From NCBI GenBank assembly GCA_948567375.1, contig OX419762.1, positions 4,966,001 through 5,030,000 of the forward strand: 64,000 bases of DNA, read 5' to 3'. Each line of letters starts with the position of its first letter. Within the stretch, counting starts at the first letter, position 1. The DNA comes from Lunularia cruciata (lineage: Eukaryota > Streptophyta > Marchantiopsida > Lunulariales > Lunulariaceae). The translations under genes and the position numbers were made by a program. This document shows positions 1-64,000 of this stretch, in pieces. The notes beneath the pieces are model-generated. The model was not told the origin of the DNA. It did not search any database and saw only the letters and a list, made by a program, of their open reading frames with translations.

Positions 1-1058
1 GGACTAAGCTTGTTGTCCCTACAAAAATAACGTAATATAAATCCAAAGCAACTAATGCTTGTTTGGACAAAGTGTAATCCTAAACCGTACATGATATCAT
101 GTGGTAGAAGAGAAAAATATGAAATGGGACAGCGGAAAATTCTTCCTATGTAAAGTAGACTCTCAGAGAGTCATCAGACTAATTGTTATTTAGTAAGACT
201 AGGAAGAGTTATCATACTTAGTGCGATATGGTTAAAGTGGATATTGTTATATCTTTGGAATCAATTTTTAACATGGATAACCAATCAATTTTTAACATGC
301 TTCAACATCTACTTTGTACCACATTAAGACCAATTTATTTATTGATGATTTTAATTAAATATTTTGTTGGAAATATGGCTTTATTAGAGTTTTTAATAAT
401 CAAAAAAATTAAGAAAAAAGATTTGCAAAAGATGTAGAAATTTTTTAGTGAAATTCATGCTTGTTGTTGTGACTTATCAAAAGTAAAACTAAGCTATTTA
501 GTTTGAATAAAATATTTTTTTGAATTATAATTATGATAATTTAATTAATAAGCTTAAATCACCAAATAACAATAACATAATAATGAAATCTGAGAAATTA
601 TCAAATAAAATTTATTTTCTTTGAGATAAGACATAAGATTTTTTCTATTAATATCCATGAGGAGAACAAGATATCTTCTTGAAATTTCCATTTTATTATG
701 ACCACTAAATTAACTAAATATATTTTTATATGTCTTATAAAAAATTTAGAATGTCCACATCTTAAATTCTCAATTTATAGATGTTAAATAAAAACATAAA
801 AATATGCTTACATTAATAAATGCACTAATATTTAATTTTATTTAGTTTATTTTACCTCATGAATAATTATCCAGCATATAAATTTTACTAAGAATATTGA
901 ATTATATGGTACAGAATCAGATGATATTGATAATGGTTCAATATCTTCAATCTATCAGAAGTATATGTTTAACTTTTATTTTATTTCAAATTATTTATTT
1001 ACTTATAAGTTTTATTGATTAAATAATTCACTTAAATAATATATTTAAAATATTTTTG

Positions 1059-1060
<2 letters not shown>

Positions 1061-1105
<45 letters not shown>
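1061..1105. repeat. (AT)n microsatellite
   Basis: An uninterrupted run of alternating A and T about 45 bp long, seen directly. Confidence 0.97.
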
Positions 1106-1107
<2 letters not shown>

Positions 1108-4020
1108 AATAGATTGAGATAAATGTGTACCATATTATTTCCAATCTATTCTAAAGGTATGCTAAAATATCATTATAATAAACTTTAGATCTACTTACAA
1201 ACATATAACTAGGAGCATTAAAATGATATTCAACGTGGTTTTATGTCCTTTTAGTACTTCAAAGTGTATGTTGTATCTTGTCATTATAATGGAATACTCA
1301 TAACATACATATTTCTTGTCAAGAGATAAAAGGATAATATGAATATCCTATTTCTTGACGATATTGGTATAAGATATGTAAGTAATTTAGTTACATTTAT
1401 AACAGTTGAAAGATATCAAATAACGCTGTGAGCACCATAAAATGATACATATAAGGGTTCAATAAAAGCATGTATGATCTAAAGCTCCATCAATAAATAG
1501 AATAGATTTAAATATCTCTCTCAAAGTGATAAACAAAGAAATTTATTTCTATCTAATTTTTCCTCAAGAGAGATAAACAAGAGATGTAAAGTAATTTATG
1601 CATTTCATGAAAGGATTTAAAACTCAAATTTTAGTTTCCATGATGTGTATAATATATTAGAATCAAAAACCTAAAAGGCCTTGATTCTAACTTGTACAAA
1701 GTAGATTAAGTCCAATTTTTAACCTCATAGTTTCTTATTTTATAGCTAAAAAAATAAGAAATTAAAATGAAATTCCGTAGGCTCCCCTTGTGGTGACTAC
1801 CAACAACTAGCTAAGTGTACAATATGGACCTTAAATCTATTTAAAAGAAATGTAATACATCAAAAGTTTTATAATCAAATAAATCAATAATAAATTTAAT
1901 CATAATTACTAAAAAATATTTTTCAAAATTAATAACAATCTTTTTGAAGATCATGAATGACCTTTGACAATAAAATTTATATGTAGCTCTTATTGTCTTT
2001 CTTGACGTTTTAGCTCTTTCTTCCTGAAGTTTTAGCTCACTGATGTTGCACAAAGAAGTCAATACGAGACAAAATGGATGAAAGTATTAATAAGTCCTTT
2101 TCTCCTGTACTTGTTTAATCCTGTTTTACAAGATCCTATGTTAACATTACATCCATCCTTGCATTTATGCAAGATACATCGCATAAATGCAAGTACTATG
2201 AACATGATCTCTCATCTAATCCGTTCAGATATAGATAAGAATTGGTCTTGTAGATGAACTTCTTTAATAACTTCTTTCTCTATTAAAAAATTATATTTTT
2301 CAACTCAAGATCAGATTGAGAAATACATGATTCTCAGTCTTGAGCATCAATGCTATCACAAGAGAGCTATTATAAAACTATAAGAAGAAAGAAGTATTCA
2401 AATTTTCATCTATTGTAAGATATTATAGTTTGTTTAGATCTAGACCCTGGGTTAGGAACACATGTTTTTGGTTCATTTGATTATATTATTGAAAGGATCT
2501 TGAGATATAATTTGGTCTTAAACTTTATTAATATTTTTGATAAGTATAGATCTACATCTAGCTCTTTTTTCTCATTTTCTATGATAAACAGAACAGAAAG
2601 TACTAGATCCCAACAAAAATCAAGTCAAGCGTTTCCAAATAACAGATATAAACTTAAATTTTTCTCTACCATTTGTCCAGGTCTCAACACAATTTGAATG
2701 ATTTATTAGACAAAGCAAAAATATATTTAGCACTATGTATATATTTATTTCATGTGGATATAAAAAAGTGCACCAAATTTTCTTGAGATAAGATGGCATT
2801 GGGGATATATGTATGATATACATGGGTCAATAGTTATTCATTTAATGAGTCATAGTCATCAAATCATTTGATCTAGTGATGCTATAAACTATGCTGCAGA
2901 CTTTATGAATGAATTCTAACTTAAAGAAACCATAGCTTCTCTTCTCTAAGGATCAAATAAAGTTGTAAGAGTATGTTATCAAGATCTTGAAAGGGAAGCC
3001 AAGTGAAAAACTTTATCCAAGTTGTTTATTTGCTCTAAAGAAAAACCATTCCACTTTCTCTTTAAGATCTTCTCATGGTTGAAACCTAACATTGTTCACC
3101 ATAATCTTTGGTAGAGGCAGGTAATAAAAGGAAAAAAGAAGCCTTAAAAATATTGAGGTGATGTTACATCATTTGAATGTCTATATATAGTGTCATGAGC
3201 TCATGCCAATGTCAAAAGTAAGTAAAGTTCTCATTTTTCACTTCAAAAATTATTTACCTGAAAATTTTTATGGACTACAGAAAATATACTATCTGTATTG
3301 CTTTTGCGAAGAGATAAGGAAATCAAGCTAGACCTAGACCTATATTCATGAAAGATATCAATAATTTGGGACCAATACACTCCAATAAATTATTTAATAT
3401 TATAATGATAAATACAAACAAAACAACATGTGTTTTAGATATAAGGTTTAGCTCCACATGCCTTATAATCCCTGATTGAGAGAAGAAAGATTGGTGTTAT
3501 TTTCTTCTTTATAGTTTCATCTTATATATCTCGTCATAATATATGATGTTCTTGGATTTATTCAAAGCAACCTATGTTTTTATGCTTATCCTTATATTAA
3601 TAAAACCTATTAGTTATGGACTATGCTGCTCTGAGAATTATATCAATGAGGTTTATCTATGTTGCAAATTTCCTTTGGATCAAGTGAGAAATAATCAAAG
3701 TGAACAGTCAGTAGAGGTAAAAGGACTTATCATGAGTATTAGGTAACTAATTGTTATCAAGAGGCACCAAAGGATCCGCTAAAAGTAAAGTGGTGCTAAA
3801 AGTAAAGTGGTATTAGTGGAGTTAACAAATGAGATTTCTACTATTCTCCGATAGTATTTTCATATGATAAGAGGTCCATTATACCCATATTTATGTGAAT
3901 TTTAGAAATAGTAACTCCACTAGTTTCCACTATATATATTCTCCATGTGAATGACCTTCCTCTACTAGGAGATCTATAGGTGGCATTTGGTATACTCTCC
4001 TCTAGTATTGCACATAGATT

Positions 4021-4187
4021 GACTTGCCTTCTCTACACGGTTCACTCTTCCTTGACTTTCATATCAAGTCTGCAAGCTTTTGATAGGATGATGATGGGAT
4101 TGACTGACTTGCCTTCTCTGCATGGTTCACTCTTCCTTGACTTTCATATCAAGTCTAAGAGCTTTTGATAGGAGGATGATGGGATCT
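4021..4187. repeat. 85 bp tandem duplication
   Basis: Two adjacent copies of an 85 bp unit, 4021-4105 and 4106-about 4187, differing at only a few bases. Each starts GACTTGCCTTCTCT and ends near GATGATGGGAT. They are seen directly; no function is implied. Confidence 0.9.
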
Positions 4188-7066
4188 TTGGTAAAAAATT
4201 GTCAAACGAGGGACTTTTGAGTGTGTGACAAGGGATTTGGCATGTAGACAGATATCTCTACTAATCTTGTGCAAAGGGGTAGGCCTATTATCTATGGAGG
4301 AGATGGTACCTATAGTGTTTTGGGTAGTTAAGCTCTCTCCGCACTCCCACTTTCATCCCATTTTGTGGTTGCTGATAGGCTAGTTTTGGATTCTTATGTG
4401 ACAAAGGTGGAGGAAGTATTCTTTTCTCTCCAAGTTATTGCAGCAGACAAGAGATGGTCTATCTCCATGGTCACAAAACTACCTTCCATCCTTTGCTTCA
4501 CTACTGTCAAACTAAACCAAAGATTTGCAGTCTTCCTTGATGGAGCAATAGTGTCAAAATATGTTACATTCTCTTTGAGTTGACTCATCCATTCCTTGGG
4601 CCACTAGAGCACTACTTTGCTCTTGCTCTAGCAAGGATGCAGGCTCTTGGATCCTAGCTCTACCATGCATTAAGGCATTCTGACTTGCACCAGCCACTTT
4701 CTCTGTAGTGATGAGGTTCCACCAAGGTTTGGTCCACTCGTCTACATCTTTGTTACTCACTCATGAATGTGGTTCTACACTACAATACACTACAGATGAT
4801 AATGGTGGATGTTGTTGTTACAAACCCTATTCATGATGCAGTTTTGGAGGGAGTGATTACTCATCCTCTTGGATGGGCGGTGAGCAGAGCAGCAACAGGC
4901 AAGGTCTCCAAGTATAGGGGTATGCAGTGAGGTCACTTCTTTGTTCCTCTAACCTTGGAGTTGTATGGACTGATGAACATGGCCTTTGACACATTTGTAA
5001 GGGAGTGCACAAGAGCTTATCATAGTAGACGCCCAAGGGATACCACTCTCATACTTTGTAGTATACTTTAGACAATGTATGTCCATTGTTCTAGAGAGAG
5101 CATTGGTTGGTGCAATCCATAAGAGAGCAATCACTCTAGGTGATGCTTCTTTGGATGCTCTAGTAGTTTGTTCACCTTACAACTTGCATTACTATGAATA
5201 TCTTAGGTGCGTAGGGCAAATTTCTCATATCAATATTATTGCCTTATTTTACCTCTTTTGTCTCCCACTTGTACTTCTTGATGGGGTCTTCCCATCCTTC
5301 TAGTGTTTTATTTGGTAGTCTTCTCCACTAGTTTCCACTTCAATAGCAAAATTGAACCTATATTTAGCTATAGGTAGCCTTTCTTACTCTCAATAAGGCA
5401 AACTTAAGCTAAATTTGTTAGCTTAGGCTAGTACCTTTAGCCCAACTTAGCCTTGTTGCATAATGGATAGTTAACCCATTAAGTTCAAAGGAAAACATGG
5501 ATTTTGACCCAACAAGTGTGTTAACTATATTTGATTGTAGATATCTAAATCCTCATATTAGTCCTCTTGTGCACATCTATTACAAGAACCAATAAATCAT
5601 ACAAAAACCCTAAGGCTTTAGGAATAAAAATTAACATTGTTTTTTTTTTAATTTGATATTTTGAAATCATTGATTATGATTTCTTTAAAACATTTGCAAT
5701 ATATTTTGGGCAATGAGTCTTTAGTAATTTGGCCTTTGAGTTTTTAGTATAAATTAAATATTATTAGAGTATTATATCACTCTTCATTAATATTTAAATA
5801 TTTAAATCTATTTATTTTATATACTGATCTTCATATTCACAAATTTATCTGCTCCAAATAAAAATACAATTTTTAATAAGAAAATAAAATAAAACATTTA
5901 TTATTATTTCAATGTATTTTTGAATTTTAATTTTAAATTTTTTCCATTTTCAATATTTTATCTTTAGTTTAGAAACTTAGAGCATTCTGACCACATTTAT
6001 CCAAAGGATTCAATGAAGATTTGTTTTGGATTAATAGCTCTTTTATCAAAATATGAAAAAATATTCTGTATATTTTCTCATTATGAAATTAGAATTTAAA
6101 GTTAAATCTTTCTTTCTTGACCATTATAGAATTAGAGTTATATTCAGATTTAGTTCCAATGATAACAAAAGCAAACTGCCAGAATTTAGATTTTAGATTC
6201 TTTGTCTAGATGAGAAACTAAAAATCCTTTAACCATTTATATGACAAAAATTAAGGCTTTAGTGGACCTATGACAAAACTCAGTGGCTTTAGATGATGGA
6301 GGAGATATGAATCTAAATATGATTTTTATAACATAGCATATAAACATATACTATATTCCATAAGTATAAGAAGTGTTGAACCATTACATATAATATATCT
6401 TGATACATAAATTGATTCAATATCCTTTATCTTATATATCTATTTAATATATTTTAAAAATATATCATAGATCTCTCACTCTAGAAAGGTATAGATATCT
6501 TTAAAATTGGAAATACAATTGCTTCATTTTTGGTCCCCAATTTTCTTTGTTCTCAGTTGTTTTCTTTTGTTAACCGTAGGGTTAAGATGTCAAAGAACAT
6601 CCTATGCAGGAAATAAGGAATTGATTGGGTCATGATGCTTCTATGATGCCTCTATGATGCTTGGGAACATGGTCCCTCAACAAAATTCAATAGGATTATG
6701 ATATCAAGGAAAGAGAACTACAACCAGACCCATTTCATTTCTTAGCCAGACCCATTTCATTTTTATACCTTATCACCTCCAAGCATGGCCACTGAACAAA
6801 AAAAACCGGTCCTAAACAGAAAAGGTCATGATCTCATTTTGAAATCATGCAAAAGATGCATGCTGCGCTAAAGAACCATTGGTAAGCATTTAGCACCTAG
6901 GCTCAGACATGCAGTGGTTGGTCGTGACCATTCACCAACTGCCATGTCAGACAAAGGATGGGCCCACCCTATTGAGACTATAAAAAGACCAACCTCATCC
7001 ACTGAATCAAATCTTTTTGTTACTTTTACTTTTAATTTTCACCTTTCACTTTTCATCTCTATGCAA

Positions 7067-7213
7067 TTATCAATCCTTGTGACATATCCATGAGGATTTT
7101 GCATTTCTGATTGTGGAATTTTGCTTATGTTTGTTGAGAGTTATCAATCCTTGTGAAGTTCCACAAGGATTTGGCATATCTGATTGCCAAATTTTGCCTA
7201 TGTTTGTTGAGAG
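7067..7213. repeat. 74 bp tandem duplication, diverged
   Basis: Two head-to-tail copies (7067-7140 and 7141-7213), both starting TTATCAATCCTTGTG and both ending TGTTTGTTGAGAG, with about ten differences between them. They lie about 90 bp downstream of a TATAAAAAG sequence near 6980. This could be the promoter and leader of an old LTR, but I could not find paired LTRs. Confidence 0.8.
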
Positions 7214-7314
7214 CTAAACAAGGAGAAGTGTGTAAGCAGGGTTATGAGTGAGATTGTAGAGCAATGATTCAAATATTCATTCATAATCAAATGTATTGCA
7301 AGGAGAGAATTGAG

Positions 7315-8460
7315 TCAAAATAGGGAGAAGCGGTAGAAATTGTAAGCAAACCCATTGAAATTTCTGAGTGAGGTTTGTGTTGCTGGATGGATTATATCAA
7401 ATGAGGAAATTTTCTTGCTATGGAATTGGAGCCTTGTTGATGTCACCATGTTGTATGAAATTTGCACAAATTCCAAGAACATGAGTGGGAAATCATTGTA
7501 AGGTTGCTCCATGATCTGGACAGAGGACCACTTACAGTGGGTGTTGTGGTGCAAATTGCTTGTCATCCAGGGGAATTCACATAGATACCCCACATCATCA
7601 TCCTAGCAAAAGGTTGAAAGAAGAAATTGATGACCATTTGTCAGAGGGAAGTCTACGAATGGGTACAAAATTGATTATATGAAAGACCTTGCTTGTCAGA
7701 GCATCACCAAAACCATAATAAGGTTGTTTAGTTCAAAATAGATGAACCACATCAACCAAAATCAAGCCATCTTCTTCCAGCTTGTACACAAGTAGAAATT
7801 GGTGAGTTGGGCCAAGATCTTTAGTGAGCTGATCATTGAGCTAAGCAATCTTCTTCCAGTTCATACACAAGTAGAAATTGGTGAGTTGGGCCACGATGTT
7901 TTTTGAGTGGATCATTGAGCTGCTTGAAGACACAACCAATGGTTCAGCCACCATTATAGCCCCGTTCATCATACATTTTTACACAACATGAACCTTTTGA
8001 CAAATGAAGAGAAGGAGAAGTTCCAAACCCACCTGCACCATCCGGCTTACTTCAGTGGAGATATGGACTTACCCAAAGAAATTATGAAGTACCATGACAT
8101 TGATGAAGAGTATCCCCAAACAAGTGGTGGAAATCTAGAACTCAATTATGATTCATAGGAAGATCCCTACCTCCCATGCCAAGGTGCAAGCCTCCAAGGA
8201 GAAAAAAAGACACTAGGAGGTGAAATCTTCATCAAGGGAGAGTGAGAGTAAGACCAAAATGTGCAATTTTTGTTTTCATTCCCAAACAATGGAGTTTCAT
8301 TTTGTAGATGTTGTTGATTTTTTCATTTTTGCAAACTTTAAGAATTTTGTGAATGTACATATTGCATACATAGATAATTGGATTATTGCAAAAGTTAGTG
8401 TTAGCCTATTAGAGGTAGACAACAACCGGCTGAGGTTATTAAAATCCATTGCTACCTAAC
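7315..8460 (+). pseudogene. Decayed coding stretch of an unrecognised dispersed repeat
   Basis: I do not recognise the family. Conceptual translation on the plus strand gives long protein-like runs broken by stops and frame changes. These include a segment around 7,940-8,130 with IIAPFIIHF, then HHPAYFSGDMDLPKEIMKYH in a shifted frame. The same segment recurs, diverged but in the same order, at 62,040-62,480 (IIVPFMLHFYT, then HPPYFSGHPDL and KYH). Shared order in two places suggests a dispersed mobile element with one coding region. A 79 bp internal tandem duplication at 7771-7928 breaks the frame here. No reverse transcriptase or transposase motif was found, so the class is unknown. Confidence 0.5.
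7771..7928. repeat. 79 bp tandem duplication
   Basis: The unit starting CTTCTTCCAG occurs at 7771 and again at 7850 with good conservation of ACACAAGTAGAAATTGGTGA. It lies inside the decayed coding stretch described for 7315-8460. Confidence 0.85.
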
Positions 8461-9070
8461 TTTAGGTTTAGGGTTAGAAGATACGATGTGATCAACATTG
8501 AGTGGCTTAGATGTAATTAGGAAATTTCCATTTATTGCAGCCATTGGATCTTTTTGCAACCAAGTAGGAAATGTATAAAAGGATTAGGCTTGTTCTTTGC
8601 CGGGTCCATTTGGTGCATCCTTCTTTTGCACTAAATATAAAGTTTATACCATCAAGAGTGTGTAGGTGTATTAGTCTGCACTCTGGAAAGATGACATGCT
8701 CAATAAATATAGGAGTGGCAAATCCTGAGGTACAAGCTGAAGCACTATAGTGAGGGTTAGCATTCATGTGGAAGTAGAGTGTATCACTCTAGGAACTCTG
8801 CCAGAGTCACGAATGATACAGGAACAGGCTTTTGCAAACTTGATGTCTTGTCAAGCATTGCAATATGTATTGCAAATCATTTCAGACTCTCGTCACAGTG
8901 CACCATCTGGGAAGTGTAGAACATTTTGTTACTGTCTTAGTCTTCAAGGTGATGGAACTTTTGAAATCTCTTACTCCAGTTTAGTTTACGGATCCATTAG
9001 ACACCATTCATGAAAGATTATAGCAGGTTAGATCTCATATAACCCATGGCAAGGAGTAACATACGGATCA

Positions 9071-9150
9071 TGGTTCCTACAAACAACACAGTGGTAGTCT
9101 GAGGCTTGGATGGTTCCTACAAACAACACTATGGTAGTCTTAGGCTTGGA
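9071..9150. repeat. 40 bp tandem duplication
   Basis: TGGTTCCTACAAACAACAC starts at 9071 and again at 9111, followed in both by a similar GGTAGTCT-AGGCTTGGA segment. Confidence 0.85.
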
Positions 9151-9240
9151 CTGATGACAGGGAAATGAGTGCTTCCAGAATGACATGACCTTTGTTATGA
9201 ATGAACCAACCCCTCCCTTTTGGGAAACCTCTGGATTCAA

Positions 9241-10405
9241 GCTTAGTACACAAGAGAATATATTGCTTAGAGTTTAGTAGTGTATCTAGTTTTGGTAACT
9301 TTACACTCTTTTGGGAATGTTGCTGCACAAGAGGTTAGACAGAAAATAACAGATTGTCATCATAGTTACCACATTGTCTCATTTTTAGTCCATTCCAACT
9401 CGTTTCCAAGAGGGAACAACTTGTCCTTATCTATTATACCACAAGTATGTCAATACTGAGTCACCACAAAAGGGTTTTTCACAGATTTTAGAATAAACAA
9501 AGATAAAGCTATGCGGCATTTGGAGATTATAGAGGATATTGAATCATTTTGAGAATTTAATTTCAATTTTTTATTTATGGTTTGGCTTTATCATATTTTA
9601 AGAATATTATTAGATTGTTATTTTTTCTTGAGAATATTTCATACTTCTAATAAATAGAACTATTATTTGATAAAAATTCCTCTTTTGTAAATTTAGATGG
9701 AATAGCAATAGAATACATCATATTGCTAATACATCAATAGTGAAAGATCATGTTGCTTTGTTTTAAATTTGGATGTACTTTGAAATGAATATATGATATA
9801 TCCTTGAAATTACAAAGAATATAACCCATTTTAGATATATTTTTAGCTTTAAAGATTATATTACATTTCTTATTAACGTTAAGTATATTATTTATCTATT
9901 TTTCACTCTAAGTTTAAAGGATAGAACAAGGTGAGTTATAATAAATATTATATTTCGATCTTACCTTTATGAAACTATCAGGTGTGAAATTGTGCATAAA
10001 TCTAGGATTGTATCAAGCCATTATAAACAATTGAAATATCTAGTTTTATCACACATATGAATACAATACCTACAACAGAAAAAGAATGGTTCCAATATCT
10101 CATCAAACCTTTTCAGATAATAAATGAATGAGACTCTATTATGGACGTGGAGAAAATTCCTTTCATTTAGTAATCGTATTTATCTGTAGCCATCCAACTG
10201 AATTATATATCAATTAATTTTTTTAAATTTTAAAATCTAAATTTTAATCATAATTTATAATAGCTGTATATTTCTTTGTTCAAGTTACTATTTCTTATAT
10301 TAGAATCTAGACTTGGGACTGGAAAATTTTCGCTACTGACATTTAGACTTTACCAAAAAAATTATAGATATTTGAAAGTATACCTTAGTGAAGATAAGAT
10401 GATAA

Positions 10406-10475
<70 letters not shown>

Positions 10476-11250
10476 CTATATAAGAAATGTCTACATTTCT
10501 TGGAAATATTTATTTCGTTAGAATTATAAATTTAAATGTATAATTTGGAAAGTGTAAAGCTTATACAAACTTTTAGTGAATAGGTTGATCTTTCTGTTTA
10601 ATTTTCTCTTTTTTTTCTCTTTGCACATATTTGCTACGAGTACATGTTTAGTGTTAAGATCTAAATTAAGATTTAATGTTTCATACAAATTGTATAGAAA
10701 ATAAATGTTACATAGAATCTGCCAACTATTCATACATTATCAAAGAGAATATGAGATAACATACAACTTAAGTTGCTTAATTTCATTTGTCATGAATCAA
10801 AACGCCTTAGTCTCAAAGACATCATATTTGAAATTTCATTATTTAACATCTTATAACAAACGAGTTATACTCCACGTTTCCTGAAAAGGTAAGTTCACAT
10901 ATGTAAGCATCAAAGTCTGTGTCAAAGGAAGAGAATTATCTTCAGTTTTGGTAAAAGTATCGACTACTTGTACACTTTATTTCTCAGAACCCAATTGTTG
11001 GGTTCAGGCGAGTCCTCCATACATATGTTCAGCTAGGGCACTGAACGAGAATCTATATCTATAGCAAGTTATGGCTAACATATACGTGCTGTACTGAACA
11101 CTGAAGATGGATACATTGATCGTTGGCAGTGAAATCTTGGACTTGAACATCCCATCCTACTCAAGTTGAAAAACTGTACTTCAGTCACTTTATTTAATTT
11201 GGTCTCAGAGAGTCTGTCGAGACTAAATTAATCTAATATTTGTAGACAGA
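9241..11250. other. AT-rich intergenic DNA, no gene recognised
   Basis: No conserved protein frame is recognised. It holds one long TA microsatellite (10413-10473). The end lies just downstream of the TPD1-like gene and probably contains its 3' UTR. Confidence 0.55.
10413..10473. repeat. (TA)n microsatellite
   Basis: About 60 bp of uninterrupted TA alternation, seen directly. Confidence 0.97.
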
Positions 11251-11814
11251 TTAACAACCATGACCACAAACAGGAACGGCCCTTTTGGCGTTCATAGGAT
11301 AACGAAAGTTGCTAGCATACTCGAAACCAACGACACCATCTGCTTCAATAGGATTCCCGTTATTCAGAAGGCAGTCACCCACAGCAAGTCTTCGGAAAAG
11401 ATTTGGATTGACCAGAGTGGAAGAAGAAAAGGCTCCACAGTCAATATGAATTTGCTTCAGACTGCAACTTTCGCAGGTATTGGAAAATTGAACTCGGAAC
11501 ATTGGAATCCCATTAGGTAAATAGCGTGCTATGTCTTCCGCGCACCGGAGATCCTGCAGTCCGCATCTTGTACAGGGTACTCCTTCAGGATGGCCGAGCT
11601 TGCTGGAGCCTGAACGTCCATCATCAGATTTGTTGGATAAACTCGTCACAGCTGATGGGTTCATCACAGCATCAGCTGCAGCATGAGTCGTGCCCAGTTT
11701 GTCACCAAAAGCAACAAACATGCAGAAAGTAACGAACCAGATGCGGTTTACGTGCATGCCATTACACCGCATCTCCCACTTAGTATGAACAGCCGAAGAA
11801 GAAACTGGATTCAT
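11251..11814 (-). CDS. TPD1-like secreted cysteine-rich protein
   Basis: The 187-residue frame matches the TAPETUM DETERMINANT 1 (TPD1) family, whose flowering-plant members are secreted ligands of the EMS1 receptor kinase. The family core is clear at residues 91-175: a Cys before a DI-pair, then LPNGIPMFRV, Cys114-x2-Cys117, the IHIDCG-FSS block with Cys126, NPNLFRRL, the DCL-NNG block with Cys148, and FEYASNFRYPM. A hydrophobic stretch at about residues 24-37 (WFVTFCMFVAF) fits a signal peptide, so Met15 or Met20 may be the true start; the full frame opens at Met1. Two further Cys pairs, Cys81/Cys84 and Cys183/Cys187 (CGHGC end), flank the core. The gene is intronless in its coding part, with a possible 5'-UTR intron just upstream. 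Secretion is inferred, and the receptor in this organism is unknown. Confidence 0.87.
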   Translation of the reverse strand: MNPVSSSAVHTKWEMRCNGMHVNRIWFVTFCMFVAFGDKLGTTHAAADAVMNPSAVTSLSNKSDDGRSGSSKLGHPEGVPCTRCGLQDLRCAEDIARYLPNGIPMFRVQFSNTCESCSLKQIHIDCGAFSSSTLVNPNLFRRLAVGDCLLNNGNPIEADGVVGFEYASNFRYPMNAKRAVPVCGHGC

Positions 11815-11817
11815 TTT

Positions 11818-12015
11818 CTGATATCCGCAGATTGTTCACAAACATACGACAAAGTTAATATCCTTAGTTTCAATCTATTATGTCTCGAATTCTAAGCTTC
11901 ACTCTCGAACGTGGTGTTCATGAGTGAAGCCTGTGGCAGACTACTTTTGATCAACATAGGTTACATAGTCTGTGAGTACAAACGGTATTCACATGAACAA
12001 AATCATAAAATTTAC
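11818..12015 (-). other. Probable 5'-UTR intron of the TPD1-like gene
   Basis: On the minus strand a good donor (TGAAG|GTAAAT) sits at 12016/12015. An acceptor (GATATCAG|AAAATG) ends at 11818, four bases before the first ATG. The 198 bp length is normal for a plant intron. It places a leader exon between the TATA box near 12210 and the coding exon. This is a prediction from splice signals only. Confidence 0.5.
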
Positions 12016-12206
12016 CTTCACAACCGCAACAGAGAAAAACTTGAGTCGTAGTCTCGAGTTCAACCTCCTGCAGTGAATTTCCACTAAATTCTGCTTCTTG
12101 ACAGAGAATCTCCAAATAATATAGAGTATAATCTTGCCACAGAATCTTAGTTCAGAGGGAAAGAATCACGATCGCAAGCATTGGGCATTTCTCTTCTCTC
12201 GTTGTG

Positions 12207-12214
12207 TTTATATA
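12207..12214 (-). promoter_or_regulatory. TATA box of the TPD1-like gene
   Basis: The minus strand reads CTACTATATAAACACAACG, a strong TATATAAA box. Transcription would start near 12,180, giving a leader of about 165 nt before the predicted intron donor at 12015. The pyrimidine/purine-rich leader (CGAGAGAAGAGAAA) follows directly. Confidence 0.65.
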
Positions 12215-12667
12215 GTAGTCTAGAGATGCCTGAGTCACACGCATTTTGATTTTGATTTTGAACATGAATCAATGAGGTTGGTGAGTACATGTCTGTTAGC
12301 TGAAACTAAGAAGTCTGAGGACTGACATCCTGTCCGATGGATCCGATAGGATACTTTTCGTCTATGTGCTTGTCTGCCGATAGATACGGGTGAATGTCTA
12401 ATGAAGTCCTCCAGGTACTGGCGATTTGAACAAGACTTGAACAATTTCGAATTTGAATTCATTTAAGATTCGGTGAACTGGTACAGTCGACGGAAACTGA
12501 TCACTTCTAAGGGGTCAGCATGTAGATCCATACAACTGTTGTTGACAATCCATGGTTGAATCAGAGATAAGAAGTCAACAGAGTTTCACAAAGTCACAAA
12601 GACAAGGTTAATTCATGAATATCATCTACATTACTAGATGATATCGACAGATACCTACCTATCAAAT

Positions 12668-12872
12668 AGTTGGTCACTAGCATCAAGGATATCGATGCGA
12701 TTGAATGAGTAGATATCAAGATCGTTTGTACTTCCTATCTTCTAGACAGTATCCGAAAGGTTCGTTTAATTCATCGAGTTTTGGAATTGTAGCTTTGTTA
12801 TGAATAGTTGGCCGTTAGGCTCAAAGATGTCGATGCGATTGGATGACTAGATTCTGATTCTCAAGATCATTT
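12668..12872. repeat. Diverged duplication, offset about 139 bp
   Basis: GTTGGTCACTAGCATCAAGG with a following GATGCGATTGAATGA block near 12,668-12,740 is echoed near 12,807-12,872 by a similar block with GATGCGATTGGATGA and AAGATCATTT. Clear to the eye but substantially diverged. Confidence 0.6.
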
Positions 12873-15630
12873 GGAGGATTTGGTTGACTGATTTGGTTCA
12901 AATCTAATATTCTAGTTTAGTTTTCTATAAAGGCTTTAGGGTATTTGACGCTTGGACTGGAAATCAAGGCAACTTTAAGTCTGCCAGATTAACATGAGTA
13001 TACTTAAATTTTTAGTTTTTGTAGAGTTCAAGTATCGACTCTGGGAGGAAATCACGGCAAGTTTGCCTGGCTTCGTGGAGTCCATTCTTGACTAGTGAAT
13101 TAAACCCCCTGGATTTGTTTCGGATTGAAATTTAGCTACAAGTTCTTACTAGTCTTCTCTTCCTGTATTCTTTGATTTAGACTTGATCCTTTTGAGTTCA
13201 ACACGCGTTAATTCCTTACGATGATAATCCTTAAATTCCGCATCCTGATCAATAAAGTTATCTACCAGATAGAAAAATTTATGACTATAAATATAAAAAA
13301 AACACTTAATATTAAGTGTCGAAATATCTAACAAACGTGTACTATAATTTTTAGTAAACTTCTTTCTCTCGACTGAATATGATACATTTTTCAATTTTAC
13401 TTTATAAATGGAGGAGAGAGTTTTCGAACAACCTAATCTTTATGTAAATAATTATGTTAAAAAGATCATGAAAGATATTATACGTATTCCATACTGTGCG
13501 TATAATATCTTTGTTGGCTATTTTATCCAAGTTTAAAGAATGATACCGCCTAATCATCAGATTGACTAAGCAAATGTAAATAGCTATCAGATGCAATTAC
13601 GTGTTGTCGGCTTCTTTTCTAAATATGAAAATATCCATGTTACCATTCATGACTATCTCATTTGAATGGTGAAATGCAATATTTTTTCTCTCATTAATTC
13701 TCATGAAAGAAACTAGCAGATACTTTAGTTGCTGGTTTAAGTTTTTGTACATGATTTACATTTGATTCCCTGATATTTTTTCCCTTATGGGCCATATGTC
13801 ACCATGGATGACTTTTGGTCTATGTTCCAGATAATGTTTGTCTCTATTGTGCTTGGATGGACGTGTTAGTGAAACCATGAAACATTGAAATTACAATATG
13901 GATTGTTGTAAATACCATGATCAGTGTTTGAATTTCTTACTCCCAAAAATTAAATTTATGAATCAAAGAAATCCATATGGGATGGAAAAGTACCTTAGCA
14001 CATGTTTAATGAAGCAATTAATGTTATTTTCTTGACCTAGTCTCCAATTCCGTCATTTTTAACGCGAAGTATGATTTAAATTAGGAAATGTGAAAGATGA
14101 ACCACACTGTGGTCTTTAAGGCTAGCAATTGCAAAGTTACACATAACTAGGACACAATGTCATGTACTAAAGTTCAGCAAGATATGCACATGGTCAAATA
14201 TACTAGCTGGTCACTTATGGGGAGTTTAAGGTTTTTAAAATACTGCAATTGCATTTATGAATATTGTACGATATATAACTAGAATGATTATTTTTATGCC
14301 CATGAATAATTCATATTACATCTATAAATTCTGCAATAGTATTTATAAAAATATTTTTTTCTTCTCTAAATCTAAAAGATGTGGACATATGAAAGTTTCA
14401 AATCAATTTAAAAGCAATCGACAGTGTGGCGATTTTTTCTTTTCTTGCTAAAATACTAGCAGTTGGTTCATTCAAGAACAATCTGGCTGACTTTTAACAG
14501 GCTATCAATTTCAACTCAAAAATTTAGAGATGAAATCATAATTAGAGATGGTGCTCATGATTCACACGGTAATGTAAATCATGAGTCAGTTCGGTGTGAT
14601 CCACAAATTATCCAACATGGCGTGAAATTCTGCTTTCAATAGTCTGCGACCACGTGTACGCCAAAATAAAGGGAGAGCTCTTCTTTCACAAGTCTTTATC
14701 CAATGTTCCTGCATGTTCATACCAAATCAACTACGAGCTACGAGCTACAAGCTACAAAGGACACGACACGCTGTACGGGTTCATGTTAAATTTACATGGC
14801 ACTGTGACAAGAGTACGTCCACGGTCCGAAAGTTCTTTAACCAATTCTAACATTCTTTCATTGTAACATACGATACGCATGATACGCTTCTACTGTAGGC
14901 CTGTACGATATGAAAGTACAATGACACGAATACCCAAAGTACGGATGTATGACATGTTATGTCACGTTGCTTGGGATACAGTATCATATATTAGGCTATG
15001 TTATCATATAACATGCCCATGTTACGTACGCATGGTACTCTGAGGAACTATGCTGCCCCAGGTGTTTGGTGTTTACGTGCGCTTGAAGTATTCCTCGAGA
15101 ACTGAACCACGGTAGAATGAGCCTCAACCCTAAAGATGATGCTTACGACTTTTCGTATTCCCTAGAGTTATTCTTGACACTCATCTAATGGCCTTCATAT
15201 CCACATCAACTGTACATGAAACGGTCATATTCAAGACACCGGAGTCATTTCGAATGCATTGACGCTACATGATCTTTTGGTGAAACTCATAATTTGTTGA
15301 AGGTTCTTTGTATATACGAAGGGAAAGTGGGGTTCATTCTTGTGTTCGCAAGTTACTTTTGAGTCAAGACCACTAACCAAGGCTGGCTTTATAGCATGCA
15401 GCTGTAAAAGGAATACGAAAGTGGGAACTTGTAGCCGAAGTTGCATCGATCGCAGCGGTAAGTTAATCATGACGAAGACGAGCTACAGTGGGCGATGTTA
15501 ATGGATGTTTGAGTGCACCGGTCCAGCGAAGAGTTTACTAAGCTGTCCTTTCTCGACCAAGAATGGGAGATTCGCTTTACTAAGTCCTGAATTGAGCACA
15601 TTATAACTCGACCGAAGTTCCAGAGCTCAG

Positions 15631-15962
15631 CACGTACGTATGATCTTCAGGTAAGGATCCTGTTGACGTCTTGGTGTGTTCAGCTAATGGTCTCCGTTAT
15701 GTCCCTAGACAACGGATCGTCATTATACATTGTAACTTTTTGACTAGAGTTTAGTCAACCTAGCATTTTGAGGTACACGTAGAAATTTCAGGATAGCACG
15801 TACATATGAACCAACGTAAGGATTCTAATCATGCTTGTGTGTTGAGTTCTTGGTCTGAGTTATGAATCCCGTCCATAAACAATGGATTGTCATTACACAT
15901 TGTAAATTGTTTACTCGAGTCTAGTCAAGTTGGCATTTGAGGTATACGTAGGAATTTCAAGA
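15631..15962. repeat. 166 bp tandem duplication, diverged
   Basis: Copy one (15631-15796) and copy two (15797-15962) share CACGTAC-TATGA, GTAAGGAT, the TGTGTTGAG/TGTGTTCAG block, the GTCATTA-ACATTGTAA block and the GGTA-ACGTAG-AATTTCA end in the same order. They are older than the exact duplications elsewhere in the window. Confidence 0.8.
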
Positions 15963-16919
15963 TCATTTTGGGACTGCCTTTGGGACAATCGTGCAAGGAT
16001 CGGATCGGCATCCACTAGTAATGACAATGGTGAATAATGTAGACGGCAGTGGTATATGTCAATTTTGATCAACTGAAGAGGTAGTCTGTTCGAGCATTGG
16101 TCACCCGAAGTCATTCAATTGTGGTTGTAGATAGTGCCTCCTTAGTGTAGAGACTGGTGAAAGTGATCACTTTATCGGTGAGGAGTGGAGGCCCTGTACA
16201 GAGAGGTAATGTGATGTGTGCACTACATTACGGCTTACGTACGTACTCTCCAGCATTGGTGTCTGAAGTCGCTATTTAGCCTGTCAATCGTTAAAGTAGA
16301 TGATGTTGTCACCCTAGTGTACAGGCTGGAGAATGTGTCACATGATCGGAGCGGTATGGATAGATATACGGAGATATGTAGCTTTTGTACCTTTTACTAC
16401 GCTGGACTGTCAGCTGCTTCAAGTGGTTGGTGATACTGCAGTGCCCTGTTTGAATGTTTGGTCATATGTCCTGCGAACGGAGAGAAATGCACAGAGAGTC
16501 TGTGACTAACTTTGAAGTTTACCTGTAATGGATTCGGTATCCTGTGGTGCTATCAGAGACTGACATGTATATTGCTTGATATAAACTCATCTCTGCTCTT
16601 GACACGCAGGCAGATTACAATTCAGTTCTCTTATGGATGTGTTTCGGACAACTGTTGTCGGGAATTGGCCTCGATGAAAACTTTACGCTATCAATAACAA
16701 ATTTACCAGTACGCCAACCTCCAACCTTGAGTCTAGTGGACGTGCAATAAAGCAGTAAGCATGCTTACTGATTGTACTGGAGTACTTGGGGACTATCATC
16801 GTGAACCCCTTCTGCAGTTTCATGCGGCCGAGATAGATATGTAGCACAATATCCTTTGTGCTAGATGCTGCTAATACAACAGTGAGATTTGAGTTTTGAA
16901 AATTCATTCCCTAACTGAA

Positions 16920-19124
16920 ATGGAAAATCACCGCCCTAGTCTAGGGCCTAATGTGGAAAATGTTGCAGTTACCACACGGCTGAATCCCGATCGAGTCCTG
17001 CTCTCTACCACTGATCCTCAAGCACCAGTGATTCCTGTTTCAAAGTCTCTGCTTAGCAATCATCCCCAACCTCATAAGGTTTTTCGTCCTGCAGCGTCTA
17101 CCTTATCAGCTTTTCATCACACTATGGATTCTTACCAATCATGTCTTAGCCGTGTAGGAAGATGTTCCAAATGCTACCCATCTTGTGTTTGTAACTATTC
17201 CCTTTCTTATCCAAAAACTAGTGAGGAGGCAAACTTCTCGAGTGTTTCCAGTAAACCTGCAGGAAACTCTCTCAAGTCCAATTCTGATGTTAACACCTTT
17301 GATGAGTCAAGAAGTGTGGACTCGGTAAACTTTTCAAATGATGCAATTAACTCTGCAGTTACTACCAGTTCTGCACTGGATCACCTTCATGACTCCTGGT
17401 TAGGGAAAGCTCTATCAGACTTCAGCGAAGGTGGATATAAGAGGACATATGAAAATGACGGTCTGAATCTGGATCCATGCAACAGTCACAAAATCCAGAG
17501 CCGATATTTGAAGACTAACAGTCGACGTTCGAAGAAAAGACGGATGGGTGGATCTACCACTTCTACCAGTGACACTTCATTAACTGGACAAGAATTGGAA
17601 GAATGGAAGGAAAGGATGGAATCTGCGAAGCTAACGGATCTGGCAAGCAACGATCCAAGAAAAGCCCGGAGGTAGTACTTCCCATAAGTTGGTTCAGGTG
17701 TCAAATTTTGCTTTCCAGTGATTTGCATCTGCCACGAATCAGTGCAAAAGTTCCCCTTAATTTCCATACTCGTGTTCAAGTCAACCTAATAGATTGGACG
17801 TTACCGGGTAGGACTTATGTTTGTTCACACTACTAGAACCGTGCCGAGCTATAGTATCAACTCTTGACACGTTTCCTGACTAAATACATATTCAAGTAAA
17901 GATCAATCCAAACACAATAGTACTGCTTACCCGGTACGCCTTTCTTGTCTGAATGATATGTCTTCGGCACTATAAATCCCGATACACCTTTCTTATCTGA
18001 GTAATATGTCTTATGGCAGGATATATTTAAACAGAATATATGCTGCCCAAGCTAAGGAGAGGAAGGTTAAGCGGACAGAGGATCTGGAGAGGGCATCGGA
18101 GATGTTGCAAGCATTGAACCAAAACTATGCTAATGACATTATAATCTTACAGGTGTTACTAACTGTCTCTTTCGGATCCATGAGAAAAGCTGCGATTACG
18201 TCCAAAATTTGGTTTTCTTCGTTCTTGAGTACATCGGTTTAGCTAGATATTGGTCCACGAACAGCATGATACTACATTCCTCTTTCCCGCGAGTACCTTT
18301 CACCTACTGGAGATTTTCCGATCACAGCTGAATGTTTCTATTACTTCAAGAATTCTTCTCCAAGTTTTAAGGCAGATCATGAATTCAATTCGGAGCAAGC
18401 TCGTCTCAGACTGGTGACAGTGGTGGGCTGATGTCGATGTGAACTAAATCTTCTCTGAACTTTTGGTATCCTGCCAACATTGGATCACAATCGCAAATCT
18501 TAGTTACCTTGTTCATGTCTCAATAAGAAGCTAGTATAAAATTACCTATAGGATTAATGTTTGTACATGTAGTCTTTATCCAGCTCATTTTACTGAAAGA
18601 CTGATGTTTTGGGGCTGTCTCTGCAGAATTATAACACCCAACTCCACATGGAAAATGCGGCCCTGAAGCTAAAGCTACAGATGATGGAGCAGCATGCCCT
18701 GCTTTCGGATGGTAAGTTTCACTATCCCAGATACAAATTGTAGTTTTATTTGTAAGTGGGTCTCGGATTACAGATCTGGATACTTTTCAAAGATTTCAGG
18801 CTATATCAGAAGTCGCGCACTTGCAGTTGTATACGGGTTACCGAAGTTCATCGTAGACCCTGCAGTCTTGTCTTGGTTTTCATCTTGTTTCGTTTACGCT
18901 GTTATGATTCATATACGCGTACTTTGGCACTGATGTCGTTGTCCGAACTTCCATTCTGGTAACTCTATGGCTTTCAGTGCCACTTCAGGTTCCTTGCACT
19001 TCAAACTACATTGTTGTTTCATGCAGAAATTAATGAAGCACTGCGATATGACCTACACCTATTGAGTATGACAGCTGAGAAGACATATGGACCTGGCCAT
19101 GCTCCTCCGCATGAATGCTCATGA
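16920..19124 (+). CDS. Group I-type bZIP transcription factor, four exons
   Basis: Exons 16920-17671, 18020-18152, 18627-18711 and 19027-19124 join with GT-AG introns to give about 355 residues. Residues 1-240 are Ser/Asn-rich and probably disordered, with a basic patch near 215-225 (SRRSKKRR). The bZIP starts at DPRKARR (about 245-251). Its basic region has Asn255 and Lys263 (N-x7-K, the Lys variant typical of the VIP1/RF2a-like group). The zipper follows exactly ten residues on, with heptad positions L273, L280, Y287, L294, L301, L308 and M315. The intron splitting the codon after DPRKAR matches a position I associate with this group. The start ATG at 16920 is chosen because the frame opens only eight codons upstream with no other ATG. 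The basic-region contacts are unusual (NRIYAAQAK). Role: nuclear DNA-binding regulator, by family. Confidence 0.85.
17672..18019 (+). other. Intron 1 of the bZIP gene
   Basis: Donor AG|GTAGTA and acceptor ATGGCAG|G. It splits an Arg codon in phase 2 inside the basic region; without removal the frame hits TAG at once. Confidence 0.85.
18153..18626 (+). other. Intron 2 of the bZIP gene
   Basis: Donor ACAG|GTGTTA and acceptor TCTGCAG|A, phase 0, inside the leucine zipper. Joining restores the heptad register from Leu294 to Leu301. Confidence 0.85.
18712..19026 (+). other. Intron 3 of the bZIP gene
   Basis: Donor GATG|GTAAGT and acceptor TTCATGCAG|A, phase 1. The following exon adds INEAL, LHLL and a short tail ending at TGA 19122-19124. 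Confidence 0.85.
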
Positions 19125-20640
19125 GGGCCGAGTCACTGAGAAGATAGTATGACTCTACGCTAAATTTCAGACTAGGAAGCGTCCAAGAATTCAGCGTGTG
19201 AATTTCCCCATTTCAAAGTCACACTTTCTCAGGAGATGGTACATCTGATTCTTACGGATAATGACGTCATTGCTTTATCTGTTCGACAATTGAAAGTTTC
19301 CTCGTCAAATTGCAGACCAGAGTGATCAGGACATAAGATTGGATGTCCATGGGTGATAAAACTCTAGATTTGTGCATACCGTTTCGTAGAAACCTGTTCT
19401 ATCCATGACCCTTCTTGAAGCAAAGCTATCAGGACGTCAAATGTAATACATTCCCGGCAAGCTGGCATTCCCACTCAGAGTCTCCTTGTTGAGGCTACAC
19501 ATTTGAGGTGACTATATGTTCCTCGGCATATCGAGCAGCTTCTATGACAAGTGATATCCTGACCAGCAAGAACTGCAAAGGATAACGTCGAGGTCATCTG
19601 GCAAGCTCCAGTATACGGTTAACTCTGTTAGCAGCTCCTCTGTCGACTTCTTGTGAAATAGCAAAAGAATCCAGAATAAGGTACGCCACTGTTCCGTATC
19701 TTAGCGTCCGTGAAGCCTGGCTGCGTTCATTGTGAACCCTTGGAGATTGTGGCTTGTATGCTATCTAATCACCTCTGAATTTCAGTGCTGGTTACGATGT
19801 TCTGCATGCTGTTTCTGCTGCCATCATCATCTAGCCGAAACTCTGATGTTATCTGCTAAAAATTTCCCATCATAGTGCAATATTTGTGGTATGCGATACT
19901 GGGTATATCGCATCGCATATATATGTCATCTTATATATATCGCATCTTTTATGTCATCTTTTTCTGGATGACAAGGTAACCACTTGTGTCAAAGTAAACC
20001 AACTCTGAGGTAGCAATCGTTGTAATCCTGGTTATCGACTTGTTATGCTTAATGATGAATCAAACTCTTCCCGGAATACGGTTCCATACATCAGGAAGCT
20101 GTATGCTACATGCTTATGCCATATGTCAATAGTCCATCACAGGCATGCTTGCCTATAATACCAAATTGTGGTACAGTGATGGCAAAACTCTATGGATATA
20201 TGAGGACAGATATTTGATGGAGATCCTGTACTCATCAAATGCATATAAAGTGCAGAGCTCATTAAACGCATATGGAGTACTTGTGAAATGGCAATAAATT
20301 GATTTAAAAAGATAACCAAGATATCTGTATTTCAACATAATCAAAATATTCTCATATCGAGAAGAATGATAAATTTACCTATTTGAATGACGAGTGGCAT
20401 TTAAGTTGATAATTTGCGATTGATTCTATAGAGTAGAGTTTAGTTCATTAATCTGCAAAGCAAACCCTATGACATGTAACCTAATGTCAATTGACTTGTA
20501 TATTTAGAGTATAGTGCTAAGGTAGAATTTAGTGCAATAATTTGTTCTTGATCTTTAGGGTTTAGTTCAGACAGTTCATTCTATATAGCTCATTATTCTA
20601 TAGAGCTCATTATGCATGTCGTCAAAGTTTTGCTCCAACA
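19125..20640. other. Downstream flank of the bZIP gene, no further gene recognised
   Basis: It contains the presumed 3' UTR and anonymous DNA. Around 19,880-19,970 there are short imperfect repeats of ATATCGCAT and ATGTCATCTT. No conserved frame was seen. Confidence 0.55.
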
Positions 20641-21076
20641 TTGACAAGATTCTGCTTTGGTAACGGGCTGATGTGGTCAAGGTTCCGCTCTAGTATTGGG
20701 TTGACATCGGTCCAACTCAAAGTTGCACCACGGTTATATTGCAGGGTTGCTCCATTTTTGCCACTGATGTTGAGTTCAGTTGGACCTCGCAATGGTTCTG
20801 CCAAGGTTGCATTGTGCATTGCTTCTTTTCCACCCAAGTTAACTGCCACGGGTTTAGTTTAGTTAATTAGGTTCCATCATCCAATGCCAAGGTATCCCCG
20901 CGGTATCACCTACCACCAGGGTTGCACCGTGTCTAACGGTGAGGCATCGCCAGGGTATCATTAGGGTTCCACCATATGCAACATTGAGGTAATGCCGATA
21001 AACGCCCATGTTATGTCTGTTAGGTTCCACTAGTCTAACAACGTTGGGGTATCGCTGAGGTATTGCAGATATTGCC
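20641..21076. repeat. Degenerate ~50 bp minisatellite-like array
   Basis: From about 20,870 successive segments begin GGTTCCA or GGTTGCA and continue through a CAACGTTGAGG-like block to GGTATC-CC. Starts lie near 20,870, 20,919, 20,965 and 21,022. The preceding 200 bp has similar but weaker GGTT-GC-CCA spacing. The units are too diverged to give an exact consensus by eye. Confidence 0.6.
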
Positions 21077-21228
21077 GAGGTGTTTCCATGAATGAATGGA
21101 GATCCAAACCCATGAATCAATGGAAATGAACATGAAGTCACAAGGAAACAAGGAGGTGTTTCCATGAATGAATAGAAATCCAAACCCATGAATCAATGGA
21201 AATGAACATGGAGTCACAAGGAAACAAG
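21077..21228. repeat. 76 bp tandem duplication
   Basis: Two copies (21077-21152, 21153-21228) starting GAGGTGTTTCCATGAATGAA, with three single-base differences. Confidence 0.95.
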
Positions 21229-21234
21229 GCAAGT

Positions 21235-21666
21235 GAAGATGAAGTCACAAAAGTACACTGATTGAAAGCAAAGAACTCAAAGAAGAAAGTGAATAAAGAA
21301 CTCAAAGAAGAAAGTGAGTATATGTATATGCAATATAAGTGTGAATGATGCTCAAATATAAATGGGCAAGGATGCAAAAGAAATGAGGATGAGTACTCCT
21401 ATACATGAAGTGTTCTGCTATACAAATGTACTAAGACATGGGAGTGGACTGAAGATGAAGTCACAAAAGTACACTGATTGAAAGCAAAGAACTCAAAGAA
21501 GAAAGTGAATAAAGAACTCAAAGAAGAAAGTGAGTATATGTATATGCAATATAAGTGTGAATGATGCTCAAATATAAATGGGCAAGGATGCAAAAGAAAT
21601 GAGGATGAGTACTCCTATACATGAAGTGTTCTGCTATACAAATGTACTAAGACATGGGAGTGGACT
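21235..21666. repeat. Exact 216 bp tandem duplication
   Basis: Copies 21235-21450 and 21451-21666 look identical. Inside each is a further 24 bp duplication (AAAGAACTCAAAGAAGAAAG repeated). The absence of differences implies a recent event, or an assembly artefact. Confidence 0.95.
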
Positions 21667-21786
21667 GAATAACATGTGGAGGTGTTGTGTTCTTGTTCTT
21701 AATGTCCATGGCTTCACCTATAACAAAGGCCTTGAGTGGGAAGGTGCTCTAGTCTGACATGCATCAATGTGCCTAATGAGGGGTCT

Positions 21787-23620
21787 CTAAATATACATTG
21801 GACTATATCTCCAAAGAAGATCACACTCTCCATCGTGTATGCATGTGGGGGAGGGTCCGTGGAATGTGGCAGCTAAACCCTCAAAAGGGTCCACACTATA
21901 CTCCGTAAGCCAGTCCAAAGTCCACTCCTCAATAAGGAACTCAATAGTTGAATACGAGTTGGCTCTAAATCTATCTAAGGGAGCACTCAAGGGGTATGAT
22001 GAGGAGGAGTGATCTGATGAACTAGAGTGGAAAGGAGTAAAGGATTGTGGATGGATAGCACCATGGGAATGGTTCATACAATATGGTAAGAAAGCAGTAT
22101 TTACTATCAAAATATTGTAATGGTAAACCTTGTGCAATAAATACTCTATAGGATCTATGGATATAATCTCTATACTTGTCCTTATATCTGTCCATGTCAT
22201 CAGACACATCCATGAGATGAGCACCAGTTTGTACACTTATTGGATAGTAAAACATGACCACACATATCCCTCAAGAGATGTTGGAAATCCTATCGGGTGT
22301 TATTAGTCCACAATATAACCTCAAACTTAGACACACCAAAATCCATGAACTCTCAAACCCTAAGGCATGATACATCTAAAAGTGGTCCTCATTCTATACA
22401 AGGTCCATCTGAATTACTCTACCAACAAGGATCCTTGGCCAGAGAGCTTACAACTATCCCATATAACATCAACCAAGCAACCAATATCCAAGAGTAAAAT
22501 CTTCCTCCTCCTCTCATGAGCATAAACAAAGTGAGGAGTAAACTCTTGAGTCAAGCTAATCTGCTCTTGCATCATAGAAAGTCTAAAAATATTGCCAATG
22601 AGTGCCATCCTCCTCTCCTCTAACTAATCTATATTTGTACAAGTGTGGGTAAAATGAGGTGGAGGTGCAAGATCATCTAAGATGCAAGGTCTACAAATAA
22701 TTATGTCCATATCAGTGGTATCCACACTAGGCTATCTTCCATATAACCAAGGCTTAGTCTGTGTTGCCTCAACTTGTGTCTTTGTCTCACTAGCATGAGC
22801 AACAAATTAAGTGATACTTGCTAGCCTATTGGTCTGAGTCTCCTCCCTAATCATATCCAAACTCTTCATCTGAGTCCCCTTATAATTGTATCCAAAATCT
22901 CTATCTGAGTGTGCTCATGCATGGCAAGCATTATGGTGATGACCCCAAAGGGTACTCTCTATGGAACTGCCTCACCTGATCTGAGTCCCACTCTAAGTCA
23001 CTCCTCACATTGGCTAACACCACTCTAGTCCTTTCCACCTCAGTCTGAGTACTTTCCAACTCAACCACTAACTCTCTATAGTAAGAGTCATGTTAGGTCC
23101 TATAAGCCACCTTCATCAATGCTTTCTCCACTAATAGAAAATCCCATGGCAATGCTCTCCCATGTTGCTCATACTCTCCTCTCACAAATGCCAAAAAGAA
23201 ATCCTCTTTGCTCAATATCTCTCTCTCCTCATTAAATTACCAATACAAAGCTCTCTCTCCTCCATGTCTCTAATAGTTGACTCTCTCTCTCTCTTTGAAA
23301 TTGGACATCCTAGCATTCACATTGATGGGATTGTCTCTCAATGATCCAAAACTATGAACAATAGTCTCTGGAAGCTAAATATGATCACCCAATGGAGGAA
23401 CTAGGGGCACCTCAACCTCAGTCCAATGTACCTCACTCTCATGCTGCCCACTTGTGTCTAATGGAAAGGATGTACATGGATCATCTGCAACCAAAACTGG
23501 CTCCAAGTCCTCTACATGATCAATATGGACACCTAGATGAGGACCTATGCACAAAGAATCAATTCATATCAAATTTAATGAAGCACATACATCATCATAG
23601 ATAATTTTCATGTGTATATA
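21787..23620 (-). pseudogene. Element A: coding remnant downstream of the PHD finger
   Basis: After the PHD finger the minus strand keeps protein-like coding potential with scattered stops. Between about 23,300 and 22,900 it reads a helix-rich stretch (FFLAFVRGEYEQHGRALPWD, then a Glu/Arg-rich coiled-coil-like run). At 22,236-21,787 there is a Ser-rich then acidic segment ending in a stop. I do not recognise the family. A similar Glu/Arg-rich remnant lies at 33,050-33,741. It may be a third open frame or a long C-terminal extension of pol. A splice-acceptor-like TTTGTGCATAG near 23,550 raises the possibility of a spliced product. Confidence 0.45.
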
Positions 23621-23872
23621 CATTGCTATACAACATACATCGTTGTCAACATCATACACTATAGACACATAACTCACATATAAGTCATACATAGATTCTG
23701 AAGTGCCACAATTGCCCCCCTAGCTGGCGGTTAGGTCCCTCTAACTCCAAATAGCTATCTACTCCAAGCATATGGTATACCCAATGATGGGTAAAGATCA
23801 GGAGGCTAGGTGCTATCGAGCCCCATCGTTAGTCCCTGGTCTGCACTCTATACCATATAAAAGATGAACTAG

Positions 23873-24187
23873 CTATAGGTCAAGTACATCTAGGACATAA
23901 CTATTGTCCTTGAGGAACCACACGTGAAGGGAGGAGTCATACATGCCATATGCCATATGCCATCCTCTCAAACAACTATCACACACTAACATAGTAGTAG
24001 CTCCACCAGAAGAGCCACATAACATACACCTCAAGCCTCCCCGTATAAGTGCCAAGCTTGGATCCATAGTACCATCAATGTTTGGGAGGTGGCATGGTTC
24101 ACAATTGCACACATGATCCTTCCAATTAACACTATCATGCCCTTCCAACATAAGGATTCCAGATGGCAAAACCTCATGCACTCTCAA
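23873..24187 (-). pseudogene. Element A: PHD-type zinc finger after the integrase
   Basis: The 104-residue frame contains Cys54-x2-Cys57, Cys69-x2-Cys72 and His77 in the run CMLCGSS...LVCDSCLRGWHM, the first five zinc ligands of a PHD finger (C4HC3). The sixth ligand position is Tyr80 instead of Cys, and the terminal W-x-C-x2-C is reduced to Trp90, so this copy is decayed. A preceding cysteine pair (HVCNCEPCHLPN) may bind another metal ion. PHD fingers commonly read histone tails; in a retrotransposon an integration-targeting role parallel to a chromodomain is an inference. Confidence 0.7.
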
Positions 24188-24199
24188 GATAGTACAACT

Positions 24200-25150
24200 T
24201 GTAGAAACATCAAGTATTGTTGGTGTTGTCTACTATAGATATACATAGTCACCTAGATGAAATCAATAGATCAAGGGTCTATAACCTCCTCCTTGAATAG
24301 TAGCATAATGTAACGTATCCCTATGTTGAGCAATCACTTAGTTCTCAAAGGCCATTGACATCACTCTTTGAAAGATCTCTACCTGTTGAGAACATCCACT
24401 CACCATACATTTGGATCATCCAAGTCCAAGACTACAATAGCATCTCAATGAATAACTATATGTAAATCTGGATCTCATCCATAGAGTAGAAAGTAAGGAG
24501 AGAAGGATGCTAAGGAGACTTGCCGGTTGAACCGATAGCCCATGGCCAACCAAGGTAATTGGAGATCCCAATCTCTCAAGTGTCCTCTCTGCAAACCAGA
24601 CTTTTGCAACCCTCTCTTCATCATTTGAACCACTCTCTCTGCTAAGCCATCTGCCTTAGGGTGATCTCAAGAGGTAGTATGATGATCAATCAAAGCATTT
24701 TCACACAAGACCTAAAACTCTCCCAAGAACTTTATACACTGATCAGTTAAAACCTCAATTGGTGCACCAAAATGACTAAGAACCTTATCTAAGAACAAGT
24801 AAGCCGTCTCTTCATTGGACTTTTTAAGAAGTGCTACCAACTCAATCCACTTGGAAAAGTGCTCCACATCACCAAAATGTACTGATAATATCTCATAGTC
24901 AACGGTAAAGGTCTAGCAAAGTGCAAATTCCAGCAGTAACCCAATCCCATGATCAATAATGGGTGCAACTGTGGCATATGAGCATTAAATGATGCTTTAA
25001 CTCAGTCACAAACCACACATCTGGCAACAAATTTTTATACATTGATTTGCATACCGCACCACCAATAATGACTCTGGAGTAAGCTATATGTATGCTTTAC
25101 TAAAAAATGTCCTAACTCCTCATGAGCATGATAGACCAATTGTAGTCTTT
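24200..25150 (-). pseudogene. Element A: integrase
   Basis: Translation of the minus strand gives the HHCC zinc-binding region near 25,130-25,010 (YHAHEELGHF followed by ARCVVC). The catalytic core follows, with a VLTDQ-IKFLGEF block near 24,720 and a HPKADGLAERVVQ block near 24,640 carrying the Glu of the DDE triad. The flanking GLQ-GHLRDWDLQLPWLAMGYR run is typical of this class. Stops of the Gln-to-TAG and Trp-to-TGA kind interrupt it. It is followed without a gap by the PHD region. Confidence 0.75.
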
Positions 25151-25449
25151 AAGATGGAAGTGGTATAACTCTCACTCTACCATCCTCCCATACATGCAAA
25201 AGATGTTTGCCCTCCAATCTAAACCTTCTGGCTTGTTGAAGAACACAATCTCTCTCCTCTGCCCAAATTGTGCCACCCATAACACCAATGCAAAGGTAGT
25301 CCATCATTAAGATATCATCATGAATGTCTTGTTGAACTATACCAATATCTTCACTCTTTGGATCTTTGACCTCAATCACTCCTCTTGTATGCACTAAGAG
25401 AGATACTACCAAAGTCTTAGAAATATACACAGAAAGGTAGATGCACGCC

Positions 25450-26223
25450 AACCTAGCACCATCTCCTCATTTGAGTCACCATGCCAACATGCTCCAATAT
25501 GATCTATTGGTTGGGACATGGGTTTCTACTCAACCCATCTGTATCACGGTTCACCACTCTATGTCTATGAATAACCGTGAAATCATACTCTTATAAAATC
25601 AAAGCCCATCGTGCAAGCTTCCTTGAAAGCCTATCGAACTCCATCAACCACTTTAGTGGATGCTGATCAGTGATGAGAGTAAAGGGGTTACCAAATAGGT
25701 AACATAAAAAATGTGCTACTACTCAAACTGCTGCCAAGCGCTCTCACTCATATGAACTATACTTTGCTTTCGCTGAATTGTTGGAGCAACTAGCATAGGC
25801 CACCACAAACTCCTTCCACTCATCATCATGTTGGGTGACCACTACTCCAAGCTCCAACACACTTTAATCAATGTGAACCTAAAATGGTCGTCCTCTAATT
25901 GGTCTCCTCAAAATAGGAGCAGATGTCAACCTCTCCTTGAGCTCTACAAAAGCTCTCTCTTGCTCATCTCCACAACAACACTCCCGTGTTAGCTTGGTCA
26001 GCTTTGTCAAGGCCTTGGCAATGGCACTAAATCCTCGAACATAGCGGTGATAGAAGTTCCCCAACCCCAAGAATGCTTGCAGTTTGCTATAGGTCAAGGA
26101 ATACGTGCAATAGCCTCCATCTTGGTATGTTGAACACCAATCCTCCGGGGTAGATGTTGTGACCCAAATACTCAACCTACTCATGGAAGAATCTACACTT
26201 CCTAAGTTGTAACTTGAGTCCAT
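25450..26223 (-). pseudogene. Element A: connection domain and RNase H
   Basis: LQAFLGLGNFYHRYVRGFS at about 26,130-26,070 is the conserved segment after the reverse transcriptase thumb. It is followed by LT-APIL, and further down LITDQHPLKWLMEF-RLSRKLARW near 25,660-25,600, the RNase H end of Ty3/gypsy pol. Several frames are broken. Confidence 0.78.
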
Positions 26224-26289
26224 GAGATCTCAGCCTCTCAAACACCTCCAGCAAATGTCTCTCATGTTCCTCCACCGTAGTGTTATAGA

Positions 26290-26760
26290 CAAAATGTCAT
26301 CAATATAGCACCGAGCAAAATCCAATCTAACTAGGACCTTTTCCATGATCCTTTGGAACTCAGCAAGAGTGTTCTTTGGTAAGTGTTCTTTGTTCTTTCA
26401 AATGGTAAGAACTTCCACTAATATAACATATCCTTGCCATGCAGATCAATAGCCCAAAATGTTATCTTGGATGTATCTTCCTCTATGATCAGCAATTGAT
26501 GATATCTTGCTTGAAGATCCAAAGTATTGAAGACCTTTGCATGCCCAATTTCATTAAAGATCTCCTTTGGTGTAGGCAAGGCATACCAATCAGCCCTAGT
26601 ATGTTGGTTGATAGGACGGTAATCTCCACACATCTGCCTATTTGTGTAGTTTCTATGCATATCCTTCTTGGTTGGCATCACTGTAGCTGATGCATACTCT
26701 CCATGTGAAATCTCTACCAAACTGGCTTCAAAAAGGTCACTACTCTTGCTTTAAATCAAT
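26290..26760 (-). pseudogene. Element A: reverse transcriptase
   Basis: The fingers/palm segment reads CGDYRPINQHT, then LPTPKEIFNEIGHAKVFNTL and LDLQARYHQL. Downstream in another frame is the catalytic CYIDDIL box near 26,310. This is the Ty3/gypsy arrangement. The frame shift between the two halves shows that it is inactive. Confidence 0.82.
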
Positions 26761-27278
26761 GCTTGCTCCATGTCACTATATTGATAAAGATATCAAAAAA
26801 CTGGTGTATTGCTAATTAGCTCAATCTGTATACCAATTCCCTTCAGAGCACCCAAATCCTTCATATTAAAGGCAAGAGAACTTTTGTAGCTCCTCAAGAA
26901 CCTCCAAACTCTCTTTCTTTCTGCTCTTGTAAGCTAAGGTCCAAGATCTGGATCCCAAGTATCCTTTGTAAATGTTATAAGAGTGGAAGATGTACTTATT
27001 GGCAGCTACATTGGACCCTTGGGAGCAGTAGTGTCATGCTTCCAACCACTAGAGGTCTCAACCTCTATGTGAAAAACTCCCTCCACTTTGGCTGCAAGCT
27101 CCACACGTCCTCTAGTTCCATCCCAAGTAGACCAAGGATGTAATCCAAGTAGACCACGCTCACCTAGATGGACTCCAAGTAGACCACTCTCCCTTGTAGC
27201 CATTGGTTGTGTCCCAATAATACCTTGCCCACTCGGTCCATCACCCCCAGCATGTGCTTGAATTGTCTTGATAGGCAT

Positions 27279-28340
27279 CCAAGTCAAACAACTCAGATCT
27301 ATAGCCTGACCTAGCACTTGATGCTTGGATGCCTCTGACACTATTAGAACAACGGTAATATTGGTGCAAAAACCCATCATCCACTTTCTCTCATTGGCGT
27401 TGGGCTCCACCAACTACTATAATTGTGAGTCCCAAACCAATCTAAGACCTCCCTCTAAAAAAGCATGAGAGCTTGGGAAACTCATACGTGTGAGAAAAGC
27501 AGCTCTAGGTTGTCCAACTAGGTTCACCATTCCCATATTTGACCTATCAGCCACTACAACCATCTGAGATTGACGCCCAACATCCAAGATATCAACAACG
27601 ATGTGGTCTAGTCACTGAATCCCGTCATAAGTGCATTGTAGAACCTCTCTAGATAAGAGGTTTGTCCACCAAAGACAAAGATGATGAGCCCGTGATCCCA
27701 CTCTGGTTACATCTAACAATATGGCAGGTTCCATCCAAGAATGGACTTGATGTGTACTTGCTGCCACTCTAGTGTGAAAATCACCCATCAAAGGGATATT
27801 CTCCAAAATGTAAGCTAAAGAAACAGACTAATGAACGTGGAGATGTTGTAATATTTATAACATCTCCCAAAACACACCAAAATGTGGATCCTAAAGATCC
27901 AAACCTTGGCCAGCACATGTATGTCCCTAACATGGCCATCCAGAAATCACCAAATGAATAGGCTTATATCTCTTCAGATCATGCATCCCCTTTAAGGAAA
28001 TGTCTGCTAGTAAGGCCTTTTGGTAACCCTTGATTGCTGACATTAATAATAACTCAGGATATCGATAAGCCAAGTGTGCCACATGATGTAGAGACACTTG
28101 CCTAGCAGTCTCATCTCTCTCTACATACAAGTACCTCTATACTTGTATACCCACCTATAGGACCGTAGCTAGTTTGGTGCTAATCCCACCAAACAACTCT
28201 AATAGACATACTCCCTCTATTGGATATTGCCAAGCAATGAATGTGGTATCCAAAGGTGTCAAGGTAATCAACCCTGGAGACTCATCCTCATGTTGGTCTC
28301 TTGGTGGTATAAAGGCTCTACTCCAAGCCTGTTGCACCAA
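27279..28340 (-). pseudogene. Element A: C5-cytosine DNA methyltransferase domain (DNMT3-like)
   Basis: Reading the minus strand in one main frame, the C5-methyltransferase motifs occur in canonical order. Motif I (GVCLLELFGGIST) is near 28,220-28,180. A motif II-like YVERDETAR follows near 28,120. Motif IV (IHLVISGWPC) lies near 27,960-27,930, with the catalytic-type Cys at 27930-27932 followed by a stop where Gln is usual. The motif VI Glu-Asn (ILENIP) is near 27,800. The motif VIII-like RVGSRAHHLCLWWTN is near 27,690. The motif IX/X region (MMGF, later HQVLGQAIDL) is near 27,380-27,290. The Arg-Ala-His...Trp-x-Asn spacing and the ...LGQA end recall DNMT3/DRM-type enzymes. The domain spans about 320 codons, the usual size. 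At least six stops make this copy inactive. It lies between protease and reverse transcriptase, clearly inside the element. Confidence 0.8.
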
Positions 28341-28441
28341 CTAATTTGCATGTTGCTACAATGACTCCTTTGAACTCCACAATGGAACATCCAAGGTAGA
28401 TGGAACAATCCCACTTGAACAATCCCAATCCAAGTGATCTC

Positions 28442-29074
28442 CTATGGTACTAGAATATCCTCTATATGGGCGTTCCCCTCCAATAAGTCACCAGACCAAG
28501 TAACAACACCACTAAAAGCTGAAATTGATGTTGCCATGGTCTCGAACTGTAGTGAGCCAAGATTACCACTACTAAAGCATACTAGTAGGCAACATACTTG
28601 TCCCTCACCAGACTGCCAACCTGGTCTATAGGAGGTTATCTCCTCCCAATAGTCAATATTGAAACCCATGAAGTATAACACTCCTCTCCCAACTAACACA
28701 TCATACGACTCAACTATGGTCATAATGGCATGAAATCTCATCACAGAGTTATTAGTCAGATGACCGGGCTAAATCTGAACAACTAGCTCTCCACATGTGA
28801 TGTACTGTGTAGAACCACCACCTAGAGATGTCTAGATCTAGAATGGACACCTCTCCACATTGGTCTTCTGTATCTCCAAACTGACAACTACAACCTTCTC
28901 CAACATAAGAGGTTGTGCACAAGAGTCAAGTAAGACCCCTTGTGGTATATAAACCTTCCTTGAAAGCCCCACCAAACCAAAAATCCCCTTTTGGTTATCC
29001 AACAAGACAACCCCAAGTGTAAACCATGCTTGCTCAAAGGCCGGTCTAAGTGGTAACTCCTCCAATCTAGCCAC
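28442..29074 (-). pseudogene. Element A: aspartic protease region
   Basis: A frame at 29,074-28,838 contains VYIPQGVLLDSCAQPLML, a retropepsin active site with DSG changed to DSC. The next frame (28,744-28,442) reads YDVLVGRGVLYFMGFNIDYW, a typical C-terminal part of this protease class. The two lie in the order expected upstream of the methyltransferase. The Gly-to-Cys change would abolish activity if real in the source DNA. Confidence 0.7.
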
Positions 29075-29689
29075 TACTGCCTACCATGAACCATTGGTCA
29101 TTGAGCGGATCCCATACTCCTCAACCATGTCAACTCCACTATCAACCACCTATGCTCTAGAAGTAAGAACCACATCATCCCTACTCTCACAAAGCGTGGC
29201 ATCCAACTAAAACATTGGGGTTGGATCAACTGCCAATGTAAGCATGTCACTGGCTGAAAACACAAGGCAATACATAATCAGCTTATGCGCCTCCCAACAT
29301 CATGCTAGACTCAGTTTGTGTAGTAGTAGGTGGCTGACTATTAGGTAGTCCATCATGCACCTCATCACCACCTACCACACTTGCACTAGGATATCTAGAA
29401 GCCATGAATGATGTCTATAGGGCTTCAAAGAGTGTAAAAGACTAGAGAAGTCTGACCTATCTCCCAACCTCTCCTCATTATGGATCCAACTCTATTGATG
29501 CATCCACCTATGCTGCTCTGCACATGAAGTCCAAAGCATCTCTATTACCAATATATGAGGTGGAAGCCTCAGCATCCAAATCTGATTTGCTTTGAGCAAT
29601 AGCCATACTAGCCAATCTCTGCTCCAACTACTCAATTCAAATAGCCATAGCTATATCAAAAGTAAAGGAAAGTACTGCACCCCTACTAG

Positions 29690-31041
29690 GTGTGCATCCT
29701 CTACCACCACCTCATCCTCCATGAATTGGAGCTCCTCTACTACCTGCCATAGCAACCCTACCACTCCGTAACTCCAAGTGTAGGTCAAAGCATCGGTCAC
29801 TAGAGTGACCATATCTATGACAATACTCACACTATCTTTAAGCTAGTTGTGATGCACTAGAAGTATCAGGTCCGTTGCCTTGAGTACACTCTTTCCTATG
29901 GTGAGGTCCACCACAAGTCCAACAAGCAACACCACTACTCATTGGCTACTGCTGACCCAAAAATGAAGGTAAGGGTCTAGCTCCACTAGGCCCTCCACTT
30001 GCTCTATAGGATATGGGCTGTCCACCTTGTCCTCAAAAACCTACTGGGTGTGGTGCACTTTGTTGAACTCTAGAAGAAGTACAATTGTGGATGAGGTCTC
30101 CCTACCAAATCTATATATCACTACTCTCTCCTCCACCATGTTGAGCTCAATATGCTCAACCAAACCAAAGACCATTGCCAAAGTGGGCAAAGTAGCTTGT
30201 AACAACATAGTATCACAAACTCTACATTGCAACTCCTTGTCCAATATCCCATACCAAAATCAGACTGCCTGAGCCTCAATAACTCCTTGAGTGAAACTAA
30301 TTAGCCGTCTCATGTGAGTGTACACCTTGCATAGGCTCTCTCTAACCTTCCTCTGGAACTCTTGCAAGCTCCTCAACTTGTCAATCCATACTCCTTGGTA
30401 GTTTTGCCTCAAACACTGGAAGAACTTCACCATGGGTTAAACCTCAATACTACACCATCTCTTGTAGTGGTACCTCCATTTGTAGTAGCATTATCTCCAA
30501 CTAGTGCACCTCCACTAGCTCCACCAATGCTACTCAAGCTAGAACACGTGGGTACAACCAATCTACCTCTAGCAACCAAGCCTAAAGTGATGGAGACATA
30601 GTTTGGAGACCAATACTATCTCCATAACTCAATCTCCTCCAAGTAAGCTCTCATGGTATTGTCCATTGGTGGACCTTCCAAGTGCTGAAATAATCCCTTC
30701 CATGCCATGAAAGGTATGAACAAAGTCAAGTTCCGTATTTGTTGCAAATCACATCAACTATCAAACTCTTGGATGAAGTCATCTAACTCAATGGTACACA
30801 TTGTACCAGAGTAATTCCTAGGGCTTTTGGAGGCCCCATAAATCTTGTCCATGTTCCACAATAATAGTGCGGACATGCCAAGTGCACTCTCAATTGAATC
30901 AGCTCCTATGTCAAACTCCAACTTAGAGTCAATCGTCTCCCTCACTAGGACTTGAGATACAAATTGATATGGAGCACTACTTTGAGTAAACCTACTGCAT
31001 ATTGCAAGGATATCTCCTCTAGAACCCCCAAAGAACTCCAT
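29690..31041 (-). pseudogene. Element A: gag with two CCHC knuckles
   Basis: The likely gag ATG is at 31041 (MEFFGGSRGD...). The first 96 codons are open, then frames alternate. A capsid-like segment (ILDKELQCRVCDTMLLQ) lies near 30,240-30,190. At 29,925-29,815 two zinc knuckles occur: CWTCGGPHHRKEC and CEYCHRYGHSSDRC, the second with perfect C-x2-C-x4-H-x4-C spacing. Two stops separate them. Gag would package the element RNA. Confidence 0.75.
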
Positions 31042-31333
31042 GGTGACAAAGTAACCACCAACCACCAACCGCAAGTACCCACCAAGAACCAACACCACCA
31101 AGTACAAACACCAATTGAGCACTACCAATTGCCAATACCAATGGAACATTACCCAATAATGTAATTCTAACTAAGACAACTACACTAGGGGAAAGGGCAA
31201 CCCATAACCTACCATCACAACATGTACTCTCACGGTCTGCAGGTCATCAGTGCCTACCTCACCAGAGAGAAACAAAGGTAGTCTGATTGGTCATCATTCT
31301 AGTCTCACCACCAAGAGCACACCATAGCACCAA

Positions 31334-32771
31334 TGCTCTAAATTTAGGGTAGCTCACACACAAACATGAAGCAAAGAATGGAGGGGATCCAATCACAAGA
31401 AATCTAAAAAAAAATCCTCCATATCATCAAGCAACACAAGATTGACTCTACCACCATTTGGCATTTGACATAATATGAGTTCCTATCTATGTCCTAAGCT
31501 ACCAAGATCACCAAGAATGGAATCAAACTGCCTTTCCTAGCCAAAACTATAAATGTATAAATAATAGTGGGCCAATCACTTGGACAACTAGTGAGGGTGG
31601 ATTAGTTTGCTAGAGCACCAATCTAGGAACCAAAGATTTAGGGGTCAAACCCTATTGTGCACAATCTAGCAACATGGGCAGATTTTGCCAAACAATGACC
31701 AAGATCTACTCTAAACTAGCTAGCCTCATGCCCACAAGTTGGCTTGTTGGCCCTTCTAGGCCTCATAGCCTCTCATAGTCCATAGCCCTATGCCTTGAAG
31801 CCTTTAAATGCCAAATGAAGCATTTCTTCTTGCCACTTTGAACCCTCTCCAAATTTGCAAAAACCCTCCAACTTTAGCCAAAGATCTACTATCTTGAAAC
31901 TCCTCCAAATCTGGCCAAAATCTAACATAAACTTTAGTAAAAATCTGACATAAATCCTAAAGTTAGCTGACCACCAAATCCTCCGTTAACTCTCCTCTTG
32001 GGCCAAATTGAAATGATAGGTTTTTCCAAATCAAAAATTTATGAAGATACGTTCCCAACTCTACCTTCAATTTCACTTTCTGAGTCCAACTCGCAACACA
32101 TTGGTCATGCTTTCATCTCTTGAGCTCAAAATCACAACCATTGCTCAAAAATTACTTTTCTTTGCTCAAAATTTGGCCAGCGCTTCCGCACACCATCTAC
32201 CTTATTGCTAAATTTACATCAATCAATGAGCTTCAACACACCAAGGAAAACCTAAACTTTGATCGAGCTACCAACGATCCACCAAGTTTGGAGATACCAC
32301 TAACACTCATAATTCCTACACTTGATTTCTCCTTGACCTCCCTTCTTTGATATAATCAGTTTGTTTACACCACTCAAATCAACTCAACACAAATCTATAA
32401 ACTGCCAACAACTGTGCACTAATTACAATCAAACCACACCCATTCTAGCTAAGAGAATCCAAGTGACGCTTGCCAGCCTCTATCCACCATAGCCAAGAAC
32501 TTGAACGCTCAATCTCAAAGAAGTGAGCTCTCTAGAGCTGCACTTTGAAAGTATACCCTTGGACTTAAGTTAGGTCTGAAACCCTAACGGTCCCATTGAT
32601 GGCACATCCAATGGTATGAACATTGCAAAGTGACAGTGGGCCCCACCATGAGGTCAGTACCCTAAACATAAAATCTGACCGTTGGAAAGTAGTCTATGAG
32701 TGATTGCTAAAATACCTCTAACTTCTATCAATGCAACTCCAATGTCTAAGCAATCTAGATGTGACACTACA
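31334..32771 (-). repeat. Candidate 5' LTR of element A
   Basis: On the minus strand the segment starts TGTAGTGTCACATC and ends TTTAGAGCA, followed after one base by TGGTGCTATGG, a possible primer-binding site. The gag ATG is about 290 bp further on. With no second copy in the window this remains a position-based guess. Confidence 0.4.
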
Positions 32772-32959
32772 AATGGCATGACATAACACACCAAGTTGTG
32801 TGAAGTTGAATATTCAGATAATGGAGTCACATGCATGGAATACATTTGTATACATATGTAGTGAAAAGTTGAACATAACAAGACATTGGAAGTTTTAGAA
32901 GACAAGTTTATCAAGACAAGCAAAAGTGGAAGTTTTAAGACAATAAGTTATGTTGGACA

Positions 32960-33003
32960 TTTGGAACAAGCAAGTCAAGTCAAGTCAAGTCAAGTCATGT
33001 CAT
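32960..33003. repeat. (CAAGT)n pentanucleotide repeat
   Basis: About five consecutive CAAGT units followed by a degenerate CATGTCAT tail. Confidence 0.9.
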
Positions 33004-33049
33004 AAGTGCACCAAGTCAAGTGAAAGTGACATAAACCTTTATTGAATAA

Positions 33050-33741
33050 AAAAGAATCATTATAAATGAGAAAAAAAATTAATTTTTTGGAATGAAATTC
33101 AAAAGCTCCTCACTCACACTCATCTTCATCCTTGCTAAGGCTAGGGCTTGCCCCATAAACCCCATTGCTAGTGTCCTTGTAATGCACCTCATCTTTTGGA
33201 GTAAACCCACACTCCATGAGTAGATGGGTGAGGAATTGCCCTACATGGGTCACCTTAAACCTTCTCCATCAAGTTGATGAAGTTGCTCATGCAAGAATGC
33301 CAACTCTATGCTCATTAGTTGCAACATCAACTCAGCCCAATCATAATCCTCACTTGATCTCTCTAGCTCTACCCTCGATCTCTCCACCTTGGCCTTCACT
33401 ATCAATGCAAGATGCTCATGTACTACCTTTGGCCTCCTAATGGGGATAAGAAGAGCACCTATCATCTAGAAGAATGGTCTAAAAGCCGGATATACACACT
33501 ACCAAGTTGAATACCATCTAGCAATTTGGTCTCTAATTGGGAACCAATCTTTTTGCACCCAATGATAAAGCACTATCCTCTTCCTACCACTCCCAACTAG
33601 CAAAGCAAATACATCTCTTATAACTTGAAGAATCAGCTTGAACAATCTACCTTTGATCGTACCCATTTGAGTGTCTATGTTCCAAGTGTGAGAAAATTTG
33701 AAACATGTGCGCTTTTGCAAAACATGCCACACATACAACAC
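33050..33741 (-). pseudogene. Second fragment resembling the post-pol coding remnant
   Basis: On the minus strand two open stretches (33,741-33,499 and 33,465-33,250) read in sequence. The second has a Glu/Arg/Leu-rich coiled-coil run (KAKVERSRVELERSSEDYDW, then LMLQL and HEQLHQLDGEG). I do not recognise the family. The style resembles the coding remnant at 21,787-23,620, suggesting the 3' end of another element of the same kind immediately upstream of element A. Confidence 0.4.
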
Positions 33742-34075
33742 AAAGCAACAAAAACAAAGTTAGAAATATAGTTTGGTGTTAAGTTGACCATGTTTGAAAG
33801 TTGAGCATGAGCTAACACTGAATAAATGTGTTGGGGGAATACAATTTGGTGTCAAGTTGAGCATGTCAATGCAAAATAAAAAGAGCTAAACTCCAAACAA
33901 ATTTGTCCCAACACAAAGTAGAGTAAGAAATCCATTGAAAGAGTAGAGTTGAGCATGTACTCAAGTTGTGTACAGCAAGTTAGTTGTGTACAAAGATAGA
34001 AAGATTGAATTCACATGAATCTTGAATAGGTTTTGCTATAGGTCAATTGCACAAACCAAATTCCGCCATGGGTCC

Positions 34076-34481
34076 TTTAAAAGACCGAGACCAAGGAGAG
34101 AAATAGGAGAATGGAAACCCACATTGGGACACTTGAATGTGGGAAAACTCTGAATGCCTAGCATGAGCTTTGGTATTTACAGGTAGCATACAAGGCTCTT
34201 GAGAAGCTTCTCAAGAATTTTCCTCAAGCCACTTTCTTAGAGTGCAAGCCAAGTTAACTATGAAGCTTCTCAAGAAGCTTCCTTCTAGAAGTCGCATATT
34301 TGGCGTACAAGCTAAGCTAGTTAGAAGCTTCTAGAAGCTACTTACTTGAGGTGCAAGCTAAGCTAGCTGAGAAGCTTCCCAAGAAGCTTCCTATATACTT
34401 CCGGAATATTCTAGGCTAATTTGTCTTATGTGTTACTTTGTAAGCCCGACTAACTTCTTCGCTAAACTCCATATTGTTACA
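34076..34481 (-). repeat. Element B 3' LTR (left)
   Basis: The element-sense strand starts TGTAACAATATGG at 34481 and ends at the TTTTAAA equivalent at 34076. It is 406 bp long. It contains several GAAGCTTC/TTCTAGAA palindromes, including a perfect heat-shock element at 34323-34337. The TATA box position is mutated to TGTAAATA. Confidence 0.92.
34323..34337. promoter_or_regulatory. Three-unit heat-shock element in the left LTR
   Basis: AGAAGCTTCTAGAAG is a perfect nGAAnnTTCnnGAAn array, the consensus site for heat-shock factor trimers. The sequence match is exact; responsiveness is inferred. Confidence 0.6.
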
Positions 34482-36022
34482 TATTCCCCCGCCGCTAGTT
34501 GGTGATGTCCTTGTCGCCATTGAAGCTTTGAATTCTTGGATGGCCGTATGTGCATTCTGGAGGTGAGAAAGAGGTTCCCATGTGGCATCATGAAGGGGAT
34601 ACCCTTTCCAAAGGACCTTGTACTCCGTATGTTGGCAATGGCCTTGATGAATATGGCAACACACAAGGATACGATCAAATTTGTACTCCTCATGATCATT
34701 GAAAGGGACATGAAGAGGAGGAGGTTGGACTCAAGAGGAAAAGGAAGAGGGGTTAGGAATAAAAGGTTTCAATTTGGAAACATGAAAGACAGGATAGATA
34801 AGCATGTGACAAGGCAAGGCAAGTCGATAAGCAATAAGAAAGACAATTTGGGTGATATCAAAGGGTCCAATCCAATTAGGGGCAAGTTTACAAACTTGGG
34901 TATCAAGTGGGAGAGGGAGGTTACTAGAAGATAGCATGACTTTATCACCAACTTCAAAGGTGAGATCACAACAATGGTGGTCCGCATATTGTTTTTGGCA
35001 ATTTTTGAGCAACAAGGACGTGAGACTTGGCTTGTTGGAGGGATTGGGACATAATGGTCAAGAATGTGGAAGTATGAGGAACCTAAGATGGAGGGAGGAG
35101 CAAGAAGAGAATCTAGAACAAGTGGATCTTGGATAAAATTGAGAAAGAAAGGAGAAAATCTGGTGCTTGCCTGTTTGGAATTGTTGTAGACAAATTCTGC
35201 AGCTGCAAGACATTCATCCCAATTGGTATGGTGGACATTGACAAAGGCACACAACACATCCTCCCATATACAATTTTCATGTTCAATTTGTCTATCAATT
35301 TGAGGATGATAGGTCGTGGAAAAGCAAGCTTGGTGCCAAGTATTTGGAAGAGTGCTTGCCAAAACTTCCTGGTAAATCAAGGATCACGGTTGGAGATGAG
35401 TACAAGTGGCATCCCATGATGCTTGAAGACATTGTCAAAGTAAATTTGCGCTAAGGTTGGAGCATCCACCGTATCACAAGTTGGTGCCAAGTGGATTTGC
35501 TTACTAAGCTTATCCACAAACACCACGATTACGGTGTATCCTTGTTTTGTCTTTGGCAAGGATGTGATGAGATCCAAGCTTACATGCTCCTAGCAAGTGG
35601 ATGGAACGGCAAGTGGTTGAAGGAGTCCACTCGGCTTCTGGTTGCTAGCATTGTTACGTTGGTAGCTCTCACACACTTGGACAAATTCTCAAACATCTTG
35701 TTCATGTTGGCCACCACCATTGATGTTTGAGGGTACCCAAGGTCTTGTCTACACCCATGTGACCAACAATGGGTAAATCATGGGCTTCTTGAAGGCGCAC
35801 AAGTTGAAGATCACCTTTAGTTGGAACATAGATCCGGTCCTCATGGAATAAAAGGCATTCCTTGATGGAGAAGGTGTTTTTCTCCTTATCGCATGTTGTA
35901 AGGCAACCATGTACCATTTGGAAGAAGAGATCTTGGTGTAGAGCTGACTGAAACTCATTTTGGACCTTGGAGTCAACTGACACCGTTGAAATTGCCACTG
36001 TGATGAGAGGAAGAGACTTCAA
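34416..36022 (-). pseudogene. Element B: integrase with C-terminal chromodomain
   Basis: From 36,022 downward the frame gives HDLPIVGHMGVDKTL, the HHCC lead-in. It then gives VIVVFVDKLSKQIHLAPT (35,577-35,377, catalytic core), ISNRDP for the second Asp block, and TTYHPQIDRQIEHEN with the Glu block at about 35,315. GPFDITQ...HVSKLKPF is the GPY/F-type region. The chromodomain follows at about 34,620-34,500 as EYKVLWKGYPLHDATWEP. Chromodomains bind methylated histone tails and steer integration into heterochromatin in this clade. Frame changes near 34,720, 35,100 and 35,370 and several stops inactivate it. Confidence 0.87.
34482..34496 (-). promoter_or_regulatory. Element B polypurine tract
   Basis: The minus strand reads AGCGGCGGGGGAATA directly before the 3' LTR start TGTAACA, as expected for the plus-strand primer of reverse transcription. 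Confidence 0.75.
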
Positions 36023-36029
36023 ATCAAGT

Positions 36030-37308
36030 CGTTGTGATAAAGCATCAAGGATGACATGGAACCGACCTGGTATGTACTCAAGTTTGATGTCATACAGTTG
36101 GAGTTGTTCCTCCCATCAATGATGTTGACTCTTCATGTGTTCCAAGTGTAAGGTCTGCAACAATGGTTTGTGATCAGTTTACATGATCACTTGTTTCCCC
36201 AAGAAGTAGTGCCTCCATACCTTAGTGGTGTATACCATTGCAAGTTGTTCTTGATCTCAAGCAGAGTAGTTTTGTTCAGCCATATTGAGTTGGTGAGACA
36301 CAAAGGCAATGGGATGGAGGTCATCTGGGAATTCTTGTTGCAACACGGCTCCAATTGCAAAGTTAGAAGCATCAAAATCAACCACACAGGGTAGTTGAGG
36401 ATCATATGGTTGAAGAATGGGTCTTGAAGACACCATATGCTTTAACTTTTGGAATGCTTCTTCATGCTTGGTGGTCCACTAGAAGCTCAAGTTCTTTCCC
36501 AAGAGGTCAGTCAATGGTGCAACCACATGATCATAATAATGGATGAACCGTCGATAAAAACTGGCCAATCCATTGAATGCTCATACTTCTGTAGCATCAT
36601 TTGGGGTAGGCAATCAATAATGGTTTTGATTTTCTCTTCTTCCCTCTTGATCCCCTCTAATGAGATCTTATGACACAAGAAGGTAACCTTCTTCTACCAA
36701 AAGGCACACTTTGACTTCTTGCAGTAACATTTCCATTGTCGTAGTCATCTTAGGACTTCTCGCACATGATTCACATGTTTTGCCTTTGTCTTACTATAAA
36801 TTAAGATATCATCCAAGAACACCACCATGGACCAATCCAATAGTCCATCCAACACCTGATGCATCTGATCCATGAAGACTGCTGGAGCATTAGTGAGTCG
36901 GAAAGGTAGAACTCTCTACTCAAAATACCCATACCTTGTACGAAAGGCAATCTTTTGCACATCCTCTCTATTAATAGGAGTTTGCCAATAGCCGCTGTGA
37001 AGATCCAACTTGGAAAAGTAGTGTGCTCCACTTAGTTGATCAAGCAAGTCATCAATCCAAGGCAAGGGATATGCATTCTTCATAGTTTGCTTATTGAGCC
37101 CACGGTAATCAATACAAAAATGAAGTCCTCCATCCTTCTTTGGAACAAATAGTACCGGAGCTCCCCAAAGAGAGGTACTATGTTGTATGAAGTCATTCTC
37201 CAAAAACTCTGTAAGTGTTGTTTGCAACTCCTCCAACTCCTTTGGTGAGATATAGATTGGTCTACTCATTGGAGTACTCCTTGGCAATAACTCAATCTTG
37301 AAGGGCAT
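36030..37308 (-). pseudogene. Element B: reverse transcriptase and RNase H
   Basis: The frame at 37,308-36,916 reads [29 protein letters not shown] and [11 protein letters not shown], all classic Ty3/gypsy fingers and palm. The FLDD catalytic box (VVFLDDILIYS) is in another frame near 36,820. RNase H follows, with a DFDASNFAIGAVLQQEF block near 36,360 and a TDHKPLLQTL block near 36,170. Frameshifts divide the domain at about 36,910 and 36,700. Confidence 0.87.
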
Positions 37309-37732
37309 ACCTCAATCAAAGGGTAATCCATGTGGCAGATCATCCGGAAACATCTCTACAAACTCTTGAACTATCCGATCAACCATTGCTTGATGAGGCT
37401 CTTGGCCCTCCTCCAATTGTTCTTGTGCAATCGACTTGATCCACACCACAAATACAGACTTGTCTTCCTCCAAAGCTTGCTCTATGGCTACTTTACTAAC
37501 CAACTTCCCTTCCATGGACTCATCTCTCTTCCAAGCTTGCTCCATGGTTGCCTTCTTGGCAAACTTCCCATCTTGGGACTCCACTCTCTTCAAGGTTTGC
37601 TCTATGGCTACCTTCTCGACAAAATTCTCATATTGGGACTGACTATTCTTAGGTGTCTTACTCAGAGGTGCCAAAAAACCTAATTAGAAATTCCTACCTT
37701 GGTGTTGTACTTGAATTTGGCATTGGGTCCAA

Positions 37733-38068
37733 TCAAAATTGATGTTCAAGCCAAGGTAGACCTAGAATGATATCATAGTGTAGAGGTGCCACTACAAACC
37801 TCATACACTCCAGATACTCCTTCCCAATCTTGAAGGTAACAGGATGTAAGGTGCAAAATACAAAACCCTTTCTAATATCCGCCATCATCAAATTACTTCC
37901 AATCACTAGCTTGATATGAATACCCAATTCCTTTGCTACTTGCATAGACATGCAATTCTTTGAACTTCTAGAATCAACCAAAATCCTACAACCTTGATTA
38001 GATATTATTCCTTGCAAGTGAAGCAAACTTGCATAGGTCAAGCTTTCAATCCCATTGGAACTAATCAA
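37733..38068 (-). pseudogene. Element B: aspartic protease
   Basis: A 111-codon frame contains ILVDSRSSKNCMS, the retropepsin active site with DSG changed to DSR. It ends YDIILGLPWL, the conserved second half. A diverged, partial repeat of the coding DNA lies just upstream (38,020-38,110 versus 38,125-38,220). Downstream, 37,312-37,674 is a Glu/Lys-rich linker made of three imperfect repeats, a likely spacer before reverse transcriptase. Confidence 0.75.
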
Positions 38069-38229
38069 GCTCCCAGAAGGTGGCTCAAAATCTCCTACCG
38101 GGATTCTTTGTTTCCTTGATCATTTGCATAGGTAGAGCTTTTAATCCTATTGGAACTAATCAAGCTCCCAGTAGGTGGCTCAAAATCTCCTACCGGGATT
38201 CTTTGTTTCCTTGATCATTTGGTTCCATA

Positions 38230-39216
38230 AACTCCATCTATGCAACTTATCAAGGTCGCCCATTCCTAAGTGGACATTTAGCAATGTGATGTCCAACTTG
38301 GTGACAATAAAAAAACCTCCATTTTTTTGCAATCCTTTTCAATATGCTACACCAAGTAGCCTCCATTGGATAGCATCAATCTCCATTGGTGTTGGTTCTT
38401 CCACCCATGCGTATTGTAATAGTAAGCTTGGTGTAAGTCAAGGTCGAGACCAAGTTGTCACAACCAAGGAATCAAAGTGCTCAGCCAATTGCATGGCTTC
38501 TTCTATGTTTTGTGGTTCTTGCATAGTCACCTCCAATTTAGTTCATGACTTCAATCCCCGCACAAATTGATCCAGAACTTCTCCTTCTTGTACATCTAGA
38601 ATTTGCATGATGATGTCTAAAACTGTGCGATGTAGCCTCTTATTGAGCCAATTTGCTTCAACTCTGCCAATTTATCTCGTGTGGCTCGGGTGGCATTTAT
38701 AGTTTGAAATCGACTAAGTATTGCATCCTTGAATTCTGTCCATGTCAAGATTGGTGCAACAATCTATCGTTCAGCCCGCTCCACTCGCTATCGCCACCAA
38801 AGTTTTGTCACACCATCCAATTGGCTAGAAGCAAAGAGAATCCGTTTCCGTTCATCTTAAAGATTGGTGGCTTTGAAGTAACGTTCGTAATCAAACACAA
38901 AATTCTCCATTGTGCCCGAAAGATTCTTGCCTTCAAACACCTTGGGTTTTGGAAATTGAATACAATCTTCTCCATCTTGGACTGGTGATCTCTCTATGTG
39001 TTCTTGTTGTTGTTTGTCTCGTTTGTCTCATTCATCCAACAATTGAGTAAGGTGCTCGATTTGTTGCTACATCGAAAGGATAATGTCTAGTATTGTTGCC
39101 ATAGCTACTACTCTATCCTACTACTCCCAATTTATCTAATTGATTAACGCATAGATATAGCACATCCACCTTTCTCCATAAGTGACAATTGGAAGTATCA
39201 AGGGTTCCTCAGACAT
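38230..39216 (-). pseudogene. Element B: gag
   Basis: The likely start is ATG at 39216 (MSEEPLIL...). The middle contains a retrotransposon gag domain: NFVFDYERYFKATN, LDGVTKLWW, and WTEFKDAILSRFQTIN with a following LAELKQIGSI block. Near 38,310-38,262 a zinc knuckle reads YCHQVGHHIAKCP, but its first Cys is lost. Stops, mostly at former Gln and Trp codons, interrupt the frame at least eight times. Confidence 0.75.
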
Positions 39217-39360
39217 GGTGATCATATGTAGAAAATCTTGCCCAAAGTGTGAGATGATGAATTGTATGAAGCGGTGCTTGGGTAAAATCTGGACATGAAA
39301 ATCCCAATGGTTTGGCGGAACTGGATTTGGTGGTCCATAAATTCCATCTATCCCATTCCT

Positions 39361-39373
39361 ACTCTAATACCAA
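39361..39373 (-). promoter_or_regulatory. Element B primer-binding site
   Basis: The minus strand reads TTGGTATTAGAGT right after the 5' LTR end TTTTACA. It matches the usual initiator-Met tRNA site (TGGTATCAGAGC) except for two C-to-T changes, the same kind of decay seen in the coding regions. Confidence 0.8.
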
Positions 39374-39785
39374 TGTAAAAGACCGAGATCGATGAGAGAA
39401 ATAGGAGAATGGAAACTCACATTGGGACACTTGAATGTGGGAAAACTCCTAATACCTAGTATGAGCTTTGGCTTTGGTATTTATAGGTAGCATACAAGGC
39501 TCTTGAGAAGCTTCTCAAGAAGCTTCTTCAAGCCACTTTCTTAGAGTGCAAGCCAAGTTAACTAGGAAGCTTCTCAAGAAGCTTCCTTCTAGAAGCCGCC
39601 TACTTGGCGTGCAAGCTAAGCTAGTTGGAAACTTCTAGAAGCTACTTACTTGAAATGCAAGCTAAGCTAGCCAAAAAGCTTCCAAAGAAGCTTCCTAGAT
39701 ACTTCTAGAATATTCTAGGCTAATTTGTCTTATGTGCTACTTCATAAGCCTGACTAACTTCGTTGCTAAACTCCATATTGTTCTA
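39374..39785 (-). repeat. Element B 5' LTR (right)
   Basis: 412 bp, aligned end to end with the left LTR. It contains TATAAATACC on the minus strand at 39,485-39,478 and a perfect heat-shock element at 39627-39641, about 145 bp upstream of the TATA box. A 6 bp duplication (GGCTTT) makes it longer than its partner. Confidence 0.92.
39627..39641. promoter_or_regulatory. Three-unit heat-shock element in the right LTR
   Basis: GGAAACTTCTAGAAG fits nGAAnnTTCnnGAAn exactly. Base differences from the left copy fall in the n positions, so the core triplets are kept in both LTRs. Confidence 0.6.
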
Positions 39786-40085
39786 GGTCCATTGCACAAA
39801 CCCGGCTTTTGCTCCTCCTTGGCAGGTTATACTATGTGTTCATCCCACAAACATAGGTTTCGCTATAGGTTGGCCTTCCTACTAGTACCTATACATGCAA
39901 ACTAAGGTGATGTCGCGGTTTCACCTCTTGGATGGGTTACGTTGAGGTTACATGATGGTGATACCTTCCTCAAAGACATACCATTGGGGTTCAGCTGTAT
40001 AGAGCCTCATTCAGGTTTTTATTCATGGATAGAAGCTCTCATCGATGTTCCATTGCACAAATTTACTTCTTCAGGGTTGCATTTG
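39786..40085. other. Spacer between elements B and C
   Basis: About 300 bp of non-coding DNA with GGTTTCGCTATAGG, CGGTTTCACC and GGGTTACGTTGAGG motifs. These resemble the degenerate array at 20,641-21,076 in style. The right target duplication of B (39786-39790) and the left one of C (40081-40085) mark its ends. Confidence 0.6.
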
Positions 40086-40350
40086 TGTAATACCAAGAGT
40101 TGGCCATATGATCTAGATGTGAAATTTGGTTTGGTAACATCTAGAATGATGTTATACATGATGGTCAAAATAGATGAGATAGAAGTATCACCAAAAGAGT
40201 ACTTCTACTAATAGTGCAGAAACCAAAATAGACTTGAGAACTTTAGAACCAATAGCTAGACATATGATTTAAAGGTGAGAATTGGTTTGGTAACAACTGG
40301 AAGGATGTTACACATGATGGACTAAACAGATCAGAAAGAGGTATCACCAA
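40086..40350 (+). repeat. Element C 5' LTR, truncated
   Basis: It matches the first ~265 bp of the complete family LTR (as at 44188) up to GGTATCACCAA, then switches to leader sequence. About 475 bp of LTR and the primer site are missing, so the element could not have been mobilised after this deletion. Confidence 0.9.
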
Positions 40351-40390
40351 GTATTGAAGTAGACATTAGCAATTGAGTGTTGCAAGAACC

Positions 40391-41479
40391 ATGGATCCGT
40401 AATTGCAAGAGTTGGTGCAAGGAATGCAAGGGTTGTTGAATGAATTTCAAGAGATTAAGATGACCATGGAGACATTACAAAGTCAAGTGCAGATCCTCAG
40501 GAACAATCAAGCTATACAAGAAGAAGAGCCGTCTCAAAACCCAGTACCTACGACTGAAGTACTTGGAGAGGCATCCGTGCCTACGAACCCTATCAACGAT
40601 GAAGCTACATTGCTACTCCGGATGAAAAAGACCTGCAACATTGAGCCTTACAAGGGGCAACGTTCGATGGGAGTAGTGGAAAATTGGATCTTGAGAATGA
40701 ATCGATATTTTCGATTGTTCTCAACATAGATCACAGAGCATGCTATAGGCGTGTTTGCATGTGGGTACTTGACCAATAAAGAACTCACATGGTATGATGC
40801 TTGGGAATGATCCATGCTGGCAGAGAGAAGGGAGGTCACATGGACAATAATGCAAGAAGGATTGCTAAAGAATTTCCAATTGGTGGATTCTGTGCAAATG
40901 GCTCGAACCCGACTATAGGGATTGAGACAGAAGAATAGCATAAAAGAGTATGTGGAGGCATTTCTGGATCTACAAGTTGCAATTACCGACATGAGTCCAG
41001 CAAAGGCTCTCGACAATTTCAAACGAGGGTTGAAAGAGCGGATTTGCCAAGAAGTCATGGTGCAAAATCCTCGCACGGTATTTGAAGCCATTACTTGTGT
41101 GCAGAGAATAGCATGAGCATTAGATGGAGGTGAAGGAGTAGCTCCACCTCAACATTATTGATCAGAAATGCCACACATGGATGGACCAGTGCCGATGGAA
41201 TTGGGCAACCTTCGATTCCGGGATCAAGGAGCACGACCGCTTCAAGGGGAGCGGGGACGGGTAGAAGAACAAAGAGATGGAGTCTCACGAGGAGAAGGAA
41301 CTCAAGGAGAAAAACGGTGTTGTTACAATTGTGGCCGTATTGGGCACATATCTACCAACTATTGCACTCATTTCCCTAGAGGCCCTTTGCCTTTATTCAG
41401 GGAATCTTTGAACAACATGGAGAGGCACATTGAAGAGGAGGAGGTGGAAATCACTTCGGAAAACAAAGATCGCCAGTAA
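40391..41479 (+). pseudogene. Element C: gag
   Basis: ATG at 40391, then a coiled-coil start (LNEFQEIKMTMETLQSQVQI). The gag core includes EPYKGQ, WILRMNRYFRL and IKEYVEAFLDLQVAI. One zinc knuckle (CCYNCGRIGHISTNYC) lies near 41,320-41,365; its last spacing is one residue longer than canonical. Stops at the fourth codon (where Gln fits), near 40,726 and near 40,917 look like single-base decay, since the frame is otherwise kept to 41479. Pol continues in a different frame. Confidence 0.82.
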
Positions 41480-41481
41480 AT

Positions 41482-41990
41482 GTACCTTGTGGCCTTACTG
41501 GCTCAATAAGGAAGCAGAGAAGCAAGGGAAGGAAGAAGAATAATGCGCAAAGATCCCGAAAGGCAACCTCACAATTGATTGTCGTGAATGGAATCCTAGA
41601 AGGTAATCAAGTGAGAGTATTAATAGATCTGGGAGCAACAGAGAATTTCTTGTCTTGCTCTGTTGCAATAAGATTAGGAATGGATCTAGAGAGAGATGGA
41701 AGTGAAGAAGTAGAGTTACCAAATGGGCAAATAGAGAGGATTGAATCATTACCTAGACGGGTAACCCTCTCTATAGGAGAATATCAGGAAGCAATTGAGT
41801 GGCGAGTGATATAGTTAGCTCGTTATGATGCAATTTTAGGCATGTCATGGATGGAGCAAAACAACCCTATGGTGGATTGGAGGAAGAAAGTAGTGAGAAC
41901 CCACCAATGGTCAATCATTGGGGTTAAAGAAAAATCACACATGCAGAAACTGCCTTTATATGTTGTAGGGACGGCAACTGTCTGTAAGAT
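41482..41990 (+). pseudogene. Element C: aspartic protease
   Basis: The pol frame is open from before 41482. It gives LIVVNGILEGNQVRVLIDLG with ATENFLS, a retropepsin active site with DSG changed to DLG, and then ARYDAILGMSWM, the conserved second half. One stop (Gln/Trp type) lies at 41812-41814. The frame differs from gag, which implies a frameshift in expression or a later indel. Confidence 0.8.
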
Positions 41991-42039
41991 CTATAGATGT
42001 TTTATAGGTCTAATAAGAGAAGTCCATAATGCACAACTT

Positions 42040-43500
42040 GATGGATAAATTCCTGAGAAATTGAAGGATGTGGTGGATGAGTTTCAAGATGTCTTTCTTG
42101 ATGATCTACCCTCAGAATTAAAACCAAAAAGGTGAGTAGATCACAACATTGAGACACTTTCGAGGAAGATGCTTCCTTGTAAGGCCCCATATCGCCTATC
42201 ACCTCATGAGTTGGAGGAGTGTAAGACTCAAATTGAGGAGATGCTGCAGAAAGGGTTCATCTAACCTAGCGTATCACCATATGGGGCCCCTGTCTTGTTT
42301 GTGAAGAAGAAGGATGGTACAATGTGAATGTGCATTGACTATCGGGGTCTCAATCAGCAAACAATGAAGAACAAAGACCCCTTACCTCGCATGGATGACC
42401 TATTTGATCAACCCCATGGAGCAAGATACTTCACCAAACTAGACTTGCGGAGCGGTTATAATCAAATCCAAATTGCAAAGGAGGATGTGTACAAAACTGC
42501 CTTTCAAACCAATTATGGCCACTTTGAGTATCTTGTGATGCCTTTTGGCCTCACCAATGCACTTGCCACTTTCATGAGTCTAATGAATGACATACTTCAT
42601 CCATACTTGGATAAGTCTATTATTGTCTTCTTGGATGATATCTTAGTATACAGTAGCACAATGACAGAACACAAACAACATCTATGAGAGGTCCTCCAGA
42701 TTCTAAGACAGAATCAGTTGTACGCCAAAATCTCAAAGTGTGAGTTTGGCAAGTTTGAAATAGACTACTTGGGGCATAGAGTAAGTGCAGAGGGCATTCA
42801 AGTATTGACAGATAAAATAGAGGTCATTTAAAAATGGAGTGCCCCAGAAGATCAGACTCAACTTAAGAGCTTCTTGGGGTTGACGGGATTCTATCGTAGA
42901 TTTTTCAAGGACTTCTCCAAGGTTGCATAGCCTTTAACGGCACTACTTGGCAAGGGGAAGAAGTGGACATGGGGAATTGCACAAGAGTTGGCCTTTCAAG
43001 AATTGAAGGCCGCCTTGCTACATGCACCAATCTTGAAGTGGTATGACCCAAAACGTCCAATCAAGTTGGCTACAGATGCATCAGGCGTAGCAATAGGAGC
43101 AATCTTACAACAAGAGTGGCATGACGGATGGCATCCAATTGCATATTTCTCTCAAAAGTTGTTACCAACATAACACAACTACCACACCACAAAACGAGAA
43201 GAGTTGGCCATTGTTCTAGCAACCAAGCATTAGAAGCACTACTTGGGCAAGAAGGCATTTGTAGTAGAGACAGACCACAAACCTCTAGTCTACCTCAAGA
43301 CGTAGAAGGATCTATCTCGTCACCAAATTTGGTGGGCAGAGTGGAAAAAACACTTCAACATGACAATCACCTACATGGAAGGTAAGAAGCAACTTGGAGA
43401 TGCATTCACCCGCATGCCAATGGCCAACAACTTGGTGGCAGAGGTTAAGATGAACCTTGAATTCTGGCAAGATATTCGGGCTGCTACAAAAACTGATCCA
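42040..43500 (+). pseudogene. Element C: reverse transcriptase and RNase H
   Basis: The motifs are in order: [50 protein letters not shown], and the catalytic [12 protein letters not shown] at 42622-42657. Then come [20 protein letters not shown], the RNase H segments LATDASGVAIGAILQQEW and THKREELA-like, then TDHKPLVYL. The frame is kept throughout with only about eight stops, mostly TAG or TAA where Gln or Trp is expected. The FLDD carboxylates are intact. Confidence 0.92.
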
Positions 43501-43559
43501 TAGATTGTAGAAGCACAATCATCCAAAGGTGTCACCAGCACCCAAGGACTCACCTTTTG

Positions 43560-44187
43560 GGATGGCAGATTATGGATCCCAAATGTCCCAGAATTACGCA
43601 CCACCATTCTAGCAGAATGTCATGATTCGGCCATTGCAGCTCATGTCGGAGTGGACAAGACCTTGGATGCAGTCAAGCGCCATTACTATTGGCCCAAGAT
43701 GAGCAACAACGTGATGGACTATGTGCGTAGCTTCCTACTTTGTCAATAGAATAAAGCTTCTAATCAAGCTCCTGCAGGGCTCCTTCAACCTCTCCACACT
43801 CCTACCCAACGTTGGGAACAAGTGAGTATGGATCTTGTCTGTGAATTACTGAAGACCACCTCAGGGTTTGACTCCATTGTGGTCTTTGTGGACCGGCTCA
43901 GCAAAATGATTCATGTACGCCCTACTACCAAGGAGGTGAACGCTCCACAACTAGCTCAATTATACTTAGATGCAGTCTTTGCTCACCATGGCTTATCTAG
44001 AGTACTCATCAACGATAGAGGCACCCAATTCACCAATTTGTTTTGGCAAACACTCTTTGGTTTCTTCAAAACCAAGTTGGCCATGTCCACAACTTACCAC
44101 CCACAAATAGATGGCCAAAAAGAGTGGGCTAATCGCACGATTGAAGACATGTTATGTGGCTTTACCTTAGAAGAGCAAGAGAGGTGG
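43560..44187 (+). pseudogene. Element C: integrase, 5' part
   Basis: The zinc-binding region (ECHDSAIAAHVGVDKTLDAV to LLCQ) and the catalytic core are present. The first Asp is in SMDLVCELL, the second in INDRGTQFTNLF, and the Glu is in HPQIDGQKEWANR. The triad codons are all intact. The frame runs until the GGTGG target duplication at 44183-44187, where a solo LTR interrupts it. The 3' part resumes at 44,930. Confidence 0.9.
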
Positions 44188-44929
44188 TGTAATACCAAGC
44201 GTTAGCCATATGATCTAGATGTGAAATTTGGTTTGGTAACATCTAGAATGATGTTATACATGATGGTCAAAATAGATCAGATAGAAGTATCACCAAAAGA
44301 GTACTTCTACTAATAGGGCAGAAACCAAAATAGACTTGAGAACCTTAGAACCAATAGCTAGACATATGATTTAAAGGTGAGAATTGGTTTGGTAACATCT
44401 GGAAGGATGTTACACATGATGGACTAAACAGATCAGAAAGAGGTATCACCAAAAGGGGACTTCTACTAATAGAGTAGGAACCGAAATATGCCTGAAATCT
44501 TTGAAGGCAATTTCGGAGGCCTAAATGGATGAATTTGGCCTTGAAAATGTGTAGATTCCCCCCCCCCCAACAAAGGAAAGGCTGGCCTTCCCTCTCCCCT
44601 GGTTTGTCTCGTCGAGAGCTTTCCAACGTTACCTTACTCATGTGATTCTGAGATTCCTACAGGAAGATTCCCTAAAAGATTCCCTTTGGTCAAAGCTCAT
44701 TTGACCAACCAGATAGGACCTAGACTAGACAGGTCACCCATCCAAGTCAGTAATCCAAGGGTGGAGCTTGCTAACATGTCACCGATCTGTGTCCCTAATC
44801 CTATGGTGGAGCTTCCTTGGAGGAGATCCTCTTTGTCTATATAATAAAGAGAAGGTGCTCCCTTGGGGCATCGAATGTTTGAGTGTGCAATCTGTGTTTT
44901 CTCTCTTCTCTTGTCCTCGGAGCATTACA
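44188..44929 (+). repeat. Solo LTR inserted in element C integrase
   Basis: It starts TGTAATACC and ends GGAGCATTACA; GGTGG flanks it on both sides (44183-44187 and 44930-44934). It is the same family as element C's own LTRs and lies in the same orientation. At 742 bp plus the 5 bp duplication it is 747 bp, a multiple of three, so the downstream frame is preserved. It includes an 11-base C run at 44558-44568 and an internal 156 bp-period duplication. Confidence 0.94.
44838..44848 (+). promoter_or_regulatory. TATA box overlapping an AATAAA signal in the LTR
   Basis: TATATAATAAA lies about 80 bp before the LTR end. The first part fits a TATA box and the last six bases the polyadenylation hexamer. 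The same sequence is present in the copies near 46,314 and 61,495. Confidence 0.55.
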
Positions 44930-45651
44930 GGTGGGACACCCTACTCCCGTTGGTGGAATTCGCTTACAACAATTCAGTGAATGCATCCACCCAGGTCACT
45001 CTGTTCTTCCTCATGTATGGTGAGCATCCCTTCACACCTTCTAGCTTGATGAATATCCGTCCAGTGGCTACCAAGGTCGATGCAGTCAACACATTTGTTT
45101 CTAAAATCCAACAAGGTGTGGAGAGTGCCAAGCACATATTATAGATTGCACAAAATCAACAAAAGCAATATGCTGATGCACACCGTTGGCACATGGAGTT
45201 CAATGTTGGGGATCAAGTGTGGCTATCGACAACCAACCTCATATTAGTTGGACCTCGTAAGCTTAGACCTTGTTTTATTGGGCCTTTCTTGATTCTTCAT
45301 CGCATCGGCACTGTGGCCTATCACCTTGAGCTACCACCACACATGAAGATCCATCCATTGTTCCATGTCTCCCTACTAAGCAGATATGCTCCCCGATCAA
45401 GCCAGGGTCATTCCACACCAAACATTCGACCTTGTTCAACACTCATTGATGGCATAGAGGAATATGAAGTGGAGCGGATTCTCCAAAAATGCATGCATGG
45501 TACTCGCCACCCATGGGTGGACTATCTAGTACAATGGAAATTTTACCCCCTCTATGAAGCAACCTGGGAGCCCGCTGCCAATTTGGCACATGCACCGGTG
45601 TTGGTGCAAGCATTTGAGCAACAATTGCACAACGAGGACGTTGCGTCTTAA
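44930..45651 (+). pseudogene. Element C: integrase 3' part with chromodomain
   Basis: After the solo LTR the protein resumes with WDTLLPLVEFAYNNSVNAST, the conserved post-core segment, then ATKVDAVNTFVSKIQ. From 45193 it reads FNVGDQVWLST, RPCFIGPFLI (GPY/F-type) and HPLFHVSLL, ending in a chromodomain: EYEVERILQ, VDYLVQWKFYPLYEATWEP. The domain has the aromatic/Trp positions of chromovirus chromodomains. One stop occurs near 45,143. The reading frame ends at 45651 just before the purine tract. Confidence 0.9.
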
Positions 45652-45664
45652 AAGGAGGGAGGTC
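45650..45664 (+). promoter_or_regulatory. Element C polypurine tract
   Basis: AAAAGGAGGGAGGTC directly precedes the 3' LTR start (TATAATACC, ancestral TGTAATACC). Confidence 0.8.
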
Positions 45665-46403
45665 TATAATACCAAGAGCTAGCCATATGATTTAGATGTG
45701 AAATTTGGTTTGGTAACATCTAGAATGATGTTATACATTATGGTCAAAATAGATAAGATAGAAGTATCACCAAAAGAGTACTTCTACTAATAGGGCAAAA
45801 ACCAAAATAGACTTGAGAACCTTAGAACCAATAGCTAGACATATGATTTAAAGGTGAGAATTGGTTTGGTAAAATCTGGAAGGATGTTACGCATGATGGA
45901 CTAAACAGATCAGAAAGAGGTATCACCAAAAGGGGACTTCTACTAATAGAGTAGGAACCGAAATATGCCTAAAATCTTTGAAGGCAATTTTGGAGGCCTA
46001 AACGGATGAATTAGGCCTTGAAAATGTGTAGCTCCTTCCCCCAAGTAGAGGAAAGGTTGGCCTTCCCTCCCCCTGCTTTGTCTCGTCGAGAGATTTCCAA
46101 CAGTACCTTACTCACGTGATTATGAGATTCCTACAAGAAGATTCCCTAAAAGATTCCCTCTGGTCAAAGCTTGTTTGACCAACCAGATAGGACCTAGACC
46201 ATACATGTCACCCATCCAAGTAAGTAATCCAAGGGTGGAGCTTGCTGATATGTCACCTATCTGTGTCCCTAATCCTATGGTGGAGCTTCCTTGGAGGAGA
46301 TCCTCTTTGGCTATATAATAAAGAGAAGGTGTTCCCTTGGGGCATCGATTGTTTGAGTGTGAAATCTGTGTTTTCTCTCTTCTCTTGTCCTTGGAGTATT
46401 ACA
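45665..46403 (+). repeat. Element C 3' LTR
   Basis: 739 bp, ending TTGGAGTATTACA. It has a first-dinucleotide change TG to TA. It matches the solo LTRs at 44188 and 60853 along its whole length. Confidence 0.93.
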
Positions 46404-46408
46404 ATTTG

Positions 46409-48090
46409 GATTTCATCCGGATTCTGTTCAATTTTGTAATGGTTACGCTCTAAATTGAAATAGTAATGAAGAATGATAGATGGAATGAAGAATGATTGTA
46501 AATCTTACATGAGAAAATGGGTAGTGCATGCCTATTATGATCTCTAATCCAAGTTTTTCAAGGTTTCCTTCTCAAATATCCTCCATTGTGTTTTGCACTT
46601 GATCTTTGTACATCCAAGCACAAGTAACAAAAATCATGTTGTCTTGTATGGTGTGGTGGCCAAGTAACCACTCCACCTCTATAAAATCTTCCATATTTGG
46701 CATGTCAAACACCTTTTGGTAATCTAAAATATCAACCATTGCTCTTAATGTCAATGCAAAAGCTTTAGCTAATAGGGAACATGTAATGTAAAAATCAAGA
46801 GCTGAATTTCTCAAACTCTGGAGTCTCTCAAGCCCTAATACATAAACTTCTCCTTGTCCCATTACTCTATAAACTTTCTTCGAAGAGAAGCTTCCTTTTG
46901 GCAGCAATCCTTTCAGATCTTTGGGAACACCTAAACTCTATAAACTCTCTCATGCCACTTTTTTCTTTTCCCCTCATGTTTGAGCACCTTTTTTGCTTTT
47001 CCTCTCAATGGAGTCTAAACTTGTTTTTCCTCTCAAGCATGTACACTCATCCAATTCCCAATACTCAAACTCAATGTGAATATACTATTGTGAGATATGC
47101 ACCTTAAACTTCAAAGATAGATCTATATCTCCAAACACAAGCATCAGTTGGTTCAAAAGGAGAGTATGTTCTAAGGGGGTGTTGCTTGGTTTTCAATCAT
47201 ACCCTAGAGATGACTCTCTTTATTATAACAACCACCCAACAAATCTACACTCTCTATATGATAATGACCACTCCACCAATAACAAATTTTTGTTTATGAA
47301 GGAGATTGAGTCTCTTAGTACAATGACACTACACCCTAAACCCCACTTAAAATAGTAATCATCTTGTGATTATTAATAAGAGTCAAGCAAATATAGTATT
47401 TTTCCATGTAAGCAAGGATACACCTATATAAAGTTTTTTGATAAATTTATACACATCACATTGTTTCCACATACCAAATTGAGGTCTTTTTCTTTTGAGT
47501 TTATCCCTATGGGTTCAAACCCAATTTTTCTATTAGATGAAAGACAAATATTCACAACTGTTGCTCTAGTTTCTTTTTGGTTGTGCAAGTGACTTTTTGC
47601 CCCCAATATATTTGGCAGCTCAGTGCTTTCCTTGGCATTCTCCTCTCCATGCTCTTCCTCTTCCATGTATTGGCTATATTGATCAAAAAATTATGTAATA
47701 TAATGCAAACACTGATCTATATGAGAATATCTAGGTTTCTACTCCTATCACCCTTCAATTGAGCCCTTAATTCACTCAAGGAATGTCATCTACTTTTTAT
47801 AATTCATATGTACTGATCATTGACTACTCAAGTTTGGCCTACACATTTGTTGAAATCTATTGCATTTGAACCACACAGTGTTTTAAAAGAAAGAACCAAT
47901 TGATTCATGGGGATATATCTTGAATCTTTGATAAGGTATTGGTGCTGTTCAAATGAGTTGTTGACACCTCATAAATTCAATTATTCCACAAAGGCAACTT
48001 CTTCAAACATGTCATGTCATGTCATGGTAAGAATCTAGCATCCTTACGCACAATAGCAAAGAAGAATACCATGCTCAACATAGTACAAGA
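46409..48090. other. Anonymous stretch after element C
   Basis: A 111-codon frame on the minus strand (46907-46572) is open but has no recognisable domain. A further minus-strand run near 47,660-47,430 looks protein-like but I do not recognise it. Stops are frequent, so decayed repeat DNA is likely. Confidence 0.45.
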
Positions 48091-48160
48091 GAAGTAAAGT
48101 AAGCATTACAACACCGAGAGTGCCCTAGCACTCTTGGTGTTGTAATGCTCACCTCACTTC
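48091..48160. repeat. Hairpin: 33 bp inverted arms with a 4 bp loop
   Basis: Arm 48091-48123, loop CCTA 48124-48127, arm 48128-48160. The arms match at 29 of 33 positions and all four differences are transitions. In a minus-strand transcript three of them would be G-U pairs. It may be a miRNA-like foldback, a very small MITE or a recent palindromic duplication. Confidence 0.85.
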
Positions 48161-50219
48161 TATTTAGTGCCCTATCACTCCCTAAAAAAATAGAGCTGTT
48201 GCCACCAAAGAGGATCAGAGCTACCAATCACAACTCATGAGTCTTTGCGTAAAGTAGAACCTCTTAGTACTTGTGCAATGAATTATTCTCCTCATGTCAT
48301 CACATAACACCTGTCCATTGATGGAATGTAAACCTTTTCAACTAAAGTAGGTTCCTTTATCAATTTTAGTTTGTTATGCTAATGGAAACAGAGTTTATTC
48401 CACTAAGCCCACACACCCATGAAAGCCTTTCAATCCAAAGACTGAAGAGATTCAATCTCTTTCCTCTCTATCTGGCCATGCCACCTCTTTTGCCACATTA
48501 GCTACAAAGATTTCACTCTTTTGGTGAAACATGTGATGGATCCTGAGCTAATACCACACAAATTGGTACCTCTTGCTATACATGCACCATTCCCATTGTG
48601 TTCAAACCTATCAAGAGCTATTGCAAGTTGGATCCACACTAGGTTTTGCTTCCTCCTTGCCATATTCACCTAAAAAACCTCATGATCTTTCACAAGCTCC
48701 AACAAAGTATAAAAGATATCACATCCGTTCGCATCAACTATATGAAGGGGAGTGGATCTAAATTTTTGAACTGCATGGATTTGGATTTGGCATACCAATG
48801 TAAACATGATCTGCCAAATATCAAGGTGGATTGGCAAAGTCCCACCGCTTAAAAACAATTCTATTCCTCGGTGCTGGAATTTTCTAAACCACATTCCTCC
48901 TCTTGTACAAAATCATCAAATTACAACAATCCAATCTCATTATCATTGTCACTCTCCAATTCAATCTCACCTTGCCATTCCAAGTCCATGGATTTTTCAA
49001 TTTCTTTACTCAACTCCTCTTGTACACCCGCCCAAGCCCCAGGCATGTTAACAATCCTTCTTTGATGTAAAAATTTTGAAGCATCCCATTTGCCCCACCC
49101 CCCATAATTTATTGAATGGCCGATAAAATTTGTATAGGGTTTGGCCGAGGAACCAAAAAGGCATTATTGATACGCACAATTCAGTGTTCACGTACCGCAC
49201 ATGCTTAGTATAGAAACTTTTTGTACATTGCAAGCGTCAACACTAGTGTTGGAACAGTAGCAAAGACAAGATATACAACAGTACGTCCCCGGGTCTTGGA
49301 CGTACTCACAAGAAGGTGTTTGATACTTTAATCTCCAACTCTACGACAGTCACGTTTGCCCAAACTTCACAATGATTTCAATGACAACTTCATGCCCACA
49401 CTGCAGACATGTCCAGTGTGAAGCTCGATACCCATCGTGTAATTTCTCGATTTTCCGCGTCGCACATCCACTCCTTCGGCAGTCTCCGCTGCTGAAACCC
49501 GTTCTTCGGCAAACTAAAATGCAGGAATGGTAACATGAGAAGAAAGAGATACTGTGAGATAATGATAAGATCACAAGAGTTCAACACGACAAAACGCAAA
49601 ATAACTTAGGCACTAATTTTGTTCATGTCTCGCAATGACCGTTTGTAGTCGATGATCACAAGCAACTTGTCCATGACTGTATGTAGTCAATGACCGGATC
49701 CAACGCCCACAAACGGGAAGGACCTTGAGCATCGATAGGCAAAATCGACTACTTTGAAAGGATTTGATAAGAATCGTTAATTATGAATCAAGGATTGATT
49801 TTAAGCTGAGACTGTCTGGCGGGCACAGTTGGAGGAACATCTCCTAGTGGAATTTTGCCGAATCAACTGTTTGTGGGTCTATCTTTTACATCTTTGCACC
49901 CCTTTGAAGTTTCTACTCCATTTCTTGTTGAATTCAGCACCAGTAGAGATAGTTTTTCGCCCAAATTTTAATGTTTTTCATCTTGCATATGAAAACTATC
50001 AACGGTAACAGAATTAAACAGGTAGATTATCTTTTTTTTTCTTTTTTTTCTTTTTTCCAAACTAATCTGAGTATTATAATGCAAACAGAAGCACACATGT
50101 AGATTATCATTTTTTTCGTATTCTCAATTGTTTTCCAGACTAATTTGAGTGTTATTAACAATTTTGAACTAAATTACTATATTGATTGTCGTTCATGTTG
50201 ATGTCAGTCTCCTTATTTG

Positions 50220-50252
50220 AGTTTAGGGCTTTTTAGGGTTTAGGGTATAATT
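50220..50252. repeat. Short telomere-like motif
   Basis: GTTTAGGG, then TTTTAGGGTTTAGGG: about three near-copies of the plant telomere unit TTTAGGG. It is too short to be a former telomere; the same sequence read on the minus strand is the telo-box AAACCCTAA found in plant promoters. Confidence 0.6.
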
Positions 50253-50542
50253 ATTAAGGATTATTAGGTTTATTCGTGTTTACGGTTTAATTTAGAGTTT
50301 AGAATTTAGATTTTATTTGGTTTCGGTATGGGAAAAATATATTCTCCTTTTTCTTCCGTCCTTGATCATTCCCAATTGCTTCAACGAATTCGAAATTTGT
50401 GTCCACTAAAAGATAACATGTTGACCTGTTCGAACAGGTCATTAGAGTTCATCGCACGTCACTTTTCGTGTGAGATCGCATGCACTTACATAGAATTGAG
50501 GCTTAGTTCCGTTTTACTTTTTCATCTCTCCTTGATGGGGTC

Positions 50543-50700
50543 TTCCAATCCTTCATTTTTCTACGCGGTCGTCCTTTCTTCGTCTTAATAGCATATGGTA
50601 ACTATAATCGTAGCACAAGTATTCCAATCCTTCATTTTTCTACGCGGTCGTCCTTTCTTCGTCTTAATAGCATATGGTAACTATAATCGTAGCACAAGTA
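50543..50700. repeat. 79 bp exact tandem duplication
   Basis: Copies 50543-50621 and 50622-50700, starting TTCCAATCCTTCATTTTTC, appear identical. Confidence 0.95.
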
Positions 50701-53700
50701 GCAAGTTTCCATATTTCTGAAATCCTTTGCTTCCCTATTCCTTTTGTCTTTTTAACCTATTTCTGCCGGTTAATAGGTACGCTCTGAGGATGGAATGTGG
50801 CTGCTAGGTAACAAACCATCTGGCCCACAGGGAATTGACCTTAAAAATTCCCCGGCAAAGTGTAGTTGAGACCGCAGCTGTAATTTCCAATGGCCAATCC
50901 GTTACCAAAATCACCATAATATCCTTACAATACGACTTGTCCTCACGATACTATTATATCTGCTTGTACACCTAGTTTTGAACAACATATATACTTCGCG
51001 TTTGCATATATCCATATGCCAGCGTTGATAGATTAGCTCAAATCCAACATTGGTACAATTGGTGACCTATAAAGTTTACTTTCGACCAAAGATATAACGT
51101 GGTATGTATGAACATGGTATGTCTAAATTGTATAGGTTTCACGTATGAATTGTAAGGTATCAATTGTACCTGGACAATTAAGTTTCTTCCCGCTAGAGAA
51201 ATGAAATAGCGTCTGACACACAATCCGATTCTTAGATCGAGCTATTACTGGGTGTCGTTAATCAACAAACTTGTGAACACTAAAATCCAACCCGATTGTT
51301 CCGTTCAGTCCTTTTCTTTTTCGTCTCTACCTTTCAGCATTTATGTAAAGGACTTACGCTCCTAAAACAACTCCAGAGAGCATCTGTGGAATTTCGTTGA
51401 GCAACCTATGAACGGTAGAATCGTCTACCATCGCACGATGGATGAGAAGATCATGGATCAAATGTTCAAAGGCAATATTTATAGAGCGAATTTTTACATA
51501 TTTGTCACATTCTGCCAGTGATCGTTGAGCGAGTGGAGAGCCCCATCCTGAATAGGTCAACTTACGCACATGAGTGGGTCGTCGCATGATACAGTTCCCT
51601 AGCAGCGACTGGGAAGGCAAGGAGCACTGTATTCGAGACGACGTAGGCTAAAGTATTACACACAGATACGACAGAACAAGCCTCAGCAATCACCAGTTGA
51701 CAGATGAAAACAAATGAAAATCATCTTTGAGTCAGTATTACAAACAGGTACTTCTCGGGTGCTTGTGTAACGTTGCTGTACTGGCCACGTGCTCCAGTGT
51801 TCTGGGGAGAACTCACTGACGCTGGTCATACCGGTTGCAAAGGTGTTCGAGCGAACGTGCGAGATATTTTGTCAAATGCCTTCGTACGGTTCCCCGGGGA
51901 GTTCTTCAACATATATTAGTGAAGTTCTGCGGCAATGTATAAGTCCCGGTTGTTGGCAGGCAGAGGAAATATACTTAACAGGCGAGTATATTAGTGAAAG
52001 CGTTCGAAGACCTAGTTCAGAGTTGTTCACTAGATGCAGAAAGAAAGGGGCATCATCCGCATTCATGCTAGTAGAGTGGATGGTAGAGTATTACAACCAT
52101 CGTTCTGACCTACTGTGTCTGCAAAGCATAGATAACAATTTTTATCTACAAAGTGCCCACAAAATCCGAACCAACATTTAGAAGGAAAGACGAAGGAAGA
52201 GTTCAGGGAAAAGGCCAGTTATGTTTTTCTCACCTGAAGAATACAATGATCTTCAAATCATGCAGCTGTAGAAAAGTTACTAGCTACGGAACAAAACGAA
52301 ATCGCTAGACAACCACTTGGTCAAAGGAAAGTGCTAAGTGACATATATATATTATCTAATCGCCAGGACCCCACTTACCTGGCAGACAAACCTATTAAAC
52401 CTATGACCAACACAACCTGTGCTATGAAACGACCCTATTTGATACCCGGAGACCGTAATACCCCAGATCCCTGCGTTGAGTAACAGCCCCTGTGTGCGCT
52501 CACTCCGCCAATTTCATGTTCACAACAGCCTTCAAAGCTCGAAGTACACTCCACCAGAAGAGCGGAGGACAAACACCTAAATATTGTCTGGAACAGCGGA
52601 CAAACAAGCCAGCGAAACGACACCAAGAATCCACCTATGAGCCTAAAATCTAGCTACATCACGATGTCCTCAGTTAGAGAAGATTTAGCTCGACATAAAC
52701 AGAATCAGTCAAAGAAACGAATTTCGCTACAAGTTCCCCTGATGGGCTGTGAGAAGGAAGGTTTCCAGCGACGGTAAAACAACGAACAATGACCAACAAT
52801 TGCAGTGTATCACATACGAACGAAACAACGAACGTAGCCTGAACTAAAATTCTACAATCTCTGTCGACTGCAAGGGGTGGAAGCATCAACATCCTGCAGT
52901 AAAGCAGGATGTTTTGGGTACAGAATGCAATAAAATCCAAATACTAAAAAAAGAGGCCCGCTGGTTAGAGCTCGTCAGACGAGAAATGGCATAGGCAAAA
53001 TTGAACAGTAAACGAAAGTACTGGTATGCAAGTAACGTACCAGCCGCCTTACCAGTGATAAGGTCGCAAGATGCACCACTTCGATGGCTGGACGGCGAAA
53101 ATCTAACGGCACATCTTCACGCTCGGGCCTGCAGTTGAACCACATGCTGATCAAATGTATTAGTAAATGAGACTAACCAAAAACCCTACAAAACAACGGA
53201 CCAAGATACCGAAAGGAAGAACAAATCTCTCGCACAGCCTGCCGAGGTCAACTGGATGTACAATACAGTACCAAAATAATGAAATACCGAGTGTTCACTC
53301 TCAAGAGCTAGTGAGGAAATACTCTCACAGACTGTAGATAGGTGCACTGTCAATGAAAACCTAAACCAGCTCAGCTCCATACTTGGTTGCGGATCCTTCT
53401 TCTCAGGGCTTAGACAACTGCCCAAACTAGCATACCTCCTGTACAGCTCAAGAGAAGTCTAAATTATATTTAACTCAAATGCTACTCTAGCTTAACGGTA
53501 CAACACAATTATTGAAAACCAAAACCTTGACTACATGCTACATCACATCCAATGAACAATGAACAGGGCATCCCCAGTTCACGGAGCTCGAGACCCCTTT
53601 TTGACTAATTTGAGCTCGAGTGCTGAATAGCTACAGGAGATCAGATCCAACAGCCGAAGCGGAAAAGGAATCGCTGCCTTTGCAATCACATTCGTGAAAA

Positions 53701-54427
53701 TCGAACAAGAGCATTCCCAGTTCAGCACGATTTCCTAGACCTGAATACTGCCCACAACGCAGTAGCCCAAGTATGACTTAGATCTAAGTGGTTAAAGCAT
53801 CAGCGCAACCGCTCTGTTGCATAGTATATCTGAATCCAGATGAAAACGTTTGGAAACATGTCCGTCCAGCTATGATGTCGCAGAAGTCTTCGTCAATCAT
53901 GCTTCGGCATGAAAGAAAAAAAAGCCTCTGCAAGCATTCAATAGCCCTAAAGGATACCAAAGCCCAATTCGCTCCCCATGAACAAGACGAGATACAGAGT
54001 TCCATCCATGTGGTGAACTTGATCAAGCTATTAAAGCACATTGTTCGGTTTCAGTCATATTGACAGGAAAGAGAGACAACAGTGATGCCGTGTGTTAACA
54101 AGCATCAATATGCTGGACTAGCAAGCGAGTATGATTGAGCGACCTCGAAGAGCGATAACGATATTCATCATGAAGGACTTTCTGGGTAATTACAGTAGCA
54201 AGCTTTCGTATATGGCAGATATCCTTCTCCCACAAACGACATGCTTCACAAACACAATGGCATGAGCGCAATGTAAGAATGTCATGAAATTGGACTTCCT
54301 GTGATTACTTTAGTGTCTTGAAATCTCCTCTACCTCCTACACGATTGACTCAGCGATTGTCGACGTTAGAGGACCTGATCTGCTAGCAGCTTTCGAGTGA
54401 TTGCAAACCTCAACCATTAGTCGCTGT

Positions 54428-55031
54428 TTACAGAGTCTCTACCAGACTCTGCGGACATCCGCTTACGGATAGCCAAATGTAGGTCAACAGATTAACCGCA
54501 GCTCTCAAATACGCGTGAACTTCAGATGGACACATCTCTTCGTTGAGATCTAAACTATGATACACAACCTCTCTAATACGAAATAAGGCCTTATCAATTG
54601 GTATCCATGAAACTCTCCACGGAGTTAAAGCGACCTGTGGCCGGAACGACCATCTTGTATGACGACTCAAAAGCTGACGGACTTGGCCTGAAGAGTTCTT
54701 GTCTTCGCTTGTATGAGCAGCTTTCAATGCTCTCAGTTTCGCGCTTCCTCCTCACTCCCCTCACGGCTTCCTGTTCTGACGCCGACAAGGGGAAAAATTG
54801 GCGACTTACTCTGCAGACGCTTGTATGGTTATCATACAGAATCTTTTGATTACAGTTCTTATCACACACATGTGTCGTGTTAGACGACTTACACCGATAC
54901 AGGTTGGCCCAGACATGTTCTACTTGACACTTTCGGTCACATCTGTGCCCGATAGGTTCGGCTTGGCCAAGAAACGGAGCCAAGTAAACCACGTTCTTCT
55001 CCATTGGGGGAGATCTGTAGTCGACGTCCAT
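54428..55031 (-). pseudogene. Conserved plant cysteine-rich protein gene, apparently frameshifted
   Basis: The first frame (ATG 55031 to stop 54594, 145 codons) has a compact Cys/His set: Cys31, Cys35, Cys47, His54, Cys56, Cys60, Cys73, in the run CDRKC ... NLYRCKSS-NTTHVCDKNCNQ ... NHTSVC, followed by PLSASEQEAVRGVRRK. I associate this signature, which looks zinc-binding, with an uncharacterised land-plant family whose function I do not know. An overlapping second frame (to 54428) continues in the next register with a helix-rich segment (FRIREVVYHSLDLNEEMCP, then VHAYLRAAVNLLTYIW), which also looks like family sequence. The switch falls between about 54,660 and 54,600, with no intron-sized gap. 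This points to a frameshift, a sequencing error or a truncated pseudogene. The C-terminal part expected beyond 54428 was not found. Confidence 0.55.
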
Positions 55032-55313
55032 CTTGCGTACCTCTGGGGGGGGCTCGGTAGCCTGTGCAAGGCGAACGGAGCGTCCCTAGTGAGTAAACTC
55101 TTCAAGAGTTGTGAAAATACAAAGATACGTCCTCCCGTTACACTACGAGCCGTGTCCTCAAATAAACCATGGAAGGACCAGACCCGGCTCACACCCCCCA
55201 CGACGCCACCTAACTGACAATCTGGCTGGAAGCTTGACAAGACCAGTAGCAGCCGACATGCAAAGGTACAACACGAAATAAAGCCAACACTCACTCAAAA
55301 AACTTCCTAATTC

Positions 55314-55315
<2 letters not shown>

Positions 55316-55383
<68 letters not shown>
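55316..55383. repeat. (CT)n microsatellite, (GA)n on the gene strand
   Basis: About 66 bp of uninterrupted CT. It lies 285 bp upstream of the ATG at 55031 on the minus strand, a common position for GA tracts in plant 5' leaders or promoters. Confidence 0.95.
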
Positions 55384-55386
<3 letters not shown>

Positions 55387-55388
55387 CA

Positions 55389-56903
55389 CTAGTTCTCCTT
55401 CCACAGCCTACAGACAATACCATGTCCATTCAACTCGACCAACGAACCCCAGGGTACGAGAGAGGAAACCCAATGGCAGATGACAGAATTGAGTGCAAGG
55501 CGCGTACCACAAGATAGACGTGAGGGAGGATGCGTCCTCTGTCGTTCGCTCGACTTTCTACGCACAGGACCGGGCACTGTCTGACGAGAAAGGAGCGAGA
55601 CGATATTCGTCGACAGAGGCTCCTCACTAACACAATCTCTCAGAAAGGAATGAGAGACAGAGGCTTGTCGGTCGACACAGAAAGAAACGGTATGCAGAGG
55701 AGTCTGTGGGAGCAGTGAAATGCGCAGAGATGATGAAGTGAAAATAAGCGGAGACGATGTCACCCTCGCAAATAAATATCACTCGCTCGATGGAATGGAA
55801 CGCTAACGCCGAGACGTTGAAGCTCTCCTCTCTGCACTTCCCCAATAGCACATAGGACACACAACTTTCACGCTGAATGACGTCGGTTGGTTGGGACTCC
55901 GGTCCACCAACAACACCTACGCTGCTTGCAGCCCTGACATTCTTGCTTCGTTCACCGCACGCGCGCGCCATAGCATCCAAAGCTCACAGGAAGTCGCAAT
56001 CCTTTCCAGGTGATTGGAAAGCTACAATAATAGTAAAAGTGATAGTAGAAACGGGGATAGAGAAATGTGTTGGCAATCCCGCTCTTTCCTTTCTCCTTCC
56101 GCACGTCCGCATCCGCTTCTAATCTCCTCTCACAATTTCACCGCCATTCTGCCTTAACATAACCGGTGAGTTGCACAAGCGTGGACATTTTCAATCCAAA
56201 ACCGGAGACATCGATGCACACCGATATCCCCAGTCCGTTTATTTTAGACGTTGATTTGAAGGCTAATGTCACAGTGTCAAAAGTATAACGCCGGTACGTA
56301 GCCGGAGTGGCAGGTGCCTGGCACTCCGACCCCGTGATCTCAATTCCCCGGGCTTCTAGGAGCGCGCCGCGAAACACCACCGCAACAAACAAAACGCCAT
56401 TTCCAAAAGCCAAAGCAAATCACAAAACCTGACTTCCCCAGCAGCCCTGGATACGACGGCAGTCTCGAGTTACAGTCACTCAAGGATCCTCTCCGAGCCT
56501 AGTTCCATAGCGAAGATCCCCTTGAGATGGAGCCCCGGATGCTGAAAACATCCTCCAGGAATATCCGAGATTCTAGAAGGAGGCAAGTCCCACCATAGAT
56601 AGAGTTGTTGATAAAACAAAGAAAGCGGATGATAACAGTGTCGGCTTTCTCTATCTGCTACTTTTCGCGTAAACTGCACTGTTGTACTGTACTTTGATGA
56701 CGGGAGCTTGGATTTCTGTACACCCCTCTATTTGTGAAGGTCCACCTCTATTTGCATCGCCTGAAGTCCTATTTGTTGTCGATGTCCTACGCGGTCGCCT
56801 TTTTTCTTTGTTGTCGATGCAGGAAGCCAGAGATACAATTTCATTATTGTTCGTATTGTGTTTTCATCTTTTTGACTCGTGTGTTTTCTGTGCTTTGCGT
56901 TTA
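55389..56903. other. Even-composition stretch with overlapping short frames, no gene recognised
   Basis: Several frames of 60-124 codons overlap on both strands (for example minus 55,763-55,389 and minus 56,413-56,138), but none has a recognisable domain. They could include upstream exons of the gene at 54428-55031. Confidence 0.4.
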
Positions 56904-57431
56904 TTATTTCATTGTGTAAGAGGGATATTTACTCATTCAAATTTCTTTGTTCAGACACGCTGCGTATTCTTTATTGTATTTAGCATGCATCAATGTCTAT
57001 GTGGGGTATCTGGTTAGACACTCTTGATAGATCTTTGTGTATCATGCTTTTAGAGTTTTTTCCTTACCATGCAATCCGACATGCATCGAAGAAAATAGAA
57101 GGAAAAGATGTTTCTACTGATGAAAAAGCTTAATCCGTGAACTTTTGCACGTTTTAGCCCGTTTGACTCTTTGGTCTTCCAGGCCTTATATTCGTTATTT
57201 CATTGTTTAGGATGAATGTTTACTCATTCACATTTCTTTGTTCCGACCCGCTGCGTATTCTTTATTGTGTTTAGCATACATCAATGTCGATGTAGGGTAT
57301 CTGGTTAGACACGCCTGATAGTGCTTTGTGTATCATACTTTTAGGCTTTTCCCTTAGCATGCAATCTGACATGCATCAAAGGAAATAAAAGGAAAGGATG
57401 TTTGTACTCATGAGAAAGCTTACTTCGTGGA
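56904..57431. repeat. Diverged tandem duplication, offset about 291 bp
   Basis: Copies 56904-57141 and 57195-57431 share TTATTTCATTG, CTGCGTATTCTTTATTGT, TATCTGGTTAGACAC, CTTTGTGTATCAT and GACATGCATC in the same order with scattered changes. Confidence 0.88.
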
Positions 57432-57919
57432 CTTTCGTAGACTAGTGGATGTGAATTTACAAATTTGACTAGCATATCATTTTCGTTCATTCGCTTTCAA
57501 GGTAGAAACTAAATAGTAGTCATATTCAGTAGAGGATTTCTCCTTTCGAGCGTCATACATGAGCTGTCCTCTACTCCCAATATTGTTTTCTCTATACGTC
57601 CTGGGTTTCTCAAGAACTGAATATTTAATTTTGAAGCAATCAGGATGTGAATCTGATGCTCTCTTTTGAGACTCAATAGTTCGTTTCAACAATGGATTTT
57701 ATGGGATATCATGGACATTGTAGGGATACCCGAAAAGACTTCTTCACGTTACGGAGTAAAAGAAAGATGCTACAAGAAGGAAATGTTTGTAAATTCTTTC
57801 ACGGGTACTTAACTACTTTAAGGTTCATTTCCGCTTTCCCATATTTGTTTTCATTTTATGTTTCAATTTTATGGTCAAATATTAATACTTCTGACTATAT
57901 TAATTAACACCTCAAGCAC

Positions 57920-58810
57920 TGTTAGGAAGACCTAAAGTGTGCACCACGTGTCAAGATAAGCATACCTTCTCGAGAATTTGAAATTAAACCTGCACACCAC
58001 CATATTTCATGACAATTTTCAAAATCAACTGTTCTTTCTTCTTGTCACTTTTGTTAATTTCATGATTCCTTGGTTTGGTGGTTTCTTTGTTAATTCCATG
58101 GTTGATTGTGGTAATCTGCTCACATTGAGAATGCAAAAATAGAATCTAGTTGAGCAATCTCGATAGTATAGCGGCAATAGAAGTTTTTTGCACGGCAAGA
58201 TGAAAAAGATGTAATTTTGAGTGAGTACACGTTTGGGGGCAGTGGGGTAGAGAACTCAAGTGCACTAGCTTTGCACATAGAGAATTGAGAATCTTAATAT
58301 GGTAGAAAAAATGGAGTGCACACATCCTCCTAAGCTGGGAATTCTTTCTCCACCTCTAAGTCCTAGTTGTCCTTGTGACTATACCTCTCTAGATTCCCTC
58401 AATTTAATTCCACCTCCCATTCCATCAAGATTAAAAAACTCTAAGAATTTCTAAACATGATATTATTGAGACCTTTGAGATTGGAGAAGGTCTCAAAGTG
58501 ATTCTTTCAATTTAATTCCATCTCCCATTCCATCAAGATTAAAAAACTCTAAGAATTTTTAAACATGATATTATTGAGACCTTTGAGATTGGAGAAGGTC
58601 TCAAAGAGAAGGAGCTCAAACAATAGATGATAAATTGAACATTGTAAGAACACCTTATCCAGAATTTGATATTATACCTTCTTAAACAAACATACATATT
58701 TCAAGATGATTTTCAAATTCAACCATTTTTTTCTAGTGACTCTTTGTTAATTCCATGATTCTTTGTTTTCCATGGTTGTTTTGTGTTTTGGGGTTGATAT
58801 GGTAAAATCT
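57920..58810. repeat. Old duplication with an embedded 108 bp tandem repeat
   Basis: About 57,930-58,150 is echoed at 58,630-58,830 (CACACCACCATATTTCA / CATACATATTTCA, TTGTTAATTCCATG, GGTTG, ATAGAATCT-GTT). Between them two near-identical 108 bp units (58400-58507 and 58508-58606) each contain the dyad GAGACCTT...AAGGTCTC. Confidence 0.75.
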
Positions 58811-58899
58811 AACCTAATGTGGAAATAGAATCTGGTTTTGTTGTCAATCTTGACAATAGAAATAAAAGTTTTATGATTTTTGTGACTCACTCACTACCT

Positions 58900-59190
58900 A
58901 AGGTTCAAATGGGTTTGCTAGGGCTCACGGCAAGAAGGTTCACTCATTGTTGCGAGGTGGAGTTTGCTAGGAGAGTTGTTGTGTGGGATTTGTTGAGGGT
59001 TTGATCGGGGGTTGCTACAAGATTAGGGATTTGCTAGGAGATAGTTGCGGGGGAAAGTTGCAATGGGGGGTTTGCTCAGGGTTTACTAGAGGATTGTTGC
59101 AAGCAAGGGTTGCCCAGAGAGGTTTGTTGGGGTTTGTTGGGGGGTTTAATGGGAATGGGGCTTTGCTAGGGATTGCTAGGGGTATATTGG
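58900..59190 (+). repeat. G-rich degenerate repeat tract
   Basis: The plus strand repeats variants of GGGTTTGCTAGGG and GGATTGTTGC with many G runs of three to six. A regular unit length was not evident by eye. Confidence 0.55.
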
Positions 59191-59204
59191 CAATTTATAA
59201 CTAA

Positions 59205-60513
59205 GGTCATGTTCCGCAAGGAAGTTTGATCAAGCTTAAGAATTTCGTCATCGTTTGTGTATATGATTTGACTATGCAAGCTGAGTATGTCAAGTGGTCT
59301 ACTTTTGGTCAAAATCATCCATTTAAAAGTGGAGCCTCTAGGGGTGAAAAACATTTGCTTCACTTGAGCAAAATTTCATTTTCTTTGTTAGGTCAATAGT
59401 TTCAGTACAAAGTAATGCAAAAGGTTGGGAACAAAGATAAAAAAAATGGCATTAGTCATTAAACAAATGCCTCACAAAGTAAAGAAGACAAGACAAAGTT
59501 AAAATAGGCTCTTGCAATAGAGGCATAAATCACTCATACAATGATTACAACCTAGTTCAAGTGGTACAAGGATCAAGAGATTGTATCATGACTTAATTTA
59601 CCCTATAGTGATTTTTTCTTTTGAACATCAAAAATACAAACAAGGCTTGGGAATCCAAAGATATCAAATGCAGTATGAAAAACTTTGTGCCATTATGAAA
59701 TTCCACTATTATGAAGTTCTGCCATCAAACAACATGTTGCCAAAACTCAAGCATCTTCCATGAAGGCACCACCAAAGAATAGACTTTTGATCACTTGGTA
59801 CCAAGTGACATGCATTTGGGACACAACCTCACTCCTTCACCAATCACCATGATGGCTAAAGGATGAACCAGTTTTGATAAAACTATAGCATGGTGGTCTT
59901 GCTTCAAGAGGAAGAAATTTTTACTTTTCATGTTCTTGAAGTTTTGTCAAGTAGGAATTTGTCCCACTCTTGGCATGATTCACTTTTGTTGGTAAACACC
60001 CTCTTGCACAAACTCAAGAGTTTGTGCAGGAGGTGTTGGTGATAAGGTAGATTCCACAATGGCAAAACAAACCTTGGAGGTGAGAAATGAGGAAAGATAA
60101 GGGAGTTTAGGTAAGCAAATTTGTTTGTAAGCAAATTTCCCAAAATTTATGAGTAGTGCTTATATTGTAGATGTGATTACATAAAAATTAGGAATCTAGA
60201 GTTCTTGTTGTGGGATTGGAATCTATCAAACATATCCCTACTAGAGGAGATTTGTGATAATACTCACATGAGTAACAAAACTTTGAGAGGAAACCTTATG
60301 TTGTGAATAGAAGACTATAGGTAATGAGTGTTGAAACAAGAGTGCTTGCTCTTTGGCCAAATGTACATAGACACTTTGCATGGTCATCCAAGTAAGAGTC
60401 TCAAAGCCAAAATAGAAAACTCATTTATTGACTAGAAATTGACAAAAAAATATGGGATAAATGACTTTAAAGATCTACCTAACAAGTTGTCATCAAAACC
60501 ATCATGAAACTCT
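59205..60513. other. Anonymous stretch, no gene recognised
   Basis: A 60-codon frame at 59581-59763 is protein-like but short and unrecognised. Otherwise stops are dense. It ends at the TCATG target duplication of the nested LTRs. Confidence 0.45.
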
Positions 60514-60518
60514 TCATG

Positions 60519-62007
60519 TGTAATACTTCGAGGACAAGAGAAGAGAGAAAACATAGATTTCACACTCAATCATCCAATGCCTCCAAAGGAGCACTTTCTC
60601 TTTATTATATAGACAAAGAGGATCTCCTCCAAGGAAGCTCCACCATAGGATTAGGCACACAAATAGGTGACATGTCAGCAAGCTCCACCCTTGGTTTACT
60701 TACTTGGATGGGTGAAATTTTGGTCCTGGTCCTATCTGGTTGGTCAAACAAGCTTTGACCAGAGGGAGTCTTTTAGGGAATCTTCCTATAAGAATCTCAA
60801 AATCAAGTAGGTGAGGTATTGTTGGAAAGCTCTTGACAAGACAAAGCAGGGGTGTAATACCAAGAGCTAGCCATATGATCTAGATGTGAAATTTGGTTTG
60901 GTAACATCTAGAATGATGTCATACATGATGGTCAAAATAGATCAGGTAGAAGTATCACCAAAAGAGTACTTCTACTAATAGAGTAGAAACCAAAATAGAC
61001 TTGAGAACCTTAGAACCAATAGCTAGACATATGATTTAAAGGTGAGAATTGGTTTGGTAACATCTAGAAGGATGTTACACATGATGGACTAAACAGATCA
61101 GAAAGAGATATCACCAAAAGGGGACTCCTACTAATAGAGTAGGAACCAAAATATGCTTGAAATCTTTGAAGGCAATTTTGGAGGCCTAAACGGATGAATT
61201 AAGCCTAAAAAATGTGCAGATCTCCTCCCCCCATTGAAGAGAAGGCTGGCCTTCCCTCCCCTTGCTTTGTCTTGTCAAGAGCTTTCCAATGGTACCTTAC
61301 GTGATTTTGAGACTCCTACAAGAAGATTCCCTAAAAGATTTCCTCTGATCAAAGCTTGTTTGACCAATGAAATAGGACCTAGACCAACATGTCACCCATC
61401 CAAGTAAATAATCCAAGGGTGGAGCTTGCTGACATATCACCTATCTGTGTGCCTAATCCTATGGTGGAGCTTCCTTGGAAGAGATCCTCTTTGTCTATAT
61501 AATAAAGAGAAGGTGCTCCTGTGGAGCACCGAATGTTGAGTGTGTAATTTGTGTTTTCTCTCTTCTCTTGTCGTTGGAGTATTACAAGGGGGGAGGGAAG
61601 GCCAGCCTTTCCTTTGTTTAGGGGGAGGAGGAGGGGAAATCTGGATATTTTTTAGGCCTAATTCATCCGTTTATGTCTTCAAAATTGCCTTCAAAGATTT
61701 TAGGCATATTTGGGTTCCTACTCTATTAGTAGAAGTCCCCTTTTGGTGATACCTCTTTCTGATCTATTTAGTCCATCATGTGTAACATCCTTCCATATGT
61801 TACCAAACCAATTCTCACCTTTAAATCATATGTCGAGCTATTGGTTTTAAGGTTTTCAAGTCTATATTGATTTTTGCCCTATTAGAAGAAGTACTCTTTT
61901 GGTAATACCTATATCTGATCTATTTTGACCATCATGTATAACATCATTCCAGATGTTACCAAACCAAATTTCACATCTAGATCATATGGCTAGCTCTTGG
62001 TATTACA
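60519..62007 (-). mobile_element. Solo LTR of the element C family, reverse orientation, interrupted
   Basis: The parts 60519-60852 and 61592-62007 together form one ~750 bp LTR on the minus strand, with TCATG on both sides (60514-60518 and 62008-62012). It is interrupted by a second LTR of the same family. No internal region is present, so it is a solo LTR left by recombination. Confidence 0.93.
60853..61586 (+). mobile_element. Nested solo LTR of the element C family
   Basis: It starts TGTAATACC and ends GGAGTATTACA. AGGGG occurs at 60848-60852 and at 61587-61591, the 5 bp duplication of its own insertion into the older LTR. It keeps the TATATAATAAA sequence near 61,495. Confidence 0.94.
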
Positions 62008-62012
62008 TCATG

Positions 62013-64000
62013 TCACAAGAAATATCCTACTTAAATCTAAACCAAGCAATCTTCTTCCAACTTCTATACTAAGAGAAATCCGTAAGCTAGGCATGAATGT
62101 TTTGAGAATAGGTGAGTGAGTTGTTGGAAGACATGACAAAAGAAGGAGCTATGATCATTGTACCCTTCATGTTGCATTTTTATACATGAATGTACTTTCT
62201 CATGGACAAAGAGAAGGTAGAATACCTTAGCCACTTCTACCATCCACCATATTTTAGTGGGCACCCAGACCTACGCAATGAAATAACAAAATACCACAAG
62301 GAAAACAAAGAATATGCTTGTACAAAGAAGTTCATACTTGTCAAGGAGACCTGCATTACAATGAATCCTTGCAAGAAAGTGCTCACAACAAGACCAAAAA
62401 TTTAGGCCTCCAAGAAATCAAACCAAACTATCCAAACAATCAATGAGTTGTCTAGAAAGAATAAAAGTAGAGGAGCTCCCAAAAATAAAGGAAAAGATGA
62501 CACAATAGGCAAGTCAATCAGTTTGCATCACAAACAAGCAATGACCAAGGGAAGGCATCTTTGTTAGACACCACATGACTTGGAAGTGTGATTCCTTAAC
62601 CTAGATTTTGTCATCCACACAAAATGACAAGGTGGATATTGGAGATAATAACAATGGAGCACAATTGTTCCCAATACCAAACAGGGATGCAGACATGGGA
62701 GTATCTCAGCAAAAGGAAAGGAGAAAAAGGTAAAAGATGAAGCAATATTTATCTCTAAGCTAAAGAAGACACCAACGGAGGTATTAACCTTCATCAACCT
62801 CATCTTGAGAACACCCAATAACAAAGTTGGGTCATCAAGAACAAAGCATGATGACAAAACACTACAGAAGGATCAAGAACTAACTAGGGTAGAAAGTCAC
62901 CCAAGTACTAAGCCACTCACCAAGGCCGATGTCCTAAAAATGAAAGAGGAAGAGTCCACAAGAGAATGACTACATGATGAATAAACTCTAGAGGAAGATG
63001 ATGATATGACCATAGCCTACAAATAAAGGAAGGAAGACCATCAAGATTAGTCTATGGATGTACAGCTAGACAACAAGAATAGACAAAGAATATCAATGTG
63101 ATTGAGGACATTTTATGCCATATGAAATGTGATAGCAACTTATGCTTGTGGTTGATGGCAATATACACTATCAACATTATTACACCCATGAAGGAGGCCT
63201 TGGAGGAATTCTCGCCACTCTACCTGGAACTCAATCCTACTATTGACAACTTAGCAACACTTGTATGACACTTACATAAGCTCACTAAATCAATGGCAGA
63301 AGATAAGGCACTACTTCATATTGAGGTCAATTGAGTCAAAAAAGAGCTTGAAACAAAAGAAAAGGATTGCAAAGAGAAGGATCACATGCTAGAGACATTT
63401 CAAAAGGAGGAAATAACATGATTAAGTCGTCCTACAATGCCTACAAGCAAACATCACCACCAAACAACAAGCTTGGCACAAAGACCAAATATGTGTATGT
63501 GATAAAGAAGTGATAGCTCTACAAACACAATTGGAAGAGGCCAAAACCAGGATGACTGCAATTGAAGTAAGTTAGATAAATTACAAGGGGCTTATCAAAT
63601 ATTTGTGTGTATAAACTCCACCTGAAGCACCAAAAAGAGAATGAAGACAATTTGACAACCAAGATTCATGATGAGATGAAGCAAGAACTTTATAGTGAGC
63701 ATACAAACCTAGTAAATGAACATAGTTAATTCAAATATCAAATTTATGGGATCATCTATAACCTATAGAAAACTATGAGTTTTAATTCTAGGATTTATGG
63801 GAGGCATATGGTTATGAAGCATATATCTAAAAATTTGCTACATGATCTCAATAAAGGAAAAAGAGTACTAAAGTGGATAGTCCATAAATAAAGTTTATTG
63901 GTTGTAATAGGTTTTAACGGGTAGTCTCGTAAATCACAGTTTGGGTTGAAACTTGGGGTCATGGGAGGTTTTACAATTTAATTAATAAGATTCTTCATTA
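62013..64000 (+). pseudogene. Decayed coding region of the unrecognised dispersed repeat
   Basis: From 62,040 the plus strand matches the segment at 7,840-8,260 in order (IIVPFMLHFYT, then a YHPPYFSGHPDL block, then KYH). It continues with a Lys/Asn-rich stretch and, at about 63,100-63,420, a helix-rich segment (NIITPMKEALEEFSPLYLEL, then a coiled-coil KKELETKEKDCKEKDHM). Many stops and frame changes. No known catalytic motif was seen. Near 63,700-64,000 the sequence becomes AT-rich and anonymous. Confidence 0.45.

Follow-up and report, generated by a model that had tools for sequence, protein, structure and literature searches.

A DNMT3-type cytosine methyltransferase domain in a Ty3/gypsy retrotransposon family of liverworts and Sphagnum

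What does a cytosine methyltransferase do inside a retrotransposon of a liverwort? The question was raised by a DNA stretch of 64,000 nucleotides from Lunularia cruciata (contig OX419762.1, positions 4,966,001 to 5,030,000), which is called the window in the following and to which all coordinates refer unless another sequence is named. An initial annotation had placed a C5-methyltransferase of DNMT3/DRM type within a Ty3/gypsy element at this locus and had suggested that the enzyme was once a product of the ancestral element itself. Cytosine methylation is one of the main plant defences against transposons. It is therefore puzzling that an element should carry a methyltransferase of the de novo type and keep it more conserved than its own protease.

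The methyltransferase domain and the element around it

The candidate DNMT3-type C5-cytosine methyltransferase domain (DNMT) was located at 27276..28340 on the minus strand. It occupies one frame, 28340-27276 (-), which has no frameshift and is interrupted by nine in-frame stops (7 TAG, 1 TAA, 1 TGA). Given these stops, the copy in the window is dead. The closest protein in the protein search was the open-frame P0001 (58% identity, 97% query coverage, E=1.1e-127), which in tblastn gave a single HSP over the same frame (359 aa, 57.9% identity, E=1.4e-128), and 32 proteins matched at E≤0.001. An E-value of 1e-127 with relatives ruled out chance similarity. The DNMT of an apparently complete relative, contig CADCWO010000201.1 (L005), matched 28259-27276 (-) with 40% identity (E=2e-66). 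No second match to the DNMT queries was obtained within the 64-kb window, despite two further gypsy remnants.

We read motif I as LELFGGIS (28202-28179), motif IV as GWPC with the Cys retained (27941-27930), motif VI as ENI (27803-27795), motif VIII as SRAHHLCLWWTN (27695-27660) and motif X as LGQAIDLS (27314-27291), all on the minus strand and with coordinates from a hand count along the translated frame. These segments correspond to the C5-methyltransferase motifs of the same numbers and were aligned with DNMT3A. The order I-IV-VI-VIII-X was unpermuted in the window and in 20 relatives with full cores, as the initial annotation had claimed for this strand. At 87 columns these 20 cores were at least 95% conserved, and the window had the same residue at 69 of the 87 and a stop at 2. 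The PC of motif IV was present in at least 19 of the 20 and the EN of motif VI in all 20. The Arg of motif VIII, found in 20/20 relatives, is lost in the window, which has Cys at this column.

The window copy alone reached 11.4 bits with the C5-methyltransferase profile PF00145, below the curated cut-off of 22, and E=0.0025 against DNMT3A. L005 scored 48.4 bits, and 8 of ten longer relatives scanned exceeded the cut-off (27.1-51.3 bits); P0025 had 19.4 bits, and P0021, in which the DNMT is partly missing, was not among the PF00145 matches. The profile search identified most of the relatives scanned and L005 and failed on the window copy itself, and the certainty of its identity comes from its match to these relatives, not from its own weak score. 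Concerning the type of enzyme, the best PDB matches were DNMT3A and DNMT3B, both by profile and by predicted fold. DNMT1 and CMT were absent from the PDB profile list and from the 50 fold matches shown, which says nothing on kinship. As judged from the PDB profile match, the predicted fold and the unpermuted motifs, the element domain is of the DNMT3 type; the DNMT3 half of the earlier assignment was upheld and DRM was rejected, the motifs being unpermuted in the window and its relatives.

The element around the DNMT was followed by tblastn, and all parts lie on the minus strand. A Gag relic in two frames at 30089..30852 matched residues 1-260 of the Marchantia protein P0088 (61% at 30852-30505 and 65% at 30412-30089, E=7e-72). 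It is followed by a Gag zinc-knuckle relic with two CCHC-like boxes at 29760..29939, matching part of Marchantia P0091 (54%, E=1e-15), and by an aspartic protease relic at 28436..29104 (P0091 piece 39%, E=5e-44; L005 piece 33% at 29047-28553), in which LLDSGAQPL of the relatives has become LLDSCAQPL. Downstream of the DNMT, an in-frame TAG at 27006..27008 closes the Gag-protease-DNMT frame at the same place as in L005. Directly after it begins a relic of reverse transcriptase (RT) and RNase H, split between two frames (25519..27005; L005 piece 46% at 27005-26367 and 26376-25519). The integrase relic at 24403..25504, in several frames, matched the L005 piece with 46-65% identity (E=4e-95). The last relic, at 23880..24403, combines the C-terminal end of the integrase with a PHD finger; L005 matched it with 58% at 24385-23951 and the PHD piece of P0021 with 75% at 24094-23951. 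The finger starts at about 24034, and its last part, to about 23880, was read by eye in another frame.

The order in the window is Gag, zinc knuckle, protease, DNMT, RT-RNase H, integrase and PHD finger, with frameshifts outside the DNMT. Apart from the DNMT and the PHD finger, this is the Ty3/gypsy order of Gag, protease, RT, RNase H and integrase, found in the window by tblastn and in L005 by Pfam. The window element is a decayed Ty3/gypsy element with a DNMT between protease and reverse transcriptase, and the claim of a methyltransferase flanked by these two on the same strand was correct. Self-comparison of window 19000-36000 did not detect an LTR pair, and five tRNA primer-site words were absent from both L005 and the window.

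Past the PHD finger, a stretch from 23210-22940 (-) to about 22000 resembles a decayed protein with one stop and is coiled-coil-like by eye. Pfam gave nothing over cut-off for two ORF-like pieces in this part, and the coding strand of L005 has no ORF of at least 100 aa in most of the corresponding part. A third frame of the element is one possible reading of this stretch, among others. Elsewhere in the window, Ty3/gypsy remnants without a DNMT match were seen, with RT at 42181-43428 (+) and at 37311-36032 (-). By eye, an ORF at 45145-45651 (+), which belongs to the remnant region 42181-45651, resembles a chromodomain-bearing integrase end.

The window element has lost CpG strongly (observed/expected 0.17, compared with 0.52 in window 1-20000 and 0.82 in L005) and is rich in TAG relative to CAG (229/78, compared with 325/204 in window 1-20000 and 101/151 in L005). 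Seven of the nine stops in the DNMT are TAG, and by eye the stops mostly lie at positions where the relatives have Gln or Arg. CpG loss and TAG excess are the C-to-T decay expected from deaminated methylated CG and CHG sites, which fits a silenced copy, whichever enzyme methylated it. Across the element (23900-33000, -) the coding strand is T-rich with more G than C, together with the strong CpG loss. L005 has a weaker excess of G over C, so part of the skew in the window may be original composition.

Other features of the window were noted beside the element. An ORF at 54597-55085 (-) has 86% identity to a protein of Marchantia paleacea, 71% to Calypogeia fissa and 57% to the clubmoss Diphasiastrum, which by this one gene makes a thalloid liverwort the most likely host. 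Host-like ORFs at 11251-11835 (-) and 16893-17675 (+) are candidates for a TPD1-like secreted peptide and a bZIP factor of plant type. Four direct copies of a repeat family, each of 300 bases, lie at 40081, 44183, 45660 and 60848 and are 88-96% identical to the reference; the family also has inverted copies at about 61627-62010 and is partly arranged in 156-base tandem units. At 21234-21665, a sequence of 216 bases is duplicated exactly in tandem.

Relatives of the element and the stop codon between its frames

The profile search returned 415 proteins at E≤1e-5 from 7996 scored candidates. Among the 120 listed, most were metagenome proteins, and the named relatives came from the liverworts Calypogeia fissa, Marchantia polymorpha and Riccia sorocarpa and from the mosses Sphagnum troendelagicum and S. 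jensenii. The DNMT-bearing family thus extends to liverworts and Sphagnum. Proteins were limited to 0.55-1.75 times the query length, and long read-through proteins could escape this search. Several M. polymorpha gene models are pieces of the element: P0021 (Mp_7g09570), P0025 (Mp_1g20900), P0062 (MARPO_0008s0049), P0074 (MARPO_0156s0026), P0088 (Mp_8g15430) and P0091 (MARPO_0007s0008). P0061 (943 aa) is a single open frame from the zinc knuckle through the protease to the end of the DNMT, of which the DNMT alone was over the Pfam cut-off. The relatives with open frames have the DNMT at the same place, in frame with the protease. This supported the suggestion of a methyltransferase produced by the ancestral element itself, and it seems that a family of land-plant retrotransposons brought such an enzyme along.

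The DNMT core of L005 had 48-53% identity to five relatives, compared with 41-45% for the protease, 25-37% for the stretch from zinc knuckle to protease and 23-32% for the linker between protease and DNMT. The tail after the DNMT had 27-33% identity to the three relatives in which it could be measured, one of them over 11 residues only. Within the first frame, conservation is thus highest for the DNMT core, which speaks for selection on the domain, protein identity not being a Ka/Ks measure.

In a tree of 21 element cores, the window grouped with Marchantia, Calypogeia and other sequences in a set of eight that had full support; a set with L005 and a third set stood apart from it. The branch of the window is long (0.56), so that its placement inside the set of eight is unsure. 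Viral contigs gave short matches of 34-38% at four loci. An origin from bacterial plasmids was rejected, as tblastn of P0001 on plasmids yielded 4 weak partial matches (27.5-41.4% identity).

L005 has 9285 bases and is filed in a cyanobacterial genome bin; we infer that it is a eukaryotic contaminant there. P0097, filed in a Candidatus Obscuribacterales bin, is probably misplaced in the same way by eukaryotic contamination of public bacterial genomes. The two ends of L005 have 127 identical bases in common, by which the assembly closes on itself; this is not itself a sign of an LTR. The contig encodes Gag, protease and DNMT, one in-frame TAG, and then RT, RNase H, integrase and PHD finger. Its first frame, 3-3491, enters from 8582 across the ends and comprises zinc knuckle, protease and DNMT up to the TAG at 3489-3491. 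Behind the TAG, and without a change of frame, the stretch 3492-6635 encodes the domains from RT to the PHD finger. RVT_1, RT_RNaseH, Integrase_H2C2 and rve were over the Pfam cut-offs, and zinc knuckle and protease were under them. DIRS-type elements carry a tyrosine recombinase; L005 has a DDE integrase (Integrase_H2C2, rve), which is matched by the window, and is not of this type.

The TAG of L005 is followed by CAATCA, which fits the CARYYA context. In plant RNA viruses, UAG-CARYYA serves as the read-through signal of type I (PMC5382211). Such a fit was found for 1 of 101 TAGs on the coding strand of L005, for 1 of 89 on the other strand, as by chance, and for 6 of 2167 on both strands of the window. 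Behind the TAG of the window (27008-27006, -), the six bases CTGCCA differ from CARYYA at one position, so its own context gives read-through no support there.

We also surveyed where the frames of 140 relatives' proteins end. The motif X pattern was found in 69 and not in the other 71, many of which are fragments. Among the 69, ten ended with -IQ at 124-141 residues after motif X, four with -ATK at 108-112, two with -VFA at 92 and two with -GIT at 129. The first frame of L005 ends with -ATK, 108 residues past motif X, and the TAG of the window lies at 94. RT was also matched by only 2 of the 140 in this length-limited search (P0022 and P0025, both liverwort gene models). The recurring frame ends and the rarity of RT indicate that the DNMT belongs to the frame of Gag, whose end is conserved.

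The PHD finger was over the cut-off of PF00628 (24) in L005 (44.5 bits) and P0021 (36.7 bits); in the window it is a frame-broken relic. The 60 of 98 PDB matches shown include UHRF1, CHD4, KDM5A/B, PHF21A and ATXR5, and also DPF3, KAT6A and PHF12. The fingers of UHRF1, CHD4, KDM5A/B, PHF21A and ATXR5 read unmodified H3K4. By analogy, our guess is that the finger of the element might be a reader of H3K4me0. An AF2 model of the integrase end with the PHD finger had a mean pLDDT of 41.7.

Proposed function and alternative explanations

The explanation that we favor, and consider somewhat probable, is a bryophyte Ty3/gypsy family with Gag, protease and DNMT3 before a stop and RT, RNase H, integrase and PHD finger behind it, in which the DNMT is made together with Gag and marks the element's own cDNA. 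The first frame would be the main product, giving DNMT in Gag-like amounts, and RT, integrase and PHD finger would be made by occasional read-through of the stop. The protease would release the DNMT inside the particle, where it would methylate cytosines de novo, probably in CG, on the new double-stranded DNA copy. Methylation before or soon after integration would let a new insertion carry the mark from the outset, and the integrase-borne PHD finger may help to pick the insertion site by reading a histone H3 tail.

This explanation is supported by the same gene order in the window, L005 and the Marchantia pieces and by the open frame of P0061. It is further supported by DNMT3A/3B as best match, by a DNMT core better conserved than the protease, and by a stop in L005 that fits a read-through signal, recurring frame ends and PHD fingers over cut-off. 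Self-methylation of cDNA was already discussed by de Mendoza et al. 2018, and the Dnmt3 domains of DIRS elements, which methylated CG when placed in yeast, are a precedent for activity (PMC5890265, accessible text). Against it, the same text reports no methylation in yeast by the Gypsy-borne enzyme of Klebsormidium nitens, a result that its authors call inconclusive, and argues that elements without DNMT thrive, so that the domain is unnecessary for transposition. The stop of the window, one base off CARYYA, and the chance fit on the other strand of L005 count against the read-through part. The host, moreover, would methylate the bryophyte element anyway.

Concerning descent, the element could be a member of the charophyte KnitGypsy-Dnmt3 lineage, passed down or across to bryophytes, so that the host alone would be new. 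We regard this as a good possibility, somewhat short of probable. Both have a DNMT3 in the coding frame of a streptophyte Gypsy element, whereas PHD fingers, Marchantia and mosses are absent from the main text of PMC5890265 as far as it is accessible. Such a descent is compatible with a self-marking function.

The same anatomy could also serve a DNMT that acts outward, on host DNA, rival transposons or DNA viruses, and is kept as a benefit to element or host. Outward action is a general proposal for element-borne methylases (PMC6338049), and host benefit was discussed by de Mendoza et al. (PMC5890265; accessible text of both). The position of the DNMT inside the Gag-protease frame favors action in the particle, however, and we consider outward action unlikely. 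The domain might instead be kept for RNA methylation, for nucleic-acid binding in the particle or for shielding cDNA from deaminases, of which RNA methylation and deaminase protection were raised for other elements in the accessible text of PMC5890265. This we hold to be quite unlikely, as the PC and EN motifs of the full cores are conserved as would be expected of a working C5 enzyme, and DNMT2-like RNA enzymes fit less well in the PDB profile search (19.7-23.4 bits vs 53.1).

A host DNMT3 gene or chance insertion inside a gypsy element of the window, for which one could point to the two other gypsy remnants without DNMT match, is refuted by L005 and P0061; in L005 as in the liverwort and Sphagnum relatives, the domain sits at the corresponding position and shares a frame with the protease.

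Carried further, the self-marking explanation would mean that land plants host an old lineage of retrotransposons in which a stop-codon switch yields an excess of DNMT3 writer along with Gag, and the integrase bears a PHD reader, so that new copies are methylated in the particle and sent to chosen chromatin. We put this forward tentatively and regard it as somewhat doubtful. If true, the self-marking lineage would date back at least to the liverwort-moss split, and the charophyte case would be no isolated acquisition. The standard laboratory plant M. polymorpha has copies annotated as ordinary genes, so that it could be asked there why an element would methylate DNA. Such element-derived gene models can inflate the counts of host DNMT and PHD genes.

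Comparison with known systems

The catalytic core of the element enzyme is related to that of plant DRM (27.9 bits for tobacco, 16.9 bits for Arabidopsis DRM2). The match is confined to profile positions 470-596, which correspond to motifs I to IV, and DRM enzymes have rearranged motifs (PMC5890265, accessible text), unlike the element enzyme. Host DNMT3 proteins such as animal DNMT3A/3B, and presumably bryophyte DNMT3, differ in that no ADD or PWWP domain was found beside the element DNMT, which is fused to Gag and protease and has its PHD finger far off, after the integrase.

The initial annotation had named algal and dinoflagellate precedents for retrotransposon-borne methyltransferases, and this was borne out. 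The Symbiodinium elements SymbioDIRS-Dnmt3 and SymbioLINE-Dnmt also carry a DNMT, with CG methylation in yeast by the DIRS-borne ones; they are DIRS and LINE elements (PMC5890265, accessible text), whereas the bryophyte family is of the Gypsy type with a DDE integrase. A 2025 survey repeats streptophytes and dinoflagellates as hosts (PMC12344493), and a 2019 opinion article states that such transposons do not occur in land plants, such as tracheophytes (PMC6338049; both as far as accessible). In the open-access literature we found no report from land plants and none on a PHD finger together with a retrotransposon DNMT or on a stop that places the DNMT on the Gag side. The accessible texts of PMC10952607, PMC9516144, PMC8566409, PMC6453930, PMC8616336 and PMC9033089 do not mention the bryophyte DNMT-gypsy family.

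The closest known system was described by de Mendoza et al. 2018, who reported a DNMT3 within the Pol reading frame of LTR Gypsy elements from K. nitens, regarded its acquisition in that lineage as independent and gave Ka/Ks under 0.2 (PMC5890265, accessible text). Among the named matches (120 of 415 listed), none came from K. nitens. KnitGypsy-Dnmt3 and the bryophyte family share a DNMT3-type domain that lies within the coding frame of an intronless streptophyte Gypsy element. By its description, KnitGypsy-Dnmt3 is set apart by its charophyte alga host and by the placement of the DNMT in the Pol frame, and the accessible description includes no PHD finger, read-through stop or bryophyte copies (PMC5890265). 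A Gypsy-borne DNMT3 in a charophyte is thus already published; the bryophyte hosts, the stop-codon layout and the PHD finger are, as far as the open-access literature shows, new.
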